Positions 1 to 64,000 of a stretch of 64,000 nucleotides of DNA are shown piece after piece. The notes under the pieces were generated by a model that did not search any database, was not told the DNA's origin, and worked only from the letters and a program-made list of their open reading frames with translations. A program made the position numbers and the translations under genes. Each line of letters starts with the position of its first letter. Positions within the stretch are counted from its first letter, which is position 1. Source of the DNA: Frateuria hangzhouensis (GTDB lineage: Bacteria > Pseudomonadota > Gammaproteobacteria > Xanthomonadales > Rhodanobacteraceae); assembly GCF_026410505.1 (NCBI RefSeq), contig NZ_JAPMIU010000007.1, positions 1 to 64,000 of the forward strand, in the 5' to 3' direction.

Positions 1-1
1 G

Positions 2-550
2 CGCACGGTGGACTACGAGGCCAAGCTGCTGGGCGCGGTGGAGGCGGTCAACCACGCGCAGAAGGGCAAGCTGTTCGAGCTGATCGAGCGGCACTACGGC
101 GGCCAGCTGCAGGGCAAGACCGTGGCGTTGTGGGGCCTGGCGTTCAAGCCCAACACCGACGACATGCGCGAAGCGTCCAGCCGGCGGCTGATGGAGCAGC
201 TGTGGGCGGCCGGGGCCACGGTGCGGGCGTTCGACCCGGAAGCGCGCGCGGAAACCGTGCGCCTCTACGGCGAGCGGTCGGACCTGGTGCTGTGCGAGGA
301 CGCGTACGCGGCGCTGGAAGGCGCCGACGTGCTGGCGATCGTGACCGAATGGAAGGCGTTCCGCGCACCGGACTTCGCGCGCATCCGCGAGGTATTGAAG
401 GAGCCGGCGATGTTCGACGGCCGCAACCTGTACGACCCGGTGCAGGTGGAGGAGGCGGGGCTGGCTTATTACGGCATCGGCCGCGGGCGTGCGCTCGCGG
501 AAGCGTCAGCGGGTTTCGAGGCCGCGCCGCGCGTGTCGGCCACCGCCTGA
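2..550 (+). CDS. ugd: UDP-glucose 6-dehydrogenase, C-terminal part (5' end outside window)
   Basis: Only the last 182 residues are present; the frame is open to the left edge, so the start lies outside. The visible part is the end of the central helix and the UDP-binding C-terminal domain of the UDP-glucose/GDP-mannose dehydrogenase family, with the hallmark GLAFKPNTDDMREA and the late motif FDGRNLYDP. The enzyme oxidises UDP-glucose to UDP-glucuronate with two NAD+ in the cytoplasm. As first gene of an EPS locus it would supply glucuronic acid, an acidic sugar that downstream genes may amidate or modify. The catalytic Cys lies upstream and cannot be checked. GDP-mannose dehydrogenase is the main alternative, but these motifs fit Ugd better. 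Confidence 0.9.
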   Translation, partial: RTVDYEAKLLGAVEAVNHAQKGKLFELIERHYGGQLQGKTVALWGLAFKPNTDDMREASSRRLMEQLWAAGATVRAFDPEARAETVRLYGERSDLVLCEDAYAALEGADVLAIVTEWKAFRAPDFARIREVLKEPAMFDGRNLYDPVQVEEAGLAYYGIGRGRALAEASAGFEAAPRVSATA

Positions 551-663
551 CGGCCGCCGCCGCGTGGAGCACGCGGCGGCTCCGGGTCACGGGCGACAGG
601 GCCGGATCCAGCGGCCGCAGAGGTTCCCGTTCCACTTCGCCACACCAGACGCCAGGACGCACC

Positions 664-1881
664 GTGAAACGTTTCTACCTCTCCGGACAGCGCACCTTTC
701 GCAACCGCGGTTGCGAGGCCATCGTGCGCAGCACGGTCGGACTGCTGAAAGACCAGTTCGGGGACGTGGATGTCATGGTGCCCTCGATCAACATCGCCCG
801 TGACAGCGCGCAATGGCCCGATGCCGCCGACCACGGGGTGCGCTTCGTGCGCGCCTACCTGCCGCCTCCGGCGCGCTACTGGGTGCAACTGCAGAGCCTG
901 CCGCTGCCGCTGATCAAGCGTGCCGCCTGGCCGTTCCCGATGCCGCGCTGGCTGCGCCATCAACTGGAGTCGGTCGATGCGGTGCTTGCCGTGGGCGGTG
1001 ACAACTACTCGCTGGACTACCGCATTCCCTCGCCGATCATGAGCGTGGACAGCTGGGCCATGGACATGGGCAAGCCGGTGATGCTCTGGGGCGCGTCGGT
1101 CGGGCCGTTCGAGCGCGAGCCGGAGTTTGTCGAGCCGGTGACGCGGCACCTCGCACGCATGCATTTCGTGGCCGCCGGCGAATCGATGAGCCACGACTAC
1201 CTGATCCACAAGCTGGGCCTGCGCAACGTGATCCGCATGGCCGAACCGTCTTTCATGCTCGGCAAGGAGCCGGTCGACCTCAAGCCCTTCTGGCCCAAGG
1301 GCGAAGGACACGTGCTCGGCCTCAACGTCAGCCGGCTGGTCGAGCGCCACAAGCGTCGCGACAAGGATGTGCACGCGGAACTGGAGGCGTTCATCCGCCA
1401 CGCGGTGAAGGAACACCAGCTGGGCGTGCTGCTGATTCCGCACGCCGACCCGCTGCGCGGCGATGCCCACGGCGGCGATGCCGAATACATGGCGCCGCTG
1501 CTGGCCCGCGTGGCCGACCTGGGCGATGCGGTGAAGATGATGCCCAACACCTTCAACGCGGCGCAGACCAAATACGTCATCAGCTATTTGCGCTTCTTCA
1601 TCGGCGCGCGTGCGCATCCGGTCATCGCCGCGCTTTCCAGCGGCGTGCCGACCGTGTCGATCGCCTACAGCGTCAAGGCCTGCGGCATCAACCGCGACCT
1701 CTTCGGCAGCCAGGAAACAGTGCTGCAGGCGCGCAACCTGACCTCGCGACGGCTGCAGGACTCGCTCGAACGCCTGGCGCAGCGCGAGGACACGCTGCGC
1801 CACCTGCTCGAGCACCGCGTCGCCGAGTGGCAAATGGCGGCCAAGGCGGCCACGGCGCGCATCTCGGACTGCCTTTGTTGA
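664..1881 (+). CDS. Polysaccharide pyruvyl transferase family protein
   Basis: 405 residues from a GTG start that begins the conserved KRFYLSGQRTFRNRGCEAIV; no better start lies nearer. The fold is the polysaccharide pyruvyl transferase family (CsaB/WcaK/GumL-like): an N-terminal region with an RGCEA glycine turn near residue 15, VGGDNYSLDY near residue 114 and a C-terminal FIGARAHPVIAALSSGVP near residue 312, which matches the conserved GxRxH phosphoenolpyruvate-site motif. Family members transfer pyruvate from phosphoenolpyruvate to a sugar hydroxyl pair as a ketal. It sits 113 bases after ugd and 17 bases before a GT2 gene, so it probably adds an acidic pyruvate ketal to the EPS repeat unit. 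The acceptor sugar cannot be deduced. Confidence 0.85.
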   Translation: MKRFYLSGQRTFRNRGCEAIVRSTVGLLKDQFGDVDVMVPSINIARDSAQWPDAADHGVRFVRAYLPPPARYWVQLQSLPLPLIKRAAWPFPMPRWLRHQLESVDAVLAVGGDNYSLDYRIPSPIMSVDSWAMDMGKPVMLWGASVGPFEREPEFVEPVTRHLARMHFVAAGESMSHDYLIHKLGLRNVIRMAEPSFMLGKEPVDLKPFWPKGEGHVLGLNVSRLVERHKRRDKDVHAELEAFIRHAVKEHQLGVLLIPHADPLRGDAHGGDAEYMAPLLARVADLGDAVKMMPNTFNAAQTKYVISYLRFFIGARAHPVIAALSSGVPTVSIAYSVKACGINRDLFGSQETVLQARNLTSRRLQDSLERLAQREDTLRHLLEHRVAEWQMAAKAATARISDCLC

Positions 1882-1898
1882 GACACCTTGGGAAACCT

Positions 1899-2810
1899 AT
1901 GGACAACAGAACCGCATCTGACAAAAGGCAGACCGTCGACTCCCCGTACGTGGGCGCGGTGCCCGCAAGGACGCCCGACGCGAGGGTTGCGCCGGTCAGC
2001 GTGGTGGTGCCCTGCTACCGCTGTGCGGACACGGTCGGGCCGGCGGTCGCTTCGGTGGCCGCGCAGCTGCTGCGGCCGGCGGAGGTGATCCTGGTCGACG
2101 ACTGCAGCGGCGACGATACGCTCGACCGCCTGCACGAGGTGGCGCGTGCGTACCCGCATGGCTGGGTCAAGGTTTTCTCGGTGCCCCGCAACGGCGGCCC
2201 GTCGGGGGCGCGCAACCTGGGCTGGGCGAATGCGCGACAGCCCTACGTCGCCTTTCTCGATGCGGACGATACCTGGCATCCGCACAAGCTGAAGATCCAG
2301 ATGGACGTGCTCGCGTCCGATCCGGGCATCGCCCTGTTGGCCCACCGCATGAACGTGCAGACACGCGATGCGCCCGCGCCGAAGCTGCAACACCGCCAGA
2401 CGGTCACGGTGGTGCCGCCGAGCCTGCTGATGCTGCGCAGCCCGTTTCCCACCGCGTCGATCATCGTCCGGCGCGATCTGCCGTTCCGCTTCGACGAACA
2501 GCGGCGCCGCTCGGAAGACTACCTGCTGTGGGCGCAGATCCTGCTGTCGGGCTACCGCTGCGCGCGGGTCGAGCAGATCCTGGCGTCCTGGCACAAGCCG
2601 CCCTTCGGCGCGGGCGGACTGAGCGGCGACCTGGCGGCGATGTACGCCGCCGGCGTGGATGCGCGCCGCGCGCTGCACGCGCAGGGCCTGCTGGGCGGGC
2701 CGCAGATGTACATCGTCCACGTACTCGGCCTGGTGCGTTACGCACGCCGCCGCGTGATCACCTACGCGCGCCGGTTCTCCAGCGCATCGCGCTCCCAACG
2801 CACGAGCTGA
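1899..2810 (+). CDS. Family 2 glycosyltransferase
   Basis: 303 residues from ATG 1899; the frame is open further left but that stretch is the end of the preceding gene. A GT-A fold starts near residue 28 (VSVVVPCYRCADT), with the nucleotide-binding VDDCSGDD and the metal-binding AFLDADDTWHPHK. No membrane segment is evident, so it should act on the cytoplasmic face using a nucleotide sugar. The next gene starts four bases after its stop, indicating one transcript with the EpsG-like polymerase. Donor and acceptor are unknown. Confidence 0.9.
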   Translation: MDNRTASDKRQTVDSPYVGAVPARTPDARVAPVSVVVPCYRCADTVGPAVASVAAQLLRPAEVILVDDCSGDDTLDRLHEVARAYPHGWVKVFSVPRNGGPSGARNLGWANARQPYVAFLDADDTWHPHKLKIQMDVLASDPGIALLAHRMNVQTRDAPAPKLQHRQTVTVVPPSLLMLRSPFPTASIIVRRDLPFRFDEQRRRSEDYLLWAQILLSGYRCARVEQILASWHKPPFGAGGLSGDLAAMYAAGVDARRALHAQGLLGGPQMYIVHVLGLVRYARRRVITYARRFSSASRSQRTS

Positions 2811-2814
2811 ATCC

Positions 2815-3861
2815 ATGGAACAGACGCTACCCCTGGTCGACACCCCGTCCAACACCAACGCCCGGGCCATGCTCGCGCTGATGGTGCTGGCCGCCGTCTG
2901 CCTGCTCATGGATCTGGTGGTCGGCTCGCGCAGCATCGATATCGGCACGGACACCTATGTCTACGCCGGCTTCTTCGATGCGCTGCGCCATCACGGGACG
3001 GTCAACAGCCGCTTCGAGCCGATCTTCTATTACCTCAGCATGGCGCTCGCCAACACCGGCATGGGGCGCACCGCGTACCAGAGCTGCCTGTTCCTGGTGA
3101 TGATCGGCACCGTGGTGGTGGCCACGCGCAAGTATTACGACTACCTGCAGAGCGAAGGCAGCTACCTGACCTTCCTTACCGCCTCGCTGATGTTCCTGCT
3201 GCTTTCGCCGGTCATGAGCAACGCCTCGATCAATGTCGTGCGGCAGGGCCTGGCCTCGCTGCTGGTGTTCGCGGCCCTGATCGCGTTCTACCAGCGCCAG
3301 TGGCGCAGCTACCTGTTCTGGGGGTTGATGGCCACCGGCTTCCACTACTCGTCGCTGCTCTATCTGGCGTTCGCCCCAGTGCTGCTGCTGCGCGAGCGCA
3401 CCCAGCGGCTGATCGCCATCGGCGCGTTCCTGGCCTATTGCAGCGGATTGACCATGTTGCTGGTGCAGGTACTGGCGCCCCCGGTGTACGCGATCGTCAT
3501 GAAGTATGACGTGGGAGCGGCCTACCGGACCGGCGTGCGCCTGGATTTCGCGGTGTTCTCGCTGTTCTGGTACCTGCTGCCCTACGGCCTGGCGCCGCTG
3601 GTGCACGAGCCGGCGCGGCAGCGGATCAAGGACGGTACGGCGATCTACGCGGTCATGCTGCTGGCCTTCTTCGCGGTCGGCTGGGGCAACTTCTCCAACC
3701 GCTACCTGCTTTCCTCGTGGTTGTCGGTATCGCTGGTGCTGGCCGCGATCTGCTGCAACAGCCGCCTGACGCCGCTGCGCAACCCGCTGTTGATTCGCAT
3801 AGGGCTGATCGCGGCCAGCGGCGTCTTCTATTTGTATGTCAGCCATGGATTCGTGATTTGA
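2815..3861 (+). CDS. EpsG-like integral membrane polysaccharide polymerase
   Basis: 348 residues, mostly hydrophobic, with about nine predicted membrane segments between residues 18 and 345. The early GTDTYVYAGFFDALRH after the first helix is typical of EpsG/Wzy-type polymerases (GxDxxxY followed by a periplasmic loop), as is a conserved Arg segment near residue 142 (NVVRQGLA). Such proteins join lipid-linked repeat units in the periplasm in Wzx/Wzy-dependent EPS synthesis. It starts four bases after the GT2 gene. A 223-base gap follows before the asparagine-synthase-like gene. The assignment to chain polymerisation is by family resemblance and context. Confidence 0.8.
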   Translation: MEQTLPLVDTPSNTNARAMLALMVLAAVCLLMDLVVGSRSIDIGTDTYVYAGFFDALRHHGTVNSRFEPIFYYLSMALANTGMGRTAYQSCLFLVMIGTVVVATRKYYDYLQSEGSYLTFLTASLMFLLLSPVMSNASINVVRQGLASLLVFAALIAFYQRQWRSYLFWGLMATGFHYSSLLYLAFAPVLLLRERTQRLIAIGAFLAYCSGLTMLLVQVLAPPVYAIVMKYDVGAAYRTGVRLDFAVFSLFWYLLPYGLAPLVHEPARQRIKDGTAIYAVMLLAFFAVGWGNFSNRYLLSSWLSVSLVLAAICCNSRLTPLRNPLLIRIGLIAASGVFYLYVSHGFVI

Positions 3862-4084
3862 ACCCGACGCGCCGCCCGACCGAAGGCAACCGTCCGATGC
3901 GCCCACTGGTGCAGCGTCCGGATCGGCCTGCGCCGGGACGCGAGCGCGATGGCGAAGGAGGTTTTTCATGTGCGATGGCGATCCACCCACTACAGGCGGC
4001 GGACCTTCAATCTGGTCCAGCGTTCCCGTTGCGATACCGGCCGGCGATTCTGGCTGGCAAGCGAACGTCCATGGAGGTGAGGCG

Positions 4085-5596
4085 ATGACATCCGTGCCTG
4101 CACAGCAGGCGGCAGCGCCGCCCGCGGAACGCCACGTCCAGCTCGATCTGTCGCCCTACGGCGGCAAGGCGGACCTGTCGGCGCTGGATAGCGAGGGTGA
4201 CCGCAACGACAGCATCGACGAGGTGTCCCTGGCGGACTTGCTGCGCAATTCGTTCGTGTATCCGCCGCACTCGATCTTCCGCGGCGTGAAGGTCGCCACC
4301 ACGGGTTTCGATCCGGACCAGGATCTGCACGACCATCCGCGCTTCCATTTCCTGGGACAGGCCGCGGCGGTGACCAACCGGCCCCGCGCCGGCGAGGTGG
4401 ACGAGGCCACCCTGGTGGACACCTACCATCGCCTGCTCAGCGAGGCGATCGAGCGCAGCACCCATGCCATCCGGGCGCCGTGGCTGCTGCAGAGCGGCGG
4501 CAAGGACTCCACCTCGATGGCCATCGCGCTGGCCGAAACGCGGCCGGAAACCACCTGCGTGACGTACCTCGGCGGTACCGAGGAAAACGAGGTGGAGTCG
4601 GCGCGGCAGGTGGCGGCGCAACTGGGGCTGAGGCATGAGTCGCTGATATGCGACCCGGCCCGCGCCTACGACCGCTACCTGGCCATGGTGCCGCGGATTC
4701 CGCTGCTCACGGCCGACTTCGCCGTGCTGTCCTACGCCGATCTCGTCACCGAGATCGCCTCCGGCGGCGGCGACGGCATCATCGATGCGCTCGGTTCCGA
4801 CCCGTACTTCGGCGTGCCGCCGCACTGGCAGCAGCGCATGCTCGGGTTGCTGGCGCGCGGCGTGCGCCTTTCCCCGCGGTTGTTCGAGACCGACGTGCTG
4901 GGGCGCAACTTCAAGCTGTGCTACGCGCTGGGCACGCTGCAGATGAACGAGTTCGAACGCTTCTACGCCGGCTCGCGGTTCACCGACTCGGAGGTCGATG
5001 CGCTGTTCGGGTGCCCATTGGCGCGGCAGTCGCGCGCGCGGCTGGAAGTGTTCCGCGCCGCCATCGCCAAGGCCGAAACGCCCGAGGCGCGCCGCCGCGT
5101 GTCGGCCGCCATCGTCGAGGCCGCGATCTTCGGCAAGGGCATGTTCGCCGCGCCGGCGCTGGACCTGCGCCTGGCCTATCCCTATTGCGACGAACGACTG
5201 CACGACTGGGTCTTCCGCCACGTGCCGGACGAATACCTGATGGGCCCGGACGGCACCAACAAGGTACTGGTGCGGCGCCATATCGCCCGTCATTTCCGCA
5301 AGCTGCCCTACGTCCACGCCAAGGGCTCGTTCCGCTTCGACCTGTGTGGGCTGGCGCGGCAGCGCTTCGACCAGGTGCACGCTTTCGCCGTCCAGGCCAA
5401 AACGTTGCTGCCCGGCGCGCCGCGCTGGCTGGAAGTGCACCGCGGCCGGCTGGACAACAAGTACTACGCCTCGAAGTTCTACCTGCTGGCGATCACGTTG
5501 CCGTGGTTGCTCAGCCGCGTGCGGCCGGGACAGAACCTGGGCGCGGCCCACACACGCGGACCGAACAGCCAGGAGTCGACATGCGCGGCATCGTAG
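4085..5596 (+). CDS. Asparagine-synthase-like PP-loop ATPase lacking the glutaminase domain
   Basis: 503 residues from ATG 4085, preceded by GGAGGTGAGG; the frame is open 39 codons further but that part does not look coding. Residues about 55-90 (LLRNSFVYPPHSIFRGVKVA) resemble the linker found between the two halves of asparagine synthetase B. The ATP-pyrophosphatase P-loop LLQSGGKDSTS lies near residue 137. The N-terminal Cys-2 glutamine amidotransferase half is absent, so ammonia from glutamine hydrolysis is not expected. Related proteins adenylate a carboxylate and join it to an amine. In this EPS operon a carboxyl of a uronic acid is a reasonable substrate, but that is inference. The next gene overlaps its end by 16 bases. 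Confidence 0.75.
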   Translation: MTSVPAQQAAAPPAERHVQLDLSPYGGKADLSALDSEGDRNDSIDEVSLADLLRNSFVYPPHSIFRGVKVATTGFDPDQDLHDHPRFHFLGQAAAVTNRPRAGEVDEATLVDTYHRLLSEAIERSTHAIRAPWLLQSGGKDSTSMAIALAETRPETTCVTYLGGTEENEVESARQVAAQLGLRHESLICDPARAYDRYLAMVPRIPLLTADFAVLSYADLVTEIASGGGDGIIDALGSDPYFGVPPHWQQRMLGLLARGVRLSPRLFETDVLGRNFKLCYALGTLQMNEFERFYAGSRFTDSEVDALFGCPLARQSRARLEVFRAAIAKAETPEARRRVSAAIVEAAIFGKGMFAAPALDLRLAYPYCDERLHDWVFRHVPDEYLMGPDGTNKVLVRRHIARHFRKLPYVHAKGSFRFDLCGLARQRFDQVHAFAVQAKTLLPGAPRWLEVHRGRLDNKYYASKFYLLAITLPWLLSRVRPGQNLGAAHTRGPNSQESTCAAS

Positions 5597-6765
5597 AGCC
5601 GGAACATGACGCGCAAACAGGCCACTGCCAAGCCGGTCCGGCGCCTGTTGCCCAGAGCACGCGGCGGACGTTCCTGCGCCAGGCACTGCTGATGGCACTG
5701 GCGCCGTTGGTGGCCTCGCACGCCCGGCCGGCGCACGCGGCGACCACGGGTGCGGCCACCGTCGACGTGCGCGACAAGGGCGCCAAGGGCGACGGCAAGA
5801 CCGACGATACCTGGGCGATCCAGGACGCGATCGATGCCTTGCCCGAACAGGGCGGCACGGTCGTGGTGCCGGCCGGGCACTACATGGTGGACGCCACCCA
5901 GGCGCTGCGGCTGCGCTCCAACATGATCCTGCAACTCGACCCGCAGGCGACCATCGAGGCGATCCCCAATGCGCGCAAGCGCTCGCATGTGATCAAGGTC
6001 TGGCGCGCGGCCAACGTGGAGATCCGCGGCGGGCGCGTGGTGGGCGAGCGCGAGGGCCACACCGGCGAAGGCGGCGAGTGGGGATATGGCATCAACATCC
6101 AGGCGTCCCACAACGTGAAGGTTTCCGGCACCCACATCTCCAACTGCTGGGGTGACGGCATATGGATCGGCGCGCTGGGCAAGGGTGTCTTCCAGGTGGT
6201 CTCCTCGGACGTGACCATCGAGAACGTGGTGTCCACCAACAACCGCCGCCAGGGCATGTCGATCGGGCCGTGCAAGCGCGTGCGCATCATCGACTGCACG
6301 TTCAGCGACACCCACGGCACCAAGCCAGAATCGGGCATCGACCTGGAGCCGATGGCGCAGGGTCCCACCCGCGACGTGTTGATCCAGCGCTGCACCTTTA
6401 CCGGCAACAAGGGCTGCGGCGTGGAGATCCACCACAACGTCGAGGGCGTGATCGTGCGCGACTGCACCATCGAGGGCAACGCCGGTTACGGCGTGTACGG
6501 CAAGAACGTCGTCGACCTGTGGATCGACGGCAACCAGATCCTGGACAACGGGCTGGTCGGCATCGCGCTGGTCAAGAAGACGCGCGACGTGCGGATCACC
6601 GGCAACACCGTGCGCCGCAACAGCGCCCGCTATGTCCACCACATGCTCAAGTCGATCAAGTCGATCGCCACCGGGAAACCCGACAAGGGCGACGGCAAGC
6701 CTCGCACCGAGGTGCGCATCGACGAAACCACCCGGAACGTCACGCTCTCGGACAACACGTTCTAA
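5581..6765 (+). CDS. Tat-exported right-handed parallel beta-helix protein (polysaccharide lyase/epimerase-like), paralogue 1
   Basis: 394 residues. The start at ATG 5581 overlaps the previous gene by 16 bases. A twin-arginine signal, STRRTFLRQ near residue 28, is followed by a hydrophobic stretch and AHA cleavage site near residue 56. The mature protein begins with the pectate-lyase-superfamily block VDVRDKGAKGDGKTDDT and then repeats of about 22-25 residues typical of a beta-helix, including NNRRQGMSIGPCKRV and SGIDLEP. It is the only member of six in this window that lies in a glycosyltransferase operon and uses Tat rather than Sec. Lyase, C5-epimerase or esterase activity on the EPS is possible; catalytic residues cannot be assigned from sequence alone. 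Confidence 0.8.
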   Translation: MRGIVEPEHDAQTGHCQAGPAPVAQSTRRTFLRQALLMALAPLVASHARPAHAATTGAATVDVRDKGAKGDGKTDDTWAIQDAIDALPEQGGTVVVPAGHYMVDATQALRLRSNMILQLDPQATIEAIPNARKRSHVIKVWRAANVEIRGGRVVGEREGHTGEGGEWGYGINIQASHNVKVSGTHISNCWGDGIWIGALGKGVFQVVSSDVTIENVVSTNNRRQGMSIGPCKRVRIIDCTFSDTHGTKPESGIDLEPMAQGPTRDVLIQRCTFTGNKGCGVEIHHNVEGVIVRDCTIEGNAGYGVYGKNVVDLWIDGNQILDNGLVGIALVKKTRDVRITGNTVRRNSARYVHHMLKSIKSIATGKPDKGDGKPRTEVRIDETTRNVTLSDNTF

Positions 6766-6817
6766 GCGCCGTGCGCCCGGAGCGCGACGCGGCGTACCCA
6801 ACAAGGAAATCGTTTCG

Positions 6818-7987
6818 ATGAAGTTCGTCTTCTACGCCAATACCGATTGGTACCTTTACAACTTCCGCCTGTCCACCGCCCGCCGGCTGCAGGCCGAAGG
6901 CCACGAGGTGGTGATGCTTTCGCCACCGGGCGAGTTCGGCGGCCGCTTTGCCTGCCTGGGTTTTCGCTGGGTCACGCTGCCGATGGACCGGGCCAGCCTG
7001 AATCCCTTGCGCGAGACCGTGACGCTGCAGTACCTGGTGCGCATACTTCGCCGCGAAAAGCCCGACCTGTTGCACAACTTCACCGTCAAATGCGCGGTGT
7101 ACGGCGGGTTGGCGGCGCGGCTGGCCGGCGTGCCGGCGACGGTCAACGCCGTGGCCGGCATGGGCTACGTGTTTACCAGCAACAGTCTCAAGGCACGCTG
7201 CCTGCGTCCGCTGGTTCGCGCGCTGATGCGCGGCACGCTCGACCACCGCCAGTCGCTGCTGATCCTGCAGAACCCCGATGACGAGGGCATTTTCAGGCGC
7301 TCGCGGCTGGTGGCGCCGGCCCGGATCGAGGTCATCCGCAGTTCCGGCGTCGACACGGCGCGCTTCCGGCCCAGTTCGATGTCGGGACGCGACGGAAGGC
7401 TGCGCGTGCTGCTCGCCGCCCGGCTGCTGTGGGAAAAAGGCATCGGCGAGTACGTCGAGGCCGCGCGGCAGCTGAAAGGGCAAGGCAGGGACATCGAGTT
7501 CGTGCTCGCCGGCGCGCCCGACCCCGGCAACCCGCGCTCGGTACCGCACGACCAGGTACAGCGCTGGGCCGGGGAAGGCCTGGTGACCTGGCTGGGCCAC
7601 GTGGAGGACATGCCGGCGCTGTTCGCCACCATCGACGTGATGGCGTTGCCGAGCTATTACCGCGAGGGCGTGCCGAAGAGCCTGATCGAGGGCGCCGCGG
7701 CGGGACTGGCGCTGATCACCACCGATCAGCCTGGGTGCCGCGAGGTGGTGACCCGGCACGGCGTCGACGGCCTGATGGTGCCGCCGCGCAACGCCTCCGC
7801 GCTGGCCACGCTGATCGCCCGGCTCGACGACGATCGCGCGCTGCTGCAACGGCTCGGTGCCGCCGCGCGCGAGAAGGCGGTGGCCGATTTCGACGAACGC
7901 ATGGTGATCCAACGGACGATGGACGTGTACGCACGCCTGCTGGGGGGCGATGCCGCCGGACAATCGCTGGCGAGACCGGTTCTGTAG
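6818..7987 (+). CDS. Family 4 glycosyltransferase
   Basis: 389 residues from ATG 6818. The N-terminal Rossmann half opens MKFVFYANTDWYLYNFRL with an HNFTVKCAVYGGLAARL block near residue 88; the C-terminal GT-B half has ARLLWEKGIGEYVEAA near residue 198 and the donor-binding PSYYREGVPKSLIEGAAAG near residue 284, with the E-x7-E pattern of GT4 enzymes. It is closest in style to cytoplasmic N-acetylgalactosamine/N-acetylglucosamine transferases of O-antigen loci, but the sugar is not predictable. It ends the first EPS operon; the next gene is convergent and a hairpin terminator lies between. Confidence 0.9.
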   Translation: MKFVFYANTDWYLYNFRLSTARRLQAEGHEVVMLSPPGEFGGRFACLGFRWVTLPMDRASLNPLRETVTLQYLVRILRREKPDLLHNFTVKCAVYGGLAARLAGVPATVNAVAGMGYVFTSNSLKARCLRPLVRALMRGTLDHRQSLLILQNPDDEGIFRRSRLVAPARIEVIRSSGVDTARFRPSSMSGRDGRLRVLLAARLLWEKGIGEYVEAARQLKGQGRDIEFVLAGAPDPGNPRSVPHDQVQRWAGEGLVTWLGHVEDMPALFATIDVMALPSYYREGVPKSLIEGAAAGLALITTDQPGCREVVTRHGVDGLMVPPRNASALATLIARLDDDRALLQRLGAAAREKAVADFDERMVIQRTMDVYARLLGGDAAGQSLARPVL

Positions 7988-8114
7988 GGCCTGTCGCCTG
8001 GGAAGCTTCGACCAGCCGCAGGCCTGGTCGGTGTACGAGCGACCGTTTTTCGATGTCCCGCAAGAGATTCCGAAATCCCCGAAACGCCGGGCACGCGATG
8101 GCCGTGCGCGGATG

Positions 8115-8146
8115 AAAAACGCCGGGCCAGCCGCCTGGCCCGGCGT
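8115..8146 (-). terminator. Rho-independent terminator of beta-helix paralogue 2
   Basis: A stem of about 12 base pairs (ACGCCGGGCCAG with CTGGCCCGGCGT) is followed on the minus strand by a short T run (four A residues on the plus strand). It lies 65 bases beyond the minus-strand stop at 8211. Confidence 0.65.
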
Positions 8147-8210
8147 GATGCTGCGGTCCGTCCGGCGGCCCCAACGGCGCGCCGGTGCCGTCCTGCCGCT
8201 TGCCGCCCGT

Positions 8211-9350
8211 TTACCGCTTGGGCGAGAGGTGGTTGTCGGATCGCCGGATCCCATAGGTCGCGCGGCCGATCTTGAGATCGCGGGCCCTGCCGCCGCCCAT
8301 GCGGTTGGGCGACATGTAGCGCGTGCTGTTGTACTGCAGCGTGTTGCCCACCAGCGATACGTCGTGAGCCCGGTCGGTCAGGCCCGCGCCGGCCAGCCCG
8401 TTGCGCAGGGCATGGTTGCGCCCGATGTTCAGGTGCGAGGCGCCGCACGAGAGCACACCGAAGCCACGGTTGCCCACCATCCGGTTGCCGACGATGGCGA
8501 TATCCGAAATGTGCTTGTGCAGCTCGATGCCGTTGCCGTGGTTGCCCTTGAACGTGTTGTTCTCCAGGCGCACCCAACGGGTCGTGCCCTCGTTCTGCGG
8601 CTCGATGTCGATACCCGCCTCCGGCAGCGTGCCGCGGGTGTTGCTGAAGGTGCTGTTGACCACGTAGACGTGCCTGGCCGGGGTGATGGACAGGCCCTGG
8701 CGCCGGTTGTGGTTGGACACCACGTTCACGATGGTGACGTAGTTGGACGGCTTGCCGTGGCGGGCGCCGATATAGATGCCATCGCCCCAGAAGTTGGAAA
8801 GGTGCGTGCCCTTCACCACCACGTCCCTTGCGGCCAGGATGTCGATGCCCATGCCCCACTCGCCGCGGTTGCCCTTGTGCCGGACGCGGTCGCCCTTCAT
8901 CTGGCCGCCGACGATGCGCACGTCGCTGACGTTCCACACGCGGATCAGCTGCGAGCGGCTGCGGCCGTTGGGGATCACCACCAGCTCGGCGTGGGTATCG
9001 AGCAGCAGGCGGGTGTGCGAACGCATGCGGATCGACTTGCGCGCGTCGATCATGTACGTGCCCGCCGGCACCACCACGGTGCCGCCGCTGGATGGCAGCG
9101 AGTCGATGGCGGCCTGGAAGGCGGCGGTGTCGTTATGGCGGCCATTGCCCCTGGCGCCCTTGTGGCGAACGTTGACCGTGGCTTTGCCGATGTCCAGTTG
9201 CGGGCGGGCAGACCACCAGTGACCGGCGGCAGCCGGCAGCGCAACGGCAGACAGCGCCAGCGTCATCATGGCGAGCATCAGCGGCCGGGTGAACCCGTGC
9301 CTGATGCGGGCGGATTTCGCGGAACGCTGGTTGTCGTGCAATTTCATCAT
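8211..9350 (-). CDS. Exported right-handed parallel beta-helix protein, paralogue 2
   Basis: 379 residues with a Sec signal peptide (residues 1 to about 42, hydrophobic core FTRPLMLAMMTLALSAVALP, cleavage near AAAG). The mature end carries HWWSARPQLDIG, then VNVRHKGARGNGRHNDTAAF and beta-helix turns with WGMGIDI, SNFWGDGIYIGA, HNRRQGLSITPA and EAGIDIEPQ. It ends in LSPKR, like paralogues 3 and 5. Two adjacent ATG codons (9350 and 9347) could start it. Enzymatic activity is unproven; secreted beta-helix families of this type include pectate lyases, alginate epimerases and depolymerases. It is a single minus-strand gene with its own leader and terminator. Confidence 0.8.
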   Translation of the reverse strand: MMKLHDNQRSAKSARIRHGFTRPLMLAMMTLALSAVALPAAAGHWWSARPQLDIGKATVNVRHKGARGNGRHNDTAAFQAAIDSLPSSGGTVVVPAGTYMIDARKSIRMRSHTRLLLDTHAELVVIPNGRSRSQLIRVWNVSDVRIVGGQMKGDRVRHKGNRGEWGMGIDILAARDVVVKGTHLSNFWGDGIYIGARHGKPSNYVTIVNVVSNHNRRQGLSITPARHVYVVNSTFSNTRGTLPEAGIDIEPQNEGTTRWVRLENNTFKGNHGNGIELHKHISDIAIVGNRMVGNRGFGVLSCGASHLNIGRNHALRNGLAGAGLTDRAHDVSLVGNTLQYNSTRYMSPNRMGGGRARDLKIGRATYGIRRSDNHLSPKR

Positions 9351-9445
9351 CAGTTGTTGACCCTCTCGTCACGTGGAAGTGACAAACACCATGCAAAACC
9401 TTCACACCGGCTAACAAGCTCGGCCATTGGCTGGCATTCATGAAG
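9351..9445 (-). promoter_or_regulatory. Shared leader of beta-helix paralogue 2
   Basis: Read on the minus strand, the block contains CATGAA, CCAATGG, CGAGCTTGTTAGC, GTGAAGG and GCAT, then the inverted repeat GTCACTTCCACGTGAC followed by GAGAGGG, ending about 10 bases before the start codon. The same order and spacing occur before paralogues 3 and 5. TTGTTA with GCAT about 17 bases on could be promoter hexamers. The hairpin directly abuts the purine-rich ribosome site. Confidence 0.7.
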
Positions 9446-9695
9446 TGGCGGGCTGGCGATGTCTTCCGGACCGCGCCCGAGCGCCGAAGCAGCGCAAGCG
9501 CCCGGAAAGTCGCCGTGCGATGGTGTCCGCAACGAGCCATGCCAGCCACGCCCAGGCCCCTGTAGGAGCCCACTGGTGGGCGATGCTCTTGATCGGCACC
9601 AGGCCAGGAGCACGCCCACAAGCGGGGCTTCTGCAGACGCGTGGCCTGATGCGCCAGCCGGTCAAGCCCCTTCGGCGGAGCGGAAAAAACCACGA

Positions 9696-9725
9696 GAAAA
9701 GCCGGGGCAGTTGCCTGCCCCGGCT
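9696..9725 (-). terminator. Rho-independent terminator of beta-helix paralogue 3
   Basis: The ten-base-pair stem GCCGGGGCAG / CTGCCCCGGC has a four-base loop and a T run on the minus strand (A residues 9697-9700). The stem is nearly identical to that after paralogue 5. Confidence 0.75.
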
Positions 9726-9775
9726 CGGTTTGCCTGCAAAGAGCCGCGGTCGCCGGTTGCGGCCGCGCCTATGCC

Positions 9776-10918
9776 TCAGCGCTTCGGCGACAGCTTGTTG
9801 TTCGCCTTGGTGATGCCGTACGTGCTGCGGGCGATCTTGATGTCGCGCGCCTTGCCGCCGCCGACGCGGTTGGGCGACATGTAGCGGGTGCTGTTGTACT
9901 GCAGCGTGTTGTTGCGTACCGACGAGCTATGCGCCTTGCCGGTCAGGCCGACGCCTGCCAGGCCGTTGCGGGCGGCGTGGTTGCCGTTGATGTTCAGGAA
10001 GGAGCCGCTCACCGACAGCACGCCGAACCCGCGGTTGCCGGTCAGCTGGTTCCGGGCGATGGTGATGCCGGAAATGTGGTTGTGCAGCTCGATGCCGTTG
10101 CCCTTGTTGCCGGTCATCCTGTTGTTCTCGAGCCGGATGTTGGTGGCCTTGCCTTCGTTCTGCGGCTCGATGTCCACACCGGCCTGCGGCAGCGTGCCGT
10201 GGGTGTCCTTGAAGGTGCTGTTGACCACGTAGACATGCGAGGCCGGCGTAATCGACAGGCCCTGGCGACGGTTGTTCGAGGACACCACGTTGTTGATGGT
10301 CACGTAGTCCGAGCGCTTGCCGTGCTTGGCGCCGACATACAGGCCGTCACCCCAGAAGTTGGACACGTGCACGTCCTTCACCACCACGTTCTTGCTGCCC
10401 CGGATGTCGATTCCCATGCCCCACTCGCCGCCGCGGCCGCGATGACGCGAGCGCTCGCCGGTGATCTTGCCGCCAACGATCTTGACGTTGTTCACGCCCC
10501 ACACGCGGATCGCGTAGTGCCAGGCTTCCTTGTTGGGGATCACGCGCAGCTCGGCGCCGTCCTGCAACTTGAGGCGGGTGTGGGAATGCATGCGGATCGA
10601 CTTCTTCGCATCGATCATGTAGCGGCCGGCAGGCACCACCACCGTGCCGCCGCTACGGGGCAGGGCGTTGATCGCGGCCTGGAAGGCGGCGGTATCGTTG
10701 TGCCGGCCGTTACCCTTGGCGCCCTTGTGGCGCACGTTGATGGTGGTCGAACCGATCGACACATGAGGGTTGGCCGACCACCAGTGACCAGCTGCCGCCG
10801 GCAACGCTACGGCAGACAGCGTCAGCGACACGGCGGCAACCATCAAGGGCTTCATGAAGCATTTCCACTTGCGGGGGGCCGGTGTCACCGGAAGCTTGGT
10901 GTCGTGCAAATTCGTCAT
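9776..10918 (-). CDS. Exported right-handed parallel beta-helix protein, paralogue 3
   Basis: 380 residues. A Sec signal peptide (KPLMVAAVSLTLSAVALPAAAG, described here by its first and last residues near positions 23-44) precedes HWWSANPHVSIG and INVRHKGAKGNGRHNDTAAF. Beta-helix turns carry EWGMGIDIRGSKN, SNFWGDGLYVGA, NNRRQGLSITPAS and QAGVDIEPQ; the C-terminus is LSPKR. It is the closest relative of paralogue 5. It is transcribed divergently from paralogue 4, whose start lies 637 bases away. Likely acts in the periplasm or outside the cell on a polysaccharide; the reaction is unknown. Confidence 0.8.
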   Translation of the reverse strand: MTNLHDTKLPVTPAPRKWKCFMKPLMVAAVSLTLSAVALPAAAGHWWSANPHVSIGSTTINVRHKGAKGNGRHNDTAAFQAAINALPRSGGTVVVPAGRYMIDAKKSIRMHSHTRLKLQDGAELRVIPNKEAWHYAIRVWGVNNVKIVGGKITGERSRHRGRGGEWGMGIDIRGSKNVVVKDVHVSNFWGDGLYVGAKHGKRSDYVTINNVVSSNNRRQGLSITPASHVYVVNSTFKDTHGTLPQAGVDIEPQNEGKATNIRLENNRMTGNKGNGIELHNHISGITIARNQLTGNRGFGVLSVSGSFLNINGNHAARNGLAGVGLTGKAHSSSVRNNTLQYNSTRYMSPNRVGGGKARDIKIARSTYGITKANNKLSPKR

Positions 10919-11015
10919 CAGGATTTGATCCTCTCGTCACGTGATAGTGACGGGGACCTTGCGGCACCTTCACAGAGCTAACAAGCTCGTCCATTGGCGG
11001 GGGTTCATGAAAAAC
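10919..11015 (-). promoter_or_regulatory. Shared leader of beta-helix paralogue 3
   Basis: Minus-strand order: CATGAA, CCAATGG, CGAGCTTGTTAGC, GTGAAGG, then inverted repeat CGTCACTATCACGTGACG and GAGAGG just before the start. TTGTTA is followed after 16 bases by GCAA. The match to the leaders of paralogues 2 and 5 is far stronger than elsewhere in the intergenic DNA. Confidence 0.7.
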
Positions 11016-11487
11016 CCAGGCTGGGGCGGCGCGCGTTTTCCGGCGTGGAAGAAGGCGTGATACCGCCATGGTGGCCGCGTGGCGCATGGCCATGGGACTT
11101 GCGGGCGCGCAGGTGAACGATGGCGCCCGCCGGTCGCGGCCGCTTGGCAGACACGCCCTCGGCCGCAAAAAAAAATCGCCGGCCGTACCGCAGCCGTTAC
11201 AGCGCTGTCGACTTGATGTAAATTTGTCGTCAAGCGCCGCCGGCTCGGGATGAAGCTGCCGTGCAGGCATGTCGCCACTGGCAGCGCTCAAGCCGGCCGA
11301 CGTCCGGCCGATAAAGTTGTTCGCCACCGCGGAGAATCCCCCGCGACCTGTCTCATGCACAGGCACCTGCACGAGCGCCTTGGTACGGCATCGTGGCCCT
11401 CCCTCCCGCACCGGTGAGGGGCAATACTTCCCGGATATGTCGACGTTGTGTGAACACGATCAAGGAATCGTGAAAGCACCGTTCCTG

Positions 11488-11555
11488 TCGAGCTTGCTTG
11501 GCTACGTGAAGGCTGCGCATTGTTTACGTGAGCTTCGCGTGACGAAGCCGCCTTC
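11488..11555 (+). promoter_or_regulatory. Shared leader of beta-helix paralogue 4 (plus type)
   Basis: Contains GTCGAGCTTGCTTGGC, GTGAAGG, GCAT and then GTGAGCTTCGCGTGACGAAG, which holds the inverted repeat CTTCG/CGAAG around CGTGA, ending seven bases before ATG 11556. The order matches the minus-type leaders, but the hairpin core differs and is shared with paralogue 6. TTGCTT and GCAT are 17 bases apart. Confidence 0.65.
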
Positions 11556-12779
11556 ATGATTTCCTGGGATTCTGCCGTGCCAATTCAAAACCTGTTTGCC
11601 AATCAAACCCTTGCCTCGCGTTCGCCCTCCGTCGCCGCCGTGAAGCGCTCGACCGTCGGTGTGAAGAAGCCGTTGATTCTGGCGCTCGCCGCGCTGGCCT
11701 TTGCCGCGCCTGCCGTGCCTGCCTTCGCTGCGACCCAGTGGTGGAGCACCAAGCCGAAAGTCGAGATCGGGCACAGCGCCCAGATCAACGTGCGCGACAA
11801 GGGCGCGAAGGGCGACGGCGTGCACAACGATACCGCTGCCATCCAGGCCGCCATCAACGCGCTGCCCGCCTCCGGCGGCACCGTGAAGATTCCCGCCGGC
11901 CGTTACATGATCGATGCGGAGAAGTCGATCCGCATGCGCTCGCACACCCGCCTGCTGCTCGATACCAACGCCGAGCTGGTGGTCATCCCCAACAGCCTGA
12001 GCCGCTCGCGCCTGATCCGCGTGTGGAACGTGACCGACGTGCGCATCGTCGGCGGCAAGATGCTGGGCGACCGCGCCAAGCACAAGGGCACCCGTGGCGA
12101 GTGGGGCATGGGCATCGACATCATCGCGTCGAAGAACGTGGTGGTGAAGGGCACCCACCTGTCCGAGTTCTGGGGCGACGGCATCTACATCGGCGCCAAG
12201 GGCAGCGGTCGCTACCTGAAGGTCTCGGAGAACGTCACCATCATGAACGTGGTGTCCGACCACAACCGCCGCCAGGGCCTGTCCATCACCCCGGCCAAGC
12301 ACGTCTACGTGGTCAACAGCACCTTCAGCAATACCCGCGGCACGCTGCCGGAAGCCGGCATCGACATCGAGCCGCAGGTGCAGGGTCCGACCAGCTCCAT
12401 TCGCCTGGAGAACAACACCTTCGTCGGCAACCACGGTAACGGCATCGAGCTGCACACCAACATTTCCGACATCGCCATCGTCGGCAACAAGATGACCACC
12501 AACCGTGGCTTCGGCGTGCTGTCGGTCGGCGCCTCGAACCTGAAGATCCAGCGCAACCACGCCACGCTGAACAAGCTCGCGGCCGTGGGCATCACCCGCG
12601 CGGCGCACGACGTGCAGATCGTCGACAACGTGCTGCAGTTCAACAGCACGCGCTACATGTCGGCGACCAAGTCCGGTGGTGGCCTGGACCGTGACCTGCA
12701 GGTCGCCAGCGGCACTTACCGGGTGTCGGTGTCGGGCAACACGTTCTCGAACACCAAGTACAACAACTACACCCGCTGA
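11556..12779 (+). CDS. Exported right-handed parallel beta-helix protein, paralogue 4
   Basis: 407 residues, the longest member. ATG 11556 gives a long basic N-region before the Sec signal core (KKPLILALAALAFAAPAVP) and cleavage near AFAA at about residue 58. Mature features are TQWWSTKPKVEIG, INVRDKGAKGDGVHNDTAAI, SEFWGDGIYIGAKGSG, HNRRQGLSITPAK and EAGIDIEPQVQG. Its C-terminus (KYNNYTR) differs from the LSPKR group and matches paralogue 6. A strong terminator follows. Substrate and reaction are unknown; an EPS-modifying or degrading role is inferred from fold and location. Confidence 0.8.
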   Translation: MISWDSAVPIQNLFANQTLASRSPSVAAVKRSTVGVKKPLILALAALAFAAPAVPAFAATQWWSTKPKVEIGHSAQINVRDKGAKGDGVHNDTAAIQAAINALPASGGTVKIPAGRYMIDAEKSIRMRSHTRLLLDTNAELVVIPNSLSRSRLIRVWNVTDVRIVGGKMLGDRAKHKGTRGEWGMGIDIIASKNVVVKGTHLSEFWGDGIYIGAKGSGRYLKVSENVTIMNVVSDHNRRQGLSITPAKHVYVVNSTFSNTRGTLPEAGIDIEPQVQGPTSSIRLENNTFVGNHGNGIELHTNISDIAIVGNKMTTNRGFGVLSVGASNLKIQRNHATLNKLAAVGITRAAHDVQIVDNVLQFNSTRYMSATKSGGGLDRDLQVASGTYRVSVSGNTFSNTKYNNYTR

Positions 12780-12803
12780 GCCGTTGAGCGGTAAATTGAA
12801 AGA

Positions 12804-12831
12804 GGGGCAGCCATGGGCTGCCCCTTTTTTT
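12804..12831 (+). terminator. Rho-independent terminator of beta-helix paralogue 4
   Basis: Nine-base-pair stem GGGGCAGCC / GGCTGCCCC with a three-base loop and seven T residues, 24 bases after the stop codon. The hairpin is the same as that after paralogue 6. Confidence 0.9.
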
Positions 12832-12890
12832 GTTCATCGCGTTTCGTGTGAGGCTCTGCTGCTTGTTTCGACCGCCATGGGGCTTCGCTT

Positions 12891-12963
12891 CTGCAGGAGT
12901 GCACCTGCGCGATCGCCAGCCCAATCGGTGCCGCGCGGTCGCGCACAGGTGCGCTCCTACAAG
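12891..12963. repeat. REP-like extragenic palindrome, GTAGGAGCGCACC family
   Basis: Inverted pair CTGCAGGAGTGCACCTGCGC and GCGCACAGGTGCGCTCCTAC with about 30 bases between. Related pairs lie at 37125-37170 and 48692-48756. Confidence 0.7.
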
Positions 12964-13366
12964 GCGGGGAGCCCCTCGATGGGTATCCGCATATGCCTCC
13001 GGACCCGTGCCTTTTTTTGCTTCTGCCCCTTCCCTGTTTGCAGGGGAGGGCTGGGAGGTGTGCTCTTCGCCTGGACGGAAGACCGCAAGAAAAAAGGACG
13101 GCCGATCCACCCGCCGCACTGACAAGCACGGGGTTGCGCGGGAAGTTGGCGGCCGCGCGAAAGGCGCTCCGCGCCAGCTTCGATAAAGGGGACAGGCAGC
13201 CGCGTTGCGGTTTCCTTCCGCCGCTCGCCAGGAACAGCCGCCGTTCACTTCGAACCCGACGCCAGAGAGGCGCTTCTTTGAAGGCCCATGTCGAGACGAG
13301 GCGCATCAATGGCTCATGACGCGCCTGCGCCTGCCGCGCGTATCGCGCAGGGTGGCCGGTTCGTCG

Positions 13367-13402
13367 GGTAGCCGGGCTGGTGGGCTGAAGCCCACCCTAC
13401 GA
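13367..13402. repeat. Extragenic GTGGGCTGAAGCCCACC repeat
   Basis: The short imperfect dyad TGGGCTGAAGCCCACCCTAC belongs to the same family as the paired copies at 44370-44438 and 52956-53040. Confidence 0.6.
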
Positions 13403-13559
13403 TGTTGAGGCCGGGTGCGGGCTTGATGCAGGCAGACGGCTTCCCGTACGCAACCACCTTGCAAGTGCGTACGGGCGCGCTCCTGCAGAAGGCGAAAATG
13501 CATGGATGTGGGCGCCAAGGAACTGGGTCATCCCATTCCCCGGTAGAGCGCGATGAACC

Positions 13560-13591
13560 AAAAAAAGCCGGAGCAGGTGGCCTGCCCCGGC
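13560..13591 (-). terminator. Rho-independent terminator of beta-helix paralogue 5
   Basis: Minus-strand stem GCCGGGGCAGG / CCTGCTCCGGC followed by a run of seven T residues, 41 bases beyond the stop at 13632. Confidence 0.9.
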
Positions 13592-13631
13592 TTCCACGTG
13601 GCCATGGCCACGTGCTCTGCGTTCGCGTCGA

Positions 13632-14771
13632 TTACCGCTTCGGCGACAGCGTGTTGTTGCTCTGGGTGATGGAGTAGGTGGTGCTGCTGACCTGGATGTC
13701 GCGGGTCTTGCCGCCGCCGGACTTGGTCGGCGACATGTAGCGGGTGCTGTTGTACTGCAGCGTGTTGTTGGCCACCGACGTGTGGTGCGTCTTGCTGGTC
13801 AGGCCGACGCCGGCCAGGCCGTTGCGAGTGGCCTGGTTGCCGCTGATGGTCAGGTACGGGGCGCTGATCGCCAGTACGCCGAAGCCACGGTTGTTGGTCA
13901 GCTTGTTTTTGGTGATCTTGATGCTCGAGATGTTAGCGTGCAGTTCGATGCCGTTGCCCTTGTTGCCGGTCATCGTGTTGTTCTCGAGGCGGATGTCGGT
14001 GGTCTTGCCCTCGTTCTGCGGCTCGATGTCCACGCCCGCCTGCGGGAGGGTGCCGTGGGTGTCGCTGAAGGTGCTGTTGACCACGTAGACATGCGAGGCC
14101 GGGGTGATCGACAGGCCCTGGCGGCGGTTGCCGGTGGACACCACGTTGTTGATCGTCACGTAGTCCGATCGCACACCGTTCTTGGCGCCGACATAGAGGC
14201 CGTCGCCCCAGAAATCGGAGACGCGCACGTTCTTCACCAGGACGTTCTTGCTGCCGAGGATGCTCACGCCCATGCCCCACTCGCCGCCTTTGCCGCGATG
14301 CTGGGCGCGTTCACCGACGATCTTGCCGCCGCTGATGACCACGTTGTTCACGCGCCAGGCGCGAATGGCGTAATGCCAGGCTTCCTTGTTGGGGATCACG
14401 CGCAGCTCGGCGCCGTCCTGCAGCTGCAGGCGGGTGTGCGAACGCATGCGGATCGACTTGACCGCGTTGATCATGTAGCGGCCTGCCGGCACCGTCACCG
14501 TGCCGCCGCTCTTGGGCAGCGAGTCGATGGCGGCCTGGAAGGCGGCGGTGTCGTCGTGCACGCCATTGCCCTTGGCGCCCTTGTTGCGCACATTGATGGT
14601 GGAGGAGCCGATCGACACGCTGGGGCTGGTCGACCACCAATTGCCGGCGGCGGCCGGCAACGCTACGGCAGACAGCGACAACGACGCGGCGGCAATCATC
14701 AGGGACCTCGTAAGGAGGTTCCGCTTGGAGGCCGGCTTCGCCGGGAGCTGGGTGTCGTGCAGGTTCGTCAT
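13632..14771 (-). CDS. Exported right-handed parallel beta-helix protein, paralogue 5
   Basis: 379 residues with a Sec signal peptide (core SLMIAAASLSLSAVALP, cleavage near AAAG at about residue 43). The mature end is NWWSTSPSVSIG, followed by INVRNKGAKGNGVHDDTAAF, EWGMGVSILGSKN, SDFWGDGLYVGA, NRRQGLSITPAS and QAGVDIEPQ, ending LSPKR. It is very close to paralogue 3 and is divergent from paralogue 6, so the pair mirrors paralogues 3 and 4. Function as for the other members: an exported beta-helix protein of unknown activity. Confidence 0.8.
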   Translation of the reverse strand: MTNLHDTQLPAKPASKRNLLTRSLMIAAASLSLSAVALPAAAGNWWSTSPSVSIGSSTINVRNKGAKGNGVHDDTAAFQAAIDSLPKSGGTVTVPAGRYMINAVKSIRMRSHTRLQLQDGAELRVIPNKEAWHYAIRAWRVNNVVISGGKIVGERAQHRGKGGEWGMGVSILGSKNVLVKNVRVSDFWGDGLYVGAKNGVRSDYVTINNVVSTGNRRQGLSITPASHVYVVNSTFSDTHGTLPQAGVDIEPQNEGKTTDIRLENNTMTGNKGNGIELHANISSIKITKNKLTNNRGFGVLAISAPYLTISGNQATRNGLAGVGLTSKTHHTSVANNTLQYNSTRYMSPTKSGGGKTRDIQVSSTTYSITQSNNTLSPKR

Positions 14772-14870
14772 CAGGGTTGGACTCTCGTCACGTGAAAGTG
14801 ACGCGGAAGATGCAGGACCTTCACGGGGCTAACAAGCTCGACCATTGGCCGGTGTTCATGTAAATCGCAC
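14772..14870 (-). promoter_or_regulatory. Shared leader of beta-helix paralogue 5
   Basis: Minus-strand order CATGAA, CCAATGG, TCGAGCTTGTTAGC, GTGAAGG, GCAT, inverted repeat CGTCACTTTCACGTGACG and GAGAG directly before the start region. TTGTTA and GCAT are 16 bases apart. Confidence 0.7.
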
Positions 14871-15179
14871 GGGCGCTGCCGGCCCCCGGCTGGGAGCGAT
14901 CACCGCATGGCAAAAGCCCGCGACGGGCCGGCCGCGCTCCGCGCCTGGTTACCCGTCAAAGGGCCAGGCGCGCCGCGCGTGCCCGTGAGACGCGAGGGCT
15001 CGATCACCGGCTGGAAGCCCGCCCGGATGTGACGTCTTCATGCACGCATCATGCGTGGGCAGGCGGCTGCCTGTGTGCCCTGCCAGGCAATCTGTGATGC
15101 GCATCGCGCATGGGTTTGCGGCCCTTTCGGCCGTCCCGGGGTGTTTTGCCAACGTGGTCATAAATTCACCAGTTGGGGC

Positions 15180-15250
15180 TTCTTGTAGAGCTTGCTTAGG
15201 TGCGTGACGAAAGCGCATTTTTTGCGTGAGCTTCGCGTGACGAAGTTCTA
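15180..15250 (+). promoter_or_regulatory. Shared leader of beta-helix paralogue 6 (plus type)
   Basis: Contains GTAGAGCTTGCTTAGG, GTGACG, GCAT and GTGAGCTTCGCGTGACGAAG. The last 20-base block is identical to that before paralogue 4. Here it ends 35 bases before ATG 15281, compared with 7 bases for paralogue 4. Confidence 0.65.
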
Positions 15251-15280
15251 CCCGACAACATTCCGAGACCCCGCTCCATC

Positions 15281-16468
15281 ATGAACATTTCCGCCAACAA
15301 TCAGAAGCTTGCCGTTGCCTCCCCGCGCGCCGCCCGCGCCCTCGCTTCTGTGAAGAAGCCGTTGATGCTCGCGCTCGCCGCGCTCGCGCTTTCCGCCGTT
15401 GCCGTGCCTGCCTTTGCGGCCACCGAGTGGTGGAGCGCTACCCCCAAGGTGAACATCGGCAAGGACGTCACTGTCGACGTGCGCGCCAAAGGCGCCCTTG
15501 GTGACGGCGTGCACAACGACACCGCCGCGTTCCAGGCCGCGATCGACTCGCTGCCGGCCACCGGCGGCACGGTCAATGTGCCGGCGGGCCGTTACATGAT
15601 CGACGCGGAGAAGTCGATCCGCTTGCGCTCGCACACGCGCCTGCAGCTGGACTCGAACGCCACGCTGGTGGTCATTCCCAACAGTGTCGGCCGCTCGCGC
15701 CTGATCCGCGTGTGGAAGGTGACCGACGTGCGCATCGTCGGCGGCTCGATGGAAGGTGACCGCATGCTGCACAAGGGCACCAACGGCGAGTGGGGCATGG
15801 GCATCGACATCATCGCTGCCAAGAACGTGGTGGTGAAGGGCGTCCGCCTGTCGAACTTCTGGGGCGACGGCCTCTACATCGGCGCCACTGGCAGCGGCAG
15901 CACGCTGAAGCGTTCGGAGTACGTGACCATCGTGGGCGTGGTGTCGGACAACAACCGTCGCCAGGGCCTGTCGATCACGCCGGCGTCGCACGTGTACGTG
16001 GTCAACAGCACCTTCAGCAACACCAATGGCACGCTGCCGGAGGCGGGTATCGACATCGAGCCGATGACGCAGGGCCCGACCGACAACATCCGCCTGGAGA
16101 ACAACAAGTTCATCGGCAACCATGCCAACGGCATCGAGATGCACGTCAACATCTCGGACATCGCCATCGTCGGCAACACCATGAGCGGCAACCGCGGTTT
16201 CGGCGCGTTGGGCGTGGGTTCCTCGTTCATCACCTACACCGGCAACACCATGACCGAGAACGGCCTGGCCGCCATCGGCATGACCGGTGCCGCGCACGGC
16301 AACACGGTCACGGGCAACACGCTGCACTACAACAGCACCCGCTACATGTCGCCCACCAAGGCCGGTGGCGGCCTGGACCGCGACCTGCAGATCGGCGCCA
16401 AGACCTACGACATCTCGGTGTCCGGCAACGTGTTCTCCAACCCCAAGTACAACACCTACACCCGGTAA
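15281..16468 (+). CDS. Exported right-handed parallel beta-helix protein, paralogue 6
   Basis: 395 residues. The Sec signal (core KKPLMLALAALALSAVAVP) is cleaved near AFAA at about residue 47. Mature motifs are TEWWSATPKVNIG, VDVRAKGALGDGVHNDTAAF, EWGMGIDIIAAKN, SNFWGDGLYIGATGSG, NNRRQGLSITPAS and EAGIDIEP, with a KYNTYTR C-terminus like paralogue 4. It has its own leader and terminator. The substrate is unknown. Confidence 0.8.
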   Translation: MNISANNQKLAVASPRAARALASVKKPLMLALAALALSAVAVPAFAATEWWSATPKVNIGKDVTVDVRAKGALGDGVHNDTAAFQAAIDSLPATGGTVNVPAGRYMIDAEKSIRLRSHTRLQLDSNATLVVIPNSVGRSRLIRVWKVTDVRIVGGSMEGDRMLHKGTNGEWGMGIDIIAAKNVVVKGVRLSNFWGDGLYIGATGSGSTLKRSEYVTIVGVVSDNNRRQGLSITPASHVYVVNSTFSNTNGTLPEAGIDIEPMTQGPTDNIRLENNKFIGNHANGIEMHVNISDIAIVGNTMSGNRGFGALGVGSSFITYTGNTMTENGLAAIGMTGAAHGNTVTGNTLHYNSTRYMSPTKAGGGLDRDLQIGAKTYDISVSGNVFSNPKYNTYTR

Positions 16469-16491
16469 GCCTTACCGGCGTGGTTCTCCCC

Positions 16492-16518
16492 GGGGCAGCC
16501 ATCGGCTGCCCCTTTTTT
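16492..16518 (+). terminator. Rho-independent terminator of beta-helix paralogue 6
   Basis: Stem GGGGCAGCC / GGCTGCCCC with a three-base loop and six T residues, 24 bases after the stop; same hairpin as after paralogue 4. Confidence 0.9.
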
Positions 16519-16667
16519 GTGGAGTATCGCCAACGGCCGCGCCCCGCGGTCGCCGCTAGGCATGCCATATCCCGGAACCGCGCACCTGTCGCGCCCGCCA
16601 TGCCGCACAGCGTCGATCCATCGTGCATCCTGCACGGCACGGGAAGCCGTCGTGGCGTGTGCGCCAC

Positions 16668-17642
16668 TTATCGCGCGACGCCCCATCGCTGGGAGATCGT
16701 CTTGTAGAACGCGGCCGGGCGCAGGAAGCGGTCCTTGATCTTGGACGACAGCCGGATCCCCAGGAATGCCGCGAGCAGCGAGGTCATGTAGCTGTAGCCC
16801 CTGGCGTTGAAGCCGTAGGACCGCGCCCGTGCCCGCCATTTCATGCCGACCTCGTTCTTGTCGTGCGCGAAGGCATTCCATGCCGTTACGCAGCAGTACC
16901 GGCCGAGCGCGTTCCGGTTGCTCTGCTGGATGTCCTTGCGCACGCCCGGGCCGGCCCATGGCTCCAGTTGCCGGAACACCACTTCGGTTGCGTGCAGCAG
17001 GTCGTCGATCTTGGCGATGCTGACGCGGTAGGGCGACGGGTGCTGCCAGTAGACGCCGTTGCCGACGCTCGATACCGACACGGCCAGGCCCTTGAGGAAG
17101 GCCCTGATCATGATCTCGCCGTCGTCGTTGGTCTTCAGTTGCTGGTCCCAGGCGCCGATGCGCCGCACGCTGGCGGTGTTCCACGCCACGCTGCAGGGCG
17201 GAAAAAACACCGGCCGCACCCAGTGGCAGATCCACTCGTCGTTGCTCAGCTTGTCCGGGATGCGCGCCACGCCCCGGCGGCGGCCCTCGCCGTCGTAACG
17301 CCACGGCCCGATCGCGATGTCCGAGCGCTCCTGTTCGAGCACGCGAACCAGCCCGCGCAGCAGGCCGTTTTCCACGTAGTCGTCGGCGTCGAGGAACATG
17401 ACGTACCTGGTCGTGACGAGTTCCAGGCCGGCGTTCCTGGCCGCCGGAGCGCCCTTGTTCGTTTCGTGCGTCACCAGCCTCACGCCCTCGCAGGCGCGCA
17501 CGACGCTCGCGGTGTCGTCGAACACGCCGTCCTCGACCACGATGATGTTGCCGGGGGCAACACCCTCCGCAATGGCCGAGTCGATCGTCCGTTTGATGGT
17601 CCGCTCGGATCGATACGAAGGAATGACGATACTCAGTTCCAT
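16668..17642 (-). CDS. Family 2 glycosyltransferase (copy A of a tandem pair)
   Basis: 324 residues. GT-A motifs start at residue 2 (ELSIVIPSYRSERT), with VVEDGVFDDT near residue 35, GAPAARNAG and the metal-binding FLDADDYVENGLL near residue 83. The C-terminal half has PPCSVAWNTASVRRIGAWD and a Cys pair (YCCVTAWNAFAH). The start is supported by GAGG six bases upstream. It is about two-thirds identical by eye to the next gene over its whole length. It should transfer a sugar from a nucleotide donor in EPS assembly; specificity is unknown. Confidence 0.88.
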   Translation of the reverse strand: MELSIVIPSYRSERTIKRTIDSAIAEGVAPGNIIVVEDGVFDDTASVVRACEGVRLVTHETNKGAPAARNAGLELVTTRYVMFLDADDYVENGLLRGLVRVLEQERSDIAIGPWRYDGEGRRRGVARIPDKLSNDEWICHWVRPVFFPPCSVAWNTASVRRIGAWDQQLKTNDDGEIMIRAFLKGLAVSVSSVGNGVYWQHPSPYRVSIAKIDDLLHATEVVFRQLEPWAGPGVRKDIQQSNRNALGRYCCVTAWNAFAHDKNEVGMKWRARARSYGFNARGYSYMTSLLAAFLGIRLSSKIKDRFLRPAAFYKTISQRWGVAR

Positions 17643-17841
17643 GGATTACCTCGGCCCATGCGGCGTGTGGTGGATGTAGGGACCAGGCCCGGCCGGACCC
17701 GGCGATACCGCGTGCGCCGGAATGCCCGCGGCGCCGGTTGTCCAGCGGCCGCACGAAGGGGCCGTCCGCGCGTACTGCGCTGAAGCAGGTCGCGACACGG
17801 CTGGTGGGAGAACCGGCGCGCGAGGCCGGCGAAGCCGACCG

Positions 17842-18801
17842 TCATCGCTTGTATCTCAGCTTGTAGAAGATGCCCGAGCGCTCGAAGCGGGCGCGGGCCT
17901 TGGACGACAGGCTTACCCCCAGGAACGTCGCGAGCAGCGAGGTCTTGCTGTTGTAGCCCTTGTTGCGAAAGCCGTACGCCCGGGCCTTGGCCATCCACCG
18001 CATGCCGCTGTCCTTGCGGTCGTGCGCATAGGCGTGCCACGCCGTCACGCAGCAGTACCGCCCCAACGCGTTGCGGTCGCTTTCGGGAAAGTCATTGGCC
18101 GCGCGGGAGCCCGCCCAGGTTTCCAGTTGCCTGAAAATGATGTCGGTGGCGTGCAGCAGATCATCGATCTTCGCGTTGGTGACCCGATGCGGGGAAGCGT
18201 GCTGCCAGTAGACGCCCTGGCCGGCGTCCGAGGTCGAAACCTTCAGCCCGCGGACGAACGCCCGGATCATGAGTTCGCCGTCCTGGTTCTTTTTCAACCG
18301 CGCATCCCACGCGCCAATGCGCCGGATGCTGTCCACGTTCCACGCCACGCAACATGGCGGGAAGAAACGCAGCCGCGTCCAGGAGAAAATCCACTCGGCA
18401 TTGCTGAGCCGTTCGGGCGTTCGCAGCATGCCCGGCTGGCGGTCCTCGCCGGCGTAACGCCATGGCCCGATCGCGAGGTCCGAGTGCTGTTGCTCCAGGG
18501 CCCGCACCAGGCCCGGAAGCAGGCCGTTTTCCACGTAGTCGTCGGCGTCCAGGAACATCACGTAGCGGGTCGCGACGTTCTGCAGGCCGACATTCCTGGC
18601 GTAAGGAGCGCCCCGATTGGTTTCCAGGGTGATCAGCCGGACCCCGGGGCAGTCCGCGACGACGCGTGCGGTGTCGTCGAACACGCCGTCCTCGACGACC
18701 ACCACGTTCTCGGGGGAAACGCCCTCCGCAATCGCCGATTCCACGGCGCGCCTGACCAGCTTGCCGGATCGGTAGGAAGGAATGACGACACTTAGATCCA
18801 T
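17842..18801 (-). CDS. Family 2 glycosyltransferase (copy B of a tandem pair)
   Basis: 319 residues, same architecture as copy A: DLSVVIPSYRSGKL at the N-terminus, VVEDGVFDDTARV, GAPYARNVG, FLDADDYVENGLLPG, then PPCCVAWNVDSIRRIGAWD and YCCVTAWHAYAHD. The start has AAGGGA upstream. The two copies lie head to tail with 199 bases between them, so this is a local duplication that may have given two linkages in one repeat unit. The gap shows no gene. Confidence 0.88.
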   Translation of the reverse strand: MDLSVVIPSYRSGKLVRRAVESAIAEGVSPENVVVVEDGVFDDTARVVADCPGVRLITLETNRGAPYARNVGLQNVATRYVMFLDADDYVENGLLPGLVRALEQQHSDLAIGPWRYAGEDRQPGMLRTPERLSNAEWIFSWTRLRFFPPCCVAWNVDSIRRIGAWDARLKKNQDGELMIRAFVRGLKVSTSDAGQGVYWQHASPHRVTNAKIDDLLHATDIIFRQLETWAGSRAANDFPESDRNALGRYCCVTAWHAYAHDRKDSGMRWMAKARAYGFRNKGYNSKTSLLATFLGVSLSSKARARFERSGIFYKLRYKR

Positions 18802-18937
18802 ACGGTCCCTTTGTCACTGACTGGCCGGCATTTCCGGCCACTCGAGTCGCTCGCGACGCCGGCGGCCACCGCGCGCGGCGGCCGCACCGGATCGCGCTTG
18901 CAGCGGGATGGTGCTTCAGGGAACGACAAATCCAGGT

Positions 18938-18971
18938 AAAAAAAGCCGGTGCCGGTTCCGCATCGGCTGGC
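18938..18971 (-). terminator. Possible terminator of the methyltransferase gene
   Basis: Seven A residues on the plus strand (T run on the minus strand) next to an imperfect GC-rich hairpin (GCCGGTGCCGG with CATCGGCTGGC), about 120-150 bases beyond the methyltransferase stop. The stem has mismatches. Confidence 0.4.
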
Positions 18972-19092
18972 GGTGCGCGGGTGGGGCGCCGCGCACGTCG
19001 GGCGCCCGCGACGGAGCGCACTGGCCCGTGGCGTAGCGCTGCTCGGCGCCGCGGCGAGGCTCTCGACTACTCCGGCCGGGCTCGTTGCCGGC

Positions 19093-19869
19093 TCAGGCCT
19101 TGATCATCGTTATGGTTTCCACCGGCTTGCTCAACACCACGTAGCAGGCGCTGGTGAGCGTCGGGAACGGATGTTCGACCAGCCACGAGGAAAACCAGCG
19201 GTGCAGGTTGCGCATGCCCGGGATGCGCCGGTAGTAGGCGTGATGGCCAAAGAAGCCGATGTACTCGTCGACCACGTATCCCAGGCCCTGCAGGCGCGCG
19301 AACTGCCTGTGCGTCGGGCCGCGGCACCAGCTGTAGTAGGCGGGAAACTTGCCCTTGTTGCCGTCCTTTTCGCGACCCGGTTCGAGCCACTGCAGCAGGC
19401 GGTCGGCCACCCGCTCGGGCATGAGCCGGTTGGCCACGAACGGCGGTGCGTAAAGCGTGGGGAAATAGTGGATCGCCTTGCCGCCGGGGGCCAGCAGCCG
19501 GAACACGTTGCGGTGCATCTGCTCGCCGTTCTTCACGTGCTCGGCCAGCATCTTGCTGAAGACCAGGTCATGGCGCCCCTCGATGCCTTCGAACGCCAGC
19601 TCCGCCGCACCGATGTCGCCACAGACCTTGTGGTAGCCGGCCGGTGCCTTGGCCAGTTCGGTCGGGGAGATGTCCAGGACGGTGTATTCCACGCCGTGCT
19701 CGCGCAGGAATTCCAGCGGTATCGCGGGGTTGGCTCCGCCTCCCAACTCCAGCACATGCCGCGCTCCGGAGCGGATGATCATGTCCTGCACGTATCCGGG
19801 ATAGCCCAGCCAGGCGTTCCGGGAGGTTGCGTAATGAACCTGCCCCAATGTTGCCGCCGATCGTTTCAT
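19093..19869 (-). CDS. Class I SAM-dependent methyltransferase
   Basis: 258 residues from ATG 19869, chosen because AGGAGAG lies six bases upstream; the frame is open 12 codons further. SAM-binding motif I is VLELGGGANPAIP near residue 40, followed by YTVLDISPTEL (motif II) and HDLVFSKMLAEHV. The rest is a methyltransferase-11-like domain with a C-terminal region rich in aromatics. It is divergent from the flippase and sulfotransferase run. A sugar O-methyltransferase for the EPS is the context-based guess; a lipid or small-molecule target cannot be excluded. Confidence 0.75.
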   Translation of the reverse strand: MKRSAATLGQVHYATSRNAWLGYPGYVQDMIIRSGARHVLELGGGANPAIPLEFLREHGVEYTVLDISPTELAKAPAGYHKVCGDIGAAELAFEGIEGRHDLVFSKMLAEHVKNGEQMHRNVFRLLAPGGKAIHYFPTLYAPPFVANRLMPERVADRLLQWLEPGREKDGNKGKFPAYYSWCRGPTHRQFARLQGLGYVVDEYIGFFGHHAYYRRIPGMRNLHRWFSSWLVEHPFPTLTSACYVVLSKPVETITMIKA

Positions 19870-20168
19870 GTCAACTCTCCTCTGGTTGACGGGCGTGAAA
19901 CGCAAGCTAAGGCTTTAATACATATCTAACCTCCGGTGAAGCAAAGGTAAACCCCAGCTGACTGGCCGGCATGGTGTCCTCAGCCGGCCATCGGAGGCGG
20001 TTTGCGGGCGAGCATGGACGCCCGCCGAAACGGCTGGCGACGGCCCGGCTATACGGTCGTTTCACGTGCAGGCGGCCAACGTTTGCGGTCTCGACAATAC
20101 CGCTCGAGCCTGCTTTTGCTGCGTTCCCGATATCAATGACAACCACGCGTGTACGCGGTGCCCACCGC

Positions 20169-21677
20169 ATGTTCGATATGCAGCACGTCCACCGCGATCT
20201 TCGCCGCCACAGCGTGCGTGGCGCGGCCGCGACGCTGCTCAGCCAGGCTGGCCTTTTCTGCATTCAGGTGGTGGGCATGGCGGTGCTCGCCCGCTTGCTG
20301 CTGCCGGCGGATTTCGGCGTGTTCGGCAAGACCGTCGCGCTGACCGGCTTCATCACCGTACTCAGCTCGGGCGGCCTGTCGCTGGCCACCGTGCAGCGGG
20401 CGGAGATCACCCACGAACAGGTAAGCACGCTGTTCTGGCTCAACCTGGCGCTGGGGTTGGCGATCGGTGCGGCGCTCGCGGCGCTGGGTCCGGCCATGGC
20501 GTGGTTCTACCGCGATCCGCGGGTGCTGTGGCTGGTGGTGGCGTTGGCCGGCTCGGTCGTCGTCGACAGCCTGGCAATCCAACACACCGCGCTGATGCAG
20601 CGGCAGATGCGCTTCGGCACGATCGGCTCGCTCAACGTCACCGCGCGCATCGTCGGTTTCGTGGCCGCGATATGGAGCGCCTGGATGGGCGCCGGGTACT
20701 GGGCGCTGGCCATCCAGGTTTACGGCACCGGCGTGACCCGGCTGGCGCTGACGGTCTGGAGCTGCCGCTGGCTGCCGAGCCTGCCCAGGCGCAAGAGCGG
20801 CGTGCGGCCGATGGTGGCGCTCGGCGCCAACCAGACCGGCTTCTCGATCCTCAACTTCGCCAACCGCAACATGGACAACATCCTGATCGGCCGCTACGTG
20901 TCCGATATCGCGCTGGGCTTCTACAGCCAGGCCTACCGGTTGTTGCTTTTGCCGGTACAGCAGATCAACACGCCGATCTCCTCGGTGGTGATGCCGGCAC
21001 TCAGCCGCCTGCAGGACCAGCCCGAGCGCTTCGCCCGCTTCTACTACCGGGCGCTGGGCACGATCACGTTCCTCGGCATGCCGGTGGTCGGCTTTCTGCT
21101 GGTGGACGCCCGGGCGATCATCGAAATCGTGCTCGGGCCGAAATGGCTGCCAGTGGTACCGATCTTCCAGGCGCTGGGCATCGCCGCATTCTTCGGCACC
21201 TTCAACGTGGCCGGCGGCTGGGTGTACAGCTCGCTGGGTCGCACCGACCGCCAGCTGCGCCAGCAACTGGTGGTCAGCCCGGTCACCATCCTGGCCTTCT
21301 TCGCGGGGCTGCCCTGGGGCGCCCTGGGCGTGGCGCTTTCCTACAGCGTGACGCGCGCGCTGATTTCCTGGCCGACCCTTGCCTACTGCTATCGCGGCAC
21401 GCCGGTGAATACCGGCACCACCTTCGCCACGCTGGTGCGGCCGGCGGTGGCGGCGATCACGGCCGGCCTGGTGCTGTGGGCGATGCACCGGTTCGTCTGG
21501 ACGGGCTGGCAGGCGAGCTGGGTGCTCGTGGACATGGCGCTCTACGGTGCGACTTACATGGCCCTGTGGTTCGTGATGCCCGGCGGTCGCGAGCGCCTGC
21601 GCCAGTTCCGCGAGATCGCGGACGAATTGAAGAACCGTGGAAAGCGCAAAACGGACGCCGTCGCGAGTCCGGATTGA
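20169..21677 (+). CDS. Wzx-like polysaccharide flippase (MOP superfamily), copy 1
   Basis: 502 residues from ATG 20169 (ATG 20136 and 20178 are alternatives; none has a strong ribosome site). About 12-14 membrane segments begin near residue 17 (AAATLLSQAGLFCIQVVGM). The early ARLLLPADFGVFGK and later NFANRNMDNILIGRYVSD with FYSQAYRLLLLPVQQ are typical of lipopolysaccharide biosynthesis proteins of the Wzx/TuaB/WzxC class. They move undecaprenyl-linked repeat units across the inner membrane. It heads the run that continues with three sulfotransferases, suggesting that it handles the unit that becomes sulfated. Confidence 0.88.
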   Translation: MFDMQHVHRDLRRHSVRGAAATLLSQAGLFCIQVVGMAVLARLLLPADFGVFGKTVALTGFITVLSSGGLSLATVQRAEITHEQVSTLFWLNLALGLAIGAALAALGPAMAWFYRDPRVLWLVVALAGSVVVDSLAIQHTALMQRQMRFGTIGSLNVTARIVGFVAAIWSAWMGAGYWALAIQVYGTGVTRLALTVWSCRWLPSLPRRKSGVRPMVALGANQTGFSILNFANRNMDNILIGRYVSDIALGFYSQAYRLLLLPVQQINTPISSVVMPALSRLQDQPERFARFYYRALGTITFLGMPVVGFLLVDARAIIEIVLGPKWLPVVPIFQALGIAAFFGTFNVAGGWVYSSLGRTDRQLRQQLVVSPVTILAFFAGLPWGALGVALSYSVTRALISWPTLAYCYRGTPVNTGTTFATLVRPAVAAITAGLVLWAMHRFVWTGWQASWVLVDMALYGATYMALWFVMPGGRERLRQFREIADELKNRGKRKTDAVASPD

Positions 21678-21824
21678 CGCATCCCATGCCGGACGCGCTG
21701 CAAGGAGAGAGTCAGTGGACATGATCGTATCTTGCCGACACGAGCTCGCCATCCCGGCAACCGGCACGGCCGCAAGCTGGCCGGCGCGGACGCGTCATCA
21801 CGTCGACACGAGGAGTATCTGCGC

Positions 21825-22703
21825 ATGACATCCACCCTTGCCGCCCCGGGACCGCGCCTGCGACGCTTCGCATGGGTCTGCCGGCAGCGTTATCGCCATC
21901 AGCGAGCCCGCGTTGCCCAGCGGCCCGTGATCGTCAGTGGCAACCAGAAATCGGGCACCACGGCGATCGCCGCCCTGCTGGCGCGCGCCACCGGTACCAG
22001 TTTCAGCAATGATCCGTTCTGGCAGATCGCACACTTCGACACCGGCACGCAGGTGGTTTCCGAGGTGCTTGGCGGACGGCTTGCGCTGGACCGGGTGATC
22101 GATCGCCACCGTGCCTATTTCGCCGCCGACGTCATCAAGGATCCCAACTTTTCCTTCATGCAGCCGCAGCTGCAGAAGCGGTTCCCCGACGCCCGACGCG
22201 TGTTCATCGTGCGCGACCCGCGGCAGAACATCCGCAGCATTCTCAACCGATTGCATCTGGACGGCCGCCTGGCCGAGCTGGGGCCGGCGCAGCGGGCGGC
22301 GCTGGCGCAGGTGCCCGGCTGGCAGGTGATCCTCGATGGCAGCGACCTGGCGCTTGCGGGCGCCGACCACATCGAAAGGCTGGCGCGGCGCTGGAACCTC
22401 GCGGTGGAGAGCTACCTCGCTCACGCCGACGGTGTCGTGCTGGTGCGCTACGAGGATTTCGTCGCCGACAAGCCGGGCCAGATCGCCAACCTGGCGCGCC
22501 GGCTGGGCATGGCCGCCACCGTCGACATCCGGTCCGAGCAGGAGCGCGCCTATCAACCGCGGGGCAATCGCAGCGTGGCGCCCGCCGAGTTCTTCGGCGA
22601 GCGCAACCTGGGCCGGATCGAATCGCTCTGCGGCCCCCTCATGCGCCGGTTCGGCTACATGGTCGGCGCGAACACGGGCGCGACCGACAGCGCCATGCCA
22701 TGA
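21825..22703 (+). CDS. Sulfotransferase 1
   Basis: 292 residues from ATG 21825 with AGGAG upstream. The PAPS 5'-phosphosulfate loop is VIVSGNQKSGTTAIAALLAR near residue 35, and the 3'-phosphate site is RVFIVRDPRQNIRS near residue 125, matching the sulfotransferase superfamily. It transfers sulfate from PAPS to an acceptor, here probably a sugar hydroxyl before or after repeat-unit assembly. The stop overlaps ATGA of the next frame, so it is translationally close to sulfotransferase 2. Regiospecificity is unknown. Confidence 0.85.
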   Translation: MTSTLAAPGPRLRRFAWVCRQRYRHQRARVAQRPVIVSGNQKSGTTAIAALLARATGTSFSNDPFWQIAHFDTGTQVVSEVLGGRLALDRVIDRHRAYFAADVIKDPNFSFMQPQLQKRFPDARRVFIVRDPRQNIRSILNRLHLDGRLAELGPAQRAALAQVPGWQVILDGSDLALAGADHIERLARRWNLAVESYLAHADGVVLVRYEDFVADKPGQIANLARRLGMAATVDIRSEQERAYQPRGNRSVAPAEFFGERNLGRIESLCGPLMRRFGYMVGANTGATDSAMP

Positions 22704-22729
22704 GCGGACAGGATCCGGAGGAGTCAGGC

Positions 22730-23701
22730 ATGAACGACACACCGATCGAACACGCGCTCGTCGTGGGCTGCCCGCGCTCGGGCACCACCTTGCTGCAATC
22801 GACGCTGGCCGCGCATCCGGACGTGTTCTCCACGCCGGAGACGCACTTTTTCGCGGACGCCATCGGACAGCGTGCCGAACGCCTGTTCGCGCTGCCGCCC
22901 AGCGGCTGGCGCGAGCGCCAACGCCGCCGGTTGCGCCAGTGGCGCGCACAGCTCGGTCTAATCCACCCGCGGGGCGCGCGCCGCCGGCTGTGCAGCTTCC
23001 TGCGCCACGGCGGCGGGGAAGACCTGTTGTTCCGGGTGCCCCCGATGCCGCTGTTCCTGGCGCCACTGGCACGGTTGTACGCCGAGCTGGGCGACGAACT
23101 GGCGCGCCGGGACGGGCGGCGCCTGTGGCTGGAAAAGACGCCGGGTCACCTGCACTACCTGGATGCGATCGAGCAGTACCTGCCGGATATCAAGGTGATC
23201 TGCGTGGTGCGTTCGGCGCCGGACAACATCGCCTCGATGTACGACGTGGCGACGCGCTATCCGGACCGGTGGCGCCGCGAATACCGCACCGTCGAGGGCT
23301 GCGTCGGCCGCTGGATCGCTTCCGCGCGCGCCGCCGAGGCGCAGGCCCACCGCGGCGGACGCATGTTTCTGGCCTACGAGGAACTGGCCGCGAATCCCGC
23401 TGGCACGCTGGAGCGCGTCTGTGCCTTCCTCGGGCTCACTTTCGAGCCGGCGATGATCGAGCAGCGCGGAGCCACCTACGACCGCATCGTGGGTGATCAC
23501 GAACCGCACAAGCAGAACGTGCGCGAGACCATCGGGTCGCGCAACGGCACCAAGTTCTCGCGGCTGTTCACCCCTTCGCAGCAGGCGCACATCGTGGCCG
23601 CGCTCGGCGACTGGCCCGGGCGCATGGAAGCGTTGTGCCGCGGCCATCTCCACACCGTTTCCAACGGCGCACATCCTGCCATCCCGGCCGTGCGCGCCTG
23701 A
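22730..23701 (+). CDS. Sulfotransferase 2
   Basis: 323 residues from ATG 22730, preferred over ATG 22700 because GGAGGAG sits seven bases upstream; the longer start would overlap the previous stop. The PAPS-binding loop is VVGCPRSGTTLLQSTLAAHP near residue 10, followed by FSTPETHFFAD; the 3'-phosphate motif is IKVICVVRSAPDNIAS near residue 155. A late HKQNVRETIGSRNGTKF segment is conserved in this sulfotransferase branch. It differs strongly from its two neighbours, so each of the three enzymes probably modifies a different position or sugar. Confidence 0.87.
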   Translation: MNDTPIEHALVVGCPRSGTTLLQSTLAAHPDVFSTPETHFFADAIGQRAERLFALPPSGWRERQRRRLRQWRAQLGLIHPRGARRRLCSFLRHGGGEDLLFRVPPMPLFLAPLARLYAELGDELARRDGRRLWLEKTPGHLHYLDAIEQYLPDIKVICVVRSAPDNIASMYDVATRYPDRWRREYRTVEGCVGRWIASARAAEAQAHRGGRMFLAYEELAANPAGTLERVCAFLGLTFEPAMIEQRGATYDRIVGDHEPHKQNVRETIGSRNGTKFSRLFTPSQQAHIVAALGDWPGRMEALCRGHLHTVSNGAHPAIPAVRA

Positions 23702-23720
23702 CCATTCGCAGGGATCGACG

Positions 23721-24794
23721 ATGACGTACTTCCAGGGGGCCGCCCGCTGCATGCCTACCGCCCATGCCCCAACCGCCTCCGATGACGGCCTGCCGGCCGG
23801 CGCCTCCGCCATCGCGCTCGACCCGCCGCCGATATTCCTGCTCGGCTCGCACAAGAGCGGCAGCAGCCTGCTGCGCAGCCTGCTCGACGGCCATCCGTCG
23901 CTGGCCGTGTTGCCGAAGGAGACCCACCTGTTCCAGTTCACCAATCACTGGGTGGACTACCGCCGGCGGCGCAACCTGCCGCGGGCGATGGACCGGTCGG
24001 AGTTTTTCGATCAACTGCTCGGGCAGATCCGGGAGGACACCCGCGGCCACGACCCCTATGCCGATGCCCCCGGCTTCAGCTATCGCATGGAGATTCTGGA
24101 GCCCCGCCTGCGCGCGCTGGATCCGGCCGACATGCCGGCGTTCCTGCTCGGCTACATGCAGGCCGCCTACGAGGCGTCCTTCGGCCAGCCGCCGGCCGCG
24201 GGACGGGCGCTGGTGGAGAAGTCGGTCGAGCATGCCGAGTTCGCCTACGTGCTGGCGCGCTATTTTCCCGGCGCGCGCTTCGTCCACATCGTGCGCAACC
24301 CCTACGCCACACTGGTGGCGCTGCGCCGCATGCTGCAGAAAATGGCCGGGCGCTTTCCGTACCTGTGGCCGGTCGCCTCGTCGCTGCACAATTCCTACCA
24401 CCAGCTGTTCACCAACCGGCTGGCGCTGCCCAACTACTTGTGCGTGCGCTTCGAGGACCTGGTGTCCGATACCGCCGCGACCATGCGCGACGTGGCCGGG
24501 TTCCTCGGCATCGACTATGACGAGGCGCTGGTGCATCCGACCTCGCAGGGCGAGCACTGGCAAGGCAACAGCACGAGCAACGAGGCGTTCGGCGGCATCT
24601 CGCAGCGACCGCTGGAGGCCTGGAAATCACAGATCACCGATTACGAGATCGCGCTGGCCAACCTGGTCGCTGCACCTGTTCTTGACGCTTTCGGCTACGA
24701 GCGACTGGAGCCGCGCCATCCGAACCGGTGGATCCGTGGCGAACGGCCGCGGGCCTATGCGGTGAACCGGCTGGCGCTGTGGCTCGGTCCCTGA
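23721..24794 (+). CDS. Sulfotransferase 3
   Basis: 357 residues from ATG 23721, 19 bases after the preceding stop. The loop FLLGSHKSGSSLLRSLLDGH (near residue 36) has Ser in place of one Thr of the usual SGTT. FVLPKETH-like VLPKETHLFQF and the 3'-phosphate site FVHIVRNPYATLVALRR near residue 193 complete the PAPS-binding set. It is the last of three contiguous sulfotransferases and is followed 125 bases on by the PAPS-producing genes. The acceptor is unknown. Confidence 0.85.
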   Translation: MTYFQGAARCMPTAHAPTASDDGLPAGASAIALDPPPIFLLGSHKSGSSLLRSLLDGHPSLAVLPKETHLFQFTNHWVDYRRRRNLPRAMDRSEFFDQLLGQIREDTRGHDPYADAPGFSYRMEILEPRLRALDPADMPAFLLGYMQAAYEASFGQPPAAGRALVEKSVEHAEFAYVLARYFPGARFVHIVRNPYATLVALRRMLQKMAGRFPYLWPVASSLHNSYHQLFTNRLALPNYLCVRFEDLVSDTAATMRDVAGFLGIDYDEALVHPTSQGEHWQGNSTSNEAFGGISQRPLEAWKSQITDYEIALANLVAAPVLDAFGYERLEPRHPNRWIRGERPRAYAVNRLALWLGP

Positions 24795-24843
24795 ACGGAC
24801 GGCGCAAACGCGGGATATTCCGGCCGCGAATAACGCCCGCTTA

Positions 24844-24893
24844 TTGATTTCTTTCACGAGTGCTTACCTAGATTGCACGATCGACGGTGCACT
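24844..24893 (+). promoter_or_regulatory. Possible promoter and dyad before cysD
   Basis: TTGATT at 24844 and TAGATT at 24869 are possible -35/-10 hexamers, but the 19-base spacing is long. The dyad TGCAC-N8-GTGCA lies just downstream (24876-24893). The assignment is weak; it matters because it would allow cysD expression apart from the sulfotransferases. Confidence 0.3.
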
Positions 24894-24919
24894 ACGCCCT
24901 ACAGAGAAGGAAAGACATT

Positions 24920-25903
24920 ATGGCCTTGGCTGCTATGCCGGATCCGAACGGCATTCCGCGCAGTGATGCTGCGGACATCGGCAATACGGACGTCCACACT
25001 CTTGCCGCTTCCTCGCACCTGAAGCGCCTGGAGGCCGAAAGCATCCACGTCATGCGCGAGGTGGCCGCCGAATTCGCCAACCCGGTGATGCTCTATTCGG
25101 TCGGCAAGGATTCCTCGGTGCTGCTGCACCTGATGCAGAAGGCGTTCTTCCCGGCGCCCCCGCCGATCCCGATGATGCACGTGGATACCACCTGGAAGTT
25201 CCGCGAGATGATCGCCTTCCGCGACCGCCGCGCGAAGGAAACCGGTTGCCGGCTGATCGTGCACACCAACCAGGAAGGCGTGGCGCAGGGCGTGAACCCC
25301 TTCAGCCACGGCGCCAGCGTGCACACCGACATCATGAAGACGCAGGCGCTCAAGCAGGCCCTGGACAAATACAAGTTCGACGCGGCCATCGGCGGCGCGC
25401 GCCGCGACGAGGAGAAATCGCGCGCCAAGGAGCGCGTGTTCTCCTTCCGCAACGCCCAGCATCGCTGGGATCCAAAGAGCCAGCGCCCGGAGTTGTGGAA
25501 CCTCTACAACACGCGCATCCACAAGGGCGAGAGCGTGCGCGTGTTCCCGCTGTCCAACTGGACGGAGCTGGACATCTGGCTCTACATCTATCGCGAGAAC
25601 ATCGAGGTGCCCTCGCTCTATCTCGCCAGGGAGCGCCCGGTGGTCGAGCGCGATGGCCAGCTGATCATGGTCGACGACGACCGCATGCCGCTAGCGCCCG
25701 GCGAGGTGCCGCAGATGCGCAAGGTGCGCTTCCGCACGCTCGGCTGTTATCCGCTGACCGCGGCGATCGAGTCGGACGCCGACACCCTGCCGGCGGTGAT
25801 CCAGGAAATGCTCGTGGCGCGCACCTCCGAACGGCAAGGCCGCATCATCGACCAGGACGCCTCGGCTTCCATGGAAAAGAAGAAGCAGGAGGGCTATTTC
25901 TGA
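24920..25903 (+). CDS. cysD: Sulfate adenylyltransferase small subunit CysD
   Basis: 327 residues from ATG 24920 with AGAAGGAAAG upstream. The PP-loop is [19 protein letters not shown] near residue 57, and [20 protein letters not shown] is the diagnostic CysD block. The C-terminal [13 protein letters not shown] is typical. With CysN it makes adenosine phosphosulfate from sulfate and ATP, driven by GTP hydrolysis. Its stop TGA overlaps the ATG of cysNC by one base, as expected for coupled subunits. Here it lies next to sulfotransferases rather than cysH/cysI, so sulfation rather than cysteine synthesis is the likely job. Confidence 0.95.
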
Positions 25904-27807
25904 TGGATCTCGAAACGACCGAAAACCAGTCGACCGCCGCCGTCACCGCGATTGACGATTACCTTCAGCGGCACGAAACCAAGAGCTTGCTGCGCTTCAT
26001 CACCTGCGGCAGCGTGGATGACGGCAAGAGCACCCTGCTGGGGCGCCTGCTGTACGACACCAAGTTGCTGTTCGACGATCAGCTGGCGGCGCTCGAAGGC
26101 GACAGCCTGCGCCATGGCACGCAGAACGGCGAACTGGACTTCGCGCTGCTGGTGGACGGCCTTGCCGCCGAGCAGGAGCAGGGCATCACCATCGACGTGG
26201 CCTACCGCTTCTTCAGCACGGACAAGCGCAAATTCATCGTCGCCGACTGTCCGGGGCACGAGCAGTACACCCGCAACATGGCCACCGGCGCCTCCACCGC
26301 GGATCTCGCCGTGGTGCTGGTCGACGCGCGCAAGGGACTGCTCACCCAGACCCGCCGCCACACCTATATCTGCGGCCTGCTCGGCATCCGCCACGTGCTG
26401 CTGGCTGTCAACAAGATGGACCTGGTCGACTACGCGCAGGGCACCTTCAAGCGCATCGAGAGCGATTACCGCGTGGTGGCGGCGCAGATGGGCATCGAGC
26501 ACGTCACCGCGGTGCCGCTTTCGGCGCTGCACGGCGACAACGTGTCCAGCCGCTCGCAGTCGATGGGCTGGTACAACGGCCCGAGCCTGCTCGAGCATCT
26601 GGAAACCGTGCAGGTGGAGCACGCCACCAGCAAGCTGGGTTTCCGCATGCCGGTGCAATGGGTCTGCCGTCCCAACCAGAACTTCCGCGGTTACGCGGGG
26701 CAGGTGGTGGCCGGCTCGATCGCGCCGGGCGACGAAGTCGTGGCCTTGCCCAGCGGGGTGCGCTCGCGCGTGGCGCGCATCGTCACGCCTGATGGCGATC
26801 TGACGCGCGCCGTCACCGGCGACGCGGTGGCCATCCAGTTGGAAGACGAGCGTGACATCAGCCGCGGCGACGTGATTGCCGCGACCTCCGCGCCGCCGCA
26901 GGTGGCCGACCAGTTCACCGCGCACCTGCTGTGGATGGACAGCGCGGCGCTGCTGCCGGGGCGCCCGTACTGGATGAAGGTCGGCGCGCGACTGGTCACC
27001 GCGCAGGTCACCGAGATCAAGCATCGCGTCGACGTGAACACGCAGGAGAAGCGCCCGGCCAAGCGCCTGGAGCTCAACGAGGTGGGGTACTGCAACCTCG
27101 GCCTGGACCACGCCATTGCGTTCGAGTCGTACGAGGATTGCCGCGAGCTCGGCGGCTTCATCCTGATCGACCGCCAGACCAACGCCACCGTCGCCGCCGG
27201 CACGCTCAACTTCGCCCTGCGCCGCGCCGACAATATCCACTGGCAACACACCGACATCGACCGCACCGCGCGCGCCCGCATCAAGGGCCAGATACCGGCG
27301 TGCGTGTGGTTCACCGGCCTGTCGGGCTCGGGCAAATCGACCATCGCCAACCTGGTCGAGAAGCGCCTGCACGCGATGGGTTATCACACCACCATGCTCG
27401 ACGGCGACAACGTGCGCCACGGCCTCAATCGCGACCTGGGCTTTACCGAGGAAGACCGCGTGGAGAACATCCGCCGCGTGGCGGAGGTGTCCAAGCTGAT
27501 GGTCGATGCGGGCCTGATCGTGATGGTGTCGTTCATCAGCCCGTTCCGCAGCGAGCGTGGCATGGCGCGCCGGCTCTTCGAGGATGGCGAGTTCCGCGAA
27601 GTGTTCGTCGACACGCCGCTGGAAGTCTGCGCGCAGCGCGATCCCAAGGGCCTCTATGCCAAGGCGCGCGCGGGCCAGATCCGCAACTTCACCGGCATCG
27701 ACTCGCCATACGAGCAGCCCGAGCGGCCGGAGTTGCATCTGGAAACCGAGAAGGCCTCGCTGGACGAACTGGCGCAGCGGGTCATCGACAGCCTGCTCGC
27801 CCGCTGA
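25903..27807 (+). CDS. cysNC: Bifunctional sulfate adenylyltransferase large subunit / APS kinase (CysN-CysC fusion, NodQ-like)
   Basis: 634 residues. The GTPase half has G1 [19 protein letters not shown] near residue 36, [12 protein letters not shown] and NKMD, followed by two EF-Tu-like beta domains (to about residue 440). The APS kinase half starts near residue 463 with the Walker [16 protein letters not shown] and [16 protein letters not shown], and runs to the end. The protein activates sulfate and then phosphorylates APS to PAPS, the donor for sulfotransferases. The fused form matches NodQ and other sulfation-dedicated enzymes, and no PAPS reductase is nearby. A perfect 24-base GC palindrome follows the stop. 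Confidence 0.95.
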
Positions 27808-28194
27808 TCGGGCGTCGGCCCCTTCCCGCGGGAAGGGGCCAGCGGCAGGCGCGCGCGCCGGTGCTGCGGCCGCGCCAGAGAGCAATTCCTCCCGTCGCGC
27901 CATCGTCGCCCGCTGAACCGCGGCGTCAGTGCGCGATCGGCTGTATGGCCGTATGGAAGGCCATCTGAAAAGGCCGTCTCGAGCCTTCATTGCCACGTTG
28001 CTTGCGGTTGCCCTTCTTCGGCGACCAGAGCCCGCTTTGGGCGTTCGCCTTGCACACATCGTGCCTACCGACACAGTCCGGCTGAACGCCACGTTGACAG
28101 CAAGTGTGTTTCAAGTGTTAAGGCGATGTGTCACGAGTGCGCCTCTGAAGCATCGCAGGTTCCCGCTTTTTTTTGACTTTGTGAGGGATACGCC
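27808..28194. other. Gene-free region between cysNC and tyrosinase
   Basis: 387 bases. It begins with the perfect palindrome GGCCCCTTCCCGCGGGAAGG (continuing to 27840), which may end the sulfation transcript though no T run follows. Near the tyrosinase gene, TTGACA at 28094 and TGTTAA at 28116 (16-base spacing) make a plausible promoter. A short open frame at 27929-28198 has no supporting signal. Confidence 0.6.
28094..28121 (+). promoter_or_regulatory. Probable promoter of the tyrosinase gene
   Basis: A perfect -35 TTGACA and a -10-like TGTTAA are separated by 16 bases, about 75 bases before the ATG. This gives the tyrosinase its own transcript apart from the sulfation genes. Confidence 0.5.
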
Positions 28195-29634
28195 ATGATT
28201 TCCCGCCGACGCTTCGTGCAGTCGTCCATGACGGCAGCACTGATTCCCCTGCTACCCAAGGCCGTGCTCACCGCCAGCGCCGCCGGCAGCGGGGACACCC
28301 CGGCGATCCGGCAGAGCTGGGAAGAGTTCGCCCAGGGCCCGCACCTGCAGCCGTTCATCGACGCGATCGGTTCGATGCGTGACAACAAGGACGAGACCGA
28401 TCCCAACAGCTGGTACTACTGGATCAAGACCCACCAGGACCACTGCCCCCACCGCAAGCCCTATTTCCTGGCCTGGCACCGCGGCCTGCTCAAGCGCTTC
28501 GAGGGCCGGCTGCGCCGCGTCTCCGGCATTGCCGACTTCCAGCTGCCGTACTGGAACTACTACGCCAATCCACAGGTGCCTGCAGCCTTCCTGGTCGATC
28601 ACTCGCCGTTGTGGCGCAACAAGCGCACGTCGTCGGACGTCACCGACGCGCTCAGCCTGGCGCCATTCGCCGACGACGTGACCAACTTCGAGCGAGGGCT
28701 GGAGGACGCCTTCGAACCGACCCTCGAGACCGCTCCGCACAACCCGGTCCACAATCTCATCGGCGGGGCGATGTCCAACATCACGTTCTCGCCGGCCGAT
28801 CCGCTCTTCTACGTGCACCACGCCAATATCGACCGGCTCTGGGCCGCCTGGAGCGCGGCCGGCAACGGCCGCGAGATGCCGCCGGAAAACGATCCCTATT
28901 GGCAGGGCGACAATCTCGATTACGGCCCGGCGATCCGCTCGATGCCGAAGGTGTGGACCTACTCGACCACCAGCACCTTCCTGGGCTACGCCTACGACGA
29001 CGAGACCATGCCGGCGAGCCTGCCGAGCTATCCGGCCTCGATGGCGCGTCCGGCCAGCCAGCCGGTGCAGCTGCTTTCGCCGGCGCATCTGGACGCCACG
29101 ACGAAGCAGCTCGGCGGCACCGGGCAGTTCGCGCTCGACGAGCAATCCACCACCTTCGACATTCCGATGCCGGCCTCCAGCGCCAACCACATCCGCAGCC
29201 TGATGATCGGCAAGTCGTCGGCGACCCGTAACGGCGGTCCGCTCGAGCTGGTGCTGGAGAACGTGCGGCTGACTGGCCTCGGCGAGGAGGGCGGCTTCTT
29301 CTACAAGGTATTCCTGAACCTGCCCGCATCCGGCTCCGCCATCCGGCGCGAACGCGACTACCTGTTGGGCATGATCGGTCCCTTCGAGATCAGCGTCGCC
29401 CAGATGAGCGCACGCATGGCCGCGGGCAAGCCGATGCACGGCTCCATGGATGCCCACGCCAAGGGCCCGGTGCAGGCCACCATGCGCTTTCCCGTCATGG
29501 AGTCCCTGCGCCGGATCTGGCCGGCCAACCTGGACAAGCTGAGCGTGTCGCTCGTGCGCGTGGGGCGCCAGGGCCGTGCCGGGCGCGTGATCGTGGTCGA
29601 CCGGATGCGACTGGAGGCGAGCGAGCCCAGGTAA
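28195..29634 (+). CDS. Exported tyrosinase family copper oxidase
   Basis: 479 residues from ATG 28195 with GAGGGA upstream. A twin-arginine signal (ISRRRFVQSS) at the N-terminus suggests export in folded, copper-loaded form. Copper site A lies in KTHQDHCPHRKPYFLAWHR (residues about 80-100); Cys-Pro-His there could form the Cys-His thioether seen in some tyrosinases. Copper site B is HNPVHNLIGG with FYVHHANIDRLWAAW (near residues 182-222). The second half is the C-terminal domain. The enzyme would oxidise phenols to quinones. Nothing in the neighbours shows its substrate; melanin-like pigment or cross-linking are possibilities. No caddie protein is seen. Confidence 0.88.
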   Translation: MISRRRFVQSSMTAALIPLLPKAVLTASAAGSGDTPAIRQSWEEFAQGPHLQPFIDAIGSMRDNKDETDPNSWYYWIKTHQDHCPHRKPYFLAWHRGLLKRFEGRLRRVSGIADFQLPYWNYYANPQVPAAFLVDHSPLWRNKRTSSDVTDALSLAPFADDVTNFERGLEDAFEPTLETAPHNPVHNLIGGAMSNITFSPADPLFYVHHANIDRLWAAWSAAGNGREMPPENDPYWQGDNLDYGPAIRSMPKVWTYSTTSTFLGYAYDDETMPASLPSYPASMARPASQPVQLLSPAHLDATTKQLGGTGQFALDEQSTTFDIPMPASSANHIRSLMIGKSSATRNGGPLELVLENVRLTGLGEEGGFFYKVFLNLPASGSAIRRERDYLLGMIGPFEISVAQMSARMAAGKPMHGSMDAHAKGPVQATMRFPVMESLRRIWPANLDKLSVSLVRVGRQGRAGRVIVVDRMRLEASEPR

Positions 29635-29677
29635 CCCACGTTCGGAGCGGACATGGGACTCTGCGCGAGCATGCTGA

Positions 29678-29702
29678 CCCTCTCCCTGCGGGGAGAGGGA
29701 AG
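29678..29702. repeat. Extragenic CCCTCTCCC palindrome
   Basis: CCCTCTCCCTGCGGGGAGAG is an inverted repeat of the family also found around 46893-47010 and 61283-61437. It lies between two convergent genes and may act as a bidirectional transcription end. Confidence 0.55.
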
Positions 29703-29721
29703 GGCCTGCCCTTATCGTCCG

Positions 29722-31053
29722 CTAGCGTCCTTCGCGCGCCGAACGCAGTGCCTGCGCGGCCATGGACGGATGGCTGAAGGCGTGCTGGTCGTAGAACGCT
29801 TCCAGCCGCGCCGTGCAGCCGCGGATATCCATGTTCTCGACCATGTGGCGCCGGCCGTTGGCGCCGAAGCTGCTCGCCAGCTCGTCGCTTTGCAGCAGCG
29901 CCCGCAACCCCTCGCGCAGCGCGGCCACGTCCTTCTCGGCGTGGGCGAAACCAGTGCTGCCGTGGACGATGCCTTCGGTGGCCCCGCCGCGCGCGGAGGT
30001 GATCACCGGCACGCCGGCGGCCTGTGCTTCCAGCAGCACGATGCCCATGCCTTCGGCGTCGCCGTTGTCGGCGGTGATGCTGGGCAGGCAGAACACGCGC
30101 GTCTGGTCCAGGCACTCGCGAACCTGCTCGGCCGGCAGCGCGCCGCGGAAGGTGGCACGCACGCCGCGCTCCCGCGCATAGGCTTCCAGCTCCGGTGCCA
30201 GCGGGCCGTCGCCGACGATCATCAGCCGCGATTGGGGGAACTCGTGCTGGATCTGCTCGAAGGCCTGCAGCAGGTAGCGGCAGCCCTTCTTTTCCACCAG
30301 GCGGCCCACGTAGAGGATGTCGCGGCGTGCTGCGATCGGGATGGGGCCGGGGGTGAAGCGTGCCGTGTCCACGCCGATCGGACGCACGGTGATCTTGTTC
30401 TCCGGAAGGCCGAACTCGATCGCCGATTCGCGGATCGCCTTGGAGACCGCGACGAAATGCACGCGGTGATCCTGCGCCAGCTTCAGCAGCCCGGCGGGGA
30501 ACTTGCGCATGTGCCGCCCGCCGTTGCCCGCTTCCCACCAGCCGCGGTAGGTGGTGATGTCATAGCCGTGCAGGGTGACCAGCGTGGGCAGGTCGAGCTG
30601 GCGCGCGACCGGCCAGATCCGGTAGGCATCGGTGGCAAAATGGATGTGCAGCAGGTCCGCGCGTTCGGCCTTCAGCGCCTTCAGCCGGGCCCACGACCAG
30701 ATCAGGTAGGGCGATCCCAGGTTGGCCATGCGCCGCGCGAAGCGGTGCCGGTAGCCCAGCACGCGCACGTCCAGGCCATCCAGCGCCAGCCCCTGCTTGA
30801 CCATGCCGTCGCCCGCCAGGATCCCGCGCCAACCCGAGAGCATGCGCACCTGCTCGCGGATGAAGGTTTCGGAATAGGGCAGCAGGCGTGACTTGTAGAC
30901 GATCACGGTCGGCCGGTGGCGCGGGTCTTTCGGGGCTTCGTTCATGGACGCGTGTTCGCTCCGGCTGACGGCAGGCTCGCGGGCGCATTCGGGAAACCCG
31001 CCGTCCACAGCGGGCGCCACGGCGGTCGCCGGGCGATGGTTCTGCACGATCAT
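29722..31053 (-). CDS. Family 4 glycosyltransferase
   Basis: 443 residues from ATG 31053, which has AGGAAGG upstream; an internal ATG at 30945 gives 407 residues and begins close to the conserved part (TVIVYKSRLLPYSETFIREQ), so it is a real alternative. GT-B features are HLHFATD-like HIHFATDAYR and HGYDITTYRG in the first half, then RLVEKKGCRYLLQAFEQI and the donor site AEGMGIVLLEAQAAGVPV. It resembles colanic-acid-type transferases (WcaL/AmsK). It lies 47 bases after the ATP-grasp gene in the same direction as the second flippase and WecA-like gene. Confidence 0.88.
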   Translation of the reverse strand: MIVQNHRPATAVAPAVDGGFPECAREPAVSRSEHASMNEAPKDPRHRPTVIVYKSRLLPYSETFIREQVRMLSGWRGILAGDGMVKQGLALDGLDVRVLGYRHRFARRMANLGSPYLIWSWARLKALKAERADLLHIHFATDAYRIWPVARQLDLPTLVTLHGYDITTYRGWWEAGNGGRHMRKFPAGLLKLAQDHRVHFVAVSKAIRESAIEFGLPENKITVRPIGVDTARFTPGPIPIAARRDILYVGRLVEKKGCRYLLQAFEQIQHEFPQSRLMIVGDGPLAPELEAYARERGVRATFRGALPAEQVRECLDQTRVFCLPSITADNGDAEGMGIVLLEAQAAGVPVITSARGGATEGIVHGSTGFAHAEKDVAALREGLRALLQSDELASSFGANGRRHMVENMDIRGCTARLEAFYDQHAFSHPSMAAQALRSAREGR

Positions 31054-31100
31054 CTGACCTTCCTGTGTCATGGTTTGTGCGCTGTTCCAGTCATTTCGGT

Positions 31101-32054
31101 TCATGGAGCCGCGACGCGGGGCGCCGCCTCCGTCGTCGAGCCGTTGCCCGATGGCAGGCCGCGGGAAGCCAGCGGCTCGGGCCATCCGAACTTCGCGCCG
31201 AGGATCTCGTCCCAGCCCTTGGGGTCGAATATGTATCGCCCCGCGCCCGGGGTGAGCGTGAGTTCGCCCACGTAGATGCGTCCCTGGTGCAGGTACAGGT
31301 CCACCCGCATGTAGCCGAGCGGTTCGGCCAGCTTGCGCGCGATCTGCAGCATCTCGTCCAGTTGGACGGGCCGCGGCGCCGGCCGGCCGCTGGTCTTCTG
31401 GTTGAGCAGGCGGAACGGCGCCGGGCGCCAGTCTTCCTCGTAGAGATCCTGGGTCAGGTATTCGAAGCGTCCCTGCATGTGCTGGATGAAGATGTACGGC
31501 TTCTGGCCCGCGCCGGGATTGAACACGTTGAACTTGAAATCGGCCGGCGGGCGGCCGTTGGTCAACAGCGCCTGCTCGAAGATCACGCGGGGGCGGATGA
31601 AGCCGTAATGCTTTTCGCGCATCCGTGCCGAGAACTGGGAAGTCATCCAGCCGTTGGCCAGGCGCGCCAGTTCGACCGGGTCTTCGTCGCGCTTGTCCTG
31701 GACGATGCGCAGCTGGCTGAAGCTGTGGTTGGCCTTCATCACGAAACTCTCGGGCAGCGCGTCGAAGGTTTCCGGCGTGACATGTTCGGCGACCAGGTGG
31801 GCCGGCACGAGAAACTGGGTACCGACGGTGCCGGCGATGTAGCGGCGCACCTCGACCTTGTCCGCCAGCTGCGAAAACAGCGGCGACGGGTAACGCATGC
31901 GATGGAAGATCTTTTCCGAGAACCGCCGGGGGCGTTCGAAACGGCACAGCTGTCCGTGGATCCGCAGGTATTTGTAGTGATAGTAGGCGGCGTCGGGCAG
32001 TGCCATGACCAACGGCGAATCCACTTCCCTTGGAATTTTGGGTTTGTGCGTCAT
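31101..32054 (-). CDS. TupA-like ATP-grasp amide ligase
   Basis: 317 residues. The sequence shows the TupA-like ATP-grasp pattern: YYHYKYLRIHGQ and RRFSEKIFHRM near residue 45, a FVMKANHSFSQ nucleotide-binding strand near residue 105, FNPGAGQKPYIFIQH in the centre and MRVDLYLHQGRIYVGELTLTPGAG-type metal ligands near residue 265. The family is known from teichuronopeptide synthesis, where it joins an amino acid to a uronic acid, and is common in EPS loci. It overlaps the flippase gene by four bases (ATGA). Amide decoration of the polysaccharide is the inferred role. Confidence 0.78.
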   Translation of the reverse strand: MTHKPKIPREVDSPLVMALPDAAYYHYKYLRIHGQLCRFERPRRFSEKIFHRMRYPSPLFSQLADKVEVRRYIAGTVGTQFLVPAHLVAEHVTPETFDALPESFVMKANHSFSQLRIVQDKRDEDPVELARLANGWMTSQFSARMREKHYGFIRPRVIFEQALLTNGRPPADFKFNVFNPGAGQKPYIFIQHMQGRFEYLTQDLYEEDWRPAPFRLLNQKTSGRPAPRPVQLDEMLQIARKLAEPLGYMRVDLYLHQGRIYVGELTLTPGAGRYIFDPKGWDEILGAKFGWPEPLASRGLPSGNGSTTEAAPRVAAP

Positions 32055-33394
32055 CTTGCTGCCTGTTGCGTAACTGCGCCTGCTGCCGTGCTTGCGTTGC
32101 GGCAGGCGACGATGGTGGCGGCCACGAGGAAAGCGTTCAGCAAGGCTCCGACGATGCAGAATGCGGCTACCGCAAGCATGTCGCTATGGAACCAGTGGAA
32201 AGCGCCCCAGATCACCGCGGCGCGCAACGCCACGCTGACCACCTCGAAGCCAAGGAAGAACCGCTGCATGCCCAGGGTCGCGATCGCCGCCACGCTGGGC
32301 CGGTTGAGGAAGCCGAAGTAGAGCCAGATCGCCAGCCAGCGTGCGTACTCGCCGGCGACCCGCCAGTCCTGGCCGAACACGAGCGCGAACAGCCAGGGAC
32401 CAAGCGCGACCACGGCGGCGAACGGAACCAGCCCGGCCGCGGCGAGAAAGCCGGTGGCCTTGAGAATGAGCGAATCCAGCGGTTGTCCCTGGTGGGCCGC
32501 CTCGGTGAAACGCGGGTAGAACACGTCGCCCACCGACTTGCCGATCAACCGTATCGGGACCGACATCACCGTGCGGCCCAATGCATAGAAGCCCGCCGCC
32601 GCCGGTCCGAAGAAGCTGGCCAGCATCAGCACCGGCAGGCTCTGTGAGGCGGCGTTGAGGCACACCTGTGGCGCGCGGTAGAGCGGAAAGTCGTAATGGG
32701 CGCGCGCCAGCTGCGCCAGGCTGCGGCGAGGGGCTTCGTCGGCGTCCGCGGCCAGGGTGGCGCGCATGCCGACGCCGAGCATCAGCGCATACAGGCCGTT
32801 GGCCAGGGTGGCCAGCACGACCAGCACTGACGCGAACGGATGAAAGCTGCCGATGCCCACCTTGCCGGTATTGATGAGCACCGATTGCAGCACCGCCACG
32901 CGCGCGGTGGTCTTGAATTGCTTCTTGCGGATGCGCCACTGCTCGGCCACCTGCATCCAGGCGGACAGGAACACCGCCAGCGGCAGCAGCATCAGGTAGC
33001 CGCGGATGGTGCCCAGCCCGAGCAGGTTCGCAAGCGCATCGCCTGCCAAGCCGAAAGCCAGCATCAGCACGCCCGCGACCACCAGCGCGATCAGCAGCGA
33101 CAGCTTGGCGATGCCTTTGGCGTCCGCGTCCGATCTGGGCAGCACCATCGCGATCGGATACGTCAGCGAGGCCACCGGCGCGAGCACGCCGAGCGCGGCC
33201 ATGAACACGCCCAGGACGCCGAAGGCCGCCGGCCCGTACTGGCGCGCCACCACCGGCGCGAACACCATCGTCACCACCTGCGCCGCGGCGGTGCCGCTGG
33301 TCACCGCCAGCACGTTGCGCGAGAACGGCCGCCGCGTCAGCTGTGCCAGACGCGAGAACAGGCCGTCCTGCTTCGGGTAGGCGATCGAATTCAC
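32051..33394 (-). CDS. Wzx-like polysaccharide flippase, copy 2
   Basis: 447 residues from GTG 33394 (GGAG upstream); an ATG 17 codons further out is possible. Twelve or so membrane segments begin at residue 27 (NVLAVTSGTAAAQVVTMVFAPV). VARQYGPAAFGVLGVF and FYALGRTVMSVPIRLIGKSV are typical of the polysaccharide biosynthesis flippase family. It is not close to copy 1 at 20169. Two flippases imply two lipid-linked intermediates or an exchanged module. The four-base overlap couples it to the ATP-grasp gene. Confidence 0.85.
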   Translation of the reverse strand: MNSIAYPKQDGLFSRLAQLTRRPFSRNVLAVTSGTAAAQVVTMVFAPVVARQYGPAAFGVLGVFMAALGVLAPVASLTYPIAMVLPRSDADAKGIAKLSLLIALVVAGVLMLAFGLAGDALANLLGLGTIRGYLMLLPLAVFLSAWMQVAEQWRIRKKQFKTTARVAVLQSVLINTGKVGIGSFHPFASVLVVLATLANGLYALMLGVGMRATLAADADEAPRRSLAQLARAHYDFPLYRAPQVCLNAASQSLPVLMLASFFGPAAAGFYALGRTVMSVPIRLIGKSVGDVFYPRFTEAAHQGQPLDSLILKATGFLAAAGLVPFAAVVALGPWLFALVFGQDWRVAGEYARWLAIWLYFGFLNRPSVAAIATLGMQRFFLGFEVVSVALRAAVIWGAFHWFHSDMLAVAAFCIVGALLNAFLVAATIVACRNASTAAGAVTQQAAR

Positions 33395-33608
33395 GCTTTG
33401 GCGGTCTCCACGGACGCGGGCGAAAGGGCATTGTTGGCCGTGCACGGTGGATGGTTCGTGCAGCAGCGCGCTTGCGCTTGGCTGTCCGGGCTAAACGCGT
33501 ACCAAACCGTCGCGGTGCATGGACAAGGGCGGGCAAGGCGCGCCGCCCGCATGAATGGCGCCGCGCCGGTGACCGGCGGGACGGCGCAATGCCGCCCCGA
33601 AGGCAGCG

Positions 33609-34790
33609 CTACTTGGACGCCGAATTGCGCTTGGGGCCTTCGGTACGCTTGCCGTAGGAAGACAGAAACGTGACCGAGGACTGCAACCGCACCACATTAC
33701 TGGGCAGTTCGGCCGCCTCCAGCGTGGGGCGTGGTTGCGGCAGCGAGGGTGCCGCCTGCTGCTTCTGCCAGATGCGCCCCATCGCCGTCACGTAGATCAC
33801 CGTGAGAGCGCCGAAGGCGAGCAGGTTGCTGCCGGGCGCCAGCGAGTGGGTGAGCATGCCGGTCAGCGCCAGCCCGATCGCCAGCATCACCAGCGCCACC
33901 AGCGTGGTGCGGGGACCCAGACCAGCACGCAGCATCATGTGGTGGATGTGGCCGCGATCCGGCTTGAACGGGCTCTTGCCCTCGCGGATGCGCCGTACCA
34001 TCACGGCAATCGTATCGAGCACCGGCAAGGCGACGCACCACAGCACGTCGATGGTCGACAGTTCATGTGTGTAGCGGTCCTGGCTGAGGTGGATCAGCGT
34101 CCAGGCCAGGATGTAACCGACCACCATGCTACCCGCGTCGCCGAGGAAGATCTTGCGCCCGACCAGGCCCAGGTTCGCCGCCAGGTAGGGCACCAGGGCG
34201 CCGGCCAGCAGCACCAGCACGACCACGCCGGGCCACTGCGGCTGGCCCTGGTACATGATGATCGCGCCGATGCTCACCAGCGCCAGCGTGCCGGCCAGGC
34301 CGTCGATGCCGTCCATCATGTTGAACGCGTTGAGCAGCCCGATCACCGCCACGACGGTCAGCGGGATGCCGAACACGCCAAGTTCGAATTCCTTGCCGAA
34401 CAGGTGGCCCAGCGTATGGATCTGGACCCCGGTGATGGCGACCATGGCCAGTACCGCCGCGGTCTGCACCAGCAGCCGCGCGCGCACGCTAAGGTCGAAG
34501 CGGTCGTCCAGCGCACCCACCACCGCCAGCACCGCGGCGGTGGCCAGCAAAACGTTGGTGAACAGGTGCGCCTGCCCGTCGACTAGGGTGCCGGCGATCA
34601 CGCCGATGAACGCGGCCAGTCCGCCGATCAAGGGGATGTGGCCCACGTGATGCTTGCGTTCATCCGGACGGTCAACCAGACCCCAGGATTCGGCGAAGCG
34701 ATACAGAATGGCGATCGCCAGCGCCGAAACGCAGGCGGCCGTCAGACATGCAATGAGTATCCGGGAGTACTGCATATTGGCTAGTCCCAT
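33609..34790 (-). CDS. WecA/MraY-like undecaprenyl-phosphate sugar-1-phosphate transferase
   Basis: 393 residues from ATG 34790 (ATG 34775 is equally possible). About eleven membrane segments. Hallmarks of the polyprenyl-phosphate N-acetylhexosamine-1-phosphate transferase family are present: DDRFDLSVRARL near residue 105, NAFNMMDGIDGLAG near residue 155, FLGDAGSMVVGY near residue 215 and RGHIHHMMLRAGL near residue 280. It should start repeat-unit synthesis by loading a sugar phosphate on undecaprenyl phosphate at the inner membrane. The C-terminal 60 residues are cytoplasmic and variable. It is the only initiating transferase seen in the window. Confidence 0.88.
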   Translation of the reverse strand: MGLANMQYSRILIACLTAACVSALAIAILYRFAESWGLVDRPDERKHHVGHIPLIGGLAAFIGVIAGTLVDGQAHLFTNVLLATAAVLAVVGALDDRFDLSVRARLLVQTAAVLAMVAITGVQIHTLGHLFGKEFELGVFGIPLTVVAVIGLLNAFNMMDGIDGLAGTLALVSIGAIIMYQGQPQWPGVVVLVLLAGALVPYLAANLGLVGRKIFLGDAGSMVVGYILAWTLIHLSQDRYTHELSTIDVLWCVALPVLDTIAVMVRRIREGKSPFKPDRGHIHHMMLRAGLGPRTTLVALVMLAIGLALTGMLTHSLAPGSNLLAFGALTVIYVTAMGRIWQKQQAAPSLPQPRPTLEAAELPSNVVRLQSSVTFLSSYGKRTEGPKRNSASK

Positions 34791-34885
34791 CGTCCTGATC
34801 AGGCCATGCCGGCAGACGGAACATCCCCGCCGCACCGCACACGGCACCACCTGCACACGCAGGCAAAACCGAATATCCCCGTTCC

Positions 34886-34948
34886 TTAGGCCTTGGGTGA
34901 CAAGGCTTCGGCAGAGAGTAGGCAGCCACCAGTGCAATTGACGTCAAT
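34886..34948 (-). promoter_or_regulatory. Palindromes upstream of the WecA-like gene
   Basis: The perfect 12-base palindrome ATTGACGTCAAT (34937-34948) and the hairpin GCCTTG-GGTGA-CAAGGC (34890-34906) lie 100-160 bases upstream of the start. They are candidate operator or leader elements; no regulator is assignable. Confidence 0.35.
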
Positions 34949-35023
34949 GGGAGGCAGGCGCCGGATGCCTGCAAGAAAGGCGCCCGGGTGCCTGTCAGGC
35001 TGCGCTGCGGTTCAGGTGAAAAA

Positions 35024-36865
35024 TCAGTGGAACAGCAGGTTGATCATCACCAGCGTGGCCACCAGCATGGCCAGCGTCAGCGGTACGCCCACGCGCAGGA
35101 AATCCTTGCCGCGATAGCCGCCGGGGCCGGCCACCATCATCAAGGCCGGATGCCCCGAGCTCAGCAGGAAGGTGTTGGACGCCGACACCGCCACGATCAG
35201 CGCATAGGCCGACGGATTGCCACCGGTAGCCACCGCCACGCTGATCGCGATGGGCACCATCATCACCGTGGCGCCCACGTTCGACATCACCTGCGAGAAC
35301 AGCAGCGTGAGCACCGCCAGGCATCCCTGAAGGATCCACGGCGAGGCGCCTCCGAGGTGATCGAGCACCACCTGCGCCAGCCAGGCGGCGGTGCCGGTGG
35401 CGTCCATCGACCAGCCCAGCGGAATGAGGCACGCGGTAACGAAAATCGTCTTCCAGTTGACCGCCTTGTAGGCCTCGTCCATGTTCAGCACGCCGGTCAG
35501 CAGCATGCCGATGGCGCCGGTCATCATGGCCACCGAAAGATCCAGGTGCGTGAACAGCGCCAGGCACTTGGCCAGCAGGAAGAAGCCGACCGCCTGCCAG
35601 ATCTTGCCGGGGCGTTGTTCCTCCTTCGGGATGTCGGTGACGACGACGAGGTCCTTGTCCTCCGAGGCCAGCGCCAGGTCGCGCCAGCTCGAATGCAGCA
35701 CCAGCGTGTCGCCGGCGCGCAGGCTTACGCCGCGCACATCGTCGCGGAACACCTGCTCGCCGCGATTGATCGCCAGCACCGAGATGCCGTAGCGCTTGCG
35801 CAGGCGCAGGTCGCCCACGCTCTGTTTGAGGAAGCGCGAGGAGGGCGGCAGCACCGCTTCGGAAATGCCCGCGCGGGTCGGGTTGAACAGTTCGCCCAAC
35901 TGGCGCATGCGCGGCGAGACCTTGCACAGTTGGTTGTTGGCGAAGTGGTTGACCTGTTCGCGCGGCGCCAGCACGCCCAGGACCGAGCCGACCCAGATCA
36001 CGTAGTCCACCGGCGGAGCCATGCGCGAATCGTTGCCGCTCTTGATCGCCAGGATCAGTGGCGCGCCGTGCAACTGCTCCACCTCGCCGATGCTCATGCC
36101 GACCAGCGGGCTCTCCGCGGTGACCGTCAGCTCGGCCGTCTCGCCGCCGATGCCGTAGGTCTCGGCGAAGTAGCTCTCGGTGCGGCCGGGAGTGACTTTC
36201 AGGCGATCGTCTTCGCGCTCGGGCAGCAGCTTGCGGGTGAACAACCAGAAATAGCCGATGCCCAGCAGCGCCAGCACCAGGCCCACCGGGGTCACGCTGA
36301 ACAGGCCGAACTTCGGGATCGTGTGCGCGCCGGGCGGCAGGTTGGCATTGGCGCTGGCGATCAGGTCGTTCAGCACGATCAGCGGCGAGTTGGCGATCAG
36401 CGTGGTGTTGGTCGCCGTCAGGATGCAGAAGCCCATCGGCAGCAGCAGCCGCGAGATCGGCACGCCGGTGCGCGCGGACAGGCGGCTGGTCACCGGAATC
36501 ATCAGCGCCGCCAGCGCCTGGCTGGGAATCACCGCGCTGAACAGGCTGGTGACCGAGTTGATCACCACGCCCAGGCGCGATTCCTTGCCCTGGGCCATGC
36601 GCATGACGAAGTTGGCGGTCAGCGAGAGCACGCCGGCACGGTCAAGCCCTGCGCCCATGATCATGATCGCGATGATCGCGATCACCGCGTTGCCGGCAAA
36701 GCCGTCGAACACGCGCTCGGAGGGAATCAGCCCGGTCAGGCCGATCACCACCACCACCAGCAGCGCCACCATGTCGGCGCGGATCCACTCCAGCACCAGC
36801 ATCAGCATGGTGAAGCCCACCAGCCCGAGCACCAGGATCATTTCGGGGGTGAGCGCAAGGGCCAC
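35024..36865 (-). CDS. SLC13-family permease with two TrkA-C (RCK_C) domains; possible sulfate transporter
   Basis: 613 residues from GTG 36865, giving ALALTPEMILVLGLVGF at the N-terminus. Membrane segments fill residues 10-190 and 400-613; between them two RCK_C domains are visible (AESPLVGMSIGEVEQLHGAP near residue 220 and SSRFLKQSVGDLRLRKRYGI near residue 305). Proteins of this layout carry anions such as sulfate or dicarboxylates with Na+; algal SAC1/SLT sulfate transporters share it. It lies next to the EPS locus, so sulfate uptake for sulfation is possible, but specificity is not readable and it may be unrelated. Confidence 0.8.
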   Translation of the reverse strand: MALALTPEMILVLGLVGFTMLMLVLEWIRADMVALLVVVVIGLTGLIPSERVFDGFAGNAVIAIIAIMIMGAGLDRAGVLSLTANFVMRMAQGKESRLGVVINSVTSLFSAVIPSQALAALMIPVTSRLSARTGVPISRLLLPMGFCILTATNTTLIANSPLIVLNDLIASANANLPPGAHTIPKFGLFSVTPVGLVLALLGIGYFWLFTRKLLPEREDDRLKVTPGRTESYFAETYGIGGETAELTVTAESPLVGMSIGEVEQLHGAPLILAIKSGNDSRMAPPVDYVIWVGSVLGVLAPREQVNHFANNQLCKVSPRMRQLGELFNPTRAGISEAVLPPSSRFLKQSVGDLRLRKRYGISVLAINRGEQVFRDDVRGVSLRAGDTLVLHSSWRDLALASEDKDLVVVTDIPKEEQRPGKIWQAVGFFLLAKCLALFTHLDLSVAMMTGAIGMLLTGVLNMDEAYKAVNWKTIFVTACLIPLGWSMDATGTAAWLAQVVLDHLGGASPWILQGCLAVLTLLFSQVMSNVGATVMMVPIAISVAVATGGNPSAYALIVAVSASNTFLLSSGHPALMMVAGPGGYRGKDFLRVGVPLTLAMLVATLVMINLLFH

Positions 36866-37268
36866 TAGCGAGCGTCCAGGAAAGGCTGGTGGTGGAAGCG
36901 GATGGGGTTGTGCAGTGGATGCCTCACGCGGCCGGGCCCGTCCCTGTTTGTCCGCAAGTATAAGCGGGGCATTGCAGCGGCTGGTGAATCCTGGTGCTTG
37001 CGGCAAGTGATTCTTGAGCTCTCCCATCGGGAGAAGGGAGGAGTGGCGGTCCCGAGGCGAACGCGACCCCTCGCCCGAGCCCCTCCCCGGAGGGGAATTC
37101 CGGTTAACCGCTGGCTCGAACCTTTGCAGGAGCGCAGGCTCACGGTCGCGCACGGGTGCGCTCCTGCAGGGGATCGAGCGTTTTCCGGGCGATCCCTGGA
37201 CTGGCAGGGCGGGGCGGGGCAAGTGCGGCCCTCCTCCCGGGCCTCCTCCCGAAGAGGAGGGAAGGGCG
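36866..37268. other. Gene-free region between SLC13 permease and trmB
   Basis: 403 bases without a credible gene. They hold several dyads: CCCATCGGGAG near 37022, CCCCTCCCCGGAGGGG near 37080, a GCAGGAGCGC...GCGCTCCTGC pair (37125-37170) and CCTCCTCCCGAAGAGGAGG near 37244. Confidence 0.6.
37125..37170. repeat. REP-like extragenic palindrome, GTAGGAGCGCACC family
   Basis: Inverted pair GCAGGAGCGCAGGCTCACGG and GCGCACGGGTGCGCTCCTGC, matching the copies at 12891 and 48692. Confidence 0.65.
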
Positions 37269-37976
37269 TCAGGCTTTGCGGTAGAGCAGATCCCGGACAC
37301 CGTGTCCGAGCTTCAGTCCGCGCCGTTCGAAGTGCGTCTCGATGCGCCAGGCCGGCTTCTCGGCGTACTGGCCCGGCGCGATCGCGTTGCGCCACGCCGG
37401 CGCGGCTTCCATCACCTCCAGCATGTGTTCGGCATACGGCTGCCAGTCGGTGGCCAGGTGCAGCAGGCCGCCGGCGGCCATGCGCGAGGCGAGCAGGGCG
37501 ACGAATTTCGGCTGCACGATGCGGCGCTTGTTGTGGCGCTTCTTGTGCCAGGGATCGGGGAACCAGATGCGTGCCTCGGCCAGCGAGGCAGGGGCGATCT
37601 CGTGCTCGAGCACTTCCACCGCGTCATGCTTGTAGATGCGTACGTTGCCCGCATCGCGCTCGGCCAGGGCGTTCATCAGGCGACCCACGCCGGGGCCGTG
37701 CACTTCCACGCCGATGTAGTCGCGCAGGGGGTCGTGTTCGCTCGCCCAGGCCAGCGCCTCGCCGTTGCCGAAACCGATTTCCAGCACGCGCGACGCGGTG
37801 CGGCCGAACCGGCCATCGAGATCCTGCGCGGTGCCGCTGTAGTCGATGCCGAAGCGCGCCCAGTGCGCGTCGAAGGCGCGTTGCTGGGCAGTCGTCATGC
37901 GGCCCTCGCGCAGCACGAAACTGCGGATGCGGCGCAGGTGCAGGGAGGTGTCGGGATGCGGGTGCTGGTCGGTCAC
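37269..37976 (-). CDS. trmB: tRNA (guanine-N7-)-methyltransferase TrmB
   Basis: 235 residues from GTG 37976; longer starts run into unconserved sequence. The SAM site is [15 protein letters not shown] near residue 65, and the catalytic/tRNA-binding block is [17 protein letters not shown] near residue 138, diagnostic for Trm[18 protein letters not shown] and a C-terminal [14 protein letters not shown] complete the family pattern. It methylates G46 of tRNA to m7G in the cytoplasm. It follows the DUF6600-type gene by 104 bases on the same strand. Confidence 0.95.
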
Positions 37977-38080
37977 GGCGTGCGCCTGGATTGCGGGAGA
38001 CGGCAGCGCGCGCGAGCCGCGCGCCCTGTCACGGGCGGCGCATTGTAGCGGCGGCGCCGGGTGGGCGCCGCCTGCGAGCA

Positions 38081-40294
38081 TCAGTCTTTCCGGTCGAAGC
38101 GACGCGCCGACTCGTGCCGCGCACGCGCCGCCGGCGCGTGCGCGGGGGCGGAGTGCGCCCGGCCGGAAGACGGCGCGGGCGCGCGCGGCCTTGGCGCGGC
38201 ATGCGGCAGCGGCCGGGCCTGGCGGTACTCCGGCGGGCGCGCGGAACGCTGCGGCGGAGACGCGCGGATGGGCCGTGGCGCAGCGAAGCCCGGCGCGCGC
38301 AGGTGTGCGGCGCGGTCGTTGCCGCGGGCCGGAACCTGCCGTGGCGGGGTTTGTCGTTGCCGCGCCGCCTCGATGCGCCCGGCGCGGGTAGCTGCCTCGA
38401 TCTGCGGCGCGCGCAGGCGCGGACGGTTGCCGGCATCCGGTCGGCGGGCCGGTGCGCGGGGCGTGTCGGCAGGTTGCAGGCGCGACACGCGCGGCAATGT
38501 CGGCGCGGTCCGCGCCGCCCGCTCGCGGTCGCCTTCGGCGGTGGAGATGAAGCTCACTCCCGGGCGCGGTGGGGTCGCTTCGCGGGCGGCGTGTGCGCGC
38601 ACGAAACGCGCCGAACGCAGCTCACCCGGGCGTAGTGGTACCTCGCGCGGCACCGGGCGGGAGCGTGCGTCGACGCCTTGCGTCCCGCGTCCACCGCTGC
38701 GCACTGCCGCGCGCGGCGCCTCCCTGGTGCCGGCGCGCGGGGCCGGCGCGATGCGCGCGACCGCCGGCAGCGTGTCGCCACGCGGCCGCAGCACGCGCAC
38801 GTGCGGCGGCGCCGCGTGCGGCCCGGCGTGATGGGCGCGATCGGCGATGCGCACCGCGCGCGGCGCGTGCCGCGCCACCACTTCTCGCCGAAAGCCCTTC
38901 GCCGGCAGCGGCCGCGCCTTGGGCGAACGCGGTGGCGCGAAGCTGTGCGGTGTCGGTCGCGGTGTCGCGTTGCGGGTCTGCAGCGAGGCATCCCGGAGCC
39001 GGGCGGGATCGATCTTCAGGCGATGTCGCTGCACGCGGTCGGCGCCGACGAAATTGCGCGCCGGCATCGCGGTGAAGCCGCGCGGGCCATCGCGGTGCAG
39101 CGCGCGCACCGGCGGGGCGATGCCGCGGTGCCAGTTCCGGTAGCGGTGGTCGACGCGATCGACCACCACCGTGTTGCGCACGTGGATGTTGGTCACGTTG
39201 ACCTGCGTGTAGTAGCGGTGGCTGCCGCGGTACCACGGGTCGTAGACCTCGCCCGGGCCGAGCGGGTACCAGCCGACCGGCCGGCTGCCCACCGACACGC
39301 TCCAGCGGTTGCCGCCGACGAAGGCGACCAGTGCCGGTGCGTACACGGGACGCCAGCCGGTCGGGCCCGGCACCCAGCACCAGCCGCCGCCGCGCCAGGC
39401 CCAGCGGCCGTAGTGGTAGGGCGCGAAGCCCCAGGGCGCGTCGTCCACCCAGGTCCAGCCCCATGGGCCGACCCAGGCCCAATGGCCGTTGCGGTAGGGC
39501 GCCCAGCCGGTATCGACGTGCGCCGGATACCAGACCTGCCCGTACTCCGGGTCGCTGCGCCAGTCGCCGTAGCGGTCCAGGTCCTGGTAGCCGATCACGT
39601 CCTCGGACACGTAGCGGCGCGATTCCGAATCGGCGTAACGGCGATCGCGCTCGTCGTTCCAGGCGTCGAAGTCGTCGCCGCCGGCGATGTCCTGCAGCGT
39701 CACGCCCGCGAGCAGGGAATCGGCGAAGCGGTAGCTGCGCCCGGCGATCACCCGCCGTTGCGCGTCGTTCTCGCCGTACACCGTGGCGCTGCCGTCGAAG
39801 GCGGTGACGCGGGTGGCCTGGCCGTCGGCATCGACGTCCACCCGGAAACGACCGGGTTGGTCGACCACCAGCGCCACGGTCGGCGTGTCGATCTCGTAGC
39901 TCTGGCCTGCATCGAGCTGGCGCACGGCGAGGCTGAGCGTGCCCTGGGTCAGCTCGAGCTGGGCCAACTGGCCGTCGAGCTGCAGGAAGCCGACGTCGGT
40001 GCGGCCATCCAGGCGCAGGGTGGCGCTGTCGAGCTCCAGTTCCGCACGCGCGCCATCGCTACTGGAGAGCCGGTCACCGGTGGTCAACGGACGATTGAGG
40101 CCGGCCTCGCCCCACTCCTGCGCGCCGGCCGGCAGCAGGCCGACGTCGCCGCCGAGCCAGGACAGGCGGGCGACCCGGTCCGGCGGATCGCCGCTGTCGT
40201 CCAGCGTCTCCGCCGGCAGTGCCCCGGCCATGCACAGCAGCACGGTGGCGACGCAGGAACGCCAGGTGAGCTGCCATTTCGAAGGTGCGTGCAT
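38081..40294 (-). CDS. Secreted FecR-like / DUF6600-type protein with a long basic disordered tail
   Basis: 737 residues. A signal peptide ends near ALPAET (residue 29). Residues about 40-200 are FecR-like ([36 protein letters not shown]). Residues about 230-370 are very rich in Trp, Tyr and Gly ([37 protein letters not shown]), as in DUF6600 proteins. From about residue 400 to the end the protein is low complexity, dominated by Arg, Ala, Pro and His, with an estimated strongly positive charge. It is probably periplasmic or surface exposed; the job is unknown. The Trp-rich part may bind carbohydrate and the tail may bind anions, but both are inference. Confidence 0.7.
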
Positions 40295-40509
40295 GGGGTT
40301 TCCTCCGCGGTATCCCCGTTACAGAACGGCCCATGTCATGAGGCGATGACCGATTATGGACCCGCCTTGCACCCGGCACGGCGCCCGGTCGCCAACGGTT
40401 CAGCCGGCCGCCATGCCTGGTCCATGCTCCCCGGTGGGCCCGGCGTGCCTCGCCATGCGGCCTGCCCGTTCCCCAACTCCCGCCTCCCGGGTTACCATCC
40501 GCGGCGAGC

Positions 40510-40583
40510 GCGGGTGTAGCTCAATGGTAGAGCTGTAGCTTCCCAAGCTACTGACGAGGGTTCGATTCCCTTCACCCGCTCCA
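40510..40583 (+). tRNA. tRNA-Gly (anticodon CCC)
   Basis: 74 bases. The acceptor stem GCGGGTG pairs with CACCCGC, the anticodon stem GTAGC/GCTAC encloses loop TTCCCAA (anticodon CCC), the T arm has GGTTCGATTCC, and CCA is encoded. It decodes GGG. It lies in the gap between two divergent genes. Confidence 0.97.
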
Positions 40584-40702
40584 TCCTGCAGCATGGTCCA
40601 CCACCGTTCGTCGCCTCGCGATGGACGGGTCACGTCCTTCACTTTTCATTGAAGGTACGGCCCGCCCACGCTCCCCGGGCCTCCCGCCAGCACCGTGCAG
40701 CC

Positions 40703-41170
40703 ATGACAGACCTGATCACTCTCGGTTGGCGGGAACGACTGGCGCTGCCGCAGTTGGGTATCGACATGCTCAAGGCCAAGCTGGATACGGGCGCGCGGTC
40801 CAGCTCGCTGCACGTGGATGCGCTGGAGGCCTTCGAGCGCGATGGCGCCACGTGGCTGCGCTTCTGCCTCACCCTGGGGCGGCGACAACGCCGCACGATG
40901 CAGTGCGAGGCGCCGGCGCTGGATCGACGCGTAGTGACCGACACCGGCGGGCACGGCACCGAGCGCTGGTTCGTGCGCAGCGACGTGCTGATCGCCGGGC
41001 AGCGCTTCCCGATCGACATCAGCCTCACCGACCGGCGGCATATGCTTTTCCCGATGCTGCTGGGGCGCAGCGCGCTGCTCGGCCGCTTCGCGGTGGATCC
41101 GTCGCTTTCCTACACCCAGCCGCGTCCGTTGCCTGCTTTCGCCGAACCGGCGGGGCAGGCCTCCCCGTAA
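40703..41170 (+). CDS. Retropepsin-like ATP-dependent zinc protease family protein (DUF785, RimB-like)
   Basis: 155 residues from ATG 40703. The aspartic-protease-like [14 protein letters not shown] near residue 27 is the signature of the RimK-associated DUF785 family, followed by [13 protein letters not shown] and [14 protein letters not shown]. Such proteins usually sit next to RimK and are proposed to control S6 modification. It starts 20 bases before rimK on the same strand, so co-transcription is expected. Protease activity is inferred from the family. Confidence 0.82.
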
Positions 41171-41190
41171 CGCCACCACGGCCCATCGTC

Positions 41191-42066
41191 ATGAAGATCG
41201 CGATCCTCTCGCGCAACACGCGGTTGTATTCGACCCGCCGGCTGGTCGAGGCCGCGCGCGAACGCGGCCATGTGGTGCGCGTGCTCGACCCGTTGCGCTG
41301 CTACGTGCGCATCGCGCCCAACAATGTGGCGGTGCGCTACAAGGGCAAGCCGGTGCGCGACATCGATGCGGTGATCCCGCGCATCGGCACCACCGCCACG
41401 TTCTACGGCACCGCGGTGCTGCGCCAGCTGGAAATGATGGGCGTGTACACGCCCAATTCGTCCGATGCGGTGCTGCGCGCGCGCGACAAGCTGCGCGCCC
41501 TGCAGATCCTGGCTTCGCACGGCCTGGACATGCCGGTCACCGTATTCGGCGACAACCCGGACGACACCAACGATGTGCTGGCGATGCTGGGCGAGCCGCC
41601 GCACGTGATCAAGCTCAACGAGGGCAGCCAGGGCACCGGCGTGGTGCTGGCCGAGAAGCGCGGCGCTTCGCAGAGCGTGATCGAGGCGTTCCGCGGCCTG
41701 TACGCCAACTTCCTGGTGCAGGAATTCATCGGCGAGGCCAACGGCAGCGACCTGCGCTGTTTCGTGGTCGGCAAGAAGGTGATCGCCGCCATGCAGCGCG
41801 ACGCCAGCCCCGGCGATTTCCGCGCCAACCTGCACCGTGGCGGCAGGGCCATGAAGGCCACCCTGAGCGCCGAGGAAAAGCGCATCGCCGTGCGTGCCGC
41901 GGGCGCGCTCGGCCTGGGCATCGCCGGTGTGGACCTGCTGCGCTCCAGGCGCGGTCCGCTGATCCTCGAGGTCAACGCCTCGCCCGGCCTGGAGGGCATC
42001 GAGGGGGCGACCGGCGTGGACGTGTCCGCCCACATCATCCGGCATCTGGAAGATCGGGCCGGCTGA
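41191..42066 (+). CDS. rimK: RimK, ribosomal protein S6 glutamate ligase
   Basis: 291 residues from ATG 41191. ATP-grasp features are all present: [20 protein letters not shown] at the start, [17 protein letters not shown] near residue 137, [20 protein letters not shown] near residue 172 and the metal-binding [17 protein letters not shown] near residue 258. It adds glutamates to the C-terminus of ribosomal protein S6. Length matches the 290-300 residue family norm. Confidence 0.95.
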
Positions 42067-42113
42067 GCTTTCCTTCACGCCGCTTGCCCTAGAACCGGTC
42101 GGCCGGGCGCGGC

Positions 42114-42170
42114 GGTTAACGAGGGCGTCAGTCCGGGTTAACTGCACCGTAACTGCCCGGGCCCTATAAA
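42114..42170 (+). promoter_or_regulatory. Candidate response-regulator-controlled promoter
   Basis: Half-sites GGTTAAC (42114), GGTTAACTG (42136) and GTAACTG (42149) are spaced about 22 and 12 bases apart, like direct-repeat boxes of OmpR/PhoP-class regulators. The last ends nine bases before the -10 TATAAA (42165-42170), and there is no good -35 hexamer, as in activator-dependent promoters. Confidence 0.5.
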
Positions 42171-42176
42171 GGCTCC

Positions 42177-42290
42177 ACTGCAATGTGCTGGCGCCGGCCC
42201 CTTGGGTCCGGAACCGGCAGATTCGGTATCGGGGCAGTAAGCTTGGGCCCAGGTGCAGCGACGACGAGTCGGGCATCTGGGCCTTTTTAT
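42177..42290 (+). ncRNA. Candidate structured small RNA or attenuated leader
   Basis: It starts just after TATAAA (42165) and ends in a strong terminator (stem GGCCCAGGTGC / GCATCTGGGCC, then TTTTT at 42284). Inside, CCGGCCCC and GGGTCCGG can pair, enclosed by GC-rich flanks. About 114 nucleotides, no ribosome site or open frame. It may be an independent sRNA or a terminated leader of the two-component operon. Confidence 0.45.
42246..42288 (+). terminator. Rho-independent terminator upstream of the response regulator
   Basis: An 11-base-pair stem (one G-T pair) with a 16-base loop followed by five T residues, 90 bases before the response regulator start. Its position before a gene, not after one, suggests an sRNA end or attenuation. 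Confidence 0.65.
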
Positions 42291-42323
42291 TGGCCGCGGC
42301 CCGAACAGGCCGGCCACCCGATC

Positions 42324-42342
42324 GCAAGCTTGTTAAGCTTGC
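42324..42342 (+). promoter_or_regulatory. Inverted repeat before the response regulator
   Basis: Perfect inverted repeat GCAAGCTT-GTT-AAGCTTGC, 36 bases before the start. No T run follows, so an operator or an mRNA hairpin is more likely than a terminator. Confidence 0.4.
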
Positions 42343-42377
42343 TTCCCTTGAACGGCCAGTGGCCTGTGGAGTGGCGC

Positions 42378-43064
42378 ATGCGTGTCCTTGTGATCGAAGA
42401 CAACAGCGATATCGCGACCAACATTGGCGACTATCTGGAAGATCGCGGCCACGTGGTCGACTTCGCCGGCGATGGCGTTACCGGCCTGCACCTGGCCGTG
42501 GTGCACGACTTCGACGTGATCGTGCTGGACCTCACCCTGCCGGGCATGGACGGCCTGGACGTGGCGCGCAAGCTGCGCCACGAGGCGCACAAGCAGACCC
42601 CGGTGCTGATGCTCACCGCGCGCGACGCGCTGGAGCAGAAGCTCACCGGTTTCGAATCCGGCGCCGACGACTACATGACCAAGCCGTTCGCGCTGCAGGA
42701 ACTGGCTGCGCGGCTGGAAGTGCTGGCGCGTCGCGGCAAGGGCCCGCAGAGCCGCGTGCTCAAGGTCGCCGACCTCACCTACAACCTGGACACCCTCACG
42801 GTCAGTCGCGACGGCAAGTCGATCCAGCTGAATCCGATCGGCCTGAAACTGTTGCAGGCGCTGATGGAGGCCAGTCCGTCGGTGGTCACGCGGCAGGACC
42901 TGGAGCAGCGCGTGTGGGGCGAGGAACTGCCCGATTCCGATTCGTTGCGCGTGCACATCCACGGCCTGCGCGCGGCGATCGACAAGCCGTTCGACAAGCC
43001 GCTGATCCACACCCGCCACGGCATCGGTTACCGCATGGTCGAGCCGGATGCTGTCCAGGCGTAA
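42378..43064 (+). CDS. OmpR/PhoP-family response regulator
   Basis: 228 residues from ATG 42378 with GGAG six bases upstream. The receiver domain has acidic pocket E7-D8, phosphorylation site D51 (VLDLTLPGMDG), T80 and K102 (YMTKPF). The C-terminal winged helix (residues about 130-224) contains LNPIGLKLLQALMEASPSVV and TRHGIGYRMV. It regulates transcription on phosphorylation by the overlapping kinase gene (17-base overlap). Its targets are not identifiable; half-sites upstream suggest autoregulation. Confidence 0.92.
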   Translation: MRVLVIEDNSDIATNIGDYLEDRGHVVDFAGDGVTGLHLAVVHDFDVIVLDLTLPGMDGLDVARKLRHEAHKQTPVLMLTARDALEQKLTGFESGADDYMTKPFALQELAARLEVLARRGKGPQSRVLKVADLTYNLDTLTVSRDGKSIQLNPIGLKLLQALMEASPSVVTRQDLEQRVWGEELPDSDSLRVHIHGLRAAIDKPFDKPLIHTRHGIGYRMVEPDAVQA

Positions 43065-44346
43065 GCTGCGGTTCCGCCTGATCGTCTCCTTCGCGCTGTT
43101 CGGCTTCGGCCTCAGCGCGTTGTTTGCGTTTGCGGCACTGAACATCCGCACGCGGGTGGAGGAGCAGCTGGTCAACGCCAGCCTGCTCGACGACGCCAAG
43201 TGGGCCAACCAGCAGGCGCGCGAACACCCGAACGAACCCGGCCCCGGCTCGCGCCTGCTCACCGGCGCCATCAAGAGCGAGCGCACGCTCTACAAGCTGC
43301 CGATGTCGTGGCAAAACCTCGCCCGGTCCAATGGCGTGCACGACATCTACGAACCGGCCGACGACGGCCAGACCCACCACTACAAGCTTGCCGTGTGGAA
43401 TGAAGGCGGCGTGATCAGCTTCCTTCGCTACGACGTGTCGCGCGAAGAGCTGGGCAAGCAGCAGTTGCTGATCAGCGTGATCGGCGCGGTGTTCCTGTTC
43501 GGTCTGCTCTCGCTGGTGCTGGGGCTGTGGCTCTCGCGCAAGGTGCTCAAGCCGGTCAGTGAACTGGCCGCGCGCCTGCGCGACTTCCGCAAGGCCGGCA
43601 AGGCCGAGCCGCTGGCACCGCATTTTGCCGACGACGAGGTCGGCGAGCTGGCGCTGGCCCTGGACGAGTACGCCGCGCGGCTCACCGCCATGGTCGAGCG
43701 CGACCGCGAGTTCAACTCCGACGTCAGCCACGAGTTGCGCACGCCGCTGGCGGTGATCGCCAGCACCACCGAACTGCTGCAGGGCTCGCCGGACCTCACC
43801 GACAAGCTGCGCGAGCGTCTCAAGCGGATCGAGCGTTCCTCGCGCCAGGCCACCGAACTGATCGAGGCGCTGCTACTGCTCTCGCGAGCCGAGCGGCGCG
43901 GCCCCACGCGCGGCGAAACCACCGACGTGGCCAAGGTCGCCGCCGACGTGATCGAGAGCCAGCGCCCGCAGATGCGCGACAAGCCGTTGGACATCGAATT
44001 GGCGGTGCACGGGCCGCTCAGCGTCAACGCACCGGCGTCGGTGTTGTCGGTGGCGCTGACCAACCTGATCGGCAACGCGATCAAGTACACGCTGGAAGGA
44101 TCGGTGCGGGTGCAGATCGGCGAGGGCCGCATCGAAGTGATCGACACCGGCCCCGGCATCAAGCCGGAAGATGCCGAACGGCTGTTCCAGCGCGGTGTGC
44201 GCGGCGAGGGCGTGGGCGGCAGTGGCGCCGGCCTGGGCCTGGCGATCGTGCGGCGGTTGTGCGACCTGTATGGCTGGCAGGTATCGATGCGGCCGCGCAA
44301 CGATGCGAACGGGGCGATCGCCAGCCTGGTGTTCGAACCCGCCTGA
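43048..44346 (+). CDS. Membrane sensor histidine kinase partner
   Basis: 432 residues. Membrane segments at about residues 11-30 and 141-163 flank a periplasmic sensor of some 110 residues; a HAMP region follows (SRKVLKPVSELAARL). The H box is NSDVSHELRTPLAV near residue 228, the N box NLIGNAIKYT, and G boxes VIDTGPGIKP and GSGAGLGLAIVRRL. It should phosphorylate the preceding regulator in response to an envelope signal. The sensor domain has no recognisable family, so the stimulus is unknown. Confidence 0.92.
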   Translation: MLSRRKLRFRLIVSFALFGFGLSALFAFAALNIRTRVEEQLVNASLLDDAKWANQQAREHPNEPGPGSRLLTGAIKSERTLYKLPMSWQNLARSNGVHDIYEPADDGQTHHYKLAVWNEGGVISFLRYDVSREELGKQQLLISVIGAVFLFGLLSLVLGLWLSRKVLKPVSELAARLRDFRKAGKAEPLAPHFADDEVGELALALDEYAARLTAMVERDREFNSDVSHELRTPLAVIASTTELLQGSPDLTDKLRERLKRIERSSRQATELIEALLLLSRAERRGPTRGETTDVAKVAADVIESQRPQMRDKPLDIELAVHGPLSVNAPASVLSVALTNLIGNAIKYTLEGSVRVQIGEGRIEVIDTGPGIKPEDAERLFQRGVRGEGVGGSGAGLGLAIVRRLCDLYGWQVSMRPRNDANGAIASLVFEPA

Positions 44347-44369
44347 TCATCCGGCTCTTGCAGGATCCG

Positions 44370-44438
44370 GTAGGGTGGGCTTCAGCCCACCGTACTCGTT
44401 CGCGCGGCGGGTGGATGGTGGGCTGAAGCCACCCTACG
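44370..44438. repeat. Paired GTAGGGTGGGCTTCAGCCCACC extragenic repeat
   Basis: GTAGGGTGGGCTTCAGCCCA is followed by its inverted copy TGGGCTGAAGCCACCCTACG. It lies between two convergent genes, and the pair can fold into one long hairpin. Confidence 0.7.
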
Positions 44439-44455
44439 CCCTCCGGCGATTTCAA

Positions 44456-45373
44456 TCAGACCGGTTCCAGCCAGCCCCACTGGTCGTTGGTGCGCCCGTC
44501 GAACAGCCCGAAATACAGCTCCTGCAAGCGCCGCGTCACGCGCCCGGCGGTGCCGTTGCCGACCTGCTTGCCGTCGATCGAGCAGATCGGTGTGACCTCG
44601 GCGGCGGTGCCGCACATCAGCACTTCGTCGGCCAGGTAGAGGTACTCGCGCGGCAGGTCGCGCTCGACCACCTCGATGCCGTCCTCGCGCGCCAGCGCCT
44701 TCAAGGTGTCGCGGGTGATGCCGGTAAGGATCGAGGCGCTGGCCGGGGTGGTGTGCAGCACGCCGTCGAACACCAGGAACAGGTTCTCGCCCGCGCCCTC
44801 GCTGAGCAGGCCGGTGTTGGCCAGGGCGATGCCCTCGCCGAAACCGAGCCGGCGCGCCTCGCGCGCGATCAACTGGCCGGACAGATAGTTGCCGCCGGCC
44901 TTGGCGCCGGCCGGAAGGGTGTTGGGGGCAAAGCGCTGCCAGCTCGACACGCACGCGGTGATGCCCTGTTCCAGGGCCTCCGGCCCCAGGTACGGGCCCA
45001 TCGGCCAGGCCGCCACCGCCACGTCGATCGGCGTCTCGGCGGACAGCCCGAAACCGCCCAGGCCGCGATATGCCACCGGGCGCAGGTAGGCGGCGGTCAG
45101 GTCGTTCTTCTTGATCACCTCGCGGCAGGCCGCGGCCAGCTCGTCCTGCGAGTAGGGCAGCACCATGTCGTAGATGCGCGCCGACTGATACAGCCGGTGC
45201 AGGTGGTCAGTGAGGCGGAAGATCGCCGCGCCGTCGGGCGTGGCGTAGCTGCGGATGCCTTCGAACACCGACGAACCGTAATGCAGCGCATGCGACATCA
45301 CGTGGGTGGTGGCCTCGCGCCACGGCTTGATCGTGCCGTTCTGCCAGATCCACTCGGGGTATTGCTGCGCCAT
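44456..45373 (-). CDS. ilvE: Branched-chain amino acid aminotransferase
   Basis: 305 residues. The class IV aminotransferase pattern is clear: SHALHYGSSVFEGIRSY near residue 27, AYLRPVAYRGLG, the pyridoxal-phosphate lysine in GAKAGGNYLSGQLIARE near residue 160, ALANTGLLSEGAGENLF and DEVLMCGTAAEVTPI. It makes or degrades Leu, Ile and Val with glutamate/2-oxoglutarate in the cytoplasm. It stands alone on the minus strand, 60 bases after the next gene upstream. Confidence 0.95.
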   Translation of the reverse strand: MAQQYPEWIWQNGTIKPWREATTHVMSHALHYGSSVFEGIRSYATPDGAAIFRLTDHLHRLYQSARIYDMVLPYSQDELAAACREVIKKNDLTAAYLRPVAYRGLGGFGLSAETPIDVAVAAWPMGPYLGPEALEQGITACVSSWQRFAPNTLPAGAKAGGNYLSGQLIAREARRLGFGEGIALANTGLLSEGAGENLFLVFDGVLHTTPASASILTGITRDTLKALAREDGIEVVERDLPREYLYLADEVLMCGTAAEVTPICSIDGKQVGNGTAGRVTRRLQELYFGLFDGRTNDQWGWLEPV

Positions 45374-45433
45374 GACGGTTCTCCTCCAGGGGACCGCCCA
45401 TGATAACCGCTGCGTGCCGTCGCCCGCGCGTGC

Positions 45434-45949
45434 CTATTCCTGGCGCAACCACAGGCAGCCGGCATGGCGCTCGATGGCGAAGCGCGTCTCGCCTGGGTCG
45501 TCGCTGCCATCCGGCGGAACCGTGCGCACCACCAGCGCCGCCGTTCCATCGCTTGCCGAACCGTCATCCGGCAGGTCGATGCCGACCAGCGGCCGTCGCA
45601 TCAACCCGGCCAATGCGCGGATGTCGGCCACCGCGGCATGCTCGCCGTAGCCGGCCCACAGGATCAGCCCGGCCAGCCGGTTGGCATCGGCGTTGGCGAA
45701 GGCGTCGATCACCGCGCCGCGCAGCGCATCCACGTCGGCCGCGCAGGTGACGGCGGGCGGCCGCAGCGAGGGCGCGCTTGCCGAGGCGGCCGTCGCGGGC
45801 GCAGCCGTGGCCTGCAGGCTGCTGCAGGGCTGGTCGGTGAACACCGGATGCCCGTCGGCGGCGATGCAATGGTAGATCGGCGACTGCGCGTGACCGGGCA
45901 GGGCGGTCAGCGCCAGCAACAGCAACAGGACAAGGCGCAGCGTGGGCAT
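45434..45949 (-). CDS. Exported DUF4124-like protein of unknown function
   Basis: 171 residues from ATG 45949 (a longer start adds 16 unconserved codons). A signal peptide (RLVLLLLLALTALPGHA, residues 5-21) is followed by YHCIAADGHPVFTDQPC, the pattern of DUF4124 domains. The remainder contains CAADVDALRGAVIDAF and a single late Cys (GCLWLRQ). Such small periplasmic proteins are common in this group and uncharacterised. It starts 31 bases after metF and may be its second gene. Confidence 0.7.
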   Translation of the reverse strand: MPTLRLVLLLLLALTALPGHAQSPIYHCIAADGHPVFTDQPCSSLQATAAPATAASASAPSLRPPAVTCAADVDALRGAVIDAFANADANRLAGLILWAGYGEHAAVADIRALAGLMRRPLVGIDLPDDGSASDGTAALVVRTVPPDGSDDPGETRFAIERHAGCLWLRQE

Positions 45950-45980
45950 CGGCCGAGCATAGCGGCCCGGCGCGAACGCT

Positions 45981-46805
45981 TCAGTGCAATTGCGCAAGCA
46001 CCGCCTGCGTGGCCCTGGCCCGGTTCAGGGTGTAGAAATGCAGACCCGGCGCGCCGCCCTCGAGCAGGCGCCGGCACAATTGCGCCACCACCTCGGCACC
46101 GAGCGCGCGGATCGCGTCGGCGTCGTCGCCATGGGCCTGCATGCGCTTGACGATCCAGCGTGGGATCTCCGCCCCGCAGGCGTCGGAAAAACGCTTGAGC
46201 TGGCTGAAGTTGGTGATCGGCATGATGCCCGGCACGATCGGCACGGTGACGCCCAGCCGGCGCACGTCGTCGACAAAGCGGAAATAGGCGTCCGGGTTGA
46301 AGAAGTACTGGGTGATCGCGCCGTCCGCGCCGGCATCGACCTTGGCCTTGAAGTGGCCAAGGTCGCGCAGCGCGTCCTCGGCCTGCGGATGGATTTCCGG
46401 ATAGGCCGCCACCTCGATGTGGAAGTGGGCGCCGGAATGCTCGCGGATGAACGCGACCAGCTCGGCTGCATAGCGGAAGTCGCCCGGCGAGGCCATGCCC
46501 GAGGGAAGGTCGCCGCGCAGCGCCACGATGCGCCGATAGCCGGCGGCGCGATAGCCGTCCAGCAGCGCGGCAATCTCCGCCCGCGTTCCGCCCATGCAGG
46601 ACAGGTGCGGCGCCACGGCCAGGCCGTGGCGCCGGTCGAGCCGCGCCACGGTGTCGCCGGTGTAGCTCAACGTGGAGCCGCCCGCACCGAAGGTCACCGA
46701 AACATAGTCCGGCGCGTGCGCCTTCAGCGTCTGCGCGGCGCGGTCGAGCTGGGCGCGCTGCTCGTCGGTCTTGGGTGGGAAGAATTCGAAGCTGATCGCG
46801 GGCAT
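45981..46805 (-). CDS. metF: Methylenetetrahydrofolate reductase MetF
   Basis: 274 residues from ATG 46805, with AGGAAACC upstream; a longer frame adds 14 codons. Family blocks ISFEFFPPKTDEQ at the start, YVSVTFGAGGSTLSYTGDT near residue 33, ALRGDLPSG near residue 98, and ITQYFFNPDAYFRFVDD with VPGIMPITNFSQLKRF. It reduces 5,10-methylenetetrahydrofolate to 5-methyltetrahydrofolate with FAD, for methionine synthesis. With ahcY next door it forms a methyl-cycle cluster. Confidence 0.95.
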   Translation of the reverse strand: MPAISFEFFPPKTDEQRAQLDRAAQTLKAHAPDYVSVTFGAGGSTLSYTGDTVARLDRRHGLAVAPHLSCMGGTRAEIAALLDGYRAAGYRRIVALRGDLPSGMASPGDFRYAAELVAFIREHSGAHFHIEVAAYPEIHPQAEDALRDLGHFKAKVDAGADGAITQYFFNPDAYFRFVDDVRRLGVTVPIVPGIMPITNFSQLKRFSDACGAEIPRWIVKRMQAHGDDADAIRALGAEVVAQLCRRLLEGGAPGLHFYTLNRARATQAVLAQLH

Positions 46806-46832
46806 CGTGGTTTCCTGCGGTGCGTGACGCGC

Positions 46833-46856
46833 ATTGTATACATTCATCGCGATGAA
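46833..46856 (-). promoter_or_regulatory. metF promoter with overlapping palindrome
   Basis: On the minus strand the perfect palindrome TTCATCGCGATGAA (46843-46856) is followed two bases on by TATACAAT, a good -10 element, 28 bases before the start. A repressor bound at the dyad would block the promoter. A methionine-cycle regulator is plausible; which one is not shown. Confidence 0.5.
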
Positions 46857-46892
46857 GCGATAGATGTTGGTCCCGACAAGAGCGGCCCTTCA

Positions 46893-47012
46893 TCCCAGCC
46901 CTCTCCCCCGCGGGAAGAGCGGGCAAAAGCGGCTTTCCCCGGACGCTTGCATGCACCACGGCCGGGCTCCCTCTCCCCGCCGGGAAGAGGGTTGGGCTGA
47001 GGGGCCGGGGCT
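46893..47012. repeat. Paired CCCTCTCCC extragenic palindromes
   Basis: CCCAGCCCTCTCCCCCGCGG and CTCTCCCCGCCGGGAAGAGG occur within 120 bases between metF and ahcY. Related copies are near 29678 and 61283-61437. Confidence 0.6.
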
Positions 47013-47022
47013 CGCGGGGAAC

Positions 47023-47050
47023 AAAAAAGGGCCGCATCGCTGCGGCCCTT
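47023..47050 (-). terminator. Rho-independent terminator of ahcY
   Basis: Minus-strand stem GGGCCGCA / TGCGGCCC with a four-base loop and six T residues, 25 bases after the ahcY stop. Confidence 0.9.
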
Positions 47051-47073
47051 TATCGTCACGAGGAGCAAATCGC

Positions 47074-48528
<1,455 letters not shown>

Positions 48529-48579
48529 GCTTGTCTCCGGTTCTTTGGGGAACCTTGCCGGTGCGGGCGAAGGTCCGCA

Positions 48580-48652
48580 TGGGTGAGCGCCGTTGTTGCA
48601 GATGCCTGCCGAGCCTGGCCGTCGCGCGGACGGTCGCAGCGCCCCTCGGCGG
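48580..48652 (-). promoter_or_regulatory. SAH riboswitch upstream of ahcY
   Basis: The minus strand reads GCCGAGGGGCGCTGCGACCG, then GCCAGGCTCGGC and AACGGCGCTCACCC, matching in order the conserved segments of the S-adenosylhomocysteine riboswitch (CCGAGG-GCGCUGC, CCAGGCUCGG, ACGGCGCUCACC). GCCGAG pairs with CTCGGC, and GGGCGCTG-type bases can form the pseudoknot with the 3' segment. It lies 52 bases before the start. The class normally switches ahcY on when SAH accumulates. Confidence 0.92.
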
Positions 48653-48667
48653 ACACGAAAGGCGCCC

Positions 48668-48673
48668 ATTATA
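48668..48673 (-). promoter_or_regulatory. ahcY -10 element
   Basis: A perfect TATAAT on the minus strand, 16 bases before the first riboswitch bases. The -35 region (about 48691-48696) is poor and overlaps an extragenic palindrome. The transcript would begin near 48661. Confidence 0.65.
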
Positions 48674-48691
48674 CCGGCCGCGGAAAGCTTC

Positions 48692-48756
48692 TGTAGGAGC
48701 GCACCCGTGCGCGACCGCCTTGCATCCCGACGGCGCACGGGTGCGCTCCTACAAGG
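48692..48756. repeat. REP-like extragenic palindrome, GTAGGAGCGCACC family
   Basis: TGTAGGAGCGCACCCGTGCG and its inverted copy CGCACGGGTGCGCTCCTACA are separated by about 25 bases, between the divergent ahcY and ppc genes. Confidence 0.75.
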
Positions 48757-48806
48757 GATTCGCGGTCGATTCGCTAGTCTTGGGCCAATCCCCCGGAGAG
48801 CCGCCC

Positions 48807-51557
48807 ATGGAAGCGAACCGCGATACCGACTACCTGCCGCACGACGGCCCCCTGCGCGAGGACGTCGGCCGGCTCGGCCGGCTGGTCGGACGGATGCTGG
48901 CCGAACAGGGCGGCGAGGCGTTCTTCCAACGGGTCGAGGCCGTGCGCCAGGCGTCCATACAGCGCCGCCACGAGGGCGAGCCGGTGGCTGCGCTGGCCCG
49001 TTCGCTCGAGGGCATGGACGCCGATCAGGCCGAAGCGCTGGCGCGCGCCTTCGCCACCTATTTCCACGCGGTGAACATCGCCGAGCGCGTGCACCGCATC
49101 CGCCGCCGCCGCGACTACCAGCGCGCGGGCAGCGCGCCGCAGCCCGAGTCGCTGCTGGACGTGCTCGGCCGGCTCAAGGCCGAGGGCGTGGGCACCGACG
49201 AATTGCTCGGCTGGCTCGAGCGCCTGTGGATCGAGCCGGTGTTCACGGCGCACCCGACCGAGGCGGTGCGCCGCTCGCTGCTGGAGAAGGAGCAGGCGAT
49301 CGTGCGCGCGCTGGTCGACGGCTTCGATGCCAGCCGCACGCCGCAGGAGCGCGAGGAGGACGAGGACCGCATCTACATGGCGCTCTCCACCGGCTGGCAG
49401 ACCGCCGAAGCCTCGCCGGTGCGCCCCACCGTGCAGGACGAGCACCACCACGTCGGCTTCTACCTCGCCAACCCGATCTATCGCATCGTGCCGGCGCTGT
49501 ACGAAGCGCTGTCCGACGCGCTGCAGTCGACCTACGACGTGCAGGCCCGGTTGCCGCGCCTGCTTGGTTTCGCCAGCTGGGTCGGCGGCGACATGGACGG
49601 CAACCCCAACGTCGGTGCCGATACCATCGCCGCCAGCCTGGCTACCCAGCGCGCGCACGTGCTGGAGCACTACATTGCCGACGTCGCCGCGCTGGCACGC
49701 CTGCTCAGCCAGACCCAGGGGCGCGTGGCGGTCGGTGCCGAACTGGCCGCACGCCTGGCCGATTACCGCACGCGCTTCCCGCAGGCTGCCGCGCGCATCC
49801 GGCCACGCCATGCCGACATGCCTTATCGCTGCCTGCTCACGCTAGTCGGCGCGCGGCTGGAAGCCACCGGCGAAAACGGCCACGCGGAGGGCTACGGCTC
49901 GCCTGCCGAACTGCTCGACGACCTGCAACTCATCGACCGCAGCCTGCTCACCCACTGCGGTCTGCATGCCGGCGCGTATGCGGTGCGGCGGCTGATCTGG
50001 CGCGTGCGCACCTTCGGTTTCCACCTGGCGCGGCTGGACGTGCGGCAGGATTCGCGCGTGCATGACGACGCACTTGCCGCGTTGCTGGACGATGCCGGGT
50101 GGGCATCGCGCGACGAGGCCGATCGCGCGGCGTGCCTGCAGCCCTATGCGGGTGGCCGCACGCGCTTCGCTGCCTGCGACGACGCCAACGCCATCGCGTT
50201 GCGCGACGTCTTCGCCACCCTGCGCGACGCCCGCGCGCGCTACGGCACCAACGCCACCGGCCTGTACGTCATCAGCATGGCCCGCTCTGCCGCGGACGTG
50301 CTCGCGGTGCTGGCGCTGGCGAGGTATGGCGGCCTGCTGGCATCTGTTCCCTCTCCCCCGTCGGCTAGCCAGGATGGAGGCGGCGAAGCTGAAGGCGTCC
50401 CCCTCGACATCGCCCCGCTGTTCGAAACCATCGACGACCTCAAGCAGGCCCCCGCGACCCTGCGCGCGCTGCTTGCCGACCCGGTCTACCGCGCCCACCT
50501 GCGGTCCCGCGGCGATCGCCAGTGGGTGATGCTGGGCTACTCCGACAGCGGCAAGGACGGCGGCACGCTGGCCTCGCGCTGGGCATTGCAACGTGCCCAG
50601 GTGGAACTGCTGGACGTGGCCGGGTCTTCGGGCATCCATCTGGCGTTCTTCCACGGCCGCGGCGGCTCGGCCAGCCGCGGCGGTGCACGCATCGCGCCGG
50701 CGCTGATGTCCTCGCCGCGCGGTTCGGTGGCCGGCGTGTTGCGCGTGACCGAGCAGGGCGAGGTGATCCACCGCAAGTACGGCATCCGCGCGCTGGCCTT
50801 GCGCAACCTGGAGCAGACCACCAGCGCCGTGCTGCGCGCCTCATTGCGCCCGCGCGCCACGGATCCGCGCGAGGCCCGGTGGCGCGAACGCATGGAAACA
50901 TTGTCCGCGCACAGCCGCAGGCACTACCGCGCGCTGGTCGAGCGCGACGGTTTCGTCGATTATTTCCGCAGTGCCACGCCGATCGACGTGGTCGAGCGCA
51001 TGACGCTGGGCTCGCGGCCCGCCAGCCGCCGCAGCATGCGCGGCGTGCAGGATCTGCGCGCGATCCCCTGGGTGTTCGCCTGGACCCAGTGCCGCTCGAT
51101 CATCACCGGTTGGTACGGCCTGGGCAGCGCGCTGGAGCAGGGCGCCGCGGACTTCGGCGAAGCGGCGATGATCGAGATGGCGCGCGACTGGCCGTTTTTC
51201 GCCAATGCGCTGGACGACGTGTCGATGGTGCTGGCCAAGTGCGACCTGGACATTGCCGAGGCCTTCTCGCGCCTGGCCGGGGAACTGCACGCGCCGTTCT
51301 TCGGCATGATCCGCGAGGAGTTCGACCGCACCCGTGGCTGGCTGCTCAAGCTCAAGGGCAGCGATGCGCTGCTGGCCGACAACCCGCGACTGGCCGTATC
51401 GATCCGCCTGCGCAACCCCTACGTGGACCCCATGAGCCTGCTCACCGTCGACCTGCTCGGCCGCTGGCGCGCCGGCGGCAGCCAGGAAGAGGCGCTGCTG
51501 CGCGCGCTGGTCGCCTGCGTCAACGGCGTCTCGCAGGGCCTGCAGAACACCGGCTGA
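48807..51557 (+). CDS. ppc: Phosphoenolpyruvate carboxylase
   Basis: 916 residues from ATG 48807 with GGAG upstream. Catalytic blocks are [13 protein letters not shown] (residue about 145), [30 protein letters not shown] (near residue 580) and [13 protein letters not shown]; the last residues are NTG, as is usual. It carboxylates phosphoenolpyruvate to oxaloacetate. Near residue 513 the segment [20 protein letters not shown] lies before [15 protein letters not shown], longer than the usual short loop and rich in Gly/Ser/Pro; it is discussed as a finding. Otherwise the protein looks intact. Confidence 0.95.
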
Positions 51558-51670
51558 GGTTGCGGCTTCCCCCCGGACGGCTGTACGCCGGCGGATAGCC
51601 GGCATCCGAAAGCGGACGCCATGGCTGCCAGCGCCGTCCCTGCCACGCGGCTTTCATGCGGTTTTCCGGT

Positions 51671-51685
51671 TGGCACGCCTGTTGC
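51671..51685 (+). promoter_or_regulatory. Sigma-54 promoter of the export operon
   Basis: TGGCACGCCTGTTGC is a full match to the -24/-12 consensus (TGGCACG-N4-TTGC), with GG and GC twelve bases apart. The predicted start of transcription is about 51696-51697, one or two bases before ATG 51698. Confidence 0.8.
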
Positions 51686-51697
51686 CAACTGTCCTCC

Positions 51698-52951
51698 ATG
51701 GATATCGCCAACCCGCAACTGAAACTGCAACGCCGCCGGCGGAGGTTCTGGCTGACCGGGGCGGGCGTCGCGCTGGTCGCGCTGGCCGCGCTGGCGCTGG
51801 CGCGGCTGGGGCCTGCGCTGCCGACGGCCGAGCGCGCGAGCCTGTGGATCGATGCCGTGCAACAGGGCGACATGCTGCAGGAGGTGCGCGCCACCGGCAC
51901 GCTGGTGCCGCGCTCCAGTCGTTGGCTGGCGGCCGCCACCGCGGCGCAGGTGCAGCAGATCCTGGTCTGGCCCGGCGCAACGGTGAAGCCCGATACCGTG
52001 CTGATGCGCCTGGCCAATCCTGAAGTCGAGGACGCCCTGCGCAACGCGCAGGCGCAGCTCGCGGCCGCCCGGGCGGAAGTGGCCGCCAAGCGGGCCGAGC
52101 TGCACTCGCAACTGCTGGACGAGCGCGCCGCGCTGGCCCAGGCGCAGTCCGACTACGCGCAGGCCCAGGTCAAGGCGCAGGCCGACGCCAAGGCGGTGCA
52201 GAAGGACCTGATCCCGCGCGTGCAGTACCAGCAGGGCCTGATCGCACTGAAGCAATTGAAGGCGCGCATGCAGATCGAGCAGGAGCGCGTGGACAGCTTC
52301 GCCGGCAGCATGAAGGCGCAGATGGACGCCGCCCAGGCGCGCGCGCTGCAACAGCGCAGCAACCTTACCCTGCGCCAGCGCCAGGCTGATGCCCTGAACG
52401 TCACCGCAGGCATCGCCGGCGTATTGCAGGAGGTGGCCGTGCAGGAAGGCGCACGCGTGGCCGAGGGTGCCAGCCTGGCGCGGGTGGCGCGGCCGGACGT
52501 GCTGATCGCCCGCCTGCAGGTGCCCGAGGTGCAGGCCAAGGATGTGGCGATGGGCATGCCGGTGGGCGTGGACACGCACAATGGCGTGGTGCAGGGCCGC
52601 GTCGAGCGGATCGACCCGGCCGTACGCAACGGCAGCGTGCAGGTGGACGTGGCGCTGGACGGCAAACTGCCCGCCGGGGCGCGGCCGGACCTCTCGGTCG
52701 ACGGCCGCATCCGCATCGCGCGGCTCGACAACGTGCTCTCGGTCGGCCGCCCCGCCCTGGCCAAGGCCGACAGCGACCTCAGCCTGTTCCGCCTCGACCC
52801 GGCCGGCGACACTGCCACGCGGGTGCCGGTGCGCGTGGGTGCCGCCTCGGTCGACCGCGTGCAGGTGCTGCGTGGCCTCAAGGCCGGCGACCGGCTGATC
52901 CTGTCCGACACCAGCCAATGGGACGGCTATGACCGCATCCGCATCGAATGA
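51698..52951 (+). CDS. HlyD/MacA-type periplasmic adaptor subunit
   Basis: 417 residues from ATG 51698. An Arg-rich cytoplasmic end (QRRRRRFW) precedes one membrane helix (residues about 18-36). The lipoyl half (VQQILVWPGATVKPDTVLMR) is split by a long coiled coil (about residues 108-235: rich in Ala, Gln, Glu), then the second half QEVAVQEGARVAEGASLARV and a beta-barrel/membrane-proximal part. Such adaptors link an inner-membrane ABC exporter to an outer-membrane channel. It is the first gene after the sigma-54 promoter. No TolC-like gene is in view. Confidence 0.85.
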   Translation: MDIANPQLKLQRRRRRFWLTGAGVALVALAALALARLGPALPTAERASLWIDAVQQGDMLQEVRATGTLVPRSSRWLAAATAAQVQQILVWPGATVKPDTVLMRLANPEVEDALRNAQAQLAAARAEVAAKRAELHSQLLDERAALAQAQSDYAQAQVKAQADAKAVQKDLIPRVQYQQGLIALKQLKARMQIEQERVDSFAGSMKAQMDAAQARALQQRSNLTLRQRQADALNVTAGIAGVLQEVAVQEGARVAEGASLARVARPDVLIARLQVPEVQAKDVAMGMPVGVDTHNGVVQGRVERIDPAVRNGSVQVDVALDGKLPAGARPDLSVDGRIRIARLDNVLSVGRPALAKADSDLSLFRLDPAGDTATRVPVRVGAASVDRVQVLRGLKAGDRLILSDTSQWDGYDRIRIE

Positions 52952-52955
52952 ACCC

Positions 52956-53040
52956 GTAGGGTGGGCTTCAGCCCACCACGCATGCCACCACCCATGCCGC
53001 CGTCCTGTGGCAGGGCAGATGGGCTCAAGCCCACCCTACG
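52956..53040. repeat. Paired GTAGGGTGGGCTTCAGCCCACC extragenic repeat
   Basis: GTAGGGTGGGCTTCAGCCCA and the inverted GGGCTCAAGCCCACCCTACG lie inside the export operon, between adaptor and ATPase. The hairpin could process or attenuate the transcript. Confidence 0.7.
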
Positions 53041-53068
53041 CGGCGGGACCGCTCTTCCAGGAGAACCG

Positions 53069-53833
53069 ATGAACACGAACGCCAACGTCATCACCCTCGA
53101 CGCCATCCGCAAGGTCTTCCAGGCCGACGAAGTCGAGACCCACGCGCTGTCCGACGTGCACCTGTCCATCGCACGCGGCGAGTACGTCTCCATCTCCGGC
53201 CCGTCCGGCTGCGGCAAGACCACGCTGCTCTCCATCCTGGGGCTGCTCGACACCGCCAGCGACGGCCGCTACGTGCTCAATGGCCACGACGTCGCCGCGC
53301 TCAACGGCGCCGAGCGCGCGCGCATCCGCAATGCCGAGATCGGCTTCATCTTCCAGGCCTTCAACCTGATCGGCGACCTCTCGGTGCAGGAGAACGTCGA
53401 GCTGCCGCTCACCTACCGCGGCGGTCTCGGCGCCATTGAGCGGCGCGAACGCGTGCAGGAAGCACTGGAGCGCGTCGGCATGGCCCATCGCATGCGCCAC
53501 TATCCCGCGCAGCTCTCCGGCGGCCAGCAGCAGCGCGTGGCGGTGGCGCGTGCGCTGGTCGGCCGGCCGGCGATCCTGCTCGCCGACGAGCCCACCGGCA
53601 ACCTCGACTCGCGCAACGGCGAGGCAGTGATGGCGCTGCTGGACGAGCTGCACAAGGGCGGTGCCACCATCTGCATGGTCACCCACGACGCGCGCTACGC
53701 GGAACTCGCGCAGCGCAAGGTCCGCCTGTTCGACGGCCGCGTGGTCGACGAGGAAACCTTCGACCGCCTGCGCCGCGAGGACGAGCAGCGGCTGGACGCG
53801 CTGATCGGCCAGCGCATCGAGATCGACGCATGA
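53069..53833 (+). CDS. MacB/LolD-type ABC transporter ATP-binding protein
   Basis: 254 residues from ATG 53069 with AGGAGA upstream. Walker [10 protein letters not shown] near residue 45, Q-loop [20 protein letters not shown], signature [16 protein letters not shown] near residue 150, Walker [14 protein letters not shown] and the H-loop [10 protein letters not shown]. It is the only ATPase of the operon and must serve the following permeases. Its stop overlaps the first permease by four bases. Confidence 0.92.
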
Positions 53834-56313
53834 ATGTCGGGTTCGCCGAGGTCTGGCACGCCTGGCGCGCGAGCCTGCGTCGGCCCGGCTTCCTGCTATT
53901 GGCGGCCGGCGTGCTGGCGCTGGGCGTGGCTGCCAGCACATCGGTATTCGTGCTGGTCGACCAGATCCTGCTGCGACCTCTGCCTTATGCGGCGCCCGAA
54001 CGTCTGGTGGTGCTCGGCCCCGTGCAGGACGGCGAACTCCAGGGCGTCATGTCGCCACAGCAATACCAGCACGTGCAGTCCATTGACGGGATCGCGTCCA
54101 TCGGCCTGATCAAGGGCGACCTGCAGGCCGTCAACGTGGCCGGCGACGGCGAGCCTGAACAGGTCGACGCGTTCCTGGCCGATCGAAGCCTGTTGCCCAC
54201 GCTCGGCGTGCGGATGCGCCTGGGGCGCGGGTTCTCGGCGCAGGAAGACAGCCCCGGCGGTCCCAAGGCGGTGATTCTCGCCGAAGGCTTCTGGCGCCGC
54301 CGTTACGGCGGGCAGCCCGTGCTCGGTCGCACTCTGCGGGTCGAGGGCGCCGCGCGCACCATCGTGGGCGTGTTGCCCGCCAGCTTCGACCAGTTCGGCG
54401 CAGGCGACATCATGCTGCCGTTGGCATTGCCGCCTCACACCTACGATGACGGCGCCGATTTCCTCGCGATCGCGCGGCTTGCGCCCGCCAGTGTCGTCGC
54501 GGCGGTGAACGCGCGGGTGGATGGGGCCATCCACGCCATGTTTGCCGACATGCCCGGCGTGCAACGGGACTATCTTCAAAAGGTGCACATCGGCAGCGTG
54601 CCGCTGGCGGCCATGCTGCATCAACAACAACGCCCGGCGATGAGGCTGTTCCTGGCCGGCGCCTTGTGCGTGCTGCTGATCGCGCTGGTCAACCTGGGCA
54701 ACCTCATGCTGTTGCGCACCCTGTCGCGTCGCCACGATGCGATCGTGCGCCATGCGCTGGGCGCGCCCGCCTGGCGCCTGGCGTTGCCGGCGTGCGCAGA
54801 GGGCGTGCTGGTCGGCGCCAGCGGCGCCATCGCGGGCCTCGGATTGGCCGCGATCGGCCTTTCTCTTTTCAGTGGTTATGTTCCGGCCGAGTGGACGCAC
54901 GGGCAGTCGCTGCACATCTCCGGCCGCGTGGTGCTGCTGGCGCTGGCGATCGCCGTGCCGGGCGCACTGGCCGCGGCGCTGTTCGGTGCCTGGCGAGGGG
55001 CCGCCGCAACTTCGCTGCAGGAGGCACTCCATGAAGGTGGCCGCAGCCAGGGTAGTCGCAGCGGGCGCCTGGGCCGGGCACTGGTAATCGCGCAGATGGC
55101 GCTGGCGACCTGCCTGATGTCCGGCGCCGGCCTGTTCCTGCATGCGCTCTACGACGCGGCGCGCACGCCGCTGGGGTTTGTCAGCGACCACATCCTTACT
55201 TTCGACCTCGCGCCGGTGCGGGCCGACCATCCTGATGGTGCCTCCACGCAGGTTCTCGTGCAGAGACTGCTGCGCAGCCTTCGCGCCGTACCAGGCGTCG
55301 AGGGCGTCGCTGTCACCAATGGCCTGCCCGCGGGCACGTTCGAGCAGCAATTCAGCATGGGCGGCATTCACCTCCCCGGCGGCGAATATTTTCGGCCAAG
55401 TCCGCAGATACGCGGCGTCAGCGACGACTTCTTCTCGGTGTTCCGCATCCCCGTGCGCGAAGGACGTGCTTTCGAGGCCACTGACGTGGCCGGCAGCGAA
55501 CCCGTCGCCATCGTGAACCGGACGCTGGCCGAGCAGCAGTATGGCGGCCATGCCGTGGGCAAGGAGATCGTCGTCAACGACTACAGCGGCTACGCGGCCG
55601 GCAAGGCCATGGCCGGCGATCCGGGCATGCGTCCGGTGACCGCGCGCATCGTCGGTGTGGTGGGCGACACGCGGCAGTTCGGCCCGCTGGATGGGTACAA
55701 GCGCGGGTTTCTCTATCTGCCGCTGGCGCAGGTGCCCGAACACATCGTGCGGGTGTTCCGCTCCTACCAGCCGTTGCGTTTCGCCTTGCGCGTGCAGGGC
55801 GACCCCAACCATTACCGCCGCGCCGCCCATGCGGCCGTCGCCGCCGTCGCGCCGGAGCAGCCGATTGCCAACCTGTCGACGATGGACGACGTCGTACGCG
55901 CCACCACCGGCGACACGCGCCGCGACCTGTTCCTGATCGGGCTGTTCGCCTTGCTGGCACTTGGCCTCGCCGCGACCGGCATGTATGCGGTCATGACCGT
56001 CGCGGTCACCGCGCGCCAGCGCGAATTCGGCGTGCGCATGGCGTTGGGCGCGCCGCCGGCGGGCATGGTCCGGCTGGTGCTGCGTGGCGGCGTAGGCCAG
56101 GTCGCGATCGGCATGCTGCTGGGCGTGGGCATCACGCTCGCCCTGTCGCGGGTGCTGGGCGCGGTGCTCGAGGAGATCGGTCGTTCTGTTCTGGATCCCC
56201 TCGCGCTGGCGGGCGTATGCGCGGTGCTGGCCGTGGCCGGCCTGCTCGCCTGCCTGTTGCCCGCCCTGCGTGCCGCGCGGGTACCGCCGATGCACGCGTT
56301 GCGCGGCGAGTAG
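53830..56313 (+). CDS. Long FtsX/MacB-type ABC permease 1
   Basis: 827 residues. An N-terminal helix (residues about 15-37) leads to a MacB-type periplasmic domain (about 40-270), an FtsX block of membrane helices (about 275-420), another helix near 425-445, a second periplasmic domain and a C-terminal FtsX block (about 700-820). FGVRMALGAPPAGMVRLVLR is the conserved FtsX cytoplasmic motif; it ends RAARVPPMHALRGE. This is the duplicated-permease arrangement seen in macrolide- or peptide-export ABC systems. Substrate is unknown. Confidence 0.85.
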   Translation: MNVGFAEVWHAWRASLRRPGFLLLAAGVLALGVAASTSVFVLVDQILLRPLPYAAPERLVVLGPVQDGELQGVMSPQQYQHVQSIDGIASIGLIKGDLQAVNVAGDGEPEQVDAFLADRSLLPTLGVRMRLGRGFSAQEDSPGGPKAVILAEGFWRRRYGGQPVLGRTLRVEGAARTIVGVLPASFDQFGAGDIMLPLALPPHTYDDGADFLAIARLAPASVVAAVNARVDGAIHAMFADMPGVQRDYLQKVHIGSVPLAAMLHQQQRPAMRLFLAGALCVLLIALVNLGNLMLLRTLSRRHDAIVRHALGAPAWRLALPACAEGVLVGASGAIAGLGLAAIGLSLFSGYVPAEWTHGQSLHISGRVVLLALAIAVPGALAAALFGAWRGAAATSLQEALHEGGRSQGSRSGRLGRALVIAQMALATCLMSGAGLFLHALYDAARTPLGFVSDHILTFDLAPVRADHPDGASTQVLVQRLLRSLRAVPGVEGVAVTNGLPAGTFEQQFSMGGIHLPGGEYFRPSPQIRGVSDDFFSVFRIPVREGRAFEATDVAGSEPVAIVNRTLAEQQYGGHAVGKEIVVNDYSGYAAGKAMAGDPGMRPVTARIVGVVGDTRQFGPLDGYKRGFLYLPLAQVPEHIVRVFRSYQPLRFALRVQGDPNHYRRAAHAAVAAVAPEQPIANLSTMDDVVRATTGDTRRDLFLIGLFALLALGLAATGMYAVMTVAVTARQREFGVRMALGAPPAGMVRLVLRGGVGQVAIGMLLGVGITLALSRVLGAVLEEIGRSVLDPLALAGVCAVLAVAGLLACLLPALRAARVPPMHALRGE

Positions 56314-56376
56314 GCGCGTCGCCATGACACCTCTGTCCATCCGCGCGCTGCACATCGCCTGCGAAGGGAATCACTC

Positions 56377-58833
56377 ATGAACATATGGTTGGCTGAAATT
56401 CTCCAAGCCTGGCGCGCCAGCCTGCGCAAGCCCGGCTTCCTGCTGCTGGCCAGCGGTGTGCTGGCGCTGGGCATCGGCGCCAGCGTGGCGGTGTTCGCGC
56501 TGATCCAGCACACGCTGCTGCGGCCGTTGCCGGTGCCGCAGCCGGACCGGCTGGTGGTGGTAGGAAAGCTGTGGGAAGGCAGGGTGGGCGGCGTCTCGCC
56601 GCACGAGTTCCAGCAGCTGGACGCGCTCAAGGGCGTGGTCTCGCTGGCGCTCGAACAGGTGGGCATGTCCGCCAACATCGCTGGCGACGGGCAGCCCGAA
56701 CAGGTGTCGCTGGTGCGCGCCGACCGGCAGCTGCTGCCGACGCTGGGCCTGCGCCCGGTGCTGGGCCGCAACTTCACCGCGCAGGAAGACCGGCCGGGCG
56801 GGCCGAAGGCAGCGCTGCTCAGCCACGGCCTCTGGCTGCGGCGCTACGGCGGCGACGCGTCGGTGATCGGCCGGCGCATGCAGGTCGAGGGCACGCCCAC
56901 CACCATCGTGGGCGTGCTGCCGGCGAGCTTCGACGTGGTCAACCGCTTCGACATGTTTGCCGGTGGCTCCGGCATCGTGGTGCCGATGGCCCTGCCGGCG
57001 GTCAGCCACGACTACAACCAGAACGCCCACCTGGCGATCGCGCGCCTGGCCGAAGGAACCCGCGTGGCGGAGGTCGCCGCGCAGGCCGACGCACGCGAGC
57101 GCGCGATGTACCGCGACATGGCGATGGGCGGCGACTGGAAACAGCCCTGGTACGGGGCCGGCAGCCTGACCGAGATGCAGCACCGTACCGCGCGGCCGGT
57201 GCTGCTGGTGTTCGTCGCCAGTGCCGTGCTGGTGTTGCTGATCGCGCTGGTGAACCTGACCAACCTGATGCTGTTGCGCGCGTTGTCGCGCAACCACGAT
57301 GGCGCCGTGCGCAGCGCGTTGGGTGCACCGGTGTTGCGGCTGATGCTGCCGGCGCTCGGCGAGGGGTTGCTGGTGGGGGTGTTTGGCGCGCTGGCGGGCA
57401 TCGCGCTGGGCGCGGCGGGGCTGTCGGTGCTGCAGTCCCTGATCCCGGCGCAATGGCTGCATGGCGACACCGTGCGCCCCGGTCTGGCGGCATGGGGGTT
57501 TGCGTTCGCGATGGGCCTGCTGGGCGCACTGCTGGCCGCGCTGCTCGCCCTTTGGCGCAGCCGCGGCAGGGTCACGGTGGATGAATTGCGCGAGGGTGGC
57601 CGCTCGGGCATCGGCGTGCGCAGCGGTCGGCTCGGTCGCGTGCTGGTGATGGCACAGGTGGCGCTGGCCGCGATCCTGCTGTGCGCCGCAGGCGTGTTCA
57701 TGCGTGCGCTGCACGATGCCTCGCAAACGCCGCTGGGCTTCGCCAGCGGCCACATCCTTACCTTCGAGCTGTCGCCGGTGAAGGGTGATCATCCGGATGC
57801 CGGCTCGATGCACGACCTGTCCCGGCGACTGGTTGAACGGCTTCGCCGGATCCCGGGCGTGACCGATACCGCGGTGACGACCAACCTGCCGGCGAGCGAT
57901 GCCGCGTTCGGGCAATTCCAGAACGAGGCGCTCACGCCGGATGGCAAGGAAATGCATGTGCAGCTCCATGGCGTCGGGCCGGGCTTCTTCGAGCTGTTCT
58001 CGATCGCGCTGCACGCTGGGCGTGACTTCACCCGCAACGACGTGCGCGGTGCGGAGTTCGTCGCGATCGTCAGCAAGGACCTGGCTGCCACCTACTACGG
58101 TGGGCATGCGATCGGAAAGCCCCTTCGCGTGGAAGGCAACGGCGACGAGACCTGGTCCGCGCGCATCGTCGGCGTGGCCGGCGAGACCCGCCAGCTCGGT
58201 CCGTTGCAGCCGAGGCAGCCGGTCATCTACCTGCCGCTGGACCAGATGCCAGAACCGATACTCCAGATATTCCACAGCCTGGAGCCGCTGCGGTTCGCGT
58301 TGCGCGGCCGCGGCAGCGCGGCCGACTGGCGCGCAGGCATACGGGAGGCCGTCGCCGAGATTGCGCCGAACCAGCCGATCGCCAACGTGCGCAGCATGGA
58401 CAGCATCGTGCGCCAGACCACGCAGAGCGCGCGCCTGGGCCTGCTGCTGATCGGCCTGTTCGCGTCGCTGGCGCTGCTGCTTGCCGCCGCGGGGCTGTAC
58501 GCGGTGATGGCGGTGGCGGTCGCCGCGCGCGAGCGCGAGTTCGGCGTACGGCTGGCGATGGGGGCACAGCCGGCCCGGCTGGTGCGATTGGTGCTGCGCG
58601 GCGGACTGGTGCAGATCGCGCTGGGGCTGGCCATCGGCGTGGCCGCAGCGCTGGGCCTGGTCCATGCGCTTTCGATGATGCTGGTGGGCATGCTCGGGCG
58701 CGGCAGCGCCTTCGATCCGTGGGGCATGCTGGGGGTGTGCGTCGTGCTTGCCGCCGCCGGCCTGCTGGCCTGCCTGCTGCCGGCCTGGCGCGCCAGCCGC
58801 GTGCCACCGATGCGCGCGTTGCGAGGGGAGTAG
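56377..58833 (+). CDS. Long FtsX/MacB-type ABC permease 2
   Basis: 818 residues with the same layout as permease 1: first helix RKPGFLLLASGVLALGIGAS, MacB-like periplasmic domain with GLRPVLGRNFTAQEDRPGG, central FtsX helices (LLIALVNLTNLMLLRALSRN), a second periplasmic domain and final helices with FGVRLAMGAQPARLVRLVLR, ending RASRVPPMRALRGE. It is clearly a paralogue of permease 1 and starts 63 bases after it. The two may form a heterodimer with the single ATPase. Confidence 0.85.
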   Translation: MNIWLAEILQAWRASLRKPGFLLLASGVLALGIGASVAVFALIQHTLLRPLPVPQPDRLVVVGKLWEGRVGGVSPHEFQQLDALKGVVSLALEQVGMSANIAGDGQPEQVSLVRADRQLLPTLGLRPVLGRNFTAQEDRPGGPKAALLSHGLWLRRYGGDASVIGRRMQVEGTPTTIVGVLPASFDVVNRFDMFAGGSGIVVPMALPAVSHDYNQNAHLAIARLAEGTRVAEVAAQADARERAMYRDMAMGGDWKQPWYGAGSLTEMQHRTARPVLLVFVASAVLVLLIALVNLTNLMLLRALSRNHDGAVRSALGAPVLRLMLPALGEGLLVGVFGALAGIALGAAGLSVLQSLIPAQWLHGDTVRPGLAAWGFAFAMGLLGALLAALLALWRSRGRVTVDELREGGRSGIGVRSGRLGRVLVMAQVALAAILLCAAGVFMRALHDASQTPLGFASGHILTFELSPVKGDHPDAGSMHDLSRRLVERLRRIPGVTDTAVTTNLPASDAAFGQFQNEALTPDGKEMHVQLHGVGPGFFELFSIALHAGRDFTRNDVRGAEFVAIVSKDLAATYYGGHAIGKPLRVEGNGDETWSARIVGVAGETRQLGPLQPRQPVIYLPLDQMPEPILQIFHSLEPLRFALRGRGSAADWRAGIREAVAEIAPNQPIANVRSMDSIVRQTTQSARLGLLLIGLFASLALLLAAAGLYAVMAVAVAAREREFGVRLAMGAQPARLVRLVLRGGLVQIALGLAIGVAAALGLVHALSMMLVGMLGRGSAFDPWGMLGVCVVLAAAGLLACLLPAWRASRVPPMRALRGE

Positions 58834-58838
58834 GGACG

Positions 58839-61277
58839 ATGCTGCTGCGAGAACTGCATGCCGCCTGGCGCCGGCTGGCCCGTCGACCAGGCTATGCCGC
58901 GCTATCGATCGCCGTACTCGGCGTAGGCCTGGGCGTGGTGGTCTTCCTGTTCAGCCTGATCAACACGCTGATCCTGACCCCCTTGCCGTTGCCGCACGTC
59001 GACCGGCTGATGGCGGTGGGCGAACTCAACCGCGGCAACGGCAGCGCCGGCGATACCGGCATCGGCATCGGCGACATCGACACCGACCAGTACCTGCGCC
59101 TCGCGGCCTCGCTGCGCGGCGTGGATGCCACCGGTGCTTACCTGGGCGTCGGCGTTTCGCTCGATACCGGCGCCGGCGCCACACGCATGGATGGCGTGCG
59201 GCTGACCGCCTCGATGCTGGACCTGATGGACGCCCGGCCGTTGCTGGGCCGCAGCCTGCTTGCCATGGATGACCAGCCGGGTGCGTCGCCGGTGGTACTG
59301 CTGGGCGAGGACCTGTGGCGGCACGCCTTTGGCGCGGATCCTCACATCGTCGGCCGCGCCGTCCGGCTCGATGGCGACTGGGCCACCGTGGTCGGCGTGT
59401 TGCCGGCAAGCTTCACCTTCATCGGCAACCATCCCCAACTGTGGCTGCCGTTGCGCCTGGACCCGGCGCACGGCACGGACCTCTACATGGTCGCGCGGCT
59501 GAAGGCGGGCACCACGCTCGCGGTGGCGCGGCAGGAGTTGTCGGCGCTGGATGCGCGCCTGCGCCGACAGCTGCCGCAATGGCGCGAGCAGCAGCAGCTG
59601 GTAATCAAGCCGTTCTCCACCAGCTTCGTGCAGGAGGACACGCGCCACTGGGTCTGGCTGATGTTCGGCGCTGGCGTGCTGGTGTTGCTGCTGGCCTGCG
59701 TGAACGTGGCCAACCTGCAGCTGGTGCAGACGCTCAACCGCCGGCGCGAGATGGCGGTGCGCAGCGCGCTGGGCTGTGGCCGCACGCGGCTTATGGCCGG
59801 CGCCCTGGCCGAAAGCCTGCTGTTGTGTGCCGCGGCGCTGGCCATCGCGCTGCCGATCGCCTACTACGGCAACCACTGGCTGCTGGCGACCTTCGCCGAC
59901 AGCGACAAGGCGCCCTCGGCCTTCCTGCGCTTCGGCATCGATGGCGGCGTGCTGGGCTTCGCCGTGGCCGTGGCGCTGGTGAGCACTGCGCTGGCCGGCG
60001 TCATCCCCGCCTGGCGCGCCGGCCGCACCGACCTTAAGGATGCGCTGCACGACGGCGGCAAGGGTTCTTCGGGCGGCTTCGCGCGGGTGGCGCGCGCTCT
60101 GGTGGTGGCCGAGATCGCGCTGACCGTGGTGCTGCTGGTCGGCGCCGGCATGTTCGTGCGCGCGCTGGACCACCTGCTCACGCAGCCGCTGGCCGGTGCG
60201 CAGCATGCCGGGCAGGTGCTCACCGCACGCGTCGCGCTGCCACGCGCGACCTATCCGGACGCCGTCGCCCGCATCGGCTTCCTCGAGCGCGCCGGCGAAC
60301 GCCTGCGCGTCGACGCCGGCGTGCTTGCCGCGACCGCCACCAACACCGTGCCGGGCGCGCAGCTGGGCAGCCACGAAGCCATCGCCGCCGAAGGCCAGCC
60401 GCGGCCGGCGGGCGGCTGGCCGGAAGCGCAGATGGGTATCGTCGATCCGCACTTCCTGGAGGTGTTTGGCGTACACCTGCTCGAAGGCCGCTTCTTCGAC
60501 GCGCGCGACGTGGCCGGGAGCCCGCCGGTAGCGGTGGTGGACCGCAAGACCGCCGCCGCCCTGTGGCCGGGGCGTGATGCGCTGGGCCGCCATCTGGTGC
60601 TCTACCCGGATCGCGAGTTCGCCAGCACCGTCACCGTGGTCGGCGTGACCGAGCCGCTGCAGCTGGACAGCGCGCTGGAGCAGGCGCTGCCCGGCCTGCT
60701 CGTGCCGCTGGCGCAATCGGCCGACATGACGCCACTGCAGGCGGTTGGCCTGGCCGTGCGCGTGCGCGGCGCTGCGGCCACTTACTCGCCGCGGCTCGCC
60801 GCTGTGGTGCACGGCGTGGATGCGCAGGCCGCGGCCTACGCACTGCACAGCCAGGCCCGTGGCGCGGCGATGGACCGCGTCTATCTGGTGGTACTGACCG
60901 AAGTGTTCAGCGCGCTCGGAGTGGTGGCGCTGCTGCTCGCTGCGGCGGGCCTGTACGGCGTGCTGGCCTTCTCGGTGGCGCAGCGCACCCGCGAGATCGG
61001 CATCCGTCGCGCGATCGGTGCCGGCCACGGCGCCGTGGTGCGCGCGGTGGGTGGGCAACTGCTGTGGCAGCTCGGCATGGGCCTGGCGATCGGGCTGGCG
61101 CTGGCGTGGCCGTGGTCGAACCTGCTGGCCGATCCGGGTCTGCATACGCGGGGGCATGATGCGGCCGTGCTGCTGCCGGTGGTGGTGCTGGTGGCCGGTA
61201 TCGCGCTGTTGTCTTCGCTGTTGCCGGTGGTGCGTGCGTTGCGCGTCGACCCCGCCGTAGCGCTGAGGTACGAGTAG
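58839..61277 (+). CDS. Long FtsX/MacB-type ABC permease 3
   Basis: 812 residues from ATG 58839, five bases after permease 2. It shows the same two-block layout (RPGYAALSIAVLGVGLGVVV first helix; LLLACVNVANLQLVQTLNRR; late QRTREIGIRRAIGAGHGAVV) and ends RALRVDPAVALRYE. It is more distant from permeases 1 and 2 than they are from each other. The presence of three permeases with one ATPase suggests alternative pairings. Confidence 0.85.
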   Translation: MLLRELHAAWRRLARRPGYAALSIAVLGVGLGVVVFLFSLINTLILTPLPLPHVDRLMAVGELNRGNGSAGDTGIGIGDIDTDQYLRLAASLRGVDATGAYLGVGVSLDTGAGATRMDGVRLTASMLDLMDARPLLGRSLLAMDDQPGASPVVLLGEDLWRHAFGADPHIVGRAVRLDGDWATVVGVLPASFTFIGNHPQLWLPLRLDPAHGTDLYMVARLKAGTTLAVARQELSALDARLRRQLPQWREQQQLVIKPFSTSFVQEDTRHWVWLMFGAGVLVLLLACVNVANLQLVQTLNRRREMAVRSALGCGRTRLMAGALAESLLLCAAALAIALPIAYYGNHWLLATFADSDKAPSAFLRFGIDGGVLGFAVAVALVSTALAGVIPAWRAGRTDLKDALHDGGKGSSGGFARVARALVVAEIALTVVLLVGAGMFVRALDHLLTQPLAGAQHAGQVLTARVALPRATYPDAVARIGFLERAGERLRVDAGVLAATATNTVPGAQLGSHEAIAAEGQPRPAGGWPEAQMGIVDPHFLEVFGVHLLEGRFFDARDVAGSPPVAVVDRKTAAALWPGRDALGRHLVLYPDREFASTVTVVGVTEPLQLDSALEQALPGLLVPLAQSADMTPLQAVGLAVRVRGAAATYSPRLAAVVHGVDAQAAAYALHSQARGAAMDRVYLVVLTEVFSALGVVALLLAAAGLYGVLAFSVAQRTREIGIRRAIGAGHGAVVRAVGGQLLWQLGMGLAIGLALAWPWSNLLADPGLHTRGHDAAVLLPVVVLVAGIALLSSLLPVVRALRVDPAVALRYE

Positions 61278-61282
61278 AACCC

Positions 61283-61437
61283 TGCTCCCTCTCCCCTGCG
61301 GGGAGAAGGTTGGGGTGAGGGGCCAAGGCTGGCCTCGGGTCAGCTCTGAGCGGGTTTCGTTTTAAGGCCTTCACGATGAAACATCATGGCGAGCCCCGAC
61401 CCCTCACCCCAGCCCTCTCCCCGAAGGGGAGAGGGAG
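61283..61437. repeat. Paired CCCTCTCCC extragenic palindromes
   Basis: CTCCCTCTCCCCTGCGGGGA and the inverted-type CCCTCTCCCCGAAGGGGAGA flank a 100-base stretch between permease 3 and the regulator gene. No gene is seen here. Confidence 0.6.
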
Positions 61438-61479
61438 CAAGGGCGGCGCTATGCTGCATCTCTTAAACCAGGCAACTGC

Positions 61480-62865
61480 ATGACCAAACCCGACCCCACC
61501 GTATTGCTGGCCGACGACCAGGCCGACGTGCGCGAAGCGCTGCGCCTGCTGCTGAAGTCCGACGGCCTCGCCAGCGTGGCCGCCGATGGGCCGGCCGCGG
61601 CACTGGAGGCCTTGCGCCGGCGCGAGTTCGCCTGCGCGCTGATCGACCTCAACTACACCCGCGACACCACCTCCGGCGAGGAAGGACTGCAACTTCTGGC
61701 CCGGTTGCGCGAGCAGGCGCCAGACCTGCCAGTGGTGGTGATGACTGCCTGGGGCAACGTGCCACTGGCGGTCGAGGCGATGCGCCGCGGCGCCGCCGAT
61801 TTCATCGAGAAGCCATGGGACAACGCGCGCCTGCTGCGCGTGTTGCGTGCGCAGATCGCGCTGGGCGAGGGCGCACGGCGGCAGCGCCGGCTGGAGGCGG
61901 AGAACGTGCTGCTGCGCGGCTCCACCGACGTGATCGCTCGATCGGCGGCCATGCGCCGCGTGCTGGAGATGGTCGCGCGCATCGCGCCCAGCGACGCCAA
62001 CGTGCTGGTGCTGGGCGAGAACGGAACCGGCAAGGGCGTGATCGCGCAGCTGCTGCACGAGCGCTCGGCGCGGGCGAATCGCTCGCTGGTCAAGGTGAAC
62101 ATGGGCGGCATCGCCGAGAGCGTGTTCGAGTCGGAGATGTTCGGCCACGTGCGCGGCGCCTACACCGACGCCAAGGGCGAGCGCATCGGCCGCTTCGAGT
62201 TGGCCGACGGCGGCACGCTGTTCCTGGACGAGGTCGGCAACGTACCGGCCGCGCAGCAGCCCAAGCTGCTGCGCGTGCTGGAGGACGGCGAGTTCGAGCG
62301 GCTCGGTTCCTCCCGCACGCAGCGGGTGGACGTGCGGCTGGTCTCGGCGACCAATGCGGACCTGGATGCGGAGGTCGCCGCCGGCCGCTTCCGCAAGGAT
62401 CTGCTCTATCGCCTCAATACGCTGGAAGTGCGTCTGCCACCGCTGCGCGAACGCGCCGACGACATCCTGCCGCTGGCCAACGCGTTCCTGGCGCGCAGCG
62501 CGCAACGCTACGGCCGCCACGGTCTGGCGCTGGCCCCGTCGGCCGAGCGCGCGTTGCTGGCCTGGCGCTGGCCCGGCAACGTGCGCGAACTGCAGCACCT
62601 GATGGAGCGCGCCGCGCTGCTGGCCGAGCGCGACCAGGTGGACGCCGCCGCACTCGCCTTCGGCGCGCCGGCCGAGGCCGCGCAGGACGTCGACGGCATG
62701 ACCCTGGAACAGGCCGAGGCGTGGCTGGTCAAGCGCGCGCTCGATCGTCACGAAGGCAACCTGCAACGCGCGGCCGATACACTGGGCATCACCCGCCAAT
62801 CGCTGTACCGCCGGCTGGAAAAACACGACCTGCGTGGCGGCATGGCCGAGGCCGATGTCGACTGA
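61480..62865 (+). CDS. Sigma-54-dependent response regulator (NtrC family)
   Basis: 461 residues. Receiver domain with D12/D13 and phosphorylation site D56 ([10 protein letters not shown]). The AAA+ domain carries Walker A GENGTGKG near residue 183, then GAYTDA in place of the usual GAFTGA sigma-54 contact loop, [13 protein letters not shown] (Walker B) and [17 protein letters not shown]. The C-terminal Fis-type helix-turn-helix is [22 protein letters not shown], split here into [14 protein letters not shown] and TRQSLYRRL. It should open complexes at the sigma-54 promoter at 51671. The kinase gene overlaps its end. Confidence 0.93.
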
Positions 62866-64000
62866 GCCGCTCTCCCGTCGCGCCGGCCGCATGCCGCGCT
62901 TCGAGCGGCGCGTGCTCTACGGCAGCCTGTGCGTCGCCGCGCCGGCAGGTGCGGCGCTGCTGGCGATGGCGCTGTGGCCGGAGCCGACGCTGCGCTGGTT
63001 GCTGCCACTGGCAGCGCTGGCCGCCACTGCGCTGGCGATGCGTTGGCAATACCGTCGCGTGGTGTTCCCGCTGTACACCCTCGGTGGCCTGCTCGAGGCC
63101 CTGCGCGAGGGCGACTACAGCCTGCGCGGGGTGCAGGGCGGCGTGCTCGGCGACGTGGTCTACGACATCAATGCGCTGGCCGAGCGGCTGCAGAAGGAGC
63201 GGCTGGAGTTCGAGGAGTCCGCGCACCTGCTGGGCAAGACGCTGGCGGCGCTGGACAGCGCGGTATTGGTGTTCGACGAGCGTTTGCGGCTGCGCCTGGT
63301 CAACCCGGCCGGGCTGCGCCTGCTGGATGCCGAGCGCCATCGCCTGTTCGGCCTGAGCGCCGCCGAACTGGGCTTGGCCGGGTTGCTGGAAGGGCCGGCG
63401 GCGCAAGTGCTGGCGCATGCCTTTCCCGGCCGCAGCGGACGCTTCGAGGTGCGCCATGCGGCCCTGCGCAGTGGCGGGCGCGGCGGACAGTTGCTGGTGA
63501 TCAACGACGTCGGCCGCGTGCTGCGCGAAGAGGAGCGGGCAGCCTGGCAGCGCCTGCTGCGCGTGCTCGGGCACGAAGTGAACAATTCGCTGGCGCCGAT
63601 CCAGTCGATGGCCGGCACGTTGGCGACGCTGGCCGCGCGCGAACCGCTGCCGGCGGACTGGCGCGAGGACTTTCGCGGCGGGCTGGAGGTGATCGGCAAC
63701 CGCGCCGGCGCGCTGGCGCGCTTCCTGGCCGGCTACAGCACGCTCGCGCGCCTGCCGCCGCCGCACCGGGCGGAGGTGGATGTACCCGCGCTGCTGGGCA
63801 AGGTGGCGCGCCTGCCGCTCAGCGCCAAGCCTGCGCCGGGCGCCAAGGGCGCCCGCCCGGACCGGCAGGTCATGCTGGAAGAGGGCGAGCCGCTGCGGAT
63901 CCTGGCCGACGCCGACCAGCTCGAACAGGCGCTGATCAACCTGCTGCGCAACGCGGTGGAGGCGGCCTCGGCGCAAGTGCGCCTGCGCTGGCGGCGCGAG
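62855..64000 (+). CDS. NtrY-like sensor histidine kinase (3' end outside window)
   Basis: 382 residues are visible from ATG 62855, overlapping the regulator gene by 11 bases; the frame is open to the window end. Two hydrophobic stretches near residues 23-60 (AAPAGAALLAMAL and LLPLAALAATALAM) anchor it. A PAS-like region (LDSAVLVFDERLRLRLVNPAG) leads to the H box RVLGHEVNNSLAPIQSMAG near residue 243, of NtrY type, and an N box LINLLRNAVEAA near residue 365. It should phosphorylate the preceding regulator. The signal is unknown. Confidence 0.9.
   Translation, partial: MSTEPLSRRAGRMPRFERRVLYGSLCVAAPAGAALLAMALWPEPTLRWLLPLAALAATALAMRWQYRRVVFPLYTLGGLLEALREGDYSLRGVQGGVLGDVVYDINALAERLQKERLEFEESAHLLGKTLAALDSAVLVFDERLRLRLVNPAGLRLLDAERHRLFGLSAAELGLAGLLEGPAAQVLAHAFPGRSGRFEVRHAALRSGGRGGQLLVINDVGRVLREEERAAWQRLLRVLGHEVNNSLAPIQSMAGTLATLAAREPLPADWREDFRGGLEVIGNRAGALARFLAGYSTLARLPPPHRAEVDVPALLGKVARLPLSAKPAPGAKGARPDRQVMLEEGEPLRILADADQLEQALINLLRNAVEAASAQVRLRWRRE

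Follow-up and report, generated by a model that had tools for sequence, protein, structure and literature searches.

Gene content of the locus

The window analyzed here, 64,000 nt in length, is the start of contig NZ_JAPMIU010000007.1 of Frateuria hangzhouensis. On its plus strand, positions 20169–27807 hold six open, co-directional genes, encoding a Wzx-type flippase, three sulfotransferases (ST1, ST2 and ST3), CysD and a fused CysNC. Successive gaps, from flippase to CysNC, are 147, –4, 19, 125 and –1 bases. Profile matches and coordinates thus bear out the original prediction of a one-directional run of these genes with small gaps or overlaps.

The flippase gene (20169–21677; protein examined from 20172) belongs to the MOP/polysaccharide transporter group (PF13440, E = 8.4e-81; NF007773 below cut-off). 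It is followed by ST1, the core sulfotransferase of the locus (21825–22703; PF13469, E = 3.7e-13; PF00685, E = 3e-5), ST2 (22700–23701; PF13469, E = 7e-32) and ST3 (23721–24794; PF13469, E = 1.4e-25). Next come cysD (24920–25903), for the ATP sulfurylase small subunit (TIGR02039 and NF009214 over cut-off), and cysNC (25903–27807), which fuses the ATP sulfurylase GTPase subunit to APS kinase (PF01583, E = 1.8e-72). CysNC scores 1043 bits (cut-off 715) against NF004035, ‘bifunctional sulfate adenylyltransferase subunit 1/adenylylsulfate kinase’. With the CysD, CysN and APS kinase models all over cut-off in the profile search, the pair belongs to the CysD–CysNC type of PAPS synthesis. A promoter scan returned 0 promoter-like sites (0.8 expected) and, in the same scan, 8 terminator-like sites (4.7 expected). 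With 125 bases between ST3 and cysD, a single transcript for the run is at most tentative.

Glycan genes surround the run. The contig start cuts the gene for UDP-glucose dehydrogenase (Ugd), leaving its C-terminal part (8–550, plus strand; PF03720, E = 1.5e-30); this fragment suggests that the glycan contains uronic acid. Also on the plus strand lie a polysaccharide pyruvyl transferase (130–1881; PF04230, E = 1.6e-27, matching from residue 192, the true start being probably downstream of 130), a family 2 glycosyltransferase (1827–2810; PF00535), an EpsG-family protein that is a probable Wzy-type polymerase (2815–3861; PF14897, E = 5.6e-26) and a group 1 glycosyltransferase (6632–7987; PF00534, PF13692). 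The minus strand carries two family 2 glycosyltransferases (16668–17642 and 17842–18801; both PF00535), a SAM-dependent methyltransferase (19093–19905; PF08241) and, on the other side of the run, a WecA-like initiating glycosyl-phosphate transferase (33609–34937; PF00953; TIGR02380 below cut-off). Beside the latter is a CitMHS/Na-sulfate-symporter-like transporter with TrkA-C domains (35024–37300, minus strand; PF03600, PF02080, PF00939). It falls below the cut-off of the DASS family TIGR00785 and is possibly a sulfate importer, judging by its domains. Both the WecA-like gene and the DASS-like transporter adjoin the exopolysaccharide (EPS) locus in all six genomes of the genus. In one of them, G031, the same locus is headed by Wza, Wzb, Wzc, Ugd, pyruvyl transferase and glycosyltransferase, a whole Ugd standing after wzb and wzc and before the pyruvyl transferase. 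PAPS genes, sulfotransferases and glycan genes are therefore all present in one locus.

Sequence features of the three sulfotransferases

ST1, ST2 and ST3 were originally described as dissimilar, and their pairwise identities of 25–30% agree. All exceed the PF13469 cut-off of 27 bits (50.7, 111.9 and 91.3 bits, respectively), with the ST1 alignment covering profile positions 106–213 only. A Lys or Arg in the 5'-PSB loop is a trait of PAPS-dependent sulfotransferases (PMC6637879, PMC11625862), and residue alignment places one in each protein: K42 in ST1, R26 in ST2 and K45 in ST3. Among the six genus sequences of ST1, K42 is kept in five, including that of this genome, and is Asn in G005; the 3'-PB serine, S138, is kept in all six. 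The corresponding serine of ST2 is S179. In ST3, alignment shows Ala (A200) replacing the usual 3'-phosphate-site serine in all three ST3 sequences. Candidate catalytic bases are E47/H49 in ST2 and E67/H69 in ST3; residue inspection of ST1 revealed no clear one. The predicted ‘up to three sulfation sites’ is a ceiling set by gene count; one of the three enzymes, ST3, lacks the 3'-site serine.

Structure prediction of ST1 alone was too poor to use (pLDDT 35), and PDB searches with ST1 alone or with an ST1 alignment returned only 2zq5 (E = 0.003 and 0.0019, respectively). Among solved structures, ST2 and ST3 resemble tyrosylprotein sulfotransferases (best E = 1e-6 for ST2, 4e-5 for ST3); the polyketide synthase sulfotransferases 4gox and 4gbm match them as well or better. 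Both also match the NoeE model weakly, far under its cut-off. Plasmids gave no match to ST1 or ST2 at E ≤ 1e-10. Among 117 genomes of the family, the ST1 profile finds six at E ≤ 1e-25, exactly those of the genus, and ST2 is found in two at E ≤ 1e-40.

Conservation across the genus

Wzx, ST1, CysD and CysNC occupy the same place in all six genus genomes examined, Wzx being inverted in G005; this recurrence rules out a chance neighbourhood. The sulfotransferases of the run differ in this respect. Co-occurrence of all three with cysD/cysNC in relatives, proposed earlier as a check, holds for ST1 (6/6), but ST2 occurs in the loci of only two genomes and ST3 in those of three (relatives in G005 and G074). 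Other sulfotransferase families are found in this locus in G031, G046 and G060. In G046 and G060, ∼4.6 kb separates ST1 from CysD, an interval with genes on both strands, including a TupA gene. Two proteins encoded there in G060 stay without a Pfam match when the threshold is relaxed to E ≤ 5; a PDB search with one of the two gave nothing better than E = 0.2.

The genus has 12 strong CysNC copies, each with a sulfotransferase match within ∼11 kb. Six lie in the EPS locus and four beside another sulfotransferase; the others are a copy on contig C24 of this genome (∼4 kb) and a second copy in G046, whose sulfotransferase is ∼10 kb off and consists of partial matches. Weak short-frame APS kinase matches in G060, G031 and G046 (22.5, 22.0 and 21.7 bits; cut-off 21.1) fall outside this count. 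We also surveyed the 80 named CysNC loci among the matches listed, 44 of them with full 10 kb flanks, using our own sulfotransferase profile seeded with the window and C24 enzymes. In the flanking DNA available, a sulfotransferase lies near CysNC in 8 of the 80, and in 7 of the 44.

A predicted route to a sulfated glycan

Because a PAPS-making pair and sulfotransferase-family proteins sit in an EPS locus, this bacterium probably makes a sulfated surface glycan, as predicted from its genes. We are largely confident that the run serves sulfation within a Wzx/Wzy-type EPS locus by the steps that follow, which build on directly observed gene identity, synteny, distribution and residue motifs. CysD and CysN would convert sulfate and ATP to APS, and the CysC part of CysNC would phosphorylate APS to PAPS. 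From PAPS, ST1, ST2 and ST3 would transfer the sulfuryl group to hydroxyls on the cytoplasmic, lipid-linked repeat unit, their activity, this acceptor and the number of sulfate groups added being putative. Sulfation would precede export, the flippase then moving the repeat unit out for polymerization. Uronic acid and pyruvate are probably present in the unit as well, which would make the product strongly acidic. The core of flippase, ST1, CysD and CysNC is constant across the six genomes; with the remaining sulfotransferases varying by species, the sulfation pattern would change.

The three enzymes might instead have targets outside this EPS: the LPS O-antigen, a lipid, or a tyrosine of a secreted peptide, as RaxST does in Xanthomonas. 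A peptide target would suit the resemblance of ST2 and ST3 to tyrosylprotein sulfotransferases, tempered by the equal or better matches to 4gox and 4gbm, and has a precedent in raxP/raxQ/raxST, which serve peptide sulfation in Xanthomonas (PMC4216712, PMC6637879); the flippase and WecA-like enzyme would fit O-antigen too. Yet no peptide secretion or transporter family is among the Pfam matches of the scanned neighbours, the neighbours with matches are mostly glycan genes, and in G031 wza-wzb-wzc start the locus. We therefore consider such targets unlikely, and EPS sulfation the better reading.

PAPS supply and cysteine synthesis

The original prediction noted no PAPS reductase (cysH) or sulfite reductase near the run. 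This is correct: in a whole-genome search (E ≤ 0.001) both occur only on contig C20. Of three PF01507 matches genome-wide, two are CysD, and the two PF03460 matches fall in one protein. A separate assimilation operon, CysJ-CysI-CysH-Sat, has Sat and lacks APS kinase; its CysH is of the PAPS type (TIGR02057 over cut-off, one Cys only). The suggested search for a second cysDN with cysHIJ elsewhere thus turned up this operon and, apart from it, a second cysD-cysNC on C24, where a sulfotransferase shares its glycan-type locus. The C24 pair excludes the window cysD-cysNC as the sole copy.

The genome yielded two APS kinase domains and no more, those of the window and C24 CysNCs, each encoded in a glycan-type locus. 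With no other APS kinase found, one of these loci probably has a second role, feeding PAPS to the PAPS reductase of cysteine synthesis. The idea of a sulfated glycan therefore holds as regards the placement of PAPS pair and sulfotransferases in an EPS locus, but not as regards exclusive use of PAPS, and calling the module ‘dedicated’ was too strong. Cysteine synthesis could also be what keeps cysNC under selection.

Alternatively, the window cysD-cysNC may be mainly housekeeping sulfate activation, moved beside EPS genes, with the sulfotransferases drawing only incidentally on shared PAPS. The assimilation operon without APS kinase, whose CysH needs PAPS, is consistent with this, as are the closest named relatives among the matches listed (Lysobacter, Xanthomonas, Pseudoxanthomonas, Arenimonas and unclassified Lysobacteraceae). 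In all six of these loci (L038–L043), cysD-cysNC lies within ∼6 kb of cysJ, cysI and cysH, and no sulfotransferase was found there. Against it stand the second pair on C24, the presence of the pair in the EPS locus in 6/6 genomes, and G031. In G031, a one-contig genome, no CysH was detected (its two PF01507 matches are its two CysDs), nor was a sulfite reductase domain, which is present in the other five; Sat and TauE are there, with no CysJ, CysI or CysH match between them. Both CysD–CysNC pairs are nonetheless open, the EPS pair intact, and dN/dS for G000 versus G031 is low (∼0.15 for CysD, ∼0.09 for CysNC). The completeness of G031 is given as 99%, so its gene losses are putative. On balance, a chiefly housekeeping pair is improbable, somewhat more so than targets beyond the EPS, and we retain glycan sulfation with shared PAPS.

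More speculatively, the genus may have handed over its whole cellular PAPS supply to sulfation loci, cysteine synthesis borrowing PAPS from a sulfotransferase-linked CysNC. The EPS locus would then be a dock where sulfotransferases swap between species, varying the sulfation of a common acidic glycan. We put this forward tentatively, as rather less than an even prospect.

Kinship of CysD and CysNC

Rhizobial NodPQ are duplicate CysD/CysNC-type enzymes that supply surface-glycan sulfation. The Frateuria pair is like them in gene type and probable purpose and unlike them in tree position. In trees of CysNC (26 of 92 sequences, including the window copy) and CysD (41 of 90), a supported branch separates the window pair, on the xanthomonad side, from the Mesorhizobium and Aminobacter copies; the EPS copies group in a single clade on the former side. 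Rhizobia are represented by these two Phyllobacteriaceae sequences (L103, L115), not confirmed as NodPQ. Acquisition of a NodPQ-type pair from rhizobia for glycan sulfation, despite the alike genes and probable purpose and the weak resemblance of ST2 and ST3 to NoeE, is thus extremely improbable; judged against the two rhizobial sequences, both placements speak against NodPQ kinship, and ‘NodQ-type’, as originally used, is not supported as a statement of descent.

GC content jumps between the C24 cysD and cysNC (0.53 versus 0.69). Recombination between these two genes was considered and not adopted; both trees place the C24 copy alike.

Comparison with known systems

Sets of PAPS genes and sulfotransferases in polysaccharide clusters are already known from other bacteria (PMC11641403), and the authors on Vibrio sp. 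KMM 8419 regard them as a hallmark of sulfated polysaccharide biosynthesis (PMC11641403). The capsule (CPS) cluster of that strain, whose sulfated polysaccharide structure is solved, similarly has second copies of cysC, cysN and cysD with three sulfotransferase genes; it differs in being a marine, ABC-transporter (Kps) capsule with cysN and cysC separately named (PMC11641403). The Frateuria locus, whose sulfated product is predicted, is of the Wzx/Wzy type and has a fused cysNC after its three sulfotransferases. As in Vibrio, a further PAPS set lies outside the cluster, here the C24 cysD-cysNC, itself in a glycan-type locus. The CPS cluster of Cobetia marina KMM 1449 likewise combines a bifunctional cysN/cysC, cysD, a sulfate permease gene and sulfotransferases, but is a marine Kps capsule with cysQ in the set (PMC11766843). 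For the Frateuria DASS-like transporter, by comparison, a sulfate substrate is only predicted.

The synechan cluster xss of Synechocystis PCC 6803 is closer in export type: it too is a Wzx/Wzy-type EPS cluster, its two sulfotransferases belong to distinct subfamilies, and sulfation of the EPS has been demonstrated chemically (PMC8205485). It lies on a cyanobacterial megaplasmid with its own regulators, and the paper, whose text contains neither PAPS nor cysC, describes no PAPS genes; beyond synechan, the authors were aware of no bacterial EPS cluster with sulfotransferases (PMC8205485). The soil bacterium Actinoplanes missouriensis has wps-1, also Wzx/Wzy with two sulfotransferases of different families, its sulfated EPS predicted only; this is an actinomycete, and the words PAPS and cysD are absent from the paper text (PMC13390465).

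The open-licence literature yielded nothing on sulfated exopolysaccharide in Lysobacter or Dyella, no title on sulfated EPS in Rhodanobacteraceae, none on a xanthomonad EPS for sulfated exopolysaccharide plus sulfotransferase in Xanthomonas, and, for sulfotransferase plus polysaccharide in Xanthomonadales, Xanthomonas genome papers only. Few sulfated bacterial polysaccharides have known gene clusters, those of Vibrio and Cobetia being marine capsules (PMC11641403, PMC11766843). A Wzx/Wzy locus of xanthomonad kinship, present in 6/6 genus genomes and equipped with several sulfotransferases and PAPS enzymes of its own, would yield a sulfated EPS and new carbohydrate sulfotransferases. Differing sulfotransferases at one fixed place make the contribution of each enzyme testable, and G031, which has seemingly lost sulfate reduction and kept PAPS synthesis, makes PAPS sharing between coat and cysteine testable.

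Within the xanthomonads, raxP/raxQ and raxST of Xanthomonas oryzae offer a parallel in which PAPS synthesis feeds a sulfotransferase; there, the PAPS enzymes are assigned to the core housekeeping set, and the sulfotransferase modifies the RaxX peptide (PMC4216712, PMC6637879). Unlike in rax, the PAPS and sulfotransferase genes of Frateuria sit in an EPS locus.

Predicted sulfation genes in the EPS locus

The genome of Frateuria hangzhouensis (G000) comprises 3.74 Mb in 61 contigs, and the window lies at the start of one of them, C7. Positions 20169–27807 carry six genes, all on the + strand, in the order flippase, ST1 (21825–22703), ST2 (22700–23701), ST3 (23721–24794), cysD and cysNC, where ST1–ST3 are sulfotransferases. 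Distances between successive genes are 147, –4, 19, 125 and –1 bases, bearing out the original prediction of a one-direction run with small gaps or overlaps. All six genes are supported by Pfam matches, with ST1 the weakest. Against NCBIfam, CysD and CysNC scored above their cut-offs, and the flippase and ST1–ST3 gave sub-cut-off matches or none. Pairwise identity among the three Pfam-supported sulfotransferases is 25–30%, so they are indeed as dissimilar as had been supposed.

On the upstream side of the run, the window contains the terminal part of a UDP-glucose dehydrogenase gene, followed by genes for a pyruvyl transferase, for glycosyltransferases and for an EpsG-type protein. On the downstream side are a gene resembling TupA, another flippase, an initiating enzyme similar to WecA and a transporter of CitMHS/DASS type. 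The EPS locus of G031, a congeneric genome assembled as one contig, starts with a divergent wza, after which come wzb, wzc and ugd. This gene content points most readily to an EPS of the Wzx/Wzy type that probably contains uronic acid and pyruvate. The DASS-like transporter adjoins the locus in all six genus genomes and may be a candidate sulfate importer. The stretch 8211–16468 of the locus encodes five right-handed beta-helix proteins that resemble one another (PF13229/PF12708/PF05048), their genes lying in mixed orientation. They could act on the glycan as secreted lyases or epimerases, and relatives carry similar genes in their EPS loci. A tyrosinase-domain protein and a protein without a Pfam match follow cysNC (28195–30891), and several members of the genus have related genes in their EPS loci.

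Conservation and active-site residues of the sulfotransferases

We compared six genomes of the genus, including G000, and 117 of the family. Wzx, an ST1-family gene, CysD and CysNC are found in a locus adjoining the WecA/DASS/TrmB block in 6/6 genus genomes, with Wzx inverted in G005. The remaining content varies: ST2 is present in the loci of G000 and G031, and ST3 in those of G000, G005 and G074. Three loci encode further proteins: that of G031 a Sulfotransfer_2 protein and one with hexapeptide repeats, and those of G046 and G060 a Sulfotransfer_4 protein, TupA and two proteins that match no Pfam family. Across the family, ST1 was detected in exactly the six genomes of the genus (6/117, E ≤ 1e-25) and ST2 in two (E ≤ 1e-40); an APS kinase domain was detected in 113 (E ≤ 1e-20).

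The significance of the PAPS-binding residues, in the 5′-PSB loop and at the 3′-phosphate site (3′-PB), is taken from PMC6637879 and PMC11625862. Both motifs are intact in ST1: PSB KSGTT (K42) and 3′-PB VRDPRQNIRS (S138). In the genus alignment, S138 is conserved in all six sequences and the PSB lysine in five. ST2 has R26 in the PSB loop and S179 at the 3′-PB site, and ST3 has K45 in the PSB loop; E47/H49 in ST2 and E67/H69 in ST3 are candidate catalytic bases. Because alanine replaces the expected 3′-PB serine in 3/3 ST3 sequences, ST3 may be altered, or a sulfotransferase of an unusual kind.

Probable PAPS supply for sulfation and for cysteine

A sulfation role of the PAPS pair is best supported by G031. 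Both PF01507 matches in this genome are CysD, so the search found no CysH. Nor was a sulfite reductase domain found in G031; one is present in 5/6 genus genomes. At positions 3722–6112 of locus L132 in G031, sat and tauE lie ∼450 bases apart; cysJIH sits between them in G000, G005, G046 and G060. This apparent loss of cysJIH predicts a need for reduced sulfur in G031. Yet both of its CysD–CysNC pairs are open. By our own Nei–Gojobori script, dN/dS between G000 and G031 is ∼0.15 (0.050/0.330) for the EPS-locus CysD and ∼0.09 (0.046/0.519) for CysNC, compared with ∼0.44 for ST1, ∼0.36 for ST2 and ∼0.29 for Wzx. These data are strong evidence, but not proof, that G031 (given as 99% complete) keeps PAPS synthesis where the usual route to cysteine is impossible.

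For G000, the original prediction proposed looking elsewhere for a second cysDN with cysHIJ, and both were found: a second cysD–cysNC on contig C24, and an assimilation operon on contig C20 encoding TauE (divergent), CysJ, CysI, CysH and Sat. This CysH classifies as a PAPS reductase: it has a single Cys and scores 268.9 bits against TIGR02057 (cut-off 254.2) and 125.9 against the APS reductase model TIGR02055 (cut-off 235.3). No kinase domain was found in the C20 Sat, and a search of the genome at E ≤ 0.001 found two APS kinase domains, one in the window and the other on C24. Provided that no cysC escaped detection, the PAPS used for cysteine must therefore be made by one of these two CysNC enzymes, both of which belong to sulfotransferase loci. 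Contig C20 ends ∼350 bases past sat in a stretch that looks repeat-like by eye, so a cysC there could be missed; in G005, G046 and G060, the 3.4–4.0 kb fetched beyond sat contained no CysNC match. To call the sulfation supply dedicated is therefore too strong. The pair does lie with sulfotransferases in the EPS locus and is kept in G031, where no CysH was found, but in G000 no APS kinase other than those of the window and C24 was found, so one of them probably also feeds cysteine synthesis.

Sulfotransferases near other CysNC copies

Each of the six genus genomes has two strong CysNC matches, 12 in all, of which six are the EPS copies. On C24, positions 621–12644 (L005) carry ugd, flippase, sulfotransferase and glycosyltransferase genes and then cysD–cysNC, the sulfotransferase lying ∼4 kb before cysD; this is a second candidate sulfated-glycan locus. 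Its GC content is 0.57 for 621–9800, 0.53 for cysD and 0.69 for cysNC. The second copies in G005, G031, G060 and G074 adjoin a sulfotransferase match. In G031, this copy (L119, 8935–13403) is a divergent CysD–CysNC lineage, its CysNC 65–66% identical to that of the window, back to back with a divergently oriented TPR-sulfotransferase that starts 81 bases from cysD. Comparable copies occur in G005, G060 and G074; none was found in G000 or G046. For the second copy of G046, partial sulfotransferase matches were found at a distance of ∼10 kb, the best piece scoring 58.6 bits.

Among the matches listed are 80 named CysNC loci, which we surveyed with a homemade sulfotransferase profile. A sulfotransferase was present in 8/80 within the DNA examined, and in 7/44 of those whose 10 kb flanks were complete. 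At the six nearest of these listed loci, all labelled Lysobacteraceae, cysJ, cysI and cysH lie within ∼6 kb, and no sulfotransferase was found. Beyond the 12 strong genus matches, three weak APS kinase matches (G031:C1:3296992, G046:C1:3675624 and G060:C14:211307; ∼22 bits, frames of 190–219 aa) perhaps belong to another kinase family.

Proposed pathway and known systems

In the pathway we propose, CysD/CysN would make APS and CysC would then make PAPS. PAPS is cytoplasmic, and this, together with gene order, suggests that the undecaprenyl-linked repeat unit would be sulfated in the cytoplasm by ST1 and accessory enzymes, then exported by the flippase. Up to three sulfation sites had been predicted; the three sulfotransferase genes are there, but sulfate groups may be fewer than enzymes.

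The window locus combines PAPS genes, sulfotransferases and polysaccharide genes, as do single clusters described for Vibrio sp. KMM 8419 (PMC11641403) and Cobetia marina KMM 1449 (PMC11766843), whose polysaccharide structures are solved. It represents this known type of cluster in another lineage. Further reports describe a sulfated Wzx/Wzy EPS with two sulfotransferases in Synechocystis (PMC8205485), a predicted one, also with two, in Actinoplanes (PMC13390465), and a PAPS pool common to cysteine synthesis and EPS control in Vibrio vulnificus (PMC6113621). Two features are less usual, namely that different sulfotransferases occupy a single site and that a housekeeping APS kinase is missing.

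Origin of the cysD–cysNC pair

The EPS copies of all six genomes group together, with support of 100/100 in the CysNC tree and 99/95 in the CysD tree, and in both trees this clade adjoins the copy on C24 and G046's second copy. The trees do not settle how the EPS group, the Lysobacteraceae copies and the four divergent second copies branch relative to one another. A supported branch in both separates the EPS group and Lysobacteraceae from the copies of Mesorhizobium and Aminobacter, which argues against reading NodQ-type as a statement of kinship. Judging from these groupings, the pair looks like a xanthomonad cysD–cysNC that moved into the EPS locus. Elsewhere in the CysNC data, the sequences of L045, L046 and L050, which come from a Candidatus Marinimicrobia-labelled bin, an uncultured bacterium and a Rhodospirillaceae bin, cluster closely together, suggesting either that a bin is mislabelled or that the gene was transferred.
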